Source: Romanomermis culicivorax (Eukaryota; Nematoda; Enoplea; Mermithida; Mermithidae). From it: a stretch of 64,000 nt of DNA. The first letter of the stretch is position 1. Each line of letters opens with the position of its first letter. The notes below the pieces were generated by a model. The model was not told where the DNA came from. It was given only the letters and a program-made list of their open reading frames with translations, and made no database searches. Shown here in pieces: positions 1 to 64,000 of the stretch. Made by a program: the position numbers and the translations under genes. The DNA lies in NCBI GenBank assembly GCA_963922205.1, contig CAWUHX010000068.1:806001-870000 (forward strand). Direction: 5' to 3'.

Positions 1-1477
1 ACAAATACACGAACTGCCATGTCTGATGTTTCATACATGCAAGACATTATGCATCCATCAAATTTCTAGTTTCCGAATTTGCTCCAAAAATAAAGAACCC
101 GTTACTAAATTAAGACTTGAAACACATGTTAACTAATTGCATCGTAAAATATGTATAGAAAGTTCTTTAAAAAATAGTTTACCCAACAATTATATGTTGC
201 AGCAACCAGAAAAAATGCGACGTTTCTGTGTTTTGCATTCGATATCAGATTTTCACAAGTATCATTAAGAAATAATTTTATTTATTTCGAAATCCACAGA
301 CTGTTTTGAATGGCCCTACGTTAGACCAAAGATTTTTGTTTGTTCCATTAGATTTTCTTCAGATTTCACGAAAATAAAGAATTTTGATTGGAAATATGGA
401 TAATGAATTGTAGTCTTAACAAAAATGGAAACAGTAATTCAGTTCCTGATGATTTAAATAGACGACTGCAGGCTTGTACTGTTAAGTCGCTCCTATTTTC
501 TCTGCTATACACGAATAACGATTGTAGAAGTTGATCCAGAAAACAGTTGTTTATTGTAATTCACTAAAATCGAGTGTTAACCGCACCATATGTGCAGGAA
601 ATTCTAAAGCAAATAAGACCTGGACGTTCCAGCTTGACTGGCTGAGATACCACAAGTATTTTGGGAGCATTATTTCTGGTTAATCTGTGAACCCTCTACG
701 ACTCCACATTGAGACATAAATCAGACTTTGGGAATAAAGTTCCAAGTAGGAACCTTTTTGAGCTTTTAAGAATGATACAAAACTTGTTTTATTCATATTT
801 TTCACCGTTGTTCTGTTTCCATAACACTAACTACATCAACTTCCGAACTGTATCTGTTTACAGTAAATGACTACTTATTAGTGTGAATTTCTCAATCGTA
901 ATCAAAAATTCCAAAATTCACCTCATCGGATAAACTTTCGATTTATAAACCGTATAAAGTTTCTAGAAATGGCGTTGAAGGATAAAAATTCTGAGCGAGT
1001 TGAAATCTGAAAACAATGCTACACGAAATCAAAATCGTTTCACTGGTCGAATCAGTTGTCAATAAAAAGATCAACGTCAAAGTAATAGAACTCAAGAGAA
1101 GAAAATCACGAGTCAAAATGAGAAGATAAAACGAAAAACCTGAAAGTGAAGCACTAGAAAAAAGAGTAAATTGAGGCATCAGAGAAAAAAATAAAGCATT
1201 ATCATGGCAAAACAATTTACATGAAAACCAAAAAATGCGATTTGAAAATGAAAAGAGAGAAAATGAAAATGAAAAGAGAAAAGAAAACGAAAATATGAAA
1301 TAAATAATCAACTGAAAAGCAAGGAGTCACCATAAATAGAAAAAACAAAAAACATAATTTCAGAGCAGATAAACCGATCAATAAGTTTTTAATTCATGCA
1401 CAGAATACTGCTTATTTGATCAGGAAAATTAAAGTTGATCAAAATTTTCTTCAGAGGAACTAAAATTTCTAAATTTT

Positions 1478-1722
1478 AGTCCGTTTTTCCTGAAATGCTT
1501 CCAAATCATGAAAATGTAAAGCGAGTACTATTCTATGATTTTATCTATTTTTGTAAATTATAAACACATAGCGATGGAAATTTTCCTGCATAATCAACTA
1601 GCTTTTGAATACTTTTTTGAATAAAAAATCTCAATATAAAGCGTTGCGAAAACGGCCTTGACGAGATTACCCATTTCTTCGAAACTTTTAATTTAAAAGT
1701 GTTTGATGAAAAACAGACTATA
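1478..1722. repeat. CTATAG-ended MITE copy (family M1)
   Basis: About 245 bp. The left end reads TTAGTCCGTTTTTCCTGAAA and is followed by ATGCTTCC. The right end reads GAAAAACAGACTATAG. These are inverted versions of the ends found in the best copy at 23328-23579. It is non-coding and shares the family's length. Diverged. Confidence 0.55.
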
Positions 1723-1927
1723 GGGTCATACCGATTGATAGGTTAAAGCAGAACGAGTTGAATTTTTCAGATTTCGCCCCAAATGTTGGACCCGACAGAT
1801 TCCGGTTCAATCTGTTACCCGTTAACCCGTTGCCGGATCCGAAACTGACAAGATACAATTTTATCCATACTAATTTTTACTATGTCAAATGAATTTATGA
1901 CTAAGATTCCCGATCGAAAAATATTGC

Positions 1928-2172
1928 ATAGCCTGTTCGTTTTAGAATGCTTGTAAATCGAAAAATGACAAAAATTAGCACTATCGTTAAAATCCTTTAC
2001 ATAAAGCTGTCGCTGTACGTCTTTTTACTCAAAAAATTTTAAAATTTAGTTGTATGTGCTCACAGAGTTTCAGTTTTATGTGACATATAGTTGAGCAAAA
2101 TATTGCAAAGACGTATGATTACCTATTTCTACTGTTATTACTTAAGAGCATTTCAAGAAAAACAGACTATAG
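1928..2172. repeat. CTATAG-ended MITE copy (family M1)
   Basis: About 245 bp. It begins near ATAGCCTGTTCG, followed by a tract containing AAAATGACAAAAATTAGCAC, and ends with GCATTTCAAGAAAAACAGAC then TATAG. The interior tract AAATTAGCACTATCGTTAAA matches the interior of the copies at 23328 and 29919, which makes family membership clear. Confidence 0.65.
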
Positions 2173-3010
2173 TTACCGTAAACGACTTTCTAGCTAGAAC
2201 TATAGCAAGAGACATTTTCAGATAAATTTTTATCGCTCATACAAATGAGCTTTTTTGGATAAAACTATCACTTGCAAACAAAAATCAAATTACGAAAATT
2301 TATCCGATTAAAATTCTAAAAAGTGAAGATGCACTTGAAGAATAAAAGGTAGAAAATCCAAAAATCAAGATGTACAGCGAAATTGCAGGATTACTGTGTG
2401 AAAAAACGACGATCTGATCTGGATCATTGGAAATCATGAATGCATCTCATTTTTAAAAAAATCGAAGGGGCATCTCGAGAAGATAGGCTTTTGGACCTAA
2501 AGTCAATGTTCAAAAAAATTGCTCGACTCAGCATCGGCCATCAATATCTCCCATTCCGTCAGCATTTTTCCATAATAAATTACCACTATCACCATGCGTG
2601 TTAAAAAACCAATGAAAATTTAAGCTATTATTGGTATTGCTCGAAAAAACGGCGTAAAATTTACCTGAAAATCAACGGAGCGAAAAAAGTGCCACTTTTT
2701 ATTCACAGGTAGATGTAAAAATAGAAATTTGCGACTATGAACTTGGAAAGTAAATATTTGGAGAAAAATCGAACGGGTGGGCTACGAAATTGGGTGACCA
2801 TTTTTTCTTTTGTTTCGAAAATATGTATATTTTCACCCGTGGGAAAAATCAGGGTAGAACATAACAAGTTAACAACGAATTTTTGATCAATGAAATTCGA
2901 CCCTATGAAGTGGAATTTTGCAAAATGTCGAAAATTGTTCTTGAACCATTAATGCGTGTTTAAACTTGGTCCGATCAGCAACACCGTGATAATTAGTGTA
3001 ACTAAACAGT

Positions 3011-3100
3011 TAATAACTCATTTTTTGCTGTCTGCTTTTTGGCCTGTACAAAAGCAGTTTGGCCTGTACAACCGCAGCAGACAGCAAAAATGAGTTATTA
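3011..3100. repeat. 90-bp near-perfect inverted repeat with internal duplication
   Basis: The left arm (3011-3035) and right arm (3077-3100) are complementary over about 24 bases with one length difference in a T/A run. The loop carries the 12-base word TTGGCCTGTACA twice. It could be a hairpin insertion or a minimal MITE. An open frame starting at 3059 runs out of it and is not considered a gene. Confidence 0.75.
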
Positions 3101-3698
3101 CAATCAGCCGCAACTAACGTTCAGACAATTGTTAAAACAGTTAACTTGAGAATCAATTTGCCAGATCCATATACAATCTGGAAAGTCATCATGGAAGTTC
3201 AAATGCTATATTATCACACGAAGTGGATAAAAATTTCTATACAATATGCAGTTCACTGACCTAAAAATTACCTACAAGGAACTACAAAGTCTTTGAATAG
3301 AATACAGGAAGAAGGAAATTTTTTTGCACTGTAGACCATATTCCATACTGTAGAAAAATTTATGACGCAAAATATGCTGCGCGTGACTTTGCATACTGCC
3401 AGAATTTGCAATTCTAGATAACAAATTTCAAACTCGATGATCAACAAGTGATGTCATTCTGTTTTTGCTTCACCAGAGTCCGCAGACTCCCGAAAAACTG
3501 CCGCAACGTCTCTTATCATTAGAGCCACAGAAAAAAAAAATTTTTGCCGAAAGTCGGCTACAAAATTATCAATGAAGAATAATCAAATAAAGCAAAAAAT
3601 TTTCGGAAAAGTTGAATTTCGACGACAAAAAACCGTCGCCGAAAAGTCGCGCAGATAAGATTATCACCGAAAATGATTTTTCTAGGACTGGAAAGGAC

Positions 3699-3707
3699 TA
3701 TATAAGG
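3699..3707 (+). promoter_or_regulatory. TATA box of the 3749 gene
   Basis: TATATAAGG lies 42 bases upstream of the ATG at 3749. That spacing leaves room for a start site about 30 bases after the box and a very short 5' leader. It is one of only two convincing TATA boxes noticed just upstream of a coding-like ATG in this window. Confidence 0.5.
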
Positions 3708-3748
3708 GAATTAATTAGCGAGTGTTGCAAATTTGACTTTTTGGAGAA

Positions 3749-4262
3749 ATGTTGACTTCCGATTTTTGGGCTACCGAATATTTACGGACGTTGTCGCGAC
3801 AATCGACGTCGGGCGATATTTCTAATTCAGGAGATGAAAATTCGTCGTCAAAAGATGGAATAAAGAGACTGATCAAAGCCCGTTTGACCAGTGCTATAAT
3901 GAGGAGGAAGAGTTGTCAAGACGAAAGTCTATTCTACAGACCTTTGTTAGAAAACCCGATGTGCGAGAAGAAATTTGATCAAGATGGAGGGCAAGAGCGT
4001 AGTGAGTGAACAAAACTTCCGATGAGCTGCAGTTTCACTAATCTCAAACATTATCATGAATCGTGTTAATATGTTCAAAGACTATAGTCTGCTTTTCTTG
4101 CAATGCTCGCGAATAATAAAAATGGGAAGAAAGTATCATTATATTTTTACGATTTTCTCTTCAGCTGTATGTCACACCGGACTGGAAGTTTGTGAGAACA
4201 CTCAGCCTACCTTCGACAATTTCTGGAGTGACAAATCTTACAAACTTTGTCGTTTTTTTTAA
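3749..4262 (+). CDS. Small orphan gene, probably two exons (116 aa)
   Basis: Exon 1 is 3749-4001 and exon 2 is 4165-4262. Exon 1 starts MLTSDFWATEYLRTLS, followed by a Ser/Asp/Gly-rich stretch and a basic segment (IKRLIKARLTSAIMRRKS). Read without splicing the frame stops at 4007-4009. A donor GTGAGT at 4002 and an acceptor TCTCTTCAG ending at 4164 keep the frame (phase 1) and add 32 residues with Cys at the start and end (VCHTGLEVCENTQ to KLCRFF). The putative 163-bp intron includes the left-end words of repeat family M1. No family was recognised. There is no signal peptide or membrane segment. A TATA box sits 42 bases upstream. The one-exon alternative is an 86-residue protein ending at 4009. 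Confidence 0.45.
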
Positions 4263-5271
4263 TTTTAACTCACTAGGATTTTTGCTTATATAACTTAGAT
4301 GTGTTTTCATTTGGGCAAAATTTATCAAAAGTTATTCTAAGTTGTTGCATTATGAAAACTCTCTAAAAATGATCTGGTTCCACTGTCGCTTACAGCCTAA
4401 TCTGATCTCTCCAAGGACTGCTACTATCCTAGAGCCCCTAGAGAATTCAAAAACGACTATTATACAATATTTATTTTGAAAAGATTAATTCAGCGGTCAG
4501 ATTTTCGGCAAACGCAGCCTCACAAGAGATCAGGAAAAATTTTCATAATCTTGAAAGAGTCGAAAGGAGTGATCATCAAAAAGCCAGTATCATGAGGGGT
4601 AAATTTACCAAATAGCCTTCCATAATTTTGAAAAAAGATTTGGTTGCGACCTCGCTGCATCGATCGTTTCAAAATGAGCAGAGTATAGAAACGCTCCGCT
4701 TGCTCCATAAGTTTTGTGGTTCAGTAGTTCCTGCGGAAAGATTTTCTAATGGTCAAAAAAACTTTTGATCGAAGTTAAATTCAATTTTTTCCTCGAAAAT
4801 TTGTTAATTTTATCGAAAAGATAATTACGTGAAGCATATATGATATATCAGGAAGTGTAATCACAAAAAATTCAACTTTATCTCTGAAAATCAGCGATTT
4901 GAAACATCTTACATGCATATCAATCTATTTATTGCAGCGACCACTAAACTACTAAACCATACGGAAGGCAAATTGCGTCACTGAACAGCTAGAAAATCGA
5001 GCACTCTAGTAGTCTTTGGTACAACTGAAAAATCTGGACTATTAGATCACAAGAAATGATTACTGAACAACTGATCTAGTAACACAATTAACTACAGAAC
5101 AATTAGCTACAAAGCACAGCACTACAATGCGTGCGCCAGCAATGTACTTTGTAGCGATTCCGGTCAGCCTTACAGCTTCCAGGAAAATTATTCAACTACA
5201 GTAATTTATACTTTGTCTTTAAATTCAGCTAAAGAAAAATTTACCGAATTTTCTATCATATTCTATCAATT
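4263..5271. other. Intergenic region with dispersed repeat fragment
   Basis: No gene is supported. Positions 4612-4690 carry words (CCTTCCATAATTTTG, and CTCGCTGCATCGATCGTTTC) that recur almost unchanged at 47390-47465, so this is a copy of a dispersed repeat. The minus-strand open frame at 4520-4708 lies in that repeat and was not annotated. Confidence 0.5.
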
Positions 5272-5307
5272 GTGGAAAGAGGAAGCGAGTCGATTTTTAG
5301 AGAAGTA

Positions 5308-5526
5308 ATGTTTCAGGTGCAGTATATCCCTGATTTTTTAGACAATTTTGATTTTTTTAGTCTCATCAATTCTCCTTTCGCGGACGTGGAAATCGACAAT
5401 CTTATCGACGAGATTTTATCTTCTTTCGATCTTGACTTTTTGAAAAAAGTCTCGTTTGACGAGTTAAATCTGACTGATGCGGATTGCCAACAATTGGATT
5501 ATTTGATCGATTTTGGTTACATATGA
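5308..5526 (+). CDS. Short acidic protein, orphan (72 aa or longer)
   Basis: The frame is open from 5272, where the first codon is GTG; the first ATG is at 5308. From there it encodes 72 residues, very rich in Asp, Leu and Phe, for example FLDNFDFFSLINSPF and IDEILSSFDLDFL, ending DYLIDFGYI. Third positions of the middle part (GCG GAC GTG GAA ATC GAC) look like genuine coding use and contrast with the AT-rich flanks. A TTTCAG acceptor falls at 5310-5315, so this could instead be a terminal exon starting at 5316 whose upstream exon was not found. No known domain, no membrane segment. Short acidic amphipathic segments of this kind occur in interaction motifs, but I assign no function. Confidence 0.4.
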   Translation: MFQVQYIPDFLDNFDFFSLINSPFADVEIDNLIDEILSSFDLDFLKKVSFDELNLTDADCQQLDYLIDFGYI

Positions 5527-6041
5527 TCGATTTATGGCATGCTCTAGGATGATTTTAGATTCAGTTTTTCGCAGTCTATGATACACTTATTTTATGCGCT
5601 AATACATAGGATTTTAATGTGGTGCTGTGTAGAACGTAACTTTTTTTGTGTAAGGTATAAAAATTGCATATTTTTCTAATTTTTGATTTATATAAATTTT
5701 TCTTAAAAAGCGAAACAGAATTTAGTCAATTGAAAATTACTCGATTTTCTATGTCGTAATTTCAGGATTATTTGATATCAACTTTCAAGAAAACCTTAAA
5801 TAAGCAACTGATTTTTTTCATTTGGATTCGTCTTCGGCATTTAATTACGAATTTTGAGCCAAAATTGCCTAATTTGGAGTAAAAACGCTGAAAAAGACAC
5901 CTGCAGCAATCTGATAAGTTAAATTTCTTTAAAAAATTCGAATGACAAGGGAACTGCGCAACAAAATTTGAGTTTGAATTTCGTTTGAAGAATATTCGCT
6001 CTGCCAATCATAAATTAAATTATTTTTGAATATTTCCTTCT

Positions 6042-6739
6042 TTGCTTTCAGGGCAGTGATGAAAAGAGTCATGTTAAAAAGTATGAATAATTTGTTCATC
6101 GTACTATTTGGAAGTGTGAAGATTATTAAAGTGAAAATGTCCGAGGAAATCTTGCAACAAGGAATAGCCAAACAGTACACATCTGATCAATTGCGAACGG
6201 TAAATTCAAAAATTATCATCCAGTTTTGTGGTGCTGCAGGGTCAAAAACACACGCGCTCGACCTACAAATGACTATATGATAACTGTTATCAATGGATCG
6301 GGCACTACTTTGTAATGTTGAATAAGAAATGATTTTCATCAAGTTTTCCTTTGACAACAATCCGCATTCACATAGAAGGATTGTCATCGAAAATTGTCCA
6401 TTGTTGATCCACATATGTCAAAGCTGCCCAGGAATGCTTGTACCGAACAGCTATGAACATCTGAAATTACTTATAGAGAGATTTATGCATAAAAAATTTA
6501 TTTTTAGAAACGGCGCACCTCTGAACTTTTCTAGTGGTGCAACAACTGCAAGACAAATGAGTCCTCTGATAACATTCTTAGGAAGCTCGATCAAAATTAC
6601 GGCTTCATATAGTTTGCTAAATTATATTTTTAAATTTGAACGTGATAAGATCCAACTTGCATGCTTCGAGATGAAAAAATTTGATCAGATTGTAACAGTC
6701 TTGATGGAATGTTTGCTTCCCCAGAAGGATAATATATGA
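6042..6739 (+). pseudogene. Coding-like fragments, possible decayed gene
   Basis: After an acceptor-like TTTGCTTTCAG (ending about 6051) a frame stays open to 6200, encoding a basic stretch with SEEILQQGIAKQYTSDQ, and is followed by a donor-like GTAAAT. A second open frame at 6329-6739 encodes 136 residues including ENCPLLIHICQSCPG and a C-terminal part with KFDQIVTVLMECLLPQ. Neither frame matches a family I know, and I could not connect the two cleanly by splice phase. They may be remnants of a transposon gene or exons of an unrecognised gene. Confidence 0.25.
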
Positions 6740-7515
6740 CATGACACAAGTTTCGAATTTCGGCACACAATGAAGGAAATGGTCTCACAAAATTTGAATT
6801 CGATAAAAGATTTTTTTGGGATGGATGCCGGTTGTTGATAATACATTCCCATATTACTTCTGACGAGAGAGGAAAAGTGTAAATTTTTAAATCATATATG
6901 TTATAGCACACTGACCAATTGTGCCCATAGGCCTTCTTTACACTGAAACTTGAATAAATGTGCTAAATAATCGGAAGTTTACCTACACAGGTTCTCTGGA
7001 ACCATAGCATATATGGACAATTGGAAAATCGCATTGCGACCGATGCTGACTTCCATAACGTTCGAATTGATGAAGCTTTTTCAATGCAGATTGTTACATT
7101 CACTGTAAAAAAAAATTGTAGGATTAACGCAACTTTGTTGAGTGAAAATGGTTGCCTCAACATTTTTACGTTGAAAAAACTCAACTTTTTTGCGTTAATC
7201 CTACGCAAATATTGCAGGTCTTGAACGTAACAAAGTTAAGTAGCCACTTGTGTAGAAGTTGCGTAGGATCTACTCAACTTCTGCTAGATTTTGCAAAAGT
7301 TACGTAGGTTTAACGTAACTTATTTTTATTGTTAAAATCAAAAAATCAATAAAAACAAAACATTTACAATAAAAAGTTAAAAGACATACATCATAAAACA
7401 TGAGATAATAAAACGGGTATAATTAATCACAAGTCTGGAATTTTAATCAAAGAGTTTACGCGCTTAGATATTTTTGAGTTATGATTGTCTGACCAACCCA
7501 TGCATGTAATTGGGG

Positions 7516-7925
7516 GGGAAGTGCTATAGGGACCCCCAGAAATTGTCGACTATATGGCTAGCCATGGGGTGACCCCCCCAGGATTTTCCAATCCAATGGC
7601 TAGCCATATGGTAGCTGTTGGAACCCCCATAGTTTTGGTCGGAAAAATACTGCAAAATGTCAATTTTTTGATTAAAAATGTCAATTTTTGAACGAAAAAT
7701 GGTAAAAATGTGAATTTTCTTGGTGCTTCGCGCCATGGATACATTTTTTTGGTCTTTTTAGGGGATAATTACTATTTTTTGAACTATATTTCGGATTTTT
7801 TTCATGAAAAAATCGGATTTTTTTCCTTGAGAGACCCCTCCCTCCAAAATTTTGGGAACTTCTGACCCCCAGCCCCAAAAAAGTTGCCCAACCCTCCCAG
7901 ACCTCGGGGCTCTGTTACATGTATG
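7516..7925. repeat. Dispersed repeat with C/G runs, copy 1 (second at 54676-55040)
   Basis: It contains CCCCCAGAAATTG, TATGGCTAGCCATG, TTTTGGTCGGAAA, CTGCAAAATGTCAATTTTT, a CTTCGCGCCATGGATACA hairpin region and a terminal part with CCCAAAAAAGTTG and CCCAACCCTCCCAGACCT. The same ordered words occur, diverged, at 54676-55040. Short open frames on the minus strand here are by-products of the repeat. Confidence 0.6.
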
Positions 7926-8025
7926 GATAAACCTGCTTGAACAATAGCACATTAGCAGAATTCCAACATATAAGGCGCGCAGAATTAAATATTCAAAACA
8001 TAGTGGTACACAAAAACATACATAC

Positions 8026-8341
8026 TGGCCTCTTCGAGCATGCGTAAATTGTCTTGTACTATTTCATTTTTGGCAAGAATAAAAAATCGTAGTTCATCGC
8101 TGTTTATCATTGCAATTGTTGCACCATTCATTGGATCTGACGTCCCAATGCAGCAGTTGATGCACAACCCTGAAATTTTGATAATAATTATCTGCTGTTA
8201 TTATGCAATGAATAGAATGTTATACCTCAAATATTCAGCTGAATTGAGATATTTCTCGCCTAATAAAATCGAAATTGACATTAAAGCTTTGCCACAACTG
8301 AAGCTAGTTGAATTTTTAGTATCCAACAAATTAAAACATTG
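8026..8341 (-). pseudogene. Two adjacent minus-strand exon-like segments, phase mismatch
   Basis: Reading the minus strand, the first segment (8341 to 8226) follows a TGTTTTTCAG acceptor, encodes QCFNLLDTKNSTSFSCGK and continues to SAEYLR, and ends at a GTATAA donor. The second (8169 to 8026) follows AAAATTTCAG, encodes LCINCCIGTSDPMNGATIAM then INSDELRFFILAKNEIVQDN and LRMLEEA, and ends at GTATGT. Both are open in one frame only and look protein-coding. Joined as predicted they are out of frame by one base, so the gene is broken, an exon is missing, or a boundary is wrong. Family not recognised. They lie inside the candidate element 7099-13877, so a transposon gene is possible. Confidence 0.35.
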
Positions 8342-8784
8342 CTGAAAAACAGGAATAAAGATTGTAGGTGTAACATATTGGTTTACCAATAATGCAGTGT
8401 CCTCACTTCCAAGGATGAGCCATTTTTATTATGACTACTACAAACTTTCTTAAATCAATTGATTATTCTGGTGCACTAGCAAGTGGAATTTGTCTAATGC
8501 CTGAAACATACATTAAGAGATTATTTAAAGGAAATTGAGTGACAAATTGTGTTTAATGCAAGCACGGTTACAAGTAAGCCAATGAAATATAGCTAGAAAA
8601 ATGCTAGAGGAGCAAAATCAAAACTGATAATAACTTTTGATTGATTATCTTGATCAACTATTGGTTCTCTGATATCATGGCAGTGCAATGTAAATGTGAG
8701 ATTCATCAGATGAAAAATTTTTGCAATATGGGGATTTGTATGGCACACTCGGAAAAGCAGAAATAAGTCATGATTAGCATACCT

Positions 8785-8965
8785 GTACTTGGGGGGACCC
8801 CCCCTAACTTAGCCAACCATATACCCAACCCCCCTCTAGTTTCGAAAAATCAAAAAAATTTGCAAAAAAGTGGTTTTTGGCTTTTCGGAAAAATTTCAAC
8901 CCCTCCCCCCAAATTTCGGATTTACTCCCCCCTAACTGGTTGGAGGTCTTACAGGTATGATGATT
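8785..8965 (+). repeat. G/C-run repeat (family G), plus orientation
   Basis: Starts with GGGGGGACCCCCCCTAACTT and contains AACCATATACCCAACCCC, a run of AAAAATTT words, CAACCCCTCCCCCCAAATTT and GGAGGTCTTACAGGTATG. An inverted copy is at 10083-10270 and a third copy lies at 50390-50660. Confidence 0.65.
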
Positions 8966-9049
8966 AGTAATTGTACTAGTGATCATATGGGGACAGTTTT
9001 TTTCAGGGATGGGGCAGGGATGAGTTTTTCCCCATTCTTTCAGGGCTGG

Positions 9050-9135
9050 ATATGGGTAGAGAGATGTATTATAGAGTATGAGATGGGGGAGAGATGTACT
9101 ATAGAGTATAGGCTATGTACTATAGAGTATGAGAA
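9050..9135 (+). repeat. Short tandem direct repeat
   Basis: Three imperfect copies of GAGATGTACTATAGAGTATG lie end to end with variable spacers. No gene overlaps it. Confidence 0.7.
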
Positions 9136-10082
9136 ACCAAAAGTCCGGCTAGAGTGACTTGCTCGGTGCTTAGCACCAAAAAAATTTTGATTTGGAGGCC
9201 TCTAAAATGTTGGAAAATTCATTTTTCAGCACATTCTACTGAAACTACCAATTATGGATCTTTTTTACTACTGATCGCTAATTATTATTAACATTTCTAT
9301 CTAGTTGTTCAAAATTTTGTAAGCAGCTGAGGTATAAAACTTAAATGAAAAAATCAAAAATAACTATTTTTAACAAACCACCCTCTGAACTTATGTAGTC
9401 ATCATTTTTTTCCTTAAAGATTTTTTTCACATGGGAACTGGACCCGAAATATTTTTTCATATTTTTAAAAACGTTTATAATGTGCCTAGGGATGCTTCTT
9501 TATGCATTTTAGGAGCATACCCAAGCATTTTGATGCTTTTGGATTCAGAAACCTAGAAAAATTAGGAAAAAATTGAGAAAATTCTGGTTATGTTAGTCAA
9601 AATGAACTGATGAAGAATATATTGGTGTTTTACAAGGGCAGAGAAAGCATTCTAATGATAGAGTTGTCATGAATTTATCCTCTATTAATATTTCTGTGGT
9701 TTCGATAAGGATTGTCCAAGTCTATTTAATTCTTGTTCGGGGGCATAGCACCAGAAAAATTTTTGGATTTTCACTTTGTAAAATGCTGGAAAATGAACTT
9801 TCACAACATTGGCAAATCAACTAAAATCAGACTGCTGAAGTGTAATTTGTTAACTATTGCCCTTGAGAAATTTTCGAGTTTTTTATATTCTAAAATGCTA
9901 GAAAATAAATCTTTCTAATGGAAGTTCTAGAATCACAGTCTAGAATGATGTCTTCAATTTCCATTTTCAATAAACCCAAAAGTTCATGTTGAAAACGTTG
10001 GAAAAATTCCAAGCATGGAGAGGAAAAATTGAGAGAATTGATAAAGAAAAGTTTTTTTCAGCGAAATACTGACTGTTAACAA

Positions 10083-10270
10083 CATACCTGTAAGAGGGCC
10101 CCACCCCTTTGGGGGGGGGTAAATCTGAAATTTTGGGGGAGGGGGTTGAAAAAAGTCGAAATTTTTCCCCAAAAAGGTCAAAAAGACACACTTTTTTGCC
10201 AAATTTTTCCAAACTGGAGGGGTTGGGTATATGGTTGGCCAAGTTGGGGGGGGGGGGTCCCCCAACCATA
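10083..10270 (-). repeat. G/C-run repeat (family G), inverted copy
   Basis: The minus strand carries the same ordered words as 8785-8965: GGGTCCCCCC, CCAACCATATACCCAACCCC, CCAAATTTCAG-like tract and CTTACAGGTATG. Together with 8785-8965 it forms inverted arms around about 1.1 kb of unique sequence. Overlapping open frames in three frames are shadows of the repeat. Confidence 0.65.
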
Positions 10271-10446
10271 CATGGCCACAGGGTATACATAGGGTATACA
10301 TTATCCCTACCCTAAACTTTAGAGTAACCATTTGCTATCTGGCGATTTTTGGACAAAATTACAAAAATTACAAAGAAAAATACATTGACAAAAAATAACT
10401 GATGCAAGCAATGCACAGTATATGGTTGACAATAAGTATGAGAACA

Positions 10447-10645
10447 TCAAAATAAGTTACTGGTTGGCAAATACACATCATCTTCCATTTCAGTATCATC
10501 CAATTTCATTTCCTTTCTTGTTTTCTTTTTTCGATTATGAGGGTCATCAGTGCGCATGTGGTTTTCTGCAACCCATGCCTTTGCATATTTTGATGCTTTG
10601 AACTGTTCCAAATCATTTGGGCCATTTATTCTTAAGCAAACACAT
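10447..10645 (-). CDS. Isolated terminal-exon-like segment, unknown protein
   Basis: On the minus strand, after the acceptor GTCAATTTTAG, one frame is open to a TGA at 10447-10449. It encodes about 66 residues: CVCLRINGPNDLEQFKASKY, then AKAWVAENHMRTDDP, a basic run HNRKKKTRKEMK and an acidic tail DDTEMEDDVYLPTSN. Basic-then-acidic composition suggests a nuclear or nucleic-acid-related protein, but that is only inference. No upstream exon was identified. It sits between the family G arm and the 11303 element, so it may belong to a transposon. Confidence 0.35.
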
Positions 10646-11302
10646 CTAAAATTGACTTTTATCATTGTCACAAAAATGATTTGCTATATGTCAATTTTAG
10701 GATTTTTCCCTACCCTAAAATTTTGACCGTGGCCATGTATGCCCCCAACCCCTGCCCAATTACAGGTATGGTTAATGATTAAAAAATGAAATGAGCAAAC
10801 TTGATTGATAGAAACTGTTGATGATTAATTAGTAAGTGAAAGTAGATATGCTAATGGCCATGCCTGGTAGAAAATTATGATTAATATTTTTAATTCTGAG
10901 ATTTTGACCTTCTAAAGTCCATCAAAACGCATCTTTTCGATTTTGAATTCCCCAAAATTTTTTCCACAATGAGAGCCATACCCAGAATTCTTTTCCTCAT
11001 TTTCAAATTTTTTTCACAAAAGACCCCATTTGAGGAAAAACGGTGTATATAGTCATACACCAAGTACTGGGCCTTTTGTATGAACATGCTGCTCAAGAAA
11101 ACAATCCCAAGTTTCCCAGGTGCTGAAAAAATCCCCTGAGTTTCCCAGATTGTGTAGGAACTCTGCCAACTTATCTTTCAGCTAACCATGTCAGTGATAT
11201 AAGAAAAAATTGTGCAACAAAATGTTTCACAATGACTCAAAAAAAAAATGGAGTGCTGAGAAAATTTGAATATAACTCTATATATGTTCATGAAGCCTTA
11301 TA

Positions 11303-13324
11303 CACCAGGGTTTTTTCTGCACACAGCAACCTAATTTCAGGCTGTGCAACCAAATTTTTTCTGCCAAGTTGCACAATGCAACTTGAGGCCTGACTGCTCT
11401 ATTGTTTGTTGACAAATTTGATGAAATCTAACATTTTTCTTGGTCACTTTCCCAATAAATTTTTGCCATCTTCATCAAAATTCCAACTTTCATGTGATTA
11501 AAACATTTTGAGTGTAGAAATTTTTGCCGATTGAAAGATCAAAATTCTCAGTCACTCGCCTAGTTTTTGAATTTTAGTTTGTCCGACTGAAAAATCATTA
11601 AATTCACTAGGAAATCAAACCTTCTAGAATATTGAAATCCAGAAAAAAAAATTTTGGTGCTGCGCACCGAACACGTTACTCTAGTCTAGTCACATTGATC
11701 TTTTCATTTCCTCCCCTAAAACTCAGAAAATTGAGTTTTAAATGTCTAAAACTGCCACGGATCCAATGAAATAACAAGAAAACTAGTTTGCGATCGTTTT
11801 TTGATAAATTTAAGCAAATTTACAGATTTTAGAGTAAGCAAACAAAAATTTATGTGTGCAACTAAAATTTTTCCCCAAGTTGCACATTGCAACCTGGCTG
11901 CAAAAAAGCCTGCTTATACCTACAGATTCACAATGTAAGGACTACAGGAAATAAAGTCGAGAATTGTGTTAATTTTCGGTTGAAACATCGTATACCAATG
12001 ATATCGATTTTTCTATTTGAATCAATTAAATACAACAAGTAAGAATTTCAGTTTTAAATCCGAATCTGACTGAATGAATAGAGAATATTCAGAATTCCTT
12101 TTGATTCATCAGTCATTGACAGCTAAAGTTTGCTGCAATGATACTAATACACTGTTCGAAGAGAACTTGTTTGCGCTCAGGTCACATATATGAGTAATTA
12201 ATATTATATACATTGACTCGGCACGAAGCGCCGAAAATTTCTACCTTCATTTATCACTTAATCTATTATGTCTACCTCCATTTATCACTTAATCTATAAT
12301 AGTTTTCATCATCTTAAACGTAGTATCTCATGTTTTAATTGGTAATCTACAACATTTTATCATAATATTTAATGAAGATTCGCATTTTTTCCATTTGAGA
12401 AAGATCAATACATCAAGTCTCTATGCTTTATGATGCGATTATTTCTTTGCTAACAAAAAATCAGTTCAAAAGCTTCATGGAAATATCTTTCGGAAATTTA
12501 TATTCTTCTTACTCATATATTTTCGACCAAGTTCATGAGAGTTTACAAATAAATTACAGATTTTAAAATTTTTCAAGTAAAATTCTAGAAATTACGACTC
12601 TTGAACACTAAATTGGAATCTAATTCTTGAAATAAATGTTCGGAAAATTGATTTTCCAGCATCCCAGAATGTCAATATACCCAAAAAATTTTCCAGCTTG
12701 GGCTTTCGCTTGTCATCATAGAGGACTTGACCATTGATTTCTTGTGTAATTGAAGTCAATTATGCTCTTGGATAATTTGCTAGAAAATTTGTTCAACAAC
12801 GCTTGTAGATTAGGCTTTTAAGTCAAACATTTCAGTTTTTCTTCAATTTTAATAAATTAACTTCTCTAAACACACCGGAAGGCTTGAAAAAGCTCAAAAA
12901 CAGTGCGATAAAGCGTCTGTGAGCATTTTTAAGCCAAAAAACGAAGATTTTAAGACGAAAAAATTTTTTTTTCCACATTTGTGGAAAAAAGTTCGTGGAA
13001 AAAAAAACAGTGATCCGTAGCCACATTATAAGCGTTTTTAAAAATGTGGAAAATTTTTGGAAAACGAGGAAAAAAATTATGGGTCCGGTTCTCATGTGGA
13101 AAAAATCTTCGAGGAAAAAAAACGGTGATTGAAACGCGGTGCGAAGCGCAGGAAAATTTTCACTTTTTTCCATTTTAGAACGCATAAAAATGCATCTCCG
13201 GACAGAAAACCCAATAACCTTATCTGAAGAGCAGTCAGGCCTCAAGTTGCACTGTGCAACTTGGCAGAAAAAATTTGGTTGCACAGCCCGAAATTTGGTT
13301 GCTGTGTGCAAAAAAACCCTGGTG
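11303..13324. mobile_element. 2.0-kb element with about 97-bp terminal inverted repeats
   Basis: Left end CACCAGGGTTTTTTCTGCAC (11303-11400) and right end (13229-13324) are inverted and nearly identical over about 97 bp, sharing ACACAGCAACC, GGCTGTGCAACCAAATTTTT and AAGTTGCAC. A further internal copy of the GTGCAACTAAAATTTTT / AAGTTGCACATTGCAACC words lies near 11850-11900. No transposase was recognised; the long minus-strand open frame over 12832-13353 runs across the right terminus and looks accidental. The flanks do not show an obvious target duplication. Confidence 0.7.
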
Positions 13325-14120
13325 GGGCGGGCCGCTTGTTGCCGAAAAAACATGCTGAACTACAGTAATAATCGCCAGGTCGTCGCCTTAATGCGACGTC
13401 CAACAGCTAGTACTCCATCTGCAAATTGATGGGAGAGACAAATTTTTCAAACGAAATTTCATTCGAATCTGTTCCGATACGATTGTAGAGCATCAGGAGA
13501 GCTTTCGATAGCTATATTTTTATCAAAACTTTACCGACGGATATCGAGAAAATTCTGATAGAAAAACGTTCTATGTTGTCTGTTGGTTGACGTCAAACAC
13601 ATGAATGGTCACATAGTGAAAACGCAGCCGTTATTTTTATAGCCATGTGGCTATGTTTTCAAAAAAAGGTATTCACATTACATGAAATAGCATTGAAAAA
13701 GTTGAGTAAATCCTACGTAACATTCACCAACTGAATACATTTCAATAGTGTACTTAACTTTTTAATGTTAATCCAACATCAACTTCCAAAACTGTTGGAA
13801 CAACGCAACAAAGTGGCGTTTTTCTTCAGAGAACATGAGAAAGTTGAGTTAATCCAACAATTTTTTTTTACAGTGTTAGAATGCTCTGTTTTTCTTTGTT
13901 ACAAGGGCCAAATTTTATGCTCCTAGCGCTTATGGTTACTGCACAAACACAAATTTGGTAAAAGTGGTCATTTTTCAACAAGTAAAAGTTGTGAAATCAA
14001 AGTAAAAGTTGTCCTAGTGTGAAAAAGTTTTGTAAAGCTGTTTGCACACAATAATACTTTTAAAATCCTGCAGATTTGTAAGTTACACGTAATTTAAAGT
14101 CATCAAGGTCTTGTTTCAAT

Positions 14121-15854
14121 ATGGGAAAAATTTCGCCAAAATCAAAAGCTTTTGTTTTGAAATTGGAAGAAAAGCAAAATCAAAGCAAAATCAACTCTGT
14201 CATTGACCAGATCGAAAAACGATTAAAATTATTGGTGACACAAAAAGTAGGACACACTAAAACGGCTTTCTTGTAGTTTCCGGCTCTTGTATGGTTTTTA
14301 GGATTGGATATATTTTACTTTTCTATTGTAAAACATGTTCATTTTTGTCAATTTTTGTAAACTTTTCGAAATTTATTTGCAAAAAAATTGACGTTTAGTA
14401 TTTTTGATTCTAGTCAGTCAAACTCAAGCAATCTGACTGAAACTTTGCAGTTTTTACGCTAGATGTTTTATCTATTGACGGCAGAAAACCGCATTAAAAA
14501 AGCTTCACGCATTTGAAAGCTATGAAAGTCAGTACCGGTCGCCTTTTTTGGCTCCCCTGCATATATACGAAACGTTTCTCACAAGGCAATCCGATGTTGC
14601 ATTATCTTCCATCTGCGAGCTCTTGAACTTCATATAAGTTCAGAACAGGGTACGTCTCATATATTAAAGATGAATGCTTAATCTCATGCACTTTATTGTC
14701 GTGTTCTCAGTTATGTGCCTAATGCATATGTCAGCATCCCCATTACTAGGAGACCACAATTATACAAATTTTAGTGTGATTATGACCTATGGGCAAAAAA
14801 CGTTTATGCAACATACTATACTAATGAACGCACTATAACATATAAATATTTGGAATTTGCACCTGAAGATTTTACCTGAGCTCGTAAGTTGGATGATATT
14901 CCACAAGAAAAATATAATAGCTAATCACAGACTCGTATCATGCACGATTTTTCGACAATCTGCCTCTGTCGCCCGATATTTTAGAAATTTATAAAAAATA
15001 TGATTTGATGTAAAGATATTTTCTTATTTTTGTCGAATCAGTTCGAATAGTACTAGATGCTCGTAAGTTGAATTCTGTGTCATTGATGTACATTTGTGAT
15101 TTCCGAAACTGAAGTTATTAAGACAGACATATATCCATTGTTCGGACAGGTTTATGAACATCCGAACAATTAGAAGGAAGCGGGAAACAAAAATTCTGAA
15201 CATCTAGAAACGGCAACCGAACCACTAGGATCGCTTTTAGAGCTCTGAGCACCGAATATCAGAACATCTGATGAAAGAGCGAGAATCTGGCTCTGAACTG
15301 TTCTAGACTCTTAAAGCTTCGGAGAAGTCTGATGAGGTCCAGGTACGTGATTCCCACTTATCATGCTATCTATCCCTACTTTTTTATATAAAGTACACTA
15401 AGATCAACATCGTTTGATGTAATTCCACACTTTTTTGTTTAATTTTGAACATTTCTGTAATCCAGTGACTCTAGCATTTCGTGATAAGAGAAATTTTTGG
15501 TTAGTTTAACTTTGCGTAGCAAACTTCCCAGCCGCTTCACACCACCCATTTTGAAATTTTCCAAGTTCATTAATTATTACTGATGATGCGTAAAAACATG
15601 TGGAAGCACTGGACTTTGGTATACTATTTACTCAAGTTCAGGCATATTTTTCGTATAGACAATTGTGTTAATTGACGTGACTTTTTTAAAGTCGTAAATC
15701 TTCTCCATGTTGTTCGGTTTTTTGCCAAAAATTCCGTTTCTGACCCCTACAGTTTTACGAAGTCTTTTTGCTTTCCCGGCAGTCGTTAGCCATCACTGTT
15801 AATCCTGACGAATTGAAAATTTTAATGACACCGGAAAAAAGAAGCCGCAAGTGA
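14121..15854 (+). CDS. Candidate small gene, two exons seen (65 aa)
   Basis: Exon 14121-14246 encodes MGKISPKSKAFVLKLEEKQN then QSKINSVIDQIEKRLKLL and VTQK, a heptad-like helix likely to form a coiled coil. A donor GTAGGA follows in phase 0; without splicing the frame ends at 14276 after 51 residues. Exon 15783-15854 follows the strong acceptor TTTGCTTTCCCGGCAG, also phase 0, and encodes SLAITVNPDELKILMTPEKR then SRK and a stop. The two pieces join in frame to 65 residues, though unseen middle exons could exist in the 1.5-kb intron. The C-terminal NPDEL...MTPEKR text looks like a conserved tail, but I do not recognise the family. Confidence 0.4.
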
Positions 15855-16042
15855 GCCGACCGGTTGTTTAGCCTTGAAGCGATGGTCTATCTATTGAAAC
15901 GCACGTTTTCGCTGGAAAAACAAACGCCCTTCCACAACCCGTTGAAAAGTTTGTGTTTTGCTGCATAATATTTTGAGTAAAAATAAGGTAAACATATCGT
16001 TTTTGCTGTTGTCAGTAAAAAGTACTGTTTGCTTTTCAAAAG

Positions 16043-16213
16043 AGAAAAATTTTCATCGTATCACCGTTCACTGCTTTTTGTGCGTCGTGGTGTGTTTCGA
16101 TCGTGAAATTTTTCGTTTTCGTACTTTCCATAGGTTTTTTAGGAATATTTTTAGTCATTGTACTCCAAATACATGTTGAATATTGCACCACTCTGAGTGA
16201 AATTTGGTATTGA
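16043..16213 (+). CDS. Hydrophobic open segment, possible membrane-protein exon
   Basis: One frame encodes IVSPFTAFCASWCVSIVKFF followed by VFVLSIGFLGIFLVIVLQ and HVEYCTTLSEIWY before a TGA at 16211-16213. It would be one or two membrane segments with a short polar tail. There is no ATG at its head and the upstream exon is not identified, so this may be chance. Two other frames are open over the same stretch. Confidence 0.2.
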   Translation, partial: RKIFIVSPFTAFCASWCVSIVKFFVFVLSIGFLGIFLVIVLQIHVEYCTTLSEIWY

Positions 16214-17815
16214 CGATTTACGTTCCAGGTTGCAAAATGCAAGATCTGTAAACAAGAAAAACATGACAGTGATGACTTCTGGTGATCTTGATCAAGAGCT
16301 ATAGCTCATGAGTGCTTTGATAAGCGCCAATCACTATTTTTTATTAGATTAGAGTCGTATGTTCTAATTACAATGACCTAAATTTATGACTTTTCGTAAT
16401 TTACATCGGATGTTGCGGTTTTTTGACCCTAATGTGGAATCAGGTGTTCAAATGAATTCAATCAGAAGCATGGATGCAGCAGATGGATTTTGTCCCTCCC
16501 CCATCCAAACCCACTCATCCCTCAAAATTCGTTAAATGTTGAATATCCAAGGAAGTAAGCATTAAAAAAATTTTCAAAAAGATTGTAACTCATTGGAGGC
16601 TCTCTATGATTCCCGATAACCCCAACTCAAACTGTTCGAAGTATTACATGTATGGTCAGGAGTCAGATGTCCTGCTGAATGAGATCAGAAGTCATGCGTT
16701 TTCAGATGTTGAGTATAAATCGTAATTTTTCTTCAATGTTCAAGTGATTTGGCGTTAAGGTTAAGTGACTCTAGCATATGCAATGTCTTATATCATCGAC
16801 TATTCATATCTTTTCCTAACAATAAGATACCACTGCATTTTATGACACTGATCCGAAACCATGTGTTCCGACGTCTTTGACCAATGTCATGCATCATTAT
16901 TATGGCCTTTTATTTTTGTGTTTATGATCATCACTCTTGATAAATGTAATATCCCGATTACTTTGATCAGAAGTTACGTTCCTGTTCATAAGAGGAACAA
17001 CTATTACTTTATCAGAAGTCGTTAACTTCGAGGTCTGTTGTAGGCATTTATGATTACCAATTTTGGTCAGAATAGAACTTACGATAAGTCACGACTGTGT
17101 TCAACGTGTACGACTAGCACGAATGCAAATGAGCGTCCATGTGGACTAAAAGTCACTGTTAGCCATGTGAATAATATCAGCTAATTGTGCTAAGGGCTCG
17201 AAAACTTCAAGGTTCTCTCTGATGATACTTTGCATACACACATAGTTGAGAGCTGTCAGTTAACTTTCGATCAAAAGAGCAGATTCTTCATGATTGAGGA
17301 TTAGAATCTAGTACAAGAACTAGACATGCTAAATGACAACACTTATTCCTTTCTAGAATTGAAATTACGCTTCTATTGTATTTCTGATGTTTGATCGCGT
17401 TAAAAAGAAATATTGGGTGTCTCACAAGATTCAAGCTTGTAATGGCAATTGAGAGGAATGAAATGGCGCCCGGTCATAGGTCTTGTACCATTTGTGATTT
17501 CAGACTGAAGTTCTAAAGAATCGATTGGACAGTTTCTGCAAAATCGATCAAGTTTCTTGCAACATTGCTTAAAAGACGAAGCCGAATTTTGTATGATTAT
17601 TTTCCCTATTATTCATATCGCCGCAATGTTCATTTTCTAAAAAATCGCCTTCAAATTACTCACAAGTCATTTTTCAGGCAAAGCCAAACCGCCCGTTCGT
17701 ACCTGCAGTTTTTTTTCAGACGGTGACTAACCTTTTCTCGGGATATCGATGTATGTACCAAACAACTACAATAATATACAAAACTGCAAGATCACTTTCG
17801 ATGTTGAATATCACT
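16214..17815. other. Gene-free region upstream of the copine gene
   Basis: No exon, repeat family member or structural RNA was recognised. Sequence is unremarkable AT-rich intergenic DNA and includes the presumed upstream control region of the copine gene. Confidence 0.4.
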
Positions 17816-17824
17816 TATAAAAAG
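17816..17824 (+). promoter_or_regulatory. TATA box of the copine gene
   Basis: TATAAAAAG lies 117 bases upstream of the ATG at 17941. A start site about 30 bases downstream would give a leader of roughly 90 bases. Confidence 0.5.
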
Positions 17825-17940
17825 CAGGTCTTTTCACTGCGCTTTTTCCATGCGTACACTGAACATAGTTTTATGGGTTGCATCTCTTTTGTGGACAAAA
17901 CCACTCATATAGAACGCGTCTATACAATAATTGTACAAAA

Positions 17941-20900
17941 ATGACTGAAACTTTCGCTTCTTCTTCTTCTTCTTCTTCTTCTGATATAGAAGAGAATAAT
18001 TTTCTCCATTTTTTATGGCGCCTGACTACGACATTATTTGTCGGCATTTTAGTGTTTATTATTTTTAAATTTTGGTCGAAAATCTCGAATTTCCGACGCG
18101 AAAATTGCGACGACCGGATTACGGGAGAATCGATTATTGTTAAAAATTCGCAAGAAAATTTTTGCGAACAAAACAGTGGTTCAGAAGAAGATATACAACT
18201 CCAGAGAAGGAAACGGCACGTTGAAATGGATAGTTCTAAAACGTAAAATTACTGTAATAATAGGATTTTGGACCTAGAGTCACAAGTTTATTCCAAAAAG
18301 CTGGAATTCTGCCAAGACTAACTTGTATCAGAAAGGTTGTGAAGCTGAGGTTCACCATAGATATTTAAGATTGTTGAATCTTATCTATACTGAGGAAAAA
18401 TCAGTTCAAGCCCAGTAAAACATAAAAATTCTTGTTGTAGAGCTTCTCACGTTTGCAAGCTGCAAGTTAGATAACATAATTTGCTGCTAAAAAGCATCGA
18501 AATTTCAAGGAATTTTCAAAAATTTCAGACGTATGCTGTAAGGTTCAAAATGGATCTATGCGGGTCAATCATGCTGGAAGAAATTTTGAAATGTTTCTAG
18601 CTGTAACTACTGGCGATTTAATACCTGTAGAACATCAGGAACGAATAGTAAGTCTTCCCATGTACAAAAGTCGAGAAAGTTCATGTGGTTAGCAGAGTAG
18701 TAGACATACCCTAGAAATAACGAATTATCATCAAACTTTTTACTGTAGAGATCAGTACAGAATAATTTTTAGGGGAGGTTGCGACGTCGGCTCACGATTT
18801 AGGTTCTTATATTTTATTGAGACACGTATATGTTTTGTAGACTAAAAACTTGAAACTTCTTCGTTGATTTTCATTAACAATTAATTCTTTTGATCAAATT
18901 TACTACTGTCTATAACACAAATTAGTCGTTTTTATAAAATGAAGTCGTAACTTTGCTTTCACTTTGAATCAATGAAGTAAAAGGTCAGAACATGGACTTC
19001 CAATGTTGAGAGTAATATTTTCCGCTACCTGTATGTCGTGATTACAATCCATGGAATACAGTTATTTGCGTGGAATTCTATTCGGAGTTCTTGAAATCGT
19101 GATTTAGTTTCGGAAATTAAATGAATTTTTGAAGATTATCATGTGTCAAGATTACGAACTATTCAGATTTGATTTTTCTAGTGATAACTTTAATTTTGAA
19201 CAAATAATGTCCATAGTCACAGCACCTGTACAATTAATTTTTTTGTATGAATTTGATGCGCCATTATAAAGCGGATGCGTGATTGTTTTCTTTGAACTAC
19301 CGTACTAGATCTCTAAGTAAAATTATTATTGCTAAAAATTTATTTGATATGCTTTGAATCATGAACTCTTTGGTCATGGTTATGAAAACTTGATCTTTCA
19401 TTGCATAGCTCCTGAGTAAATATTTTTCTCTATGATCTTTGATCCTGTAGAACATTTACCTTCAATATTTTTTTCTTTCAGACAAGTACAAGAGTATCGG
19501 ATCACTAGCGGTTCCACGTCCACCAGTGTAGCGCCCGTTGACCAAACGACCTTCAAGGTATGTCGCTGCGAGTCGTGCAAATGTCCTTGTTGCCTGAGTC
19601 TCGGCGCCGCCGACCAAAGCCAATTAACCCTCAAGACCGGCGGCGGTTCGGGCAGTCACGTGACCGAATTGGAGTTGGGCGATTGGTCGAGTTTGGAAAG
19701 TGGTCGAGGTATGAAACAACGAGTGAAAATCGTCACCACGTTGGACGTCACGATTCAACCGCGTAGAGGGGCGGGTAGAACCGGTCGAATAGCGTCAAGG
19801 ACCACTGAGGCCGAGGAGCAAACTGGTCGACCTGTGAGAATCAACGTTTACGTGGATTCGTTCAGTGAACAAATGGAAACACTTCAAATTGGTCAGTTCT
19901 GGGATTGGTATTTTGGGATTTATTCCATTTTCTGGCGCACTTTTTAGAACCAGAGCCGTCGCCTGAACCTGAACCTGAATCGGATCAAACAAACAGTCTA
20001 CTAGAAGTCGCCCATGCGCAAACTGTGGAAGAAGTAGTTGAAAAAGTGGCGACGCTGGATTCTGTAGGGGACATAATCCGAGAAGCAGGATTAGAGTCGA
20101 GCAATTTGATTTTCGGTGAGACTATTTTACCCACATGTGCACCTTTTCCGGTGAAATCTCGCTCCATCGTCCATTCCAGGTATCGACTACACCGCCAGTA
20201 ATAAAGCTCAGGGCGAAAAATCTTTCGGCGGCAAGTCCCTACATTCTATTCAACGTGATGTCCTGAATCCTTACCAACAAGTGATCTGTTGGAACGTGTA
20301 ATTCCCCTAAAAAAGTTTATTTACTTGTTTTTTAGGTCATCTCCATTCTGGGGAAAACTTTGGCGCCTTTTGCCACCAGTGGTTTTATAGCGGCATACGG
20401 GTTCGGCGACGCCAAAACTGAGGACACGGGTGTTTTTCCCATATGTACGAAAACTGGTTTTTGTAAATCTTTTGAAGAGGTACATAATATGTATACAATG
20501 TATTAGGAAACGACCCCATGGAAGTGCTACATTACAGTAACGGGATATCCAGTTATTGCACTCGATTTTACTTCCTTACTGTATGATTACAAATAGATAT
20601 AATTTCACTTGATTTTGATATTCGAAGAAGCTCAAAATGACACCCCTAAATGTAGTAGCCTTTCGTGAATTTTTCTCTGACAACGAAGAATCAACGAATT
20701 TTAACGAAAGTGTCGTGTAAGAATCCCATTTTGAAGGAAACACTGTCAATAAAATCAAAATTTTAATTAGTTTTTCGTTTGATAGGTTTATGACACTCGA
20801 ATGTAAATGATAAAAAAATTCTTCGTGAAGAAAAACGGCAAATTTTACTGAAACTGTAATTTCGCTCCTGCATTCTGAAAAATTATGCATCACATTAATT

Positions 20901-22427
20901 TGTGCTTTCATAAAGTTCTTTACAAAACTTTGCATTCTGATTAAAGTGGTGGAATTCGCATTTCCCAAAAACATAAATTTTGAATATCCCATTTGAAGCC
21001 ACATTTGCTTCAGATGCTACGAGTATACAACGAAGTAACACCAAGCGTGATCCTTAGTGGACCAACAAATTTTGCGCCGCTTATATACGAGGCGATCAAT
21101 ATTTGCAAACAAGTCAAGACTGTAAGTAAATCGTGAATTTGCATCCAAAAGTTATATTTTCAACATCTTTTGCAATTGAATGCAGATCCGATGATCTATA
21201 ACACTTTTTCTTATACGCCATTATTTGAAATCAAGTTGGACAGTGGAACAAGGTTGATAAACATTCGTAACAAGATTCCCAGTGTGTTAATCTTTGAATA
21301 CTACTCATCAATGCACCTTCAGCTTTTCCTGTATCAAATTTTCTCTGTATTCAAGACAAATCTTTGTTAAGCCAGCATGATTCATGTGCATCAATGGGTC
21401 TAGCAGCACACTATGATAGACCTGTAGGAGCGGCAGATTTGCATTTACAGAGTTAGTGCTGCCAATACTGTGATAAACCTATGAAATTATTTAGTTGAAG
21501 TCGTTGCAGCAGGATTTAGCCCCATTATTATCTGCACTGAGTAGCTACAATGTGTGCCAAATTCTACAGCAATGGCTGGCGGTTGATGTGAAGTTGATGA
21601 GTAAAAAATCGTTTTGTAACAGAAACTGTGGCCGGTTCCGTTAAAAAGACTTAAGCTCCAGCTGAGCTGCAGCCTAAGCTGTAGCTTAAGTCTATATGTT
21701 ATAATATTGCCGTAAAGATGTAGCTGAGCTGCAGCTTAACTTTTGCAATATGTTTCATGTGTAGGAGTCAAGCTACAGCATGAGCTGCACCTTAAAGCCG
21801 ATAGTAAGAAATATACAGCTTAAGCTGTAGCTCAGATGGAGCCAACTCTCTTTGATAAAATAGGACCCTGGTAAACCTGACAAAGAACTGAGAAGCAATT
21901 ACAGAAAACAAAATGTGTTTGAGTATAATGTTGCATATTGTGATGATATTTGAATCCAAATCACGGATTTTGGAAGACACGATAGAAAATCTTTGCCAAT
22001 CACGTGATAGCCAGGTCATAATATATACAAGTATCTAACATGTTATAGTACCACATATTGGTCATCGTCGCCGATGGTCAAGTCACCAACGAAGCAGCTA
22101 CCAAAGAAGCCATCGTGGCAGCGTGCCAATACCCGTTGTCCATAATAGTCGTCGGCGTGGGTGACGGTCCGTGGGATATGATGCAGGTAGATAATATGTC
22201 AAAAAATGTCTGTAATTTCATAGGCTTCTAAGGAATCTAATGTCAATCTCTTTGATTAGAATTTCGACGAGTCGTTACCTAAACGTACGTGGGATAATTT
22301 CCATTTTGTCGACTTCCACAAAGTGACCACCGGGCCACAAAATCCGGATTTAATGTTTTCCGTACAAGCTTTGATCGAAATACCGGATCAATATAAAAAG
22401 ATCAAAGCATTGGGATTGTTAAAATAA
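17941..22427 (+). CDS. Atypical copine-domain protein with N-terminal membrane segment (512 aa)
   Basis: Eight exons: 17941-18242, 19482-19891, 19948-20115, 20180-20280, 20336-20479, 21014-21121, 22049-22186, 22260-22427, with stop TAA at 22425-22427. All junction phases agree. Residues 294-507 are the copine/vWA domain: GIDYTAS (D296, T298, S300) is the metal-binding motif, T393 in SGPTNFAP and D420 in IVADGQVTN complete it, and [10 protein letters not shown] follows. Ahead of it, residues 1-47 hold a run of eight Ser and one membrane helix (about 28-42), residues 128-138 a Cys cluster ([11 protein letters not shown]), and about 238-249 a Glu-Pro repeat. There are no C2 domains, as in the nematode atypical copines of the CPNA type, which act at membrane attachment sites of muscle. 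Exon 1 was joined because its frame reaches GTAAAA in phase 2 and exon 2 opens in phase 2; exon 1 alone would be a 101-residue protein. The AATAAA at 22423 overlaps the stop. Confidence 0.85.
21645..21840. repeat. GCTGCAGC-rich inverted-repeat MITE in copine intron
   Basis: Within the 927-bp intron between exons 6 and 7. It begins TTAAGCTCCAGCTGAGCTGC and ends with CAGCTTAAGCTGTAGCTCAG, with repeated TAGCTGAGCTGCAGC words between, so most of it can pair with itself. A diverged relative lies at 60040-60215 in intron 1 of the gelsolin gene. Confidence 0.6.
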
Positions 22428-22889
22428 AATTTGATTGATAGTTATTTGAGTAATTTATAGACTAAAATCGTATTATTTATGCCGCATGACCAAATTTAGT
22501 TTGTTGATGGACTTAATTGAATGTTATCACGACGCTTTTTATTCTTTCTTTGATTTGTCCGTAAGAATAGCACGCTTCGTTTCAATACTGATTTTGTGGT
22601 AAACCCATTTACAGAATCTAAAGTTTTATTCCAAATGAACAACATCACGTATATATCACATTTTACTTTAAAAAATTATAAAGGACATCAAAAAGCTCTC
22701 GCCATTTTTTTGGAATGAGTCATAGGTGTGTCCTTTCAATCAGGCACACAATTCCTGTTATATCGAGCAATAAAAATTTTGTAGACCATGAATTTTCAAT
22801 AAGACTTCAGATACCCGACCGTGCGATGCAGATCAAAAGAATAACATCAAGATGCAACGGTTATTATAGTATAAAAGGGGAAGATGAGG

Positions 22890-23280
22890 TTCCAGCTCTA
22901 TCCTTAACTATGGCAAGCCAGTCTTATCCTTTTTAGGGTCTCGGATTCTTGTCTTCCTTAACCACTGCACCACAGACTCCCTGCCCATCTCACGGTCACC
23001 ATAGTTGAGGACAACTTTTGCCACTACCCTTAACCATTGAATCCCGGACTCTCAGCGAGAACCCCGTAAATGAAAATAGCTCCTCCTATTCACCCCAGAA
23101 TCCCATCTTTTTTCGGTTCTCACCAACCCACAGCGAGGGAAACTCTTGCCTACGCTTAACCATTGCACCCTAGACCCCCAGATCATTTCACAGACACCAT
23201 AGCTGAAAAATTTTGTACCTCCGCATCCCCTGGCTCGAGGGGGGAATAGACGCGCCCACCTGGTGGTGCTATGTTATAAC
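22890..23280 (+). repeat. Degenerate tandem repeat, CCTTAACCATTGCACC type
   Basis: Four or five imperfect units each carry TTAACCA(T/C)TGCACC followed by a C/T-rich GACTCCC tract and TCACGGTCACCATAG-like words. The unit length is irregular, roughly 60-130 bp. It is C-rich on this strand, unlike its surroundings. The minus-strand version of the motif recurs near 62820. Confidence 0.55.
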
Positions 23281-23327
23281 ATAAGCCCATGTTATAACGT
23301 TGCATCGCAAAAGGCCGAGGCTTACAA

Positions 23328-23579
23328 CTATAGTCTGTTTTTTATAAAATGCTTCCGAATAGAAAAGTGACACAAATCAGTACTGTCCTCAAAATCGTCT
23401 ACCTAAAGTTCTTTTTGCAAAATTTTTCACTGGAAAAATTGTAGAGGGTTAGGTCAGTATACTCACAAATTTCCAGTCCTACAAAGTATTTTTTTTTATC
23501 AGAAAATCGCAAAAATCTGAAATACTACTTGCTTTCCACTTTCATTATTTGGAAGCATTTTAAGAAGAACAGACTATAG
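23328..23579. repeat. CTATAG-ended MITE, best copy (family M1)
   Basis: 252 bp. Left terminus CTATAGTCTGTTTTTTATAA followed by AATGCTTCC; right terminus GGAAGCATTTTAAGAAGAAC followed by AGACTATAG. The ends are inverted over about 29 bp. The outer TATA palindrome is consistent with TA target duplication, as in mariner-type MITEs, but the boundaries cannot be fixed by one copy. Confidence 0.8.
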
Positions 23580-24130
23580 TTCGTTATTGAACCATTGTCA
23601 ATCGAACAGATTTATGTTTCTGCAATAAATGGCATATGTTTGAATAGGTGGTACTCATAACTTTTGATAAGGTTGAAGTTCGATAATTTGTAGGAATAAA
23701 GGTGACTGCACTGTTATCATTCATTAAAATAATTTATAGACCAAGCGTTTGAGGTTTTTTTTATGCTTTCGCATAATAACTTTTTCGACAAGTTTTTATT
23801 ATGAAAGAAGTACCACCACCATTTTAGAACTGATACATACTCGGCATGAAGGGACAGTAAGAAGGCAGCCGGGGCAACAGCACTGTCGGAATAGCGGGAT
23901 TTTGATATCAGGTTAATGGCACACTCAGACCAGCGCCAAGATCGGAATAACGGGATAGTTAGGGCAAAGGGATAGTCGGGGTAACGGAGCTCAATCTAAA
24001 TGACTGTTGTTCAAAATATAAAATTTATTTCATTCCATGAGAATTTTATCAATTTTTTCCCGATCAATTCCTAATAGTTTTCATCAAAATCACTGGAACA
24101 TGAAAAAAATTTCGAGTTAGATATGCATTA

Positions 24131-24136
24131 TTTATT
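24131..24136 (-). terminator. Candidate poly(A) signal of the claudin-like gene
   Basis: AATAAA on the minus strand, about 335 bases beyond the stop codon at 24470. This AT-rich DNA has other chance occurrences, so the assignment is tentative. Confidence 0.25.
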
Positions 24137-24469
24137 ATTATTACATGAGAAAACGATTGTATACAGCATACACATGACGAGAAATCATATAAAACGAAAA
24201 TCGTTGTTAATCAATATCATAAAAACAATGCATAAAAAAGAAAAGCATGCAAACCTGCAGATAATAGGTAATAAGTGAAACGGGGAAAACCGTAAATGTG
24301 TAAATTTTTTCAATTGAAAAAAAAAACAATTTCGATCAGTACAATTAGTATAGGTTGGATTCGATCTTAAAGCGATTTTTGGGCTAGATAGGGGAAAAAC
24401 GCAGCAGGTTCATCAAAATCACAACCCCGTTTTATGACGTATTTTGGTTTTTGGAGGAAAACAGTAGAC

Positions 24470-27400
24470 TCATATGGGCAAAATTTTGGCCGTTTTGACC
24501 AATACTGCGCCAATCAACATGTCGACGAAAAGAACGACGATGGCGGCGATGCCCACCCACATGGAATACCCGAAATCGCCTTTACTCTCCAATGCCTGTA
24601 TATTAGTTGGCACGTCGCCGAGGTCTTGGCCGCTTTTGAGACCTGTAAAAAGTTAATGGATGATGAATATACATTGTCGATGTCTTAGGATACATACGTC
24701 AGATTTCGCGTACCAAGATATACTCACATCATCGCAACACAAAATATAAAAATTTCAATTTTTTAATCATAAACTGCGTTGAATTTCAGTATCTTCGTTC
24801 ATGACCCGTAAAACTTTTTGAAAAATTGACTTCAGCAAGTTACACTCTGCACTTTTAACTGACACCCTGTCTCTGCGATTCTGGCGCAGAGTTCACAAAA
24901 AGCAATGCTTTGGACGACAATTTCGGCACGAATCGTTGACATATTTTTAGAATTCAAATTTTTCACTAAATGAGGATAGATTAGCCACTAAAACATTTGG
25001 TTGAGTACAGGATTTTATAGATCAACATGACCGTATTGATAAGAGTCGTAATATTTTTTTACCGTCTCATTTTTGACATTTTAAAACTACCTAAAAAGTG
25101 TAAAATGCAAAATTCAGAAAACATTTTCATACCACATTATAGAACATTGTATTCTGTATCAAATGCACGGTAAATAATAAAGTTACTTCATGGCTAGGCC
25201 AATAAGTCTCAAGTCTCGTGAATAGACAGAAAAATGCTAAAAATAATAAAATTCCAAACCTTGGGATACTGTAGCCTGCGAATTTTACTTTTTGAGCAAT
25301 TTGGGAATTATCTTAATATCCAGCTTACAAAAATTGTCTTAACCCTCAACGTCCTGTATATACAGCGTAGTAAAAATATATAGCCTCAGTCAGTAGATGC
25401 AATGTATCCCATTCAATTCGCGATAAAAAAACAGTGTCATTTTTTTATTCAATTCGCAAGGTTTTGCGCTTCAAGTGAAGCTGTAGGGTGTGTTTGGTAT
25501 ACTCTAGTCAGCGCCGGAAAATCGAAAAACCGTCACTAAATTTTTCACGGGATTTTTTCCGGGTTTTCTTATATTCCGCGCCCGAGGTAGATTTTACCAA
25601 GGAATTCGGCTAATGCAGTCAAAAAGCGCATTCATTTTTCATCAGAATGCTTTTCATCGCATCGAATTACCTAGCATGATGTATTTTTGAGAAGTTTTGA
25701 AAAAATAACATTTTCTTTGTTTTTTTTTGCGTTTCGGATGATTTTTTAGTGAGCGAAAATGGTTGATAGTGAGAAAATATTCATATTTTTGGGCTCCCCT
25801 TCCAAATACCCGCCCTCTCCGCAACTGCAATTATAGTTATGATCGCTAAAGTAAATAAACAACAGTTTTCATAGATAAGAGTACTAAGGAGTAACAGAAA
25901 ATATGATTTTGGGTCGATTCGACCTTAAACAGGACGTTAAGGGTAAATATCTCATTTTTGACGTTCATCACGGTGTAATAATTTCGTAGTGGAGATTGGA
26001 ATTACCAGAAAGTACAATTATAAGATGATTTCCGCTTGTGCAACCCTGTAGCAGTACATGAATTTCTGTAATTTTTTGTCACCAGTCAGAAGACATCGTA
26101 AGCTATCTAATGTATAGGGAATTTTTTGGTGCTTCTGAGCTTTAGCAGTATATATGATGATTTTTGTGAAAAAATGACAATTTTCGCTCTCAACATTTGA
26201 TGTTTCAAATGCCACTGTATTCCTAATAAGCACTTTACACTAATGAATGCTACATTAAATGGTGGCTAATCCGTTGGGCTAATATTGGGTAAATTTTCAG
26301 GACACGATGTTTGACGTACCTAAACCTGCAAAAGTTGAAAGAAGTGTATATCAAAAATCGGAAAATCAAAAATTTCTAACTTTTGTCTTACTGTAGCTAT
26401 GCGAATTTTGATTTTCAGACGAAATGAGTATCATTTTCGTTCCTAGCGCATCAAGTTACAGTAAATATATGATTTTCAGGTAGGGTTAGTTTTTTGCTTA
26501 TCACAGCTCTCTGTAATAAAAAGCTAAATTTTCTCAGACGTCGTCCATTTATATATGAATCAGGAAATCGGAAAGCAAGCACTACATTATACTTCTGTCG
26601 TTTTTAAGTCGAGTCACTCCGACAAGTCGAAATTTACAAGTTTACCATAAGTTGAACGAACCAACCTGTAACTAAACAACCTGCACAATTTTCGACAAAC
26701 TTACAGTAAACGGCGACTCCGGCTACATCCAGGACGCAGGCTAGACCGGCGAAGATGGGCAGCGGTGGTGTCAGGCACGACGTACAACAACACATGCAGC
26801 AGGCGACCAAAGACCAGGCGAAGCCCAAGGCGCAAAGGGCGACGGCCCCCGCCAAGCAACCGAGGGCGGCTTTTTTCCAGTCGGGCGCGTTCTAAAATTA
26901 GATGGATCATCGGGTGGTAAATCAATTAAGGTTGGAAAAAACATGTTTTGGTAAATTCTGATGCGATGAGCACTAATGATTGACAAGCTTTTAGCTTTTG
27001 AATATTCTATGAAGCTAATTTTTCAAATAGATAATGTATGGTATTATTAATTGGTGTTCAGTGGCCAGAATAGTCTAACTAAAATATTAATTCTACTGTA
27101 GCTGTCCACTGAGCCATCTTGGAATATCAGACTACTGAAAAATTCAACATGTCTGGGTAACGTGACATACAACAAAATTGTCAATTTCAGTCGAGCTTTT
27201 GATTCTGATGTTAATATGGAATGGTTTTCAAAAAGCTACGTCAAAAGCAAATGCCCAAAAACCTTTCCTGTAAAGTTAGTGTGTGGTCAAATAAAATTTC
27301 ATACAAGGGGTGTTTTTGACAGAAGAAATTAGAGAACTCCCATATGATTAGGTGCATCACAAACACATTAAATAAAAAGTTTTGTAATCATCTTTCCTCG

Positions 27401-30400
27401 AAATCTGGAGTAGTTTACGGCTATAATGCAGGGTAGCCAAATAAAAACGGCCCACCACATCTTACAGTAGCACATCCATCCAAAGTTCTAGTTTTTGCGT
27501 TCTATGGCAAAATTACTGTAGTGTCGTACTTGATAAGAGTTTCATGGGTCTTCGAAATCTACGGATTTTTAACGAGCAAAGCCGCTCATTTGTGCAGTTT
27601 ATCACTACAGATTATTAAAAGATCGATAAATTTGACAGAAAATACTGCCGAAAACTGCTGTTGTGAATGAAAAATCTTCAATGGGATCATCAGTTTCAAA
27701 GTTTTAAAAGTTATAAATTTAATCTGAAATTTAATTCCAAAGTTTTAAAGTTTCAAGTTTTTTGGTTTAAAGTTTTAATTAATCGCTTTTCAAAAAATTT
27801 CGGATCACTCAATATCTACTACCGAAAATTTTGGAATATGCAAATTTGTCTGGAAACAGTGTTTTCTCTCATGATTATCAAAATTTACCTGCTCCGAAAT
27901 CAGATGTTCATTGTTTAATCCATTCAGTTTTCATTTGGGATAAAGCATTCTTGACTATGCTTATATTGTAGTAGAGGTATACTGATTTATTAATTTAAAA
28001 AATTATATATAGATCGACAAAAAAAACAGTGGTTTATTATGAAGAATATAGTACAGTATTTCTCCAGATCAAGATACGAAATTTTGAGACAATAAAATTT
28101 TTATCGCAATACTCAAGCTTGTCTGGGTACAAACTGTTTAGGCAGGTACTTTTTTTGGATCACCTTGTTCATCTTCAACGCATGACGTTGATCTTCGCGG
28201 CATTTCACTTAACTGTTTTATTTTGGTCAACTAGACATTCTTAAGGTCAGGTCTCATTAATCATAGCGAAATCTACCTGAGGATTTATATGAAGATTCTG
28301 AAACTAACTAAACTGTATCACATTTAAGAGATGCTTCTTGAGTGCAGGAAACTTCTTTTTTTTCAGTTTACTAACAATCAATAGCATCAGGAAAATGTAG
28401 ATTTGTATAGCTCATCAATTTTTATATATATAATTGTGAATATTTCTGGAGCTTGCGAAAAAAGTTCATCGATTACATATGATGTCCCAGAACATCGCCA
28501 TACGTTTACAGGAAACTGATGCTTTTCAAACTGAAAACATGTTTAGCGCGTAAAGACATGACGTTACAAGTATTCTCAACGTTCAAGCAATTTTTAGTAT
28601 AAATATAATAAAGAGCTAAACATATGATTATCATTTGAAATTACGCTCATTACCACGGACTGAGCAAAATAACATACAATTTGAAATTCACATTTTAAGA
28701 CATTGGCCAGTTTAGTAGAAAATATCATATGCTTGGATATTATATACCTGCATATACTAGATTAATATCTTTACGAATAATGTTCGTAGATAGTTCATGG
28801 GCCACATATAAGGTGTCTTCAGTTATCAAATCGGAAACGACTTATGTCTATGTCATGTCACAGGGATGACCTACATATAGCGACCTTATCATAAGTACAG
28901 TAGATTCTCCAAAATTCATCGGACCGAATACCGTGCTGCAAAATTTTGAAAATATAGAATAACATTCTGCTCACACTTAACGTCTTTGCGACAATTAGTT
29001 CTCAAGGATGAAAACTTTTTCTCGTTATTTCGTGATCATGGTCTGATCAAGATACGAACTTTTCTACACTCAACGGTCGAACCTTTGTCGAGGAATCGAT
29101 TCTTTGAAAATTCTAAAACGTGTATATTTTTATATCCATGCGTCTACTAAGAAACTCTTCTTTAGTTGAACAGTAGAAAAACACATTTTCAACATTCTCT
29201 TCAATAAACTGAATTGTTTGGGATGATATTGTTCATTATGCAAACAAACTTTATGAACTTTTTATGCTCAATGAATTGTCAAATATTGACAATTTTAAAA
29301 TTTATTCGGGAAAGCCGATCGAAAATGAAATAGAAGCGAAGATGCTCCTTCCGGAAAGAATTGTGTGAGCGTTTGGGCGAAGACCTCGTTTTATTGCCCA
29401 CAAAAACTAGTTTATGTATTATTGGGACCAATTTGCCAAAGGTTTATGGCGAAAAAAGCCACTGGGCAATAGTGAATCATACCCAGAAGTAGTTTCTGAC
29501 CTGTAAAATCAACTCAAAGATGAATGTCGCAGAGCATGAGATTTAAGAGCTAGGTAAGGCTAAGTGATTAATTTAATAAATAAGAAGTATGTAAACAATT
29601 ATCCAGTGTCCACTTTTTTCATGTTGCAACAGCCTACTGCAGTGGATCGAGGATGAGCGGAAGTTTAAGGGAAAAACAATGATCAAAGGATTCATTCATA
29701 GATCAATAATGGAACATAATGAGTTTGGTCCAGCGCTTCTGGCATAGTTCATACACGCACTGATGACCTTGTAACTTATCAAAATGCTGTTTTTCAGTAT
29801 CATGTGTCTGTTCCAAGCATACTGGCCCTGATACTGATTGACATGGAATATATTCAGTGTTGCAGCAAATGAAAGTTACGCATGAATATCTATAGCAGTT
29901 CATTGATACGTAATACATCTAGCCTGTTTTTTTTTAAATATTGTGCATTGAAAAATGACAAAAATTAGTACTTTCATCAAAATCACATACACAAGACTTT
30001 TACGGAAGACGTTTTTACTCAAAATTTCAAAACATAGCAGAAAATCGCGAAAATATGAAATACCATTTGTTCCTAAATTTGATATTTGGAAGCATATAAA
30101 GAAACAGACTAAAGACACTATCCCAAAATAACCAATGATCAATAAGTCAGATAACTGCCGAAATATTTCAAGTCAGATTTATTCACGCTTTTAATGATTT
30201 CATATTCGAAAACATTATTTTTTGCCTTTCAAATTACTTAAAAACCACACTAAACTTATATACAAATGAATTTTTTGTGAAACCATACAATTAACAAGCT
30301 AATGATATTTTTCCGAGGTCACTTTCGTTTTGTGATACAAATGCATCACAAGTAATATTGCATTATTTCTGCGATTTTCTCGTAAACTCTAGGTCAAATA

Positions 30401-31334
30401 AGACTGGAAATTTGTCGCGATACTAAATTAACACTTTAAAAAATTTTGAGTAAAACCTATGTAGTTAACGCCTTGTCTAGACGATTTGGACGACATTTTC
30501 TGTCCTTTTTCAATTTACAGGCATTTTATAGAAAACAGATTATAAGATGTTTAAGTTAATAAAAAATCATTATCTGATACCTAATAAACTGCAGACTGTG
30601 AATCAGAACAGAATTGAACTTTAGAAAAGCACCGTAACACAATGCGTTTCAGATATTGCCGAAGATACTCGCTTGTACAAGCCTTGGTTGCCGAGATCAT
30701 GAGAGCTATATGTCTAGTTACCATTTTAAGTTACTTGCATGCAAATTTTGGTGTGAATAAGACCCACTGGGAAGATTGACTGGTGGTCTCCAGGTGTAAA
30801 TTCCGAAATATTCTATTCAGAGATGAATTCTTTCTTCCATGGGCAATATTGCAGTATTAACAGCGGCCTTCAAAATGCATATTTTTCGATGTTTGTAATC
30901 ATCTGCTACTATACTTGGTAAACTTCAGTGTAAACAAGGTTCAGCATCAAGAAAAGTTTATGCAAGAAATTGATTTTTATGATCAAACAGAATCGGTGCA
31001 AATGAGATTTAAAAGAGATTTGAGTACTGTGACATCCCTTAAGTCAAGATGAAACGCAAGATGAATCGCCATTAATTTACACTCCAACAGTCATGTTGTA
31101 AATAAATATCTATGACATTCATGTTTCCAACGACTTCAAACTAACCTCCCAATCGGAAAGACACTGATTTGAGTTTAAATTCGAATCGGCGCACGATTTA
31201 AATATCCCGTAATAATTACTGTAGTGACTGTCCTGCAGTTTACGCCAGGCCGGCGTGGCCAAAGACACGGTGGTCAAACCGGCCCCAACGACTATGCCCA
31301 CGGCATAGGCCACCAAGAATATCGACGAACACAT
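24470..31334 (-). CDS. Claudin/Clc-like four-pass membrane protein (182 aa, first exon 1a)
   Basis: Three exons on the minus strand: 31334-31146, 26891-26705 and 24642-24470 (stop TGA at 24470-24472), with introns of 4,254 and 2,062 bp. Phases 0 and 1 agree. The protein has four membrane helices: about 5-26, 71-93, 106-124 and 154-174. The first extracellular loop carries the claudin-superfamily pattern W30 ... GIFKSC48 ... C58. A Cys-rich turn follows helix 2 (C94-C102, containing CCMCCCTSC), a usual palmitoylation-type context in such proteins. The C-terminus is very short (KTAKILPI), with no obvious PDZ motif. The ATG at 31334 is followed directly by helix 1. Family members in worms act in cell junctions and channel or receptor regulation; the exact subfamily (Clc-like versus claudin-like) was not resolved. 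An alternative first exon appears to exist at 39168-39455. Confidence 0.85.
25343..25943. mobile_element. piggyBac-type MITE in claudin-like intron 2
   Basis: 601 bp. Left: TTAA then CCCTCAACGTCCTGT; right: ACAGGACGTTAAGGG then TAAA. The ends are inverted over about 15 bp with a one-base difference, start with CCC and sit on a TTAA (left) or near-TTAA (right) site, as expected for piggyBac-type elements. No transposase frame is present. Confidence 0.6.
29919..30111. repeat. CTATAG-ended MITE copy, eroded (family M1)
   Basis: Begins with CTAGCCTGTTTTTTTTTAAA, contains AAAAATGACAAAAATTAGTA and AAATCGCGAAAATATGAAAT, and ends GGAAGCATATAAAGAAACAG then ACTA. Same order of internal words as the 1928 and 50025 copies. 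It lies in the first intron of the claudin-like gene. Confidence 0.6.
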
Positions 31335-32727
31335 ATTTTATCCCAATGAGGAAAATTAGTTTCAAGTGAAAAAGTCGTAGAAACGCTGAAACGTTAATGA
31401 GAAAAATTCTCCACGTGAAGAAAAAAGTTGGCCTAAAAATCGATGCAAGTGAAAAGGAACGAAATGTCAGAAGACAACAAAATGCACCTATACAATAGGA
31501 ACATGATTGACTGACTATTATAACATGTGGTCGGGAAACGTACGCAAGGACGCCCCATGTCGGAACAACTTTTTTTTTAAACTAGTTTCCTGACATAACA
31601 AATATAATTTTGAATAACAAGTAGAATACGACCCCTTTAAAAAATGAAGTTTGAAGAATTACACAACATTTCAACAGAGAGTGTCATTTGAAATGCGAAA
31701 AAAGTACGAGGAACCATACAATCAACAAGCTAATAATATTTTTTCCGAGGTCACCTTCGTTACGTGGTGCAAATCCATGGCTACGCATATTTCTAAGCTA
31801 AAAGTGTTGAAGGAAAAAACGCCGACAAAATGAAGAATGTGAAGCTTATGAATTGAACAATTAAACTAAACAATGGAGTAGTTTTTATGGTAACGGAAAA
31901 TATTCGGAATCCCAATATGATCAAGTTACTCGGGATTTCAGATAACAATAAATGGTAGTCAAGAGCTAGAATAAGAAAGGTTACAAAACTGGAAAGATGT
32001 TTATGCTTACCGACAGAAAATCCTAGTTTCATATCTCAGAAGATGTTGACACAAGAAGCCTGTTATACAAAAATCGAGAAATATGAACACAGATCTACAT
32101 CGAAAATGTTATTCTCTTGAAAATTCAGACCTCAGAGCTTTATTTTTTCCATTCTTGATAACTTAATTCAATACAGATAATTGCCCAACCTTTCTCAACA
32201 TGAGACAGAAATAAAAATCACGCTTTCGCTCTTTTACAGTGTATTTACAAGACAACTTATGTTGTCAAAACCAAAAATTTCTTCACACTGGCCGTAAGCC
32301 ATCAGAGTGATGGTGTAATTTTTAGCGTGGCTCGAAAAGCTGGATATGGACTGTATTTTAAAATATCTATATAATACACGTGGGAGAGGAGTCATGACTC
32401 TGGGCAGCCAACGAAATCTTGGCAGAACTCAAAAAGCTTTTGAAAATCAGAAAATTTTAGTTGGATTCCACAGCAATGTATGTTAAGTTGCCTTTTTTGG
32501 TCGAGAATGTATATATACAATTGCATTCCTATAGAATTGATACGCCTGGAGATGCTTGAAAGGCTTTCCCTTTTTGTAGTTCTATTTTTCATAAAACGAT
32601 TGTTGTACAAATTTAGAACTGAAGAGTTGACTGTTCGTCGGTTCAGCGGCTTAAACTTGTTTATGAATTGTAGAAAATTTTCAGTAAAACTTCACATTTT
32701 TCTGTGATATCATGCCTTTCCGAATTA

Positions 32728-33350
32728 CAAGGTGTTGCATAATGATTGGAAACACCCCTGCAGGCGTACGGGTATAAGCTACAAATAATTATCATATACT
32801 AGCGTGTAGAGAATTCAAATGTGCATATCACAAATTATTTTTTAATTTGAAATACCGAACTTGACTCAATTTATGGATTAAAATCAAAAGCTACCCTAAA
32901 ATCGACAAAAACGTGAATTCAAATGAATCAATAATCAGTTTCACTGCCATTTGCCTCCCTAACCTGTCGAAAACGTTCTGGCATCGAACACAAATGTTTT
33001 GAAAAAGTTCGATGTCATATTCTAATTCGGTCAAAACGAGATGCAAATTTTTTTGCAATGTTAATTTTCTTGCAACGATTTCTTTTTCCAGTTTGAGGCT
33101 TGAACTCTATCAAAAAGGCGAGCAGTTTCCGAATCAAAACTCATTTTCAAGTTTCAAAATTAAATCACAAATCAAATTTCTGACCAGTTTTATTGTAACT
33201 TGTTTCTTTACACGTAAATTGAATTTTAAACAATGCAATTTAGCTTATCTGATGCAGAATTAAATTTTCTACAAGGTGGTATATTACACTTTAATCTAGC
33301 ACGTACCTATTTGGCTGCAAGGCTGTCTCCAATCATTATGCAACACCTTG
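32728..33350. mobile_element. Tc1/mariner-type non-autonomous element with TA duplication
   Basis: 623 bp. Left CAAGGTGTTGCATAATGATT then GGA; right TCC then AATCATTATGCAACACCTTG. The inverted termini match perfectly over at least 23 bp and are flanked by TA on both sides (32726-32727 and 33351-33352). An open frame near 33090 includes LRLELYQKGEQF, which could be a worn trace of a helix-turn-helix region, but no transposase catalytic part is seen. Sharp ends suggest a fairly recent insertion. Confidence 0.85.
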
Positions 33351-33352
33351 TA

Positions 33353-36300
33353 TATCAAAATTCTATAGAATCCCAAACGATAATTTTTGAATCTCTTAGG
33401 GCTGCTGACATGCTCTCGAAGTGATCACAGGTTCAGCAGTGGTTGCAGCGAAAAATACTGGATTATGAACGCACTATAGAAATTTAGTGGATCAATACTA
33501 GTCTATTTATTATGCAATGACAGATGCAGCGATTCCATGAAAACAAGTTCAACAGAGAAAAACTACCTGTAAGCGTTCACTATTATCAATGGAAAACAGA
33601 ATTTCGTCCATGAGCGGCAAACAACAATTGAAAATTTTTCTTAATAACCTAATTGAATGATCAAAATTCTTCGAGAAGCACTCAAATGTCGGCTTATTTC
33701 TATTTAAATAAAAAATGTGGAAGCCTGATAGTTTGTGAAAATTGCGTATCAAGTACAATTTACTTTTTTGGTTGTTACGTCTGCCATTACAAAGTCAATG
33801 TGATATGGTTAGTAGATATGTATCGGGTCCAAAATTTTTAAAATATCGGGTTCAAGTCCGGTTCCAGCAAAATGGTCGTGTAATTTCGGGTCTCATTTCG
33901 GGTCCGGGTCCCCGATACACCTCTAACAGATACTTTTACAAGTCTACTTCGATAAATACCAAGAAATATTCGGCAGAAACTTGTAAGAAAATTAAGAATT
34001 TATAGCAGAGTTTATAGGTAGAAAGAAGGCTACACAGAGAGACTACAAGAATAGTCATGGATATTAACGATAAAAATGAAAATCTGTAAAGCAAAAAGCA
34101 CGTGACATATTACAGAAGTCAGTGGTTTTTCCACCAACTGTTCAGTCAACAACAAACAAAAAAGAAAGCGCAACAACGTAGAAGGCGTAGGGAATTGTAT
34201 CCGCACAAAAATTATCTATATGGTTTACTTTTCGTGTCCTAGTAACCGTACACAAATAAGCTAATTAAACAAAGTTGGAGAAGGTGCTCACACGAATGGC
34301 ACGGATCTATATGCGTCATGATGTGAATAATCAATTAATATGTGTCTATTGTAGAGCCAGTGATTAGCACGGTATTACCGAAGGGAAAGAATAGTTCCAT
34401 CGCGGAGAATTAATTCTACCACTCATACTGGATAACAGTATCTTATTCCACACGCGCTTGATTTGATGACAAGGTCACATGGTTATTCAAAGACTATTTA
34501 ACATTTCTGTCCTACTGCATTTGCTGCTGGTAGATGGTATTCGGAAAACTTAATGCTACACTGCATCATTATGTATGTATAGAGCGCGATAATACACACA
34601 AAATTCCGTGAAACAAGAATGATAAATAAAAAGCCTCTAATAATCATTTTCAACTTAAAATTTTCGAAAAAATCTTTTCAGTGAACGAAAATTTAGTCCT
34701 CATTTCATATACAAAACTCAAATCTGGGAAGTTGAGTATCATCTCACTAACTACTCAAGAAATTTTCTTGAATAGGATTCGTTAGGAACTTACAATCCAA
34801 GGTTTTAGCTCATAGAAACAAATCTAACTCAGTGGGAATTTGCGTTAACAAAACATTAGACTTCGCCGAAAGACTGAAAGCATGATCTGCTTATAAGAAA
34901 CTAACTAATCGATGTACAGAAAAGCAGCGTATGAAAAATAATAATTTCTAATCGAGTTTTTGGAACTTCTTTCTCAGGTAAGAAAAGCATTGGAGGATGC
35001 TTATACTTCCAACTTCCATGCTTCAAAACTACCAACTGCGCTGATCAACGTACATCATTCAGTTTTCCTTAAAAATACAAGTAGAGTCCAAAATTGATTG
35101 TGAAATGTTTTCGACATAAATTAATCGAAAAAATATCAGTTCTGTTTGACATCTTAATAATTTTAACGCGATAATCTGTGTTGCTCCTCGGAGAATTTTT
35201 GAAAATCTTTCACCATAAACAGAAAACCTTCTTTTCGGAATGCTGATTTTGGTAGTGATGTCCTGGAAACATAGTCTGGACACCATCTGAAATTGTGATT
35301 GCAAAAGCAAAAGACAGTTAAACTAGAAGATACGAAATCTTAACATTTAAGACATGATTTCTAAGAAGTTCTACCTTCTCTGTGATAAGTTGAAAATTAA
35401 TCATATATCGAACTGAGATATTTTGATTAGTTCCGTACGCTGAATTTCATGGTATCATTCGTTTTGCTTGATAACGAAAATTCACACCGCTACAGCATGC
35501 CAAAATTTGAAAATTGATTTATTTTTGGCACTTTTCAGTGGTCTTGCTAGCCAAGCGATATTTCAGGATCGGATTAATCTCATTCGATATATGAATATTC
35601 GTTTTACACAAGAAAGAATAAGCTATCTTTTTGTGTAATATTTTACCGTAAATTGTTGCACATTACACCCTTTAAGAGAGTTTAAAGTGTCGAGAATAAG
35701 CCGCCAAATTCGAAAAATTTTCTTCATGGGCACTCCCGCGCACTTTCCCATCGGATGCTGCAGAATTTTATTTTCTTATTTTATAGCTACTACATTCTTA
35801 CTGTATTGGTAAAGTTTTCATCCAAATTTTGATACCCTTTGCGGAGCTGCACAGCTCTGAAGAAGGCATACTCATGGAAATCACTCAGAAACCACGTCAT
35901 TTTCCAGGTGGCCCTTCTCTACCACATATGATACCCAAACAAACATTTTACACTCGGCAAAAAGTTTAAACTGTCGAAAATGAGAAGCAAAAAAAGAAAA
36001 ATCCTATTTATGGGCACACCGGAGCAGCTTCAACCATGATGTCGAGGAATTTGATATTTTTATTCTTTAGTTCATATATTCCTATAGTAGCTGCGAAAGT
36101 AACATCTCATCATCGCGCACCGTTTTGGCAGCTGTAGACATTTGCATACACTGCATTGTCATTCAAATGTGTTTTTGAATTTGAGTAAATGCCCAATCAA
36201 AAGAGTTCTGGGAACATAACATGTGTCTCCACCCAATACACTATAACAAAAAATGCGGCTTGAAGTCCTGGTAAATTTTCATTGATGCAGGTTTGATGGT

Positions 36301-37294
36301 TTCTACACGAAGTGCTTCAAATGGAAGCTCGAACACTTCGAAAATTTTTATTAAATTTCAGAAATTGAGTGATTTTTTGGAATCCATTTACAGAAAAGCG
36401 GCAAGATATATTCGGATACTCTTTGCTTTGTTGGAAAGGCACTGCAATCTATTATTATTTGCTCTATTTTCGTCTTGCTAGCATCCCGTGGTGTTAAACA
36501 GGGTGAGAGCACTTTCGCACAGCTTATAACATAGGTCGGGGTCAGAGAGCCGACATTTATTTTGTAACATTAAACTCGCAGCTTCGATTTTTCCGGTCAA
36601 ATTACTGAAAAGAGAAATTTTTGTCGCATCTCTTCCGGTGCATCCTGTAGCGTAACCATTGCAAATTGATCGATGGAATTTTATGAGTGATTCAACTCAC
36701 ATCTTTTCTTTTTATTCGTCTAATCTGAACGTTTTGAATTTTTCCTGCATCTCGCTGACGGCATATTTAGTGGAATTAATTGGCATTTTTGGATCAACTT
36801 TCAGGATGTGCAGACATATACAGCCCTCAAAACGGTACATTAATTTGATTGAAATGTTAACAGAATATGTCAGACATTAGTGGCTACAGAAATTAAGAAA
36901 ACATTCTGCGGCCTCCTGCGGGAAGGTTCCTAAAAAAGGCTCCAAAGGCCTTTTTCGGTTTATTTTGACTTCCACTTTGACACTTTAAAAATGAATACAA
37001 GTGTAAAGCAAATGATTAGAACATGTTCTTCACACCCGCGTATAGAGCATGGTCTTCTGCATGCAATAAACATTTGGCTTTAAGGTAACGTCTTTTCTTA
37101 GCTGTGATACTTCGATACACAAATTCAGACCGAAAAATGCCTAAAAATGTAGAAATTCCGAACCTTGGAGTACTGTAGCTATGCGAATTTTGATTTTTGT
37201 GCTGAATGAACGCTGTCACGATACTCAGCATGTAAAAATACTCAAAATATCTCTATTTCAGGTATTATTAATTTTCAACTCATCATAGATCAAT
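33353..37294. other. Gene-free stretch between the two claudin-like first exons
   Basis: No coding exon was supported. Positions 33515-33620 resemble the GATGCAGCGATCCCGTGAAA repeat family seen at 63290. Segments near 35690-35830 and 35960-36110 look like diverged duplicates of each other, sharing CATGGGCACTCC / TATGGGCACACC words and a following TTTATTTTCTTATTTTATAG-like tract. The open frame at 36293-36481 follows a weak acceptor and was not called. If the alternative first exon at 39168 is real, this whole interval is intron for that isoform. Confidence 0.4.
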
Positions 37295-38964
37295 GGGTCT
37301 ATTCTCAAGTGAGCGATTCCCAAGTGAGCGGTTCTCATGTGAGCGAATTCTCTGACCGACTCCCATGTGAGCGATTCCCATTGAACGAATTCCGAAGAGA
37401 GCGAATTCCCAATTGAGCGATTCCCAAGCGCGCGATTCCCAAGTGAGTGATTCCCGAGTGAGCGATTCCCAAGTGATCAAATTCCTAATTGAGTGAATTC
37501 CCGACTGATCGAATTGCCAAGCGAGCGATTCCCAAGTGAGCGATTCCAGAGTGAGCGATTTTCAAGTGATCAAATTTCTAATTGAGCGAATTCCCGACTG
37601 ATCGAATTCCCAATTGAGCGATTCCCAACTAAGCGATTCCCAAGTGAGCGATTCCCAAGTGAGTGATTCCGAAATGAGCAAATTCCCTGAGCGATTCCCA
37701 TGTGAGCGATTCCCCATTGAACGAATTCCAAAGTGAACGAATTCCCAATTGAGCAATTCCCAAGCGAGCGATTCCCAAGTGAGTAATTCCCAATTGAGCA
37801 GTTCCCAAGTAAGTGATTGCCAAGTGAACGATTCCCAAGTGAACGATTCCGAAGTGAGGAAATTCCCTGAGCGATTCCCATGTGAGGGATTCCCCATTGA
37901 GCTAATTCCGAAGTGAGCGATTCCCAATTGAGTGATTACCAAGTGAGCGATTCCCCTATTGAGCGAATTCCCAAGTGAGTGAATTCTTAATGGGGCGATT
38001 CCAAACGAGCGATAAAGAATGTAATAACACTTTCTTCATATTTTCCTCCTTTACCTTATATTTTTCTTAGTATATATTTCTTTTTTCTTTCGTTTTGTGT
38101 GTGTGTTGTTTAGGGTTTCGTTTATGTATGTTTTTGCATGTTCGTCTTTTGACTGCTTTCTTTCGTTTCCTTTTTCTAGTAATCTAATTTTTTCTGATTG
38201 TCTCCCATATAATTCTTGTACAATTCAGTACGCCGTATTTTCTGTTTAATCTTATTCTTTGTGAGTTTTTCTTCATTTTACATACTTTTCATCGTTTTTT
38301 GCTTTTATTTCTTTATTTTTCTCTTTTTCTATTCTCCAGATTCTTTTTTTGTTCTTTTTCCACATTAATTTTTTTTCTTCCTTGCTGTCTTCTCTATCTT
38401 GCTCCTTCTTTCTTGTCACTTTTTTCACGTTTTTTTCTTTTTTTAATGTTTCTCCACCTATTTTCACTCATTCTTAATATCTTCCCTTTTGTTGATGTTT
38501 CCTTTCTCTTGATGTTTTGTTTCTTTCACAATTCTTTTGCTCATGTTTTTCATGAAGATTTTCACATTTACAACGATGAAAGACTCAAACATGCCGAACT
38601 TTACAAGAATTATACAGGAAACTAGGTTATTTAAAATGACAACTTGTAATGTATTAAATCACGAGCAAAAAAATAAAAAATTAAATGACAAGGAAGAAAA
38701 TAAAAGAGGAGACAGAAGATGAAAACGTCAAAACATACATAAACGAAAACATAAGCAATACACACAGAAAACGAAAGAAAAAAGAAATAGATTTAAAGAA
38801 AAATATAAGGTAAAGAAGGAAAATATGAAGAAATTTTATTAAATTCTCTATCGCTCGTTTTAAATTGCCCAATTGGGAATTCGCTCCATTGTGAATTCGC
38901 TCAGACGGGAACTCGCTCAATGGGGAATCGCTCACTTGGGAACAGCTCACGTGAGAATACCCCC
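37295..38964. mobile_element. Foldback-like element with minisatellite arms (FB1)
   Basis: The left arm begins with about 720 bp of a 15-17 bp minisatellite (unit GAGCGATTCCCAAGT), then about 150 bp of unique sequence (TTTCTTCATATTTTCC, TTTACCTTATATTTTTCTT, TTTCTTTCGTTTTGTGTGTG, TTTCGTTTATGTATGTTTT). The right arm holds the same in inverted order: unique part 38700-38860, then about 100 bp of minisatellite ending near 38964 with GAGAATACCCC, which mirrors the left start GGGTCTATTCTC. The loop (about 38160-38700) is T-rich and carries an open frame at 38299-38625 with no credible protein. Long inverted arms with internal tandem repeats are the hallmark of foldback transposons. Confidence 0.65.
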
Positions 38965-39167
38965 GTTTCAGTACCATTGAAGTGTAAATCCAGATATTTT
39001 TAAATTTTTATATTTTGCGTAATTTTCGCTTCTCCAAACAAACTTTTGAGATGTGTGTAATTGAAAATTACAGTATGCCATGACTTACTGTGGCTCAGGC
39101 ATCTCAAGAAATGTTTTCTGATCTTTTCCAATAGAGTGAATACATTTACGTGTACAAAATCACTTAC

Positions 39168-39455
39168 GTAAAAGTAATTCTTGCAACTTTCGAATGTGCC
39201 GTTGGACCCGCAGGAAGCGCTAATTAGCCCGTAACTAATTTCCTCGTAAACTAATTTATTATCACTGCCGTTAAGATTATTCAGGCTAATGTTCATAATT
39301 TGCATAGTACTAATAAAATTTGGATCCGAAACGTTGAACTTAGCGTTCGTAGCTATAAAATGCCGCCAAACCGGCGTCACCAACCCTACGACCGTGAGAC
39401 CGCCGCCGATCATCAATAGAATCATGAAAATGAAATTCATGCACGCGAATCCCAT
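39168..39455 (-). CDS. Alternative first exon 1b of the claudin-like gene
   Basis: ATG at 39455; the exon ends in phase 0 at a perfect GTAAGT donor (39167 downward). It encodes 96 residues: helix 1 about 6-26 (MNFIFMILLMIGGG...VVGLVTP), W30 at the same residue number as in exon 1a, then an extended loop with GLISASC82 and C91 and four N-glycosylation sequons (N41, N55, N62, N85). The text GGGLTVVGLVTPVWR is the family signature, paralogous to GAGLTTVSLATPAWR in exon 1a. No second or third exon of its own was found on the minus strand before 31334, whereas exon 2 at 26891 accepts phase 0. Splicing to it would give a 215-residue isoform. The alternative is a separate gene with lost or unseen downstream exons. 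Confidence 0.7.
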
Positions 39456-40570
39456 AATTAAAATAAAATATATGCAAATTGGTTAAACTTTGAAATAGTG
39501 TCCGTGTAGCGTATTTTATGTCAAATCTTACTGTAGTTCTTTGATCGACATGACTAAACCGTTCCAGAAAAAAATGCGTGTCCGCAAAGTCTTATCTCGA
39601 TGTTCCGGAGTTTAAGACTATTCTGATACGCTCCATTGCTAAGCAACCGGTCAAAACAACACCAAAAAGAAAATGCGGCTCATAAATCGATCAAGAATGA
39701 TGATAATTGACGCTTCCATGATTATAAATCCACTGTTTTTGCTCGAATATGAAAGAATGGTGGAGGTGGTCATTTTTTTCATCATGGAAAAAACGTCGTG
39801 GGATCACCGGAACGTGGTCGAAAATTGACGCAGATACAATGTCTGTTTATCTGAAATGAGATTGCACTGTTTTTTTTAGGAAAACCGTTATTGTATGTTG
39901 GGGTGGGTATGATCCACATCAGATACAGAGGATGTGATGTAACATCTGGAAGAGAGTTCTCGGTGAAATTTACAATAAAGACGATATTGAATTTCAAATC
40001 ATACATATAATTGTGTATTGGATAACCCATAATTACGTAAGTGATGTTACACAACAACATTTTTGCTTTTTTGTATTGTTTACATCAAAATTTACATAAA
40101 TCTTTGAAAATTTGTATATGCCTAATATCACAGCAACGGGGGTAGCATGAAGTGACAAACCGTGCATTTGATAGATAGCATCTGGTAGCGTGCCTCTTAT
40201 AGCTTCTTGGACGTAAGCATTGTAGTTTCGTCAAAGTTGAGACTTGATAATCAAATCAGTATAAGATCATAATGCGTGCACATAGACAAATCCACCTTAT
40301 GTTCCACTTTTGCAAGAGAGCCCCTAAATATCTACTACCATTGTGTAGCACTCAAACGTGACTTTTTGGTAGGTTGCAGTAGTCAACTTGTGAAAAATAT
40401 AGACTTTCAATGCAGATTTGTTATCTGCATAAACATTTTTTTGTACGTCGAACAGCTCGTTACCTCGAATTTGTATGAAAATCTGACACTAGGAATGCCC
40501 GGTACACCAAATAATGATCAAAGACAAACACAAAAATTCCGTTTAATTTCAAGATTTCATTTTCACGTTT
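39456..40570. other. Gene-free region beside exon 1b
   Basis: Presumed upstream region of claudin-like exon 1b on the minus strand. AT-rich words such as CATATATTTTATTTTAATTA lie just before the ATG and could serve as a TATA element. Minus-strand open frame 39782-40060 has no recognisable features. Nothing else was identified. Confidence 0.35.
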
Positions 40571-40816
40571 CTTAGGCTTAATCTCAGACTTAGGCTCATG
40601 TCCAAGCTTAGGCTTAAGCTTAGGTTTGAACTTGATCTTACCTAAATCGCTTAAGCTCAGGCTCAGACGTAGGCTTCGACTTAATTTAGACACATACTTA
40701 GGCTTAGGCTTAGACTTCAGCTCAGGATTATACCTAGGCTTAGTTTTAGGCTTAGGCTAAGGCGTAGGCTTGGTCCTTACGCTTAGGCTCAGGCTTAGGC
40801 TTAGGCTTAGGCTTAT

Positions 40817-40879
<63 letters not shown>

Positions 40880-41110
40880 TTGGCTCAGGCTTAGGCTCAG
40901 GCTTAGGCTCAAGCTTAGGCTCAAGCTTAGGCTCAAGCTTAGGCTCAAGCTTAGGCTCAGGCTTTGGCTTAAACTTGGGCTTAGACTTAAACTTAAGCTT
41001 TGGGTTATACTTAGGCCTAGACTAAGGCTTAGACTTAAACTTAAGCTTTGGGTTATACTTAGGCCTAGACTAAGGCTTAGACTTAAGCCTAGGCTAAGGC
41101 TTAGGCCTAG
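40571..41110 (+). repeat. Degenerate interstitial (TTAGGC)n array
   Basis: About 540 bp of hexamers, mainly TTAGGC, TCAGGC and AAGGCT-phase variants. A homogeneous core of TCAGGC units spans about 40815-40880, and a higher-order 12-mer AAGCTTAGGCTC repeats near 40905-40955. TTAGGC is the telomere repeat of many nematodes, with the G-rich strand on plus here. Near the right end a 60-bp unit containing AGACTTAAACTTAAGCTTTG is duplicated. Reading frames through it give only Leu-Ser or Leu-Arg repeats and are not genes. Confidence 0.85.
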
Positions 41111-42132
41111 TCGTGCATTTGAGGTAACGAAACGTTCGATATAATCGGACGTTCGAGATAACGGGGTGCTCAGGGTTATGGTAAGTGTCACAATTACAAA
41201 ACTCAATCGAAAGAAGTGGGCTTTGGTGCTTTCCAAGTTTTGGGAAAATGCTTTGACACATTTTAGGCCACTTCGATAATGAAATGAGATAGGCTCATTA
41301 AATAACATCTGCAATAATTTTTAGATTAAATTATGCTATCCATATCCATCTTTTCAATTTCCCGCATGCTTGTGAAATCAGTTATATGAATATTTACCAT
41401 TGTAAGCTTTTTCATGCAAATTTTGGTTTAAATAATTTCCTCTGAAAAAGACGACTTTTTCGAGTTAAAGAAGGCACTATAGCATTTCCAATTTCAGAAT
41501 TTACATTTGTTAGCTGTTCCTCAATTTTTTTTGTTCTGCTCCTTACGCTAAGAAACTTTGTGTCTCAGTAATTTTGCTTGATAAATTAATCCTATGAAAT
41601 TAAAGCTGTCCATTATCAAAATCGACATATTCGCAAGTGTTTGAGAGTCTTCTATTCAATATATTCGTGGCTAAAAAGTTTTTTACGCTTGCCATTAAAA
41701 TTCAGTATATGATTTTCTACTTTTCAGCACATCCTTTTCGAAAAAGTACAAATTTTATAATAAAGCAAGTACATAAACTCGTTTCTTTGGACCAACTTTC
41801 AAGCTAACTAGTTAGGCAAAGTAAATAACAAAGAGCAGAAAGTCGACAAAGCTCTCTCTCTCTCTCTCGCTCTTTGGCATGGTGTGCATCATACAGTCAT
41901 GTTCAGAATTTAGATACTATAGCACATCCTGTATACATTCGCGTTACTGTTCATTGATTTTTCCCGGGGCTTTTGTGCATCAAGCCTTCAAAACATTCGT
42001 ATGCAGCACACCCGCTAGCATTCACTCTTTTTTCATCTTGTCTAAAGTAGAGAGTTAACATCGTTCTTTTATCAGCTAACATGTTCTCGTAATTCTTCGT
42101 GTTCAACTTTCTTTTCATTTTATTAGAGCAAT
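41111..42132. other. Gene-free region with CT microsatellite
   Basis: Contains a short (CT)n tract at 41851-41868. It otherwise holds the presumed upstream region of the small membrane protein gene at 42133. No exon was recognised. Confidence 0.45.
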
Positions 42133-44951
42133 ATGGTCAGTTTGAAACAGGAATTAAGTTTGTTGGATTATTTCGGACCTTTGGTCGTTTTCGTCAGTTT
42201 TTTCGTCATTGTTTTTTTAATATCGTTTACGTGCATCATGTGGTTTTGCATAAGCAGTGCCGACGAGGCTGTCGTTTTGCAAAAAGTAAGTGAGGATTTT
42301 TGTAGCACCTATGCATTTTCTGAGCAGTGGTACTGTAGACTACTATTCTGATTCATGTGTGAATTTTTACATTATTATACACGTGTGAAAACTTGGTCAC
42401 GCTGCAGATCTACACTATGATGTCCATAGATTTTAGTTGGTTCAACAATTCAGTGATTCGCGTGCTAAGTAGTTCCGCAAGTGATTTGAGATGTTGCTGT
42501 TAGTTCAGGAGGTACGTAAAGGTATTTTCGAGCGAAAAAAATTTTTGTCCTTACTCTTTCCTAGATTTTTTGTTTATAATTCAAAAATTTTTTCTGAGCA
42601 AAATTTGAAAATCTTTAGCAAAAGAAACATTTTATATTATTTCAGAAATTTTTTTTTGGAAATGTAGTCTTAATTTGAGAATAACAAAAATTAGTTCTAT
42701 CTATCTCACTAGAATTATCCACCTAAAAAATCGTTGAAAGTTAGTTGATGTATTGATAAACATCCTGTCCTGTGTGATTTACTTATTCACAGAGAATCGT
42801 AAAAATATTAAATGTCTTATTATTCAACAGCTTATGGAATAAAATAGACTATAAAGAATTTTGAAAAAATAACATCAGAGACCAATCGACCACAGAACGG
42901 TGCCTTGTGTAGCTGTTTTTTCTAACAGTCAATTTTTACTAATTAATGAGTTCATTGATTTGTTCAGCAGAGCACTCATTCATGCAACCGAAAAACAATG
43001 ATTACTGAACTAATGAAGGTTTAAAACTGTTCAGGCGCGACTAGCAGAATTTATTGATATTTTTTTTACAGGAATAGTTATTCATTATAGTATTCTGTAA
43101 TTACGAACATACTAATGCAGGTATATGAGATATCTTGAGCACCAGTTGACCACAAGATAACTCAAGTAGTTAATGATATATTCATCAAATCTGATCCAGA
43201 TTCACCACTTTTTATCCTCAAAAATTCATCTATTCCTACCCCTAAAAATCTAATTTTATCCGACGCATTTTTTAAAGAAGCCTTTGCAGAAAGTACAGGT
43301 CAGATGCAACCTAAGAGACATTATCTGCATCATAACACTTTACTCGAGTTACCATCTGAAAAATTGATCGTGCCCCAACTCCGCCACCGTCCCAACACCG
43401 CCACCGTCCCATCTCCGCCACCGTCCCAACTCCGCCACTATCGTGTCCCAACACCGCCACCGTCCCAACTCCGCCACTGTCCCAACACCGCCACCGTCCC
43501 AACTCCGCCACCGTCCCAACTCCGCCACTGTCCCAACTCTGCCACTTTCTTGTCCTAACTTTCGCAATCTTTCAAAAAGTTTGTTTTTTGTAACAAAGTT
43601 TTTTTTTACTCAACAACATGACATTGCTAATTCATAGGATGGCAAAAACTGATATTATCATTAAAGCAATAAATACATGGTATATTTATATAATCTTCGT
43701 TTGTATAGTCGTACTTAACTATACAAGCGATTTTACCGAAATAACCAAAAATAGAACAACGAGCGTGAGACCGGAATTTACTTCATTAGCATATTACCAA
43801 AATAACTGTGTGCTTTGCACATTAAAATACAAACATACGGATCTGTTTTCATTTCTTGTCGTCAATTGATTCGAATTTGTGTAATCAAATCATGGGTGAC
43901 TTTAGTCCTATTGAAAATTTTATGAATCAGGAATTAAAGAGTAGAACGGGAACGATTTGATGGCCAGAATAACAGATTATTTGCGTCATTTAGTGCATCT
44001 ATTGGGTTAATGTTGAAATTTGCATTCGGAATTGATGAATAAATATGATACATTGACACGGAAAAATTATCACTTATATCATAAAATATTGTTCATTCAT
44101 AGATCTGATAAGCACATTTGGTTAAGTTTAACGCGTTACAAAAGATAAACTTTTTGAAAGATTGCGAAAGTTAGGACAAGAAAGTGGCGGAGTTGGGACA
44201 GTGGAGGAGTTGGGACGGTGGCGGAGTTGGGACGGTGGCGGTGTTGGGACAGTGGCGGAGTTGGGACGGTGGCGGAGTTGGGACGGTGGCGGTGTTGGGA
44301 CACGATAGTGGCGGAGTTGGGACGGTGGCGGAGTTGGGATGGTGGCGGTGTTGGGACGGTGGCGGTGTTGGGACGGGCCCGAAAAATTAAGTTCTGAAAG
44401 TTTAGAAAATCGAACGTGCTTTGTAAAATGAAACTTATCAATTAATCCTACAGAAGTATTTCCCAATATGAAAACTATACATGTGCTACAAAAATGGCTC
44501 GATTTTATAGTTCCCAACAATGTAAAAACGAAGTTCTTGCTCCGCATGATCGATACAAAAAAATAATGTCAAAAGATTTTGATTAGAAGTGCAGTTTCGA
44601 TCGATAAATTTATGAGATCGAGTGGAAGATTTCCTTTTCACGTTCCAAATTTTTTAAAGAAAATATTATTTGAGTTTTTAAGAATTTTACAAACACATGA
44701 CATCACCAAAATGAATATTTCTGAAACTCAACTCCTGAAAATTCAACCTGTTGTCCATTTGTCTATGTAAATTAGCATCGCCATTCAGCATAAATTACTC
44801 GGAAAACTTCTGCAAAATTTGCAAAAAATCTCGTTTAATTTTTCCTCGGCAAGTTTTTCTTTTTCAGTGGAACGTACCTTGCACCAGAAAGAGGAAATTC
44901 AGTTCGAGAAGGAGATACAGCGTGGAAGCCGCCGCCGTTGCGAATCGTTGA
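42133..44951 (+). CDS. Small single-pass membrane protein (about 78 aa), two exons
   Basis: Exon 42133-42285 encodes 51 residues, MVSLKQELSLLDYFGP followed by one strong membrane helix (about 17-41, LVVFVSFFVIVFLISFTCIM) and a short acidic tail, ending in phase 0 at GTAAGT. The ATG is preceded by TTTTATTAGAGCA, so a leader intron or trans-splice site is possible. Exon 44868-44951 follows TTTTTCTTTTTCAG. In phase 0 it gives WNVPCTRKRKFSSRRRYS then VEAAAVANR and a stop. Another frame of the same exon (ERTLHQKEEIQFEKEIQRGS...) looks equally protein-like, so an unseen exon could shift the phase. A competing 3' route is exons 45723-45794 and 46027-46134, also phase 0. No family recognised. The 2.6-kb intron hosts the second foldback element. 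Confidence 0.55.
42662..42853. repeat. CTATAG-ended MITE copy, eroded (family M1)
   Basis: Left end TGTAGTCTTAATTTGAGAAT with interior ACAAAAATTAGTTCTATCTA, right end AAAATAGACTATAAAG. Same internal order as other copies. Sits in the intron of the 42133 gene. Confidence 0.45.
43371..44380. mobile_element. Foldback-like element with minisatellite arms (FB2)
   Basis: Left arm 43371-43594 and right arm 44135-44380 are inverted copies. Each has about ten units of a 17-bp minisatellite (CCCAACTCCGCCACCGT) and a 55-bp inner unique part (TTTCTTGTCCTAACTTTCGC then AATCTTTCAAAAAGTTT and TTGTAAC), the latter matching at all but about two positions. The 540-bp loop carries an open frame at 43618-43869 of 83 mostly hydrophobic residues, with ATG but no recognised family. 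Architecture is the same as FB1, but the repeat unit is unrelated. Confidence 0.75.
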
Positions 44952-44999
44952 TATTTTGCCGTTTATGATTTTCACATATAAGTTTAATTATTCGAACAT

Positions 45000-45345
45000 A
45001 AAACAAAAAAGTAGGTTCGATTTGACACGCTATTTTCACATAGTAAAAAAATTTTTACTGTAGGAAAAATTTTCTTCATGGCAATGGAAAGGCCAAAAAT
45101 CACAGGAAAAACATCATGCTTATCCGCCTTTGATTTGGATAGAATTGTGTCCGCACCTGAGTGCTGCCTTAGAAATTTTGACCATTTAACCAGGTTATTG
45201 GAGGACATTTTCACTTGTTCTGTTTGTTGCACATGGATGAGAAATTTCCTCTAATTGATTGCAGTAATTGAGTTTCTCACTTTTTCGTGTCAAACTTACT
45301 TTCATGAGATTGGTGCATTTGTCTTTACAGATAAATAGACTATAG
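45000..45345 (-). repeat. Dispersed repeat family M2, inverted copy
   Basis: In inverted order it matches 63290-63590: AGTAGGTTCGATTTGACACG at the left equals the AAATTAAACCTACTTTTTCC region there, and AAACTTACTTTCATGAGATT at the right equals its GTGAAAGTAAGTTC end. The interior CACAGGAAAAACATCATGCT is shared with a third copy at 54405-54665. Confidence 0.55.
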
Positions 45346-45722
45346 TAGTCAACTTTATCAGAGAGGTCTCGAGGCTCAACAATTAGTTTTTCACCGCAGT
45401 GTTGCTAATGTATAAAAGTAAGATTCTCTCCGTTTCTTTATCCAAACGGATGCGACACAGTAATGAGAATCGTAATTAGAAAATTAGCACAAAAAATTTT
45501 ACACTCTGCCGTTAGCTTTTTACTGTTCATAGTTGCTTGCTCACAAAATTGTGTTACTTACTAATAAAAATAAAATTTTACTCCATTTGTGTGATTTTTT
45601 ATTCACTTTGTGTTTGTTTAGTTTTCTTATGATGTATCGATGGATGTTTTTTATTTTTGTTTTTTCAATTCTTTTAATCCATCACTTTTCATGTCCAAAA
45701 TTTTGTGCCTAATTTTTTCAAG

Positions 45723-46134
45723 CTAGAAATTAACAAAATATACCGCGAAATACCGAAAAATCTTCGAAACGGAAACTGCTATGTGGAAGAAAAGGTATGA
45801 ATGCTGCATACAAAATGAATCATGTGAAATTTACTTGAAGCCGCATTGTGATAAGAATGCGATGAGCGTGTACTGTACTTTTTACTAGATAACTTTTGTT
45901 CTGGAGCATTGATTTCGACAAATTTGTTTGAATTTCAACTAGGAAGTCAAATTCTATAGGATGCTATCTTTTATTCAGGATTTACCGTAGCTGTCCGTGC
46001 CATAAATGAATGAATTTTTCTTGTAGAAAATCATTCATTGGCGTATTCGATTTGTTGTTCAGCATTCATTGTTACGTTGTTGTGGTTCTTTTGTGTATAA
46101 AACAATACCAATTCAATGTAAAAATTTTTAGCAG
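45723..46134 (+). CDS. Two exon-like segments, possible alternative 3' end of the 42133 gene
   Basis: 45723-45794 follows TTTTTTCAAG and encodes LEINKIYREIPKNLRNGNCY then VEEK; the other two frames stop at once. It ends at GTATGA in phase 0. 46027-46134 follows TTTTTCTTGTAG and encodes KIIHWRIRFVVQHSLLRCCG then SFVYKTIPIQCKNF and a stop. All joins with exon 42133-42285 are phase 0, giving about 109 residues. A different frame (46010-46450) gives a longer uninterrupted ORF over the same DNA, so these exons are tentative. Confidence 0.3.
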
Positions 46135-46450
46135 ATGGGATGTAGAGAATTATATCGACATAGCTACAGTAAAACGAAAATTATTGACGAAAAATTTCAA
46201 GGTAGCTCACTGGTTTTTTTTACATTATGCTTACAATATAAATAAATTTTTTGGAAAAACGTCAAAAGTCAGTTTAATTCGACATCTATCCGATGATAGA
46301 ACTCACGTTCCATTAACTCGATTACTCAAAATTAAACTAAACAGACTATTTACGTTAACTGCTGAAGTCCTTGCATGCCTTCAGAAAGGAACGATTCGCA
46401 GGATACCAGATCAACGAAAAATCGATCGATCGACAAAACTGTTATCATGA
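46010..46450 (+). CDS. Uninterrupted 146-codon ORF, uncertain
   Basis: Begins MNFSCRKSFIGVFDLLFSIH with a hydrophobic N-terminal third (VVVVLLC), then a basic region with TVKRKLLTKNFKVAHWFFLH and LRHLSDDRTHVPLTRLLK-like text. It is unusually long for chance in this AT-rich DNA, but codon use is ordinary and no family was recognised. It competes with the exon model 46027-46134. Confidence 0.25.
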   Translation: MNFSCRKSFIGVFDLLFSIHCYVVVVLLCIKQYQFNVKIFSRWDVENYIDIATVKRKLLTKNFKVAHWFFLHYAYNINKFFGKTSKVSLIRHLSDDRTHVPLTRLLKIKLNRLFTLTAEVLACLQKGTIRRIPDQRKIDRSTKLLS

Positions 46451-47475
46451 ATATCCGAAGCAGTTTAAGCAAAAAAGTTCCAATACATTACCGTTCAAAA
46501 ATTGATGATCCTACTTTCTGTTATAAAATACGTTCAAAACGAGACTTGGTTGAATATTCAATGTGACGACGTCAAATTTGATCAAATCATACACGTAAGA
46601 AAATAATTTTTTGTGAAAAAAAGAGGTGTTGACATTGAAAACTGGGCGTTCGCGTTGAATCTCCGAAAATGATTGATGCCGAAGTATTTGAACTCTATTT
46701 TTATTGTACAATGAACCAGTCCGCGACCGTAGTGAAATATTTTCACAAAAAATCGGACCAATATGTATATAGTAATTATCGATCTACGATTTGAAGAAAT
46801 ATCAAACAATAAAGGGCGTGTACTTGAATAAGTTGTGATGCCAAATTAACGAGTTATGAATCTCCAAATAGTATGAAGAAAAAAGAAGTGGGCAGGTAGT
46901 TTTGTGCAGATGAAGTTTGATGTTTTCCCGAATTTTTGCTTTATTCGCACGCTATCAACCTATAATTTTAGCACCCCTTCAACTGTAAGTAATTAATTGC
47001 AAAAGATTATTTCTGTGCAGAATTAGTTCGATTTGTCTTTAAGCCGGAGACGAAAGCTGGAAATTTTTCCTCTAAAAAGAGGATTTGGGAGAAATATAGT
47101 TCATGAGTTTTTATTCCACGAAGTGTACTACATCAAAGTCCTCGGTCTTCGATATCGATATCACAGTAGAAAGAAAAAGCACAATATAAGATCACAAGTA
47201 TTTTAGAAATGAAATTGGAATCAGGTTATAGAAACTTTCGAGGCGCTAAAGGTGTTGGTATTTACTGGCCTCAAAGATTTGACACCTAAGTCATATTTCT
47301 TATTTCATATCCAGAGCAATTTCCACAGTCTTAAAATGATTGAAAAGAGTCTGTATCATGAAGGAAAAATTATTTTGTAGAGCTAACGAGCCTTCCATAA
47401 TTTTGGATAAAAGTTTGGCTACGACCTCGCTGCATCGATCATTTGGAAATGAATGGAGTATAGTCTTTCTTGAAC
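46451..47475. other. Gene-free region with dispersed repeat fragment
   Basis: No gene is supported. 47390-47465 repeats words found at 4612-4690 (CCTTCCATAATTTTGG and CTCGCTGCATCGATCATTT). Confidence 0.45.
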
Positions 47476-47995
47476 CACCAAAAAGATTATCATTCTAGGG
47501 AGGAAGATTGGGATATTCTCTTACTCCTATCGCCTGAACCAGTGTGAATATTATCTGTGATTTTAAACTTCCACTCTCCGATCCAATAAAGAGATTATCG
47601 TCTGTGATTCTACTCCTGAACCGGCAAAAATACTATCATTCTGAGAGAGAATGGTTCTATCACTCTAACCTCTCTGGATTAGTACTAAGATCATCATTCT
47701 AAAGTTGTATCTATGATTTTCTTATTCTTTCTTTCTAAATCAGTACGAATATTACGATTCTAGACGAAGAATAGGACATTCTCTCACTCCTCCCCCCCTG
47801 AATCAGTAGAATGTGGTCGATCTACATAAAAAATTTGTAATTCTGTAAGTCCTCAATTCTAAAATTAGAGATAATGTTAATATGGAGGAAGAGTTTACGA
47901 TTCTGAACTTCTCCCTTATGAATTAGGATTACCATCTCCTAGGGGAAGAATCTGTGTTTTTCTTACTCTTCCCACTAGAACAAAAAGTAAGATTA
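47476..47995. repeat. Degenerate tandem array abutting a 3' gene end
   Basis: About six irregular units of roughly 60-100 bp, each with AGATTATCATTCTA, GAGGAAGA and TTCTCTTACTCCT words followed by CCTGAA(C/T)CAGT. Unit similarity carries on into the last codons of the minus-strand ORF ending at 47996. Confidence 0.6.
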
Positions 47996-48850
47996 TCATT
48001 CTACAGGAAAAGAGAATTCCTTGATTCTTCCTCTTGACTCTGACGACGAAAAAAACTCCTTGGCGAAAGCGGCCGCTTTTTTCGATCGTTTATCATTCAA
48101 ATCATTCAACAATTCGTCCAGTTCTAAAAGTTGCCGTTTGTCGGCCGCTTTGGGATCAAAGTTGTCGTCCCAAAGTCCGTCGCGATCCTTAACCAACAAA
48201 GAACAACAAAATCTATTTTGATCATTTTTTGACGACGAAAATTTTGTTATACGACAATTTTGTTTTTGTTGTTGTTGTTTCGAATTCGTTAATTGCGAAA
48301 TATCGACCGGTAGAACGAAATCTTTAAATTCGACCACCGGGGTCTGATTTCGGCTATTTTCTGCCGTATGGAATGCTGCACAATCGTCAACCAACATGTG
48401 GCTCAAATTGGTCAAAAATTCTACGGCCATCGACGAATTTTTCCTATTACAAATGGCCAATGCCGTTTTTTCTAGAATATCGGGATCGGGCGATTTCGAA
48501 TTGATTATATGCAAAGAATCCACATCGTCCGATAAGGGTAAGGGGATTTTTGTAATTTTAACATCGTCGCTATCATTATCGGAATCCAAAATTCTATTCG
48601 AGGATGTCGTCCGTCGGACGGATACCAATTCGTACTCCTTCCAAGAATTAGAGAACTTTTTCGCCACTTCGGTTACGACGCGATTCGGGCTTTCGGTTAC
48701 TGTAGTCGTAATTATGACGCCTTCTTTTTCATTTTTCATTCCGATCAAAGTGTTGGGTTGATTTTCGACAATCAAAAATGGATTGTCCATTTTTGCGATT
48801 GTGGTCTTTGTATCGTCGTCGACAAATTTTAAACAAAAATTCCTTTTCAC
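47996..48850 (-). CDS. Hydrophilic orphan protein or terminal exon (264-284 aa)
   Basis: The frame is open from 48964 down to the stop at 47996. Candidate starts are ATGs at 48964, 48946 and 48790; the last (MDNPFLIVENQPNTL...) has coding-like composition from its first codon. An acceptor TTTATCGCAG ends at 48851, so the segment may be an exon starting at 48850 in phase 0 (VKRNFCLKFVDDDTKTTIAK). The protein is rich in Ser, Asp and Lys, with an acidic stretch ILDSDNDSDDVKITK, a QQQQ run, and a C-terminal charged helix ELDELLNDLNDKRSKKAAAF. No membrane segment. No family recognised; it looks intracellular. In phase it can be joined to the ORF at 52433-51798, giving 496 residues. Confidence 0.6.
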   Translation of the reverse strand: MKRNFCLKFVDDDTKTTIAKMDNPFLIVENQPNTLIGMKNEKEGVIITTTVTESPNRVVTEVAKKFSNSWKEYELVSVRRTTSSNRILDSDNDSDDVKITKIPLPLSDDVDSLHIINSKSPDPDILEKTALAICNRKNSSMAVEFLTNLSHMLVDDCAAFHTAENSRNQTPVVEFKDFVLPVDISQLTNSKQQQQKQNCRITKFSSSKNDQNRFCCSLLVKDRDGLWDDNFDPKAADKRQLLELDELLNDLNDKRSKKAAAFAKEFFSSSESRGRIKEFSFPVE

Positions 48851-49558
48851 CTGCGATAAAAGCAGATAACGTACGAAAAATATACGAAACGAAAACAATC
48901 TGGTTTTCACAGTCGAGCATAACCCGAGGGCTATAGTTTTTTCCATATGTACTGAAAAAGACACCCCGCGGTTTATTATTCCCTATGTTGAAAGTTCACA
49001 TATGAAGAAAAATTATTCCACATTAATATGGATTATTGCAGTTCATTTTGGTATAAATTTTATTTTGGGACAACAGATCTGGAATTTTGGTTTTTAATGT
49101 TTTGATTATCTTTCAACTTGGGTGGTCTGATTGAAATATTCAACAGACTATCAGGTGATCAGTATCAGGATGAGGATCAGGATCGACATGTGGAGTTGGG
49201 GGAATTAAACATCACGATAAAAGTGTTTGACCTCACCCTGATAGATGTTTGAACTATCGAATCGAGAATGAGATATTTGTCCAGAAACGCTTAAAAGTGA
49301 GCCTCACTCGATGGATTCCGCTGAAATCTATCCAAAAACATAGAGCTAGAGATCATCCAAGTTTGATTAAAATTTGGTGTTGACTGCACCTCCGATTTTC
49401 CATGCTGACGACGTATGATCAGGATAACTGGGATTCCAATTTTTTGAAAAAATCATCAATAAATTTCTAGTTAGTTAGATTTGATCAGAAGGATAAGTGA
49501 TCTTATTCATGAGTTGACAAATCAGAAAAATCCCCAATGAAGAAAAAAAATATCTCGA

Positions 49559-49790
49559 TTAGCAACTTAAGTCTGTTTTCTTGGAATCCATCTCAATAAT
49601 GAAAGCTGGAAAAGAATTTTTGTACTTTTCCTGCTGTTGTTCCGTAGGCGCTTTGGAAATTTTCATACAACAAAAACTTAGGTAATCGAAAAAAGGGTTC
49701 CTACTCATCAAATTTGATGAAACCTGCTGGTCATCCTCCAAATTTTTTGCTACTTTTTTCTTTATTCTCTCATCTTTTTCGACCACTATT
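49559..49790 (-). CDS. Terminal-exon-like segment with possible BESS-like motif
   Basis: On the minus strand a frame is open from about 49790 (after TGTGAATAG) to a stop at 49559. It reads VEKDERIKKKVAKNLEDDQQ, then VSSNLMSRNPFFDYLSFCCM and KISKAPTEQQQEKYKNSFPA followed by FIIEMDSKKTDLSC. The pattern FFDYLS..., then charged KAPTEQQQEKYK, then a hydrophobic FPAFIIEM resembles the short BESS-type interaction motif that often accompanies MADF DNA-binding domains; this is a guess from spacing. It lies between the two longer minus-strand ORFs but enters in phase 1, so it does not fit their simplest joining. Confidence 0.3.
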
Positions 49791-50024
49791 CACATTATGT
49801 TGTTTATTTATGCTTCTTCTCATCTATAGTACTTTTCCAGCCGCTATCATTTTCTCAGTTTTCGACATTTTTAACTCATACATCTATCTTCTTTTTAGCT
49901 TTTAAAGTTAGCCTGATTAGTATATTCGTCAGTTGTATGGTGAAACCTTTTTTTTCAATTTTACATTCGCTGGCCTACAGGTATTTCTTCTTTTTATATT
50001 ACTTTTGTCTTTTTGCTTCTATTA

Positions 50025-50253
50025 TGCAGTCTGTTTTTATTTGTAAATTGAAAAATAAAAATCAGTTGTCGCCAAAATCGTTTAAATAAAGCTTTCACAG
50101 TAAGACTTTTTATACAAAAAATTATTAAAAGTAAATTATGTTCACAAATACCATGCTGCATGCGGTTTAGCAGGAAAACGTATGAAAAGTATAAAAAAAT
50201 ACTTGCTTTTAACCGTTATTATTTAGAAGCATGTCATGAAAAACAGACTATAG
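50025..50253. repeat. CTATAG-ended MITE copy (family M1)
   Basis: About 229 bp, left GCAGTCTGTTTTTATTTGTA, right TTTAGAAGCATGTCATGAAA then AACAGACTATAG. Interior AAAATCGTTTAAATAAAGCT parallels AAAATCCTTTACATAAAGCT in the 1928 copy. Confidence 0.6.
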
Positions 50254-50389
50254 TTTCAGTTTTTATTTTGGTCGTAGATTTTTCGTGACTTACCTTTCTA
50301 ATTTTCTGATTATCATTTTTTCTTGATTTTGTATTTATCTAAATTCTTGTTTTCTGAATCTTTTGCTGTTTACAGGAGTCGTTGCTGAC

Positions 50390-50660
50390 ATACTTGTAAG
50401 AGGTCCGACCAGTTGGGCGGTGAACTTGAAATTCTGGGGTGGGGTTTCAAGACTTCCAAAATTTTGGGGGAGGGTCGAAAAAATCCCAAAAAATCGAAAA
50501 AATTTCGAAAATTTTCCAGAAAAGGCCAAGAAAGTCATTTTTTCCAATTTGTACCTATTTTTCCGCGTTTGGGGTGTTTTGAGTATAGGGTTGATCGAAT
50601 TGGGGGGGGGCGACATTTTGATATAGGGCTCGACTAAGTTGGGGTGGGGGTCATATATGA
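50390..50660 (-). repeat. G/C-run repeat (family G), third copy
   Basis: Carries CTTGTAAGAGGTCCGACCAG, CCAAAATTTTGGGGGAGGGT, a long AAAAATTTCGAAAATTTTCC tract and ATTGGGGGGGGGCGAC, in the order of the 10083-10270 copy. Open frames on both strands are repeat shadows. Confidence 0.6.
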
Positions 50661-51159
50661 ACAGCATAGAATTCTGTTGCGGGTCAGGCAGGACAAGGGG
50701 GTGGAATACATTTTTTCATTCTTGATAACGAAAAGAAAGGTCTTGTGACATCTAAGCAGCATATTCTTCAACCTATATGAGCCAGATGTGTGAAAATATT
50801 TGCTTAAACTACACTTTTCTAACTTTTAATGTTACTTTTTTTGGAATCAAGTACGCTTTGTTTAGAAAAATTGTTAAACTACAGCATTATTCCCGCTTTT
50901 ATGGCAACTTTTTCTTCTCTCTTGCTCATTTTCCTTCGTCAGCTTCTTGATCATTGCAAGGGGAAGTTAAATCTACTGGGGGTCAATCAAAGTCTACTAG
51001 GGGTCAAAACCCCCTCAAACCCCCCACGTGCATGTATGGTGGGGTTCCCCCAACCTCCCAATTACAGGTAGGGTTGCGACCCAACCAAGAAAGCCTACGT
51101 GGCCAAGTTGGCTTATAAAAAGGCGTGCTTTATGTTTTCATGGCGTTTATGGCGTTCAA

Positions 51160-51713
51160 CTTAATTTTGATTTTTAATTGATTTTCAGAATGAAATTCTG
51201 ATTTTTAATTTCAAAAATTAAATTTTTCGTCTTCAAATTGATTTTCAGGCTCAAATTATGATTTCTGAGAACCAAATTTTGATTTTTAATTGGTTTTTTG
51301 AGGCTCAAATTTTGTTGTTTTTTTTAATTTTGGAGATGAAATTGCGATTTTGCATTCTGAAAATCAAGTTCTGATCTTAAACTTGAGTCTCAGGATCAAA
51401 GTTTCATTTTTTATTGATTTTCAGGACCAAGTATTGATTTTTGACATCTAGGATCAAACTCTATTTTTTTCTGAAAATCAAATTTTGATCTTCAAGTTGA
51501 ATTTGAGAATTAAATCTTGATTTTAAAACAATTTTCAGGCTCATATTTTATTTTTTGATTGTTATGATCAAATTTTGATGTCTGATTTACAGAATCAAAT
51601 TTTAAATTTTAATGTGATTTTCAGAATCAAATATTGATTTTCAGAATAAATTTTATGATCAAATTTTAATTTTTGATTTTAAGATTTAAAATTTTGATCT
51701 GATCCTCGAATTT
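51160..51713. repeat. Degenerate TTGATTTTCAG tandem array
   Basis: Roughly ten irregular units of 45-60 bp built on CAAATTTTGATTTTTAATTG followed by ATTTTCAGG. On the plus strand most units contain a TTTTCAG word, the nematode splice-acceptor consensus. The array stops right at the stop codon of the minus-strand ORF at 51714. Confidence 0.6.
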
Positions 51714-52433
51714 TTAGCAAAAAACTCTAACAAATCCACAGCCTTTTCTTCTTTTCTCAACGATTATCTCAGTTCCTTCTACTTTTTTCATACTAACCTC
51801 TTCAAGTTCTATCTCGTTTTTCTGCAAAGCTTCGATGACCTCTAAAAAATCGGCCGATTTCACAGACGACGTCGATTTCAAACTTTTGCTCGAAGCTGGC
51901 GTTCCCGATTTTGAATCTTTCATCTGTACAGATTTTTCAGCATACACTAATTTCGCTCGTTTTTCAAAATGATCTTGTATTGCTTCATTTTTTGGCGGAA
52001 TTTTTTTGTTGTTGTTCAAATTCACGCTATCAATATCACGTGGCGTTCTATACCTATTGAAATTGAAACAATTTTGATCATCGGCGTCAATGTACGGTAA
52101 ATCCGATAATAGCATTCCGTCGTCGATCAATTGCAGAGATTGTTTCCTCTTTTCCTTTCCGTCGTCCCCGATCGGAATCACGCACAATCCGCTGTGACAT
52201 CTAGTAAGAACATTCTTCTTGCCCTTCTGTGGAAGAATGTCAGAATCTTTAGAACGACTATTTTTCGACGACCAAGATACTTTTTTCTTATTAGTTTTCT
52301 TTCCATTACCACTCTCCTCAGTTTTGGATTCTTGATCGCAATTGGAGAAGCAAGAAAATAGAATGTGGTGCATTAGCAACGTTAAGAGCAAATTAAGCAA
52401 CGACGAAGTTCTTCTGAGCCGGCAACGGCCCAT
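51714..52433 (-). CDS. Orphan Lys/Ser-rich protein with hydrophobic N-terminus (239 aa, or exon of a longer protein)
   Basis: ATG at 52433, stop at 51714. Residues 1-9 are basic (MGRCRLRRT), followed by a hydrophobic segment about 10-29 (SSLLNLLLTLLMHHILFSCF), so a signal peptide or membrane anchor is plausible. The rest is hydrophilic: KKTNKKKVSW, a PIGDDGKEKRKQ stretch, an acidic LPYIDADDQN region, a Ser-rich SKSLKSTSSVKS tract and a helix FLEVIEALQKNEIELEE. A GTTAGT donor after GAG (exon end 51798, phase 0) would skip the last 27 codons and lead in frame to 48850-47996. GTTAGT is also the donor used by claudin-like exon 1a. Family not recognised. Confidence 0.6.
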   Translation of the reverse strand: MGRCRLRRTSSLLNLLLTLLMHHILFSCFSNCDQESKTEESGNGKKTNKKKVSWSSKNSRSKDSDILPQKGKKNVLTRCHSGLCVIPIGDDGKEKRKQSLQLIDDGMLLSDLPYIDADDQNCFNFNRYRTPRDIDSVNLNNNKKIPPKNEAIQDHFEKRAKLVYAEKSVQMKDSKSGTPASSKSLKSTSSVKSADFLEVIEALQKNEIELEEVSMKKVEGTEIIVEKRRKGCGFVRVFC

Positions 52434-52739
52434 TTTTTTGATCCTAGAAACATGAAAAGCAAACGTGAAAGATCTAGAAGAGAAAATCTTGATGCAGAAT
52501 CCCTAGCTGTCGCCATGACGAAAAATTTTTTTACGCTAGTGGCAAAAATGGTAATGAAGCAAAGTTTTGTATAGAGCAGCAAAAGAATTGATAGGGAAAG
52601 ACAATGGGTATAAATTTCAGCTGTCGGATATGATATTTCAGCTGAATTATAAATGTAAGCCTAGAACTGTTCTTTCCATAAAAAGCTATTAGGACTGGAA
52701 AGAAGGGAAAATTAATACCCGTCTGGGACTTGTAAGATT

Positions 52740-53196
52740 GGATAGGAAAAAAGTAGCCCATTTATTCTAAATCCTCGTGGATTAACATATGTACAAGCTC
52801 GAGAAAATGATGCAAATTTTGGCCGAAGAATGGTCACTCTCAGAAAAGTAGAATCTTCTGCATTTCTAATGCAAAAACTAGAAATTAGCTCATTGCCGCG
52901 TGCTATGATATATCGAAACGCCGTCTTGGAACTATTGTTTATCATTTTTGACACATTTTAAATTCGATTTGCAAGCTTTACGTAATGTTGAGCTATAATG
53001 TGGAATGGATATAGAGAATTGTTTGGCAAAAGTAGTTCCCAAATACCGCAAGGAAGTATAAGCTCTTAAGCGAAGATTGAGAGCTTGGAATAAGAAAGTT
53101 GCAGCGCAGAAAGCTCTAGTTGGCAAAGTTCCAAAGCAATACTATTCTACGCTGCAATTCCGGACGATCAAGATTGATGACCTTTTCCATTTTTAA
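52740..53196 (+). pseudogene. Decayed ORF relic, unknown origin
   Basis: The plus strand reads in broken frames: an early part with NPRGLTYVQARENDANFGRR then MVTLRKVESSAFLMQKLEIS and YRNAVLELLFIIFDTF, and after a frame change IENCLAKVVPKYRKEV, a stop (TAA), ALKRRLRAWNKKVAAQKALV and GKVPKQYYSTLQFRTIKIDD then LFHF before the final stop. The text is far more protein-like than its surroundings and has a coiled-coil flavour, yet it carries several stops and one shift. Minus-strand open frames here are its shadows. Possibly a transposon remnant. Confidence 0.35.
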
Positions 53197-54150
53197 TCCG
53201 GTCTTTTCCCGAACCAGCTGAAAATATGTGCAAAATTTTATATATTAGAATATTTGGCGGAAAACAAGGTTACTTTATAATCGACAAAAATTGTCTAATG
53301 TAATCAAAAGCAGATCCTATTCATAATGAAACAGTTCGAATGACATAAAAATTAATGATCCGAAACATAATTTGACAATTCTGAAGCAACTGTAATTTTG
53401 TAATGTCCTTGATTTCAACATGCTTATAGTATTTATCCTTATTTTTGAATCCTAGATTCCATCACTGTATGATCCTCTTGAAATATCACTTGAGATTATG
53501 TAAAAAAATAAAAATAAATGAAAAACATAATCCCGAAGTTCGTTCAGATATCTCTGAATGATTGAACATTTTTTACGATGTGAAATTTCCATCTATTGGG
53601 TTTGGAAGAAGGTGAAAAATGGCATTTTTAAAATTCAAATTTAGTAAGAACGGCCCGTTTTCTCGTTGGCCGACTACAGGCCGATTGTAATAATTGGAGA
53701 CTAAACGCCAGTTATAATCCGGTATTCCTTATTACAGCCGGCATTACCGGATTCCGGAAAGTGGATAAAACAATCGGTATTCTGGTCAGCCGATTAAAGC
53801 CAGATTATAGAAATCGGCGATTCAAATAATCGGAGTTGTCAATCTTCCCCACTCCAGGTTTTAAAAGTCGAATATATTCGTTTTCTGCGATTGCTTATTC
53901 GGTTTGTAGTTGTGTGCCAATAGATATTGTTGATTTTTTGAACGATTCAAACGAGGATGAAGCAGAAAAGCAAGCACAGGTTCCACGATTCCTGGATACA
54001 TCTAATTCCATGGAAACATATTCGAATAAAAAGTTATGGTAACGCTATAAACTAAGCAAGGATAGTACAAGAGAGCTAAATCCCATTTAATTTAAAATGA
54101 TAACCAAAAACCAATGAAGGGGGTTCGATTTGATACACAAATTTCACTTA

Positions 54151-54398
54151 CAGTGTTTTTTTTTATAAAATGCTTCGAAGAGAAAAGTGACACAAATCAG
54201 TACTGTCGTCGAAATCGTTTACATAGAGCTCTTTCTGTAAAATGTTTTGCTCTAAAAATTTTTAAAGATTAGGTCACTAAGCTCACAAGTTTCCTGTCCT
54301 ATACGATATATTGTTCATCAGAAAATCGTGAAAATCTGAAATACTACTTGCTTTCCACTTTCATTATTTAGAAGCGTTTCGAGAAAAACAGACTATAG
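54151..54398. repeat. CTATAG-ended MITE copy (family M1), nested
   Basis: About 248 bp, close relative of 23328-23579: CACAAATCAGTACTGTCGTC and CTACTTGCTTTCCACTTTCA occur in both. Right end GAGAAAAACAGACTATAG; the left terminus is worn (CAGTGTTTTTTTTTATAAAA then TGCTTCG). Confidence 0.75.
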
Positions 54399-54404
54399 TT
54401 TAGA

Positions 54405-54665
54405 ACTTTATTCTGTAAAAACGCTTAAAAGCCAAAATCATAGAGAAAACATCATATTTGTCTGCCATCAATTTGGACAGAACTGCACGTATACCTGAGT
54501 TACTCGATAAATTTTGACAACTTAACCAAGTAATCAAAGGAAATTTTCAGCTGTTCGCTAACGAAAAAATTTCTCTTTTGATTACAGTAATAAGCTTGCT
54601 CTTTTTTCGTACTAGACTTACCTCCGCAGGATTGTTGCATCGATCATTCCAAAACATACGTTTGA
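54405..54665 (-). repeat. Dispersed repeat family M2, nested copy
   Basis: Shares GAGAAAACATCATATTTGTC and TTTTGATTACAGTAAT words with 45000-45345, and ends in TTGCATCGATCATTCC as in the other family members. Confidence 0.5.
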
Positions 54666-54675
54666 TTGAGGAGAA

Positions 54676-55040
54676 ATGCCATAGGAACCCCCCCCCCAGA
54701 AATCTTCAGCAATATGGCTCGCCATATAGTTATACCAATGGTATGGCTTGTGAAAAGAGGGACCGCCATACGTTTGGTCGGAAAGAAAACTGAAAAATGT
54801 CAATTTTTCAATTTAAAAAACGATCAAAAATTTAAATTTTCTTAGCCCTTTGCGCCATAAATACAGTTTTGCACAGTATTTTAGACAAAAATTACAATTT
54901 TTTAAACCATGTGACTTTTTCGATAAAAAATGCGAAACATTCTTCTTCTAGAAACCTCTCAAATTCTAGGCAATCAATGAACCTTTGCTCCAAAAAAGTC
55001 GTTTAATCTTCCCAAACCTGGAGCACCGTTACGTTTAATA
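54676..55040. repeat. Dispersed repeat with C/G runs, copy 2
   Basis: Diverged copy of 7516-7925, with matching words in the same order: CCCCCCAGAAATCTT, ATATGGCTCGCCATAT, TTTGGTCGGAAAG, CTGAAAAATGTCAATTTTTC, CTTTGCGCCATAAATACA, and CCAAAAAAGTCGTTTAATCT near the end. Confidence 0.6.
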
Positions 55041-55392
55041 TATGGAGTATAATTAAAACGACTTAAATCAGAAGTATCTTTCCCATTTTTTCGATGTGAC
55101 CATCACAGAAATAAAAATTCAATAAAAATAAGTTGTTTTGTAGGAAAAGTTGGAAACGTATTTTTCTTGTACAAAATCTAGCACAATTTGCATGAGTAGA
55201 GCATTTAATCGTCTATTGTATAATTTTAATCCTCGGTTACATGTTAAATTAGCGACTAAGTAACCGTCCTTTAATCGGCCGACGAGCGTACCGATTATTT
55301 TAACTGCCGATTATATTTCAATCGACGATTTTATAATTGGCGATTAAACGTAATCGAGGATTATTATAATCGGCCAACCAGCGTACCGCCCT

Positions 55393-56453
55393 TAATACAC
55401 AGTGCTCAAAAGTACAGTAAACGAAACGCATAAAATTCAGATTTCTCACAGGCTAACGCAAAAAGTTCATTGCGAAACCATTAAAAATTCACATGCATTA
55501 TTCTACACACTGGCGATAACAAATTGTGAATTTCGAAGAAATTACTCCTGAAATTAGCAATTTGGAAAGAACGCTGAATAAAATCGTTATCCGTAGCGGC
55601 TTTGGTTTAGATAAAACTGCAGTTGTGAAACCGAAGATTCATATTTTGTTCATGTAATTTTGATAGTTCAAATACTTTTGTATAGTAAGATTAGCATTTA
55701 TTTTACTGATTTTCTGACATCAAAGCTAAGATTGTAACCGAAAAACCATAGTAGAACTAGTTTGTTAATTTTTTAGATGAAATTCAGAATCCAAACAGAT
55801 GTGCAGGCAGTCTCGGACACTTTTTACAAAGTGACAATCCGCAACTTGAGAAAAAAAAACTTTTACTGGTTTTTCTACTGCAAAGACATTCATGTGCATT
55901 CTAACCGACGTGAGTTTTGGCAATGTCTTCAAGTCTAAGTTCGTATTTACATGTTATATTGCATTCGATATCTTATAGGCATGCATGTAATGTTACACTA
56001 TTTGTCCATAGGCCATATTTACACTAAAATTTACATAAATGTGGTCTATATGGATAAGCTTGCCTACAGAAGATAAGATCTCGGCAAAGGGGAAAGTTTA
56101 CAAGACGCTAAGACATGCATTGGACAGATGATTGTGAGCACTATCTCAAATAATCTATGAAATACACAGTCCTGAACTCTAGTAAAGTTCAAAAGCTCAC
56201 ATATGAAAAATTATGCGAGATCAGATTGTTTTCACGTGAGAAACTCTTCTTATGTCAGTGAGCTCATCGAACGTGATAGTTTTCCACTTGTCCATTATTT
56301 GTTATAGTTCCCTAAATCAGACTTAGGCAAGCTTTCGATTGCATAGCACATTTATGCAAACAGAAAGTCTGAGGCAAAAATGGTCAGCGTAACATTACTC
56401 GGGTAGCTGTGAGCTCTCGAATGCAATACAGTACGAAGGATTTCATAATTTAC
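55393..56453. other. Gene-free region
   Basis: No exon recognised. A short word set near 56010 (CCATAGGCCATATTTACACT then AAAATTTACATAAATGTGG) recurs in diverged form near 6929, 14755 and 63236 (inverted in the last two), so it is a fragment of a dispersed repeat. Confidence 0.4.
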
Positions 56454-56576
56454 ATTTTGAGATGAGGACGCAGACTTTGCAGCGTTATGACCTCTGTCAT
56501 GTTTGAATTGTAAACTTTGTCTCCAGCTACGCCCTCCCATTGAGAGAACCACAAACGTCGGTTTCGTCGGAATCAC
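56454..56576 (-). CDS. Isolated internal-exon-like segment
   Basis: On the minus strand, acceptor ATCTTTTCTGCAG is followed by 123 bases open in phase 0 (VIPTKPTFVVLSMGGRSWRQ then SLQFKHDRGHNAAKSASSSQ and N) and a GTAAAT donor. No neighbouring exon was found and no family recognised, so it may be chance. Confidence 0.2.
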
Positions 56577-59419
56577 CTGCAGAAAAGATTTTCTGAATGT
56601 GACGTAGAAAACGATGAAAAAATGAACTTGGGATAAAATGAAGTACTGGACAGGGGAAAATATTTATAAATTTCCCATCTGGATTTAGGTACAATATTTG
56701 ACTGGAAATGTCTCTGAGTGTAAATTCCCAATCCTTATGAGCAACACTTCAAATTGTGGTACATGGCGACCTAAACAGCATACTGATCGTAATTTTTGTT
56801 TATATAGCCCTCTGGGGAGATTTAGGATATTATAATCATAAGAATTAACACATGAACTTAACATGTTATACTCATACATAAATTTTCATAGTGGCCGATT
56901 GAGAAAAGCATGTTTTGGTGGTGTAGTTTAACCTGTAAGCTTTTTCTCTATCTTATTTACTTTCGTATCTAATAATCATTCATTAATTTACTGGTTTGGT
57001 GCGAGGAAACCCACATACATAAAACAATTTGGATTCAACAGTACACATTTTTTACTTTTGCTCCTATTGAATGTGAGAACACTGGTTTAATCTAGAAGTA
57101 TACCTCATTTCCAGAAAAAAAATTGTGTTAGAATATTTCAATTATTATATGTTGAAAGCTATAAAAGAGATTTCGTAACGTTTTAGTAAAGACAAGATTC
57201 TGAAAAGTTGTTTCGAATGCAATAGCAATTTCTGGTTAGTTCCTTTGTTAAATTTCTGCAACATACTCTGTAAAGTTAAAGACTTCAGTCGGAAGTTCAT
57301 ATTGACCTTTTTGTTGAGTCAATACGAATTTAACGTTGAAAAACAAGCATGCATCTGAAGTTGTCGATTAGCTCGGTAAATCATAAGCAATTAAGATGTG
57401 TGCGACAGTCATATTTAGTCGAAGACACACATGCAATTAGTAATTAGTTGAACCGGTTTTCGGTTTTTTCTCCCACTCGAACGACATGATTCATCATAGC
57501 CTTTCAATAGTAGGTATCAATCACAATCAAACATTTTATCGATTATTTAGCATTGGTCAACACACACAGTGGTACAGAATTTGCCGTCTACTTTTTCGCT
57601 TCTGTGTATAGTCATTTCAGCAGGTGGAATACTATACCATTTTTGTATTTGTTACGTCAACAATTATTAACTAGTAAAAATTTTGTGACTTGCCTAATAA
57701 TGTAGAGACTCCTTTCTTATTAAGAATGTAGCAACGACGTCAGGAAGCTTAGATCAACAATTATGTCTAGATACCAGCAGGATATGTGCATTTTGACTCT
57801 TTGCAACTATTTATGACGCTAAATGTGTTTTTCTTCATATCAGGAAATAAAACACAAAAAAACCATTTCAAAGTTGCCTGAGATGTCAACATGGAAAGCA
57901 CAACAAATCACTATCCAAAATTCCAGTGCCTCATGGCTCTTTGCTGGAAATTGCAGCCATCTCTCCGATACTATAGGACAAAAAGGTTCGATGATTCTCG
58001 AAAATACCAGATTTTTTGAATTTTCGTCGTTATCTTTCAAAATGTGGACGAAAGTAGTGCAGTTCCTTGATTGATGAGTTCAAAATCGAAAAAACTGAAG
58101 ACAATTTCCTAATTTGTTTACGTCAAGTGATGCGAAAAATCTACAGTAAAAATGCCTTTACTGTGAATAATAACAAAAATCATCAACAATGACAGATCCA
58201 AAATTTCTTGGTGGTATAAAAAACCTACCGCAAATTCTCAGTTATCATAAGTCTTAGGAATAGGTTTTCGCATTGAATATTGAAGTTACTATCGTACTCT
58301 CTGCCAGAATTTTAATGAATATTTCTTGACTACCGATGAATTAGGTTTGATGTTGAATCGCAGATCTTCCCTACGCAGCGATGTTTGACACCTGCTTGGA
58401 AAAAAATCTTCAGAATCATTAGATCTTATTCTCAGAAAACTACGACATAAAACAGAATGACCAACACATTTTTGAGAACTACAGCTGGTGCTTTCACCGT
58501 GTCATTCTTTCGCAGGAAACTATGGCATGCTTCTCAATGGTATCATTTTGATGTTAAATCTATAGCTCATGTTTATAATTTGCATGGTTACAATTTTTGA
58601 ACGGTCATATCTCCTCTGTAAATTATAGAATCGCAGCCTTGCCCAAATATTACGAATCCTGTTGACAAGTTATTTCTGAAAAAGTCATGAAAAATTACTT
58701 GGACAACAATGGTCTGCATCTGAAATTTTCCAATGCACGCTCGCAACTATGAGTTTTTGCTAATGGAACTACAGTAAAACAGGAGGTGTGTCTCGAAAAC
58801 CAAGATGAATAATGTCTCGTTTTCTTAGAATGTATTTTTAATCCAAGGAAATCCCGAAATCGCTGTCAATAACATTGACGCAATTTCGAGCAAATAGAGT
58901 TAAGCTTTGGATAAATTAGTTTTCCTGCATCTTTCACGACAAAGATATCGCAGCTTCTGAAAAAAGCGGACATAAAACCCCATCAATAAAAATCCGGAAG
59001 TTAATATTCGCAGATAAAACCACTGAATTTCTTTTTTCGAAGTTGGAATATTCGCCTCATTTAGTGCACTTTAAAGTATCTTCGACGAGAGCAGAAAAAA
59101 ATGCTTTTTTTAAAACACCGATGTGCGCACTTAGCGAGGAAAAAGTCTAGATGTCACTTCTACTGGTATTGCTCGTCATTTTCTAGATGTTCTAGAAAAT
59201 GAAAAAACTCGAAGTTTGCTTTGCGAAAGTCTCTGAGAAAGCAACGTTTGTGGTTAATAGAAAAAAATAAGTGCCATAAAAGGCTCCATTAAAACTTATA
59301 TTCCTTCATAGATCGTTTTATGGCAAATTTCTCAGCCATTTTATTTGCTACGAAAATTCGATTTGGAGAAATTCGATACATTCTATGCTTATTATAACGG
59401 TCTTTTAGAATACTGAAGA
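56577..59419. other. Mostly gene-free region before the gelsolin gene
   Basis: One open frame at 57841-58074 follows an acceptor-like TTCTTCATATCAG and encodes 77 residues (EIKHKKTISKLPEMSTWKAQ ... MWTKVVQFLD). It has ordinary codon use and no recognised motif, so it is not called a gene. The rest holds the presumed gelsolin promoter and no identifiable feature. Confidence 0.4.
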
Positions 59420-62400
59420 ATGCTGTCGAGGCAGAATACTGGCGCCGCTGATAAAGCATTCGAAAAAGCAGGAAGAGCCCCCGGATTGGAGATATGGCGG
59501 ATAAATGTAAGTTTTCAAATATACTTATCAGCCACTGTTCCATATAATCACCACCATCATGTCCTTTGTTACGGTAAGCTGAACAGATAGGGGTACTTGT
59601 ACTTTGTGATCAATTGTAATCTGCTTTTTAAAAATGCTTGTAGATTGGAAAATGTAGTACCGTCCTCAAACTCCTTTACAAAAGCTTTTAGTATAGGAAT
59701 TTTTGATCGTAAATTGATAAGGGTTCGTTAAGTGGGCTCACAAATTTCTGGTCCATTTCTAGTCCTTTGAAACATACGATTTATTAGGAATTGGTGAAAA
59801 ATCAGATATTACTTACTTACTTCCAACTCGTAATATTTACAAGCAATTGAAGGAAAAAGACAGACTATGGTAAAATTACTTCAGTATCGGATGCCACGAT
59901 TCTTCTTATTAGTGAAATCTGCGCGATGGTCGAGCTTGCTTAACCTAAAACTACTAACGAGAGAACGTTTTCCGATGGAGATTCTGAAATCACTAATGTT
60001 ATAATGCACTCGAAAGATTAAAATGAGATGAGTAGTGTTAAGCTCCAGCTTTGCTACACCTCAGGCTGCCATTGAGATACAGCTCAGCTGTAAGTTAAGT
60101 CATACACATAGAACTGATCGAGGAAGTTAGGCTGCAGTTGACCTGAACCTTAATGGGAATGATATAATATATTCAGGGCTACAGCTTGAACTGCAGCTCA
60201 TATCGGGCTTGTTTTTTCGAGTAAACCGATCTCTAGACGAGAAGCGCCCATAGGAAAAAGAAGTTAACAAATTGCATTTTTTAACCTCTCAAATGATACA
60301 TCTTTACTCTATGCAAAATAGATATAAACTAGCCCGGAGATTAGTACGAGAAATGAGATTAGCACAAATCACAGCGAAAATACTAAAAACTCAACCTACT
60401 TCTATACAAAGACGTCTAGAAAATGAAGCGGCTAATGACAGTGCCAAAAGAGAATTGACCTGACAATTCTTGCATTTCTCGGCATGGTCAGTTTTGCTTT
60501 TATTTCTTTCTAATTTTTGAGTAAATATGAGTGGAACAAGAGAACAAATTAAACGGGAATCTTGTTAAAAATCCACATTCAAAGTGATCCGGATTTCTAA
60601 CCAGCTTCCAAGAAGTCGCGGGTCTCAGTGGGAGAACTTTCGAAAAACTGATTATTGCCAAAATTATCAACTTTCATCCGCTGTTTTGTTTTTTGATTGT
60701 TTCTGTTTCAACTTGAATGCATGTCTGGGTGATTCGCCCTCAATAACAATAACTAAAAAGGAACAGTAGGATAAATGAGATTTCACAATAGAAAATATAG
60801 TACACAGCCGAAAAAAAAGTTTCATAATAACGGTTTTCTTGGAATGCAACTAATGCAACAAATATTTCCGGCATTTATCATATTCTGCTAGCTCTCATCT
60901 CAGGTGAAACTGGAAACTTGACAGTCTACTCATGTGTCCATCTAGAAACATTTGTATTTAAAGCACTGCTTCCTTTCGACACTTTCAAATTTAAAAACAA
61001 TTCTTCTTAAAAACTGATCATCGATTTTTATGAAATCTGTGATGAAAGACTCTATCAGATTTCCGAACATAGACTTTATCTGCACGACGTCTTTGGGCTA
61101 CTTCTGAGAACAAAGCTTTTGTTCAGAAATTCCAAGTTATACCGGTCGACCATTCGGAATATGGATTCTTCTATGACGGGGATTGTTATATCGTTTTAAA
61201 TGTAAGATTACATCTATCGACATGGTTCCTCGGATGAACAGTTTATTTTAGACTAAACACAATAATCGTTGGGACGTGCACTTCTGGTTAGGGAAGCATT
61301 CGACAGTGGTAAGTATTTAACTGATCTCGCTCGACCTGTATTCAATATTACGTTCTGTAAAAACTCAGGACGAACAAGGTACGGCTGCGATTAAAACAGT
61401 AGAATTGGACGAATTTTTGGGCGGTGGTCCAGTGGAATATCGAGAAGTAGGTAGCAATCCTAATATTATAGTCTATGTTTAAGTGCTTATCAGTTGAAAT
61501 TAGAATACGGTGCTTTGCAGCTGACAGAATGCTGTACAGAAGTAAATTCAACTTGAGATGAGTTGAGTTGTGTCGATTCCAGTCGAGTCGATTTCAAACC
61601 AGTTTAATTCAATTCAGTTTAATTCAGTTCAGTTCAGCTCAGCTCAATTCAGCTCAGTTCAGTTCGGTTCATTCCAGTTCAAATCAATCGCTTGGTCCAA
61701 AATGTCGTTCAGTTTTGCTCTAGTTTTGGTCAACAAATTTTCAGTCCTGCATTCTGACTCGAGCTTCAGTAGTCGAGTTAGAGCCTGTATTCGGCACAAT
61801 ATGGTGCGTTATAGTGAAAATATGATTTGAATATAATCGAAAGCTTTAGTTACGACATTTATTCAGCTAATTTCGTCAAAAGCGCAAAATCATGTCTGAA
61901 TCTGCCTTGTGCGGTTTTTGTTGTCCTTCTATTGTTGGAGATTCATTGACGGGTCCATTTAAAGTCTGAATATCGTTTCATGATTTCAGTATATCGTCAA
62001 GGGCATCCTTACTATTTTTTCAGGTGCAAGGTTATGAATCTCCACTGTTCTTGTCGTACTTCAAGAGCGGTATCAAGTATGGAAAAGGTCTAAAAATTTG
62101 ATGCCATTGCTTCTAGTTCGACATTCTATGCCATAGGTATATGAAAGGTGGTCACGAAAGCGGCTTCAAGAAAATATCTGACTCCAAAAGAGAAATGCGA
62201 CTGTTTTGCTGCAAAGGCAAACGGAACGTTCGCGTGAAACAAGTAAAAATTAAGACCAGATAGGTGTTGAGGATCTTCTGCGGATGAGCATATTTTATCG
62301 CGAAATTTTCTATTTGAAGGTGAAATGCTCGAGAGACTCGTTAAATCTGGGCGATGTGTTCATTTTGGACAATTTCAACGATATTTACGTTTGGTGTCCA

Positions 62401-62547
62401 CCAGAATGCGGACGCCTGGAGAAAAATAAAGTCTGCTACTTGTCCAATTGATTGTAAAAAATAAGCAAGCACCTTTTTAGGGCGTACAAGTTGCAACAGA
62501 TATCAAAGATCAAGAACATGCCGGCCGCGGAAACGTTCACATCCTGG
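59420..62547 (+). CDS. Gelsolin/villin-family protein, 5' part (211 aa seen)
   Basis: Exons: 59420-59506, 61127-61201, 61252-61308, 61369-61446, 62024-62076, 62137-62242, 62320-62430, 62481-62547; all phases agree. The ATG at 59420 follows GTCTTTTAG and 11 leader bases, which fits a trans-splice or leader acceptor. Residues 16-116 form gelsolin repeat 1: GRAPGLEIWRIN, PVDHSEYGFFYDGDCYIVLN, RWDVHFWLGKHSTVDEQGTA (the Asp/Glu there match the family's calcium site) and ESPLFLSYFKSG. Residues 133-211 are most of repeat 2: KGKRNVRVKQV, DSLNLGDVFILDNFNDIYVW and DIKDQEHAGRGNVHILG. Such proteins bind, sever and cap actin filaments in a calcium-dependent way. The last exon ends at a GTATGA donor in phase 1 and no following exon was recognised before 64000; read through, it would stop at 62579 after 10 more residues. 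Family members normally have three to six repeats, so the rest probably lies outside the window. Confidence 0.85.
59619..59870. repeat. CTATAG-ended MITE copy (family M1) in gelsolin intron 1
   Basis: About 252 bp, left ATCTGCTTTTTAAAAATGCT, right GGAAAAAGACAGACTATGG. Interior GTACCGTCCTCAAACTCCTT parallels the GTACTGTCCTCAAAATCGTC of the 23328 copy. Confidence 0.6.
60040..60215. repeat. GCTGCAGC-type repeat in gelsolin intron 1
   Basis: Shares AAGCTCCAGCT, ACAGCTCAGCTGTAAGTTAA and ACAGCTTGAACTGCAGCTCA words with 21645-21840, including the self-complementary layout. Diverged. Confidence 0.45.
61585..61690 (+). repeat. TTCAGTTCAG-type simple repeat in gelsolin intron 4
   Basis: About 100 bp of imperfect TTCAGT / TTCAGC / TTTAAT pentamers and hexamers inside the 577-bp intron between gelsolin exons 4 and 5. 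The overlapping open frame is a by-product. Confidence 0.7.
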
Positions 62548-62689
62548 GTATGAATGCAGTATTCGCCGTAGTGGTATAGAGAGGGTCCTCGTTGACGTGT
62601 TTCTCACACATATAATATGGCGAAAAATAGGGCATTTTTGAAAAATCCCAGGCATCCCAAATAAAAGTTAAAGAATGAAGGGTATGACA

Positions 62690-62960
62690 AATAGAGAGTA
62701 GTTAAACCTGCCTCTCTGGACATTATTAAATGCTTAGGGTAGGTAGAGAGTTGTATTCAATTATGCTGTCTATGAGACTCAAAAGGAAAGGGTTGGAGTC
62801 TTGGGCGCCAAGGTTAAGCATCGGCATAGAGTGCAATGGTTAATGATAGGGCTAGAGTTATTTTCAACTATGGTTCAGTTGGGTCACATGACCCTACAAG
62901 TCTATTGCACCTGTCACATGACCCTAAAAATCTATTGCACATAAAAATCTATTTGCATCT
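62690..62960. repeat. Composite repeat: TTAACCATTGCAC relative and CACATGACCC tandem
   Basis: 62800-62870 carries AAGGTTAAGCATCGG and GAGTGCAATGGTTAATG, the inverse of the 22890-23280 repeat motif. 62882-62960 has about 2.5 copies of a 27-bp unit (CACATGACCCTAAAAATCTA then TTGCAC). Non-coding. Confidence 0.55.
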
Positions 62961-63289
62961 ATCGCACCCAGCGTGCATAGATGTTATGGAACAGCCGGTC
63001 ATTTTTCAGATTGTTACTATGGTGTAATTTAGCTTTTAGAAATTTTTTCCTATCTGTTTTTCACAATTCTGGAATTTTCCTATTGCAATCAGAATTCTGG
63101 AATTTTTCCAATTTAATCAAAATTCAGGAATTCGAATACTTTACAGAATTCAGAGAGAGAATTCTTTTAGGATCTTTACAGGCAACAGGGTCCTTATTTC
63201 ACCAATCTCTTTGCCCTTCACCGTCACAAATATATTTAAATTATGCAAATTTTAGTGTAAACAATAACTAGGCGAAAATTATCATACTC

Positions 63290-63590
63290 CATTATTTTGA
63301 AATGATCGATGCAGCGATCCCGTGAAAGTAAGTTCAATTCGAAAAAATTAGTGTGCCTATTACTGTAATCAGTCAAAAAAATTTTCCTCAGGTATCGATG
63401 CAGATATTTTCAAATTGACAATACATGAGCATGATGTTTTTTAATGATTTTGGCTCCTCGCGTTCACATGAAGAGATTTAGTTTCTTTCTACAGTATAAA
63501 GTTTTCCACTAAGTGAAAATTTCGTATCAAATTAAACCTACTTTTTCCGCTTCCGTTGCGTCTATCATTTCAAATTAAATGGGCTATAGT
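63290..63590 (+). repeat. Dispersed repeat family M2, fullest copy
   Basis: Left TTTTGAAATGATCGATGCAG then CGATCCCGTGAAAGTAAG; right CGTTGCGTCTATCATTTCAA then ATTAAATGGGCTATAG. The ends are inverted relatives of each other. Interior AGCATGATGTTTTTTAATGA has its inverse AACATCATGCT at 45105. Confidence 0.55.
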
Positions 63591-63649
63591 TTGAAATTAC
63601 TTAGTTTTTATGGAATGATTTAATATGCACTGTAATATAAATTATTTCA

Positions 63650-63860
63650 GAATTTAGACTTGCAGCCAGTTCCACGAATATTGCTATCCGAGAGCCAGTT
63701 TAGAGCAGAGACAGAGCCAGTTTTTTGGCTCGGCTGAGACAGTCTCTCATGAGATGGCTCTGGGAATCGGTTCCACAAATGTGCTCGCGAGCTTGCTCAC
63801 GAGAGCCAAAAAGAGAGCAGGAGTAGAGCAAAACGAGAGACAGCGCTGGGATAAAAATTT
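63650..63860 (+). repeat. GAGAGCC-rich duplicated segment at the window end
   Basis: Two diverged direct copies, each beginning (C/G)(A/G)GTTCCAC(G/A)AAT and running into CGAGAGCCA and AGAGCAG...AGAGC. They are separated by a segment with GAGACAGTCTCTC-type self-complementarity. GC content is higher than the surroundings. No coding frame was recognised. Confidence 0.5.
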
Positions 63861-64000
63861 ACGTCATTTTTGACACTAGCGCTTTTGTGATTAATCTTTC
63901 ATCTCTTCAACGGGTTTAGAGCAATTTTTGCGTGCGTTTCTGTGTTTATGCTAATTTTCTATACGGCTGACTATTTATAAAATAAGTAGTTTAATTTTTC

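Follow-up and report, generated by a model that had tools for sequence, protein, structure and literature searches.

A claudin-like locus and its family

On the minus strand of the 64,000-nucleotide stretch of Romanomermis culicivorax DNA analysed here (the window), which contains no N, lies a claudin-family gene, for which the coordinates of two first exons and of exons 2 and 3 given in an earlier note on this sequence have been confirmed. The proximal first exon, 1a (31334-31146; 63 codons), contains a start codon, helix 1 and a short first extracellular loop with W30 and the cysteines C48 and C58, and it ends in phase 0 at the donor GTTAGT. The distal first exon, 1b (39455-39168; 96 codons), contains a start codon, helix 1 and a long first extracellular loop with W30, C82, C91 and four N-glycosylation sequons, and likewise ends in phase 0, at the donor GTAAGT. 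Exon 2 (26891-26705; 187 nt) lies between the acceptor ATTTTAG and the donor GTAAGT, encodes the end of loop 1, helix 2, a Cys-rich cytoplasmic loop and helix 3, and ends in phase 1. Exon 3 (24642-24470) encodes the second extracellular loop, helix 4 and a short tail, followed by the stop codon TGA at 24472-24470. The TAG of the exon 2 acceptor is an in-frame stop, and thus exon 2, whose open frame begins exactly at 26891, requires a preceding exon ending in phase 0; both first exons are compatible with it, as the earlier note had stated.

Hydropathy places one helix in each first exon, two in exon 2 and one in exon 3. Exons 1a, 2 and 3 encode a four-helix protein of 182 residues (isoform A). 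Exons 1b, 2 and 3, if joined, would encode 215 residues (isoform B) with a loop 1 longer by 33 residues than that of isoform A; the four helices of isoform B depend on this joining. The first exons are separated by 7.8 kb (31335-39167, minus strand; the gap), in which no exon-2-like sequence has been detected. A repeat-rich stretch begins about 0.2 kb past the 1b donor, with a foldback-type repeat carrying minisatellite arms (37301-38958, strand unassigned) in the 1b intron, outside the gene product.

Isoform A matches PMP22_Claudin (PF00822) over residues 5-165 with 29.2 bits, above the cut-off of 26.7. Claudin_3 (PF06653; 25.4 bits, cut-off 28.7) fits second best and Clc-like (PF07062; 19.5 bits, cut-off 24.9) third, both of them nematode-rich families. 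No Pfam cut-off is reached by isoform B: it matches best the unrelated profile Sensor (19.6 bits versus 28.2), PF00822 is absent from its matches at E up to 10, and its only claudin-type matches are Clc-like (18.5 bits), aligned over nearly the whole profile, and Claudin_3 (18.2 bits). When exon 1b was shuffled within isoform B, the Clc-like match was lost in all six shuffles and Claudin_3 gave 11.1-16.3 bits versus 18.2 with the real exon. Exon 1b alone matched no claudin profile in Pfam. The hallmarks of PF00822, a Trp after helix 1 and a pair of cysteines in loop 1, are found in both first exons. The strict claudin loop-1 motif, given as [GN]-L-W-x(2)-C-x(7,9)-[STDENQH]-C (PMC12384651), occurs in neither first exon, where only a relaxed form is present (GIF-KS-C in 1a, GLI-SAS-C in 1b); the products are therefore claudin-like rather than classic claudins. 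Searches of PDB sequences with isoform A gave five weak, unrelated matches (best E = 0.21). Among 16 candidates for isoform A in viral contigs one was confirmed, over 20 residues at E 3e-5, and it was judged to be due to chance.

Exon 1b as a coding exon related to exon 1a

The signature Trp stands at residue 30 in both first exons, as had been claimed, within a common core GxGLTxVxLxTPxWR, and in both the phase-0 donor follows five residues past the second loop cysteine. The Smith-Waterman score between 1a and 1b (64) was matched by none of 5000 shuffles, nor by any of 5000 in which helix and loop were shuffled separately, and phmmer related the two exons at E = 0.0012 and 0.0005 among 2885 six-frame segments. 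The likeness is concentrated in one stretch of 22 residues, 10 of them identical (tblastn), and the exons are recognisably related only around helix 1 and the cysteines. In the six frames of the window, a TPxW-type site after a hydrophobic stretch occurs only in 1a and 1b; a looser pattern omitting the hydrophobic condition adds one plus-strand site, at 48687.

The third-position G+C contrast of exon 1b (0.1875) exceeds that of all 143 stop-free windows used as controls, which were taken at 30-base steps in each frame and in part overlap (maximum 0.172), and it drops to 0.036 beyond the donor. Of 5000 sequences simulated with the composition of 1b, 42 had a frame that stayed open over 96 codons. 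A chance open frame is excluded by the homology to 1a, the third-position signal and the conserved intron position, and exon 1b is, as judged from its sequence, genuinely coding and a homologue of 1a. On the other hand, the synonymous codon bias of exons 1a, 2 and 3 is absent from it: in a leave-one-out comparison it scored -3.5 versus +7.2 to +14.4, and 67 of the 143 control windows equalled or exceeded its score. The AlphaFold model of exon 1b alone (mean pLDDT 60.9, pTM 0.25) was too poor for use, and none of 44 candidate matches of exon 1b in bacterial and archaeal genomes was confirmed.

The four sequons of exon 1b are NVS41, NIS55, NGS62 and NGT85, and exon 1a has none. The description of loop 1 as short in 1a and long with four sequons in 1b is accurate, although the number of sequons is not beyond chance. 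Shuffled 1b loops contain 1.8 on average and at least four in 317 of 5000 cases; four are unremarkable in so Asn-rich a loop and do not support selection for glycosylation.

Candidate partners of exon 1b

Neither tblastn nor phmmer detected above noise a second exon 2 (next best E 0.41 and 1.8) or a second exon 3 (next best E 1.3 and 10) in the whole window. A scan for an acceptor, an open frame with two hydrophobic helices and a donor picked out, in phase 0 and on both strands of the window, the known exon 2 alone, which is the sole positive control and the exon on which the scan was designed; an exon 2 that has diverged, is split or is spliced in an unusual way could go unnoticed by it. On the gap minus strand, where the earlier note had proposed to look for another exon 2, homology searches found none, and the two-helix scan gave no candidate in phase 0 and none when the threshold was lowered and every phase allowed. 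No phase-0 one-helix exon with a donor was found on this strand either. Dropping the donor requirement yielded two terminal-exon candidates, with acceptors at 31581 and 30154; the segment after the latter holds two hydrophobic stretches, with 28% G+C and third-position values of 0.30, 0.26 and 0.27, that is, no signal. For one-helix, exon-3-like terminal exons, the minus strand of the window has 28 acceptors, 8 of them in the gap, and the plus strand 21, 5 of them in the gap. Such candidates are too common for the one-helix scan to rule out further terminal exons, and the earlier claim of a single exon 2 and a single exon 3 thus stands by homology for both and by the two-helix scan for exon 2, but the terminal-exon scan leaves it weaker for exon 3. 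One of these acceptors, at 38621 on the gap minus strand and inside the foldback element, is followed by raised third-position G+C (0.31, 0.18, 0.45).

No other gene was recognised in the gap. Its plus strand gave no credible Pfam match (one to Extensin, 14.9 bits versus a cut-off of 105), nor did its minus strand (one to Lamprin, E = 1), and the latter result carries little weight because exon 2 alone matches no claudin Pfam profile. Upstream of exon 1b, the minus strand (39456-49450) gave one repeat-type match, below the cut-off. Rfam gave no match at the gathering score, and no tRNA was found.

The gene is probably a single member of the claudin superfamily with two alternative first exons that would share exons 2 and 3. 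Sharing of exon 2 is favoured because 1a and 1b are homologous, their phases match and a second exon 2 has been detected nowhere in the window. Counted against it are the 12.3 kb intron that isoform B would need, the deviating codon bias of 1b and the position of isoform B below all Pfam cut-offs; the earlier proposal of shared exons is partly supported, being favoured by homology, phase and search and weakened by codon usage.

The chief rival, a rather unlikely one, is a second claudin-like gene that arose by tandem duplication: 1b would be its first exon, and its other two exons, diverged or split beyond detection, would lie in the gap or further down. The divergence of 1a and 1b outside the 22-residue stretch, the distinct codon usage of 1b, the failure of the Pfam claudin profiles to recognise even the known exon 2 and the eight one-helix acceptors on the gap minus strand, including 38621 with its raised third-position G+C, would fit such a paralogue. 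The empty two-helix scan and the lack of one-helix phase-0 exons with a donor argue against it, as does a codon model, trained on the four exons, in which no gap segment exceeds 5.5, versus 14.4-22.6 for exons 1a, 2 and 3 and 10.6 for 1b, although outside the gap some repeats and other frames of the window score as high as 14.2.

It is less likely still that 1b is an orphan left over from the duplication of a gene or exon, little transcribed if at all and unjoined to exon 2, as the lack of a downstream partner of its own by homology and the repeat-rich stretch with its foldback element so close to the donor might suggest. Despite strong divergence from 1a, however, 1b has kept an open frame of 96 codons, both cysteines and a consensus donor, and with the third-position signal above all control windows this points to selection on a protein. 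Use of 1b unspliced, in a frame open for about 55 codons past the donor to 39003, or spliced onto some terminal exon, for instance the two-stretch segment after 30154, is hardly credible, since the coding signal ends at the donor, the 30154 segment is without third-position signal at 28% G+C, and the resulting one- or three-helix proteins would lack the four helices.

Predicted first-exon choice and its vertebrate precedents

Under the favoured model of alternative first exons, 1a and 1b would each have their own transcription or trans-splice start, and both would be spliced to 26891 to give isoform A with a short loop 1 and isoform B with a long loop 1 bearing four possible N-glycans. Promoter choice would decide which extracellular face sits on a common membrane anchor. 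Isoform A might be a barrier or adhesion form, and isoform B a variant unable to pack like A and nearer to those superfamily members that partner channels or receptors.

The earlier note had named CLDN10 as precedent, and rightly, but CLDN18 has an equal design. CLDN10, a gene of five exons, gives two main isoforms that are set apart by their first exon (PMC7140793), of which claudin-10a is an anion channel and claudin-10b a cation channel (PMC7642450). The predicted isoforms described here would also be distinguished by the first exon, although two first and two common exons are seen, the first exons differ by 33 residues and four sequons, and the splicing is a prediction. In CLDN18, the first exon exists in forms 1a and 1b under two promoters (claudin-18.1 and 18.2), and the isoforms, 91% identical, differ mainly within the first 69 residues, so that loop 1 is affected (PMC12384651). 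The predicted change of loop 1 by alternative first exons is alike, whereas the two first exons of the nematode gene are recognisably related only around helix 1 and the cysteines. C. elegans has 18 claudin-like proteins, such as CLC-1, VAB-9, NSY-4 and HPO-30, of which some are found at the junctions of epithelia and others work together with channels or receptors (PMC6083452); the available part of that account makes no mention of alternative first exons that swap loop 1. Among the matches listed in a search of PMC full text, screened at the level of titles and beginnings of abstracts, no report of an invertebrate claudin with alternative first exons was found. The design is already known in vertebrate CLDN10 and CLDN18.

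More tentatively, a first-exon switch may have evolved in an invertebrate claudin-like gene independently of CLDN10 and CLDN18, setting a compact, junction-type loop 1 against a long loop 1 of the receptor- or channel-partner type that may be glycosylated, so that one locus would supply both functional classes; this is possible rather than probable. Should both isoforms be made, the boundary that sets helix 1 and loop 1 apart in an exon would serve isoform switching outside vertebrates too, which would suggest that claudin gene structure itself invites the swap. Isoforms A and B would then also be a naturally occurring pair that has helices 2-4 in common but not the loop, useful for telling the role of loop 1 from that of the scaffold.

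A three-exon gene and a distal first exon

On the minus strand of the window (35.5% G+C, free of N) lies a gene with three exons: a first exon, 1a (31334-31146), a middle exon 2 (26891-26705) and a last exon 3 (24642-24470). The product, isoform A, has 182 residues with four hydrophobic helices. It scores 29.2 bits against PMP22_Claudin, above the Pfam cut-off of 26.7, and lies below the cut-offs of two nematode-rich profile families, Claudin_3 (25.4 bits; cut-off 28.7) and Clc-like (19.5 bits; cut-off 24.9). Since its loop 1 does not match the strict claudin loop motif, the predicted protein counts as claudin-like and not as a classic claudin.

A second candidate first exon, 1b (39455-39168, minus strand), is located about 7.8 kb upstream of this gene and encodes 96 residues followed by a GTAAGT donor. 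Judged by their sequences, 1a and 1b are homologous coding exons. They match each other with phmmer E-values of 0.0012 and 0.0005 among six-frame translations (2885 segments), and their alignment score of 64 was equalled in none of 5000 shuffles, nor in any of 5000 when helix and loop were shuffled separately. The core GxGLTxVxLxTPxWR is common to both, as is a loop cysteine pair; Trp is residue 30 in each, and both end in phase 0 exactly five residues past the second cysteine. Exon coordinates, donors and this alignment bear out what the earlier note had claimed of exon 1b, Trp30 and the phase-0 ends. The third-codon-position G+C contrast of 1b (0.1875) exceeds that of all 143 other stop-free 96-codon windows (maximum 0.172), which were taken at 30-base steps in each frame with some overlap, and it drops to 0.036 in the open frame past the donor. 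A 96-codon frame was open in 42 of 5000 simulated sequences of 1b composition.

Probable joining of exon 1b to exons 2 and 3

Exons 1a and 1b are probably alternative first exons, both spliced to common exons 2 and 3. The phase of 1b is compatible with exon 2, which requires a phase-0 donor because its acceptor TAG is an in-frame stop, as expected from the earlier claim that exon 2 accepts phase 0. Isoform B, the hypothetical product of exons 1b, 2 and 3 (215 residues), stays below all profile cut-offs: its top match is an unrelated Sensor profile (19.6 bits), followed by Clc-like (18.5 bits, profile positions 5-204 of 212) and Claudin_3 (18.2 bits). Exons 2 and 3 alone give 16.0 bits for Claudin_3 and no Clc-like match, and among nine chimeras built with a shuffled 1b, six gave 11.1-16.3 bits for Claudin_3, without a Clc-like match in any of the six. 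The gain from the real 1b lends modest support to its joining exons 2 and 3.

It is rather unlikely that 1b is an exon of a different gene, a neighbouring paralogue with its own later exons, and is not joined to exons 2 and 3. Against sharing count its synonymous codon preferences, which are unlike those of exons 1a, 2 and 3 (leave-one-out score -3.5 vs +7.2 to +14.4) and are reached or exceeded by 67 of the 143 control windows; they would fit 1b being used in a less common isoform or belonging to another gene. So does the 1b-2 intron, which would span 12.3 kb, repeats and a foldback-like element (about 37301-38958) included. A separate gene would have an exon 2 of its own. In line with the earlier note, which had only one, no second exon 2 above noise was found in the whole window by tblastn and phmmer (next-best matches E 0.41 and 1.8), and there was no credible Pfam match in any of the six frames of the gap between the two first exons (31335-39167). 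This Pfam result is weak evidence because no claudin profile recognises exon 2 by itself, and therefore a homology-free scan was run for phase-0 open frames of 35 codons or more that encode two helices and lie between an acceptor and a donor. In the window as a whole, on both strands, it hit one site only, the known exon 2, so that the background of 0.06 per stretch is exon 2 itself; this exon, on which the scan was modelled, is also its one positive control. There was none in the gap or in the interval between exons 1a and 2, even in all phases at a lowered hydrophobicity threshold. Phase-0 one-helix exons with a donor numbered zero on the gap minus strand, one on its plus strand and one on the minus strand of the 1a-2 interval. 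When the donor was not required, each interval yielded one two-helix candidate: that in the gap (acceptor 31581) shares sequence with exon 1a, read in a different frame, and lacks a pyrimidine tract, and that between 1a and 2 (30154) has 28% G+C without a third-position signal.

For exon 3, too, the earlier note had only one. No second copy was found by homology in the window (next-best E 1.3 and 10), but one-helix terminal exons in the exon-3 phase follow 28 minus-strand and 21 plus-strand acceptors in the window, the real exon 3 included, of which 8 and 5 fall in the gap; they are so numerous that scanning without a model is uninformative for exon 3. Of the 8 in the gap, the acceptor-like site at 38621 (minus) inside the foldback element is followed by an open frame of 51 codons for one helix, whose third-position G+C is raised (0.31, 0.18, 0.45). 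With the four exons as training set, a codon-bias scan, of low specificity as other window segments reach 14.2, gave no gap segment above 5.5, against 14.4-22.6 for exons 1a, 2 and 3 and 10.6 for 1b.

Repeats and open frames around the locus

The foldback-type element (37301-38958) lies in the 1b intron about 0.2 kb past the donor. It combines a minisatellite of about 45 copies of the 15-base unit ATTCCCAAGTGAGCG (37301-37979) with inverted arms (37905-38162 and 38702-38958). Three copies of a dispersed repeat sharing the core TACTGTAGC were seen, two in intron 2-3 (25240-25293 and 26362-26415) and one in the 1b intron (37144-37197). Between the first exons, a second inverted-repeat pair (32726-32826 and 33252-33352; 101 nt, 75% complementary) may represent a small transposable element. 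Some 1.2 kb upstream of 1b, a degenerate 12-base tandem array of CTTAGGCTTAGG (40697-41110; about 34 copies, 77% matches) contains 17 of the 26 plus-strand TTAGGC of the window but no GCCTAA, of which the window has 10; it may be an interstitial telomere-like array, since TTAGGC is the nematode telomere repeat. Together with the nematode-rich profile families, this array suggests an invertebrate, probably nematode, source. A 17-base unit (CCCAACTCCGCCACCGT and its complement) forms two arrays (43374-43545 and 44184-44376) that face each other, inverted, about 640 bases apart. Long open frames at 47999-48982 (minus, 328 codons) and 51717-52502 (minus, 262 codons) are possibly further genes; neither gave a Pfam match above cut-off.

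Proposed exchange of loop 1

Alternative first exons 1a and 1b would swap helix 1 and loop 1, as the first exons of CLDN10 (PMC7140793) and CLDN18 (PMC12384651) are described to do; the former paper agrees with the earlier citing of vertebrate CLDN10 as such a case. No invertebrate example was found among the matches listed from the open-access literature. In vertebrate claudins, loop 1 is described as crucial for ion selectivity (PMC12384651), and claudin-10a and claudin-10b as an anion and a cation channel, respectively (PMC7642450). With helix ends approximate, the isoform A loop is apparently about as short as, or shorter than, the lower limit of the 50-60-residue range stated for mammalian claudins (PMC12384651), and the isoform B loop is 33 residues longer than that of isoform A. 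The earlier count of four sequons in 1b is right, and one of them lies between the two loop cysteines, but the number carries no weight as evidence of glycosylation because shuffles of this Asn-rich loop (mean 1.8 sequons) reach four in 317 of 5000. The sequence TTTCAG, 53 bases upstream of where 1a starts, resembles an acceptor and would be compatible with trans-splicing. Promoter choice or trans-splice choice would pick loop 1, and we infer that isoform B would be the less junction-like form.
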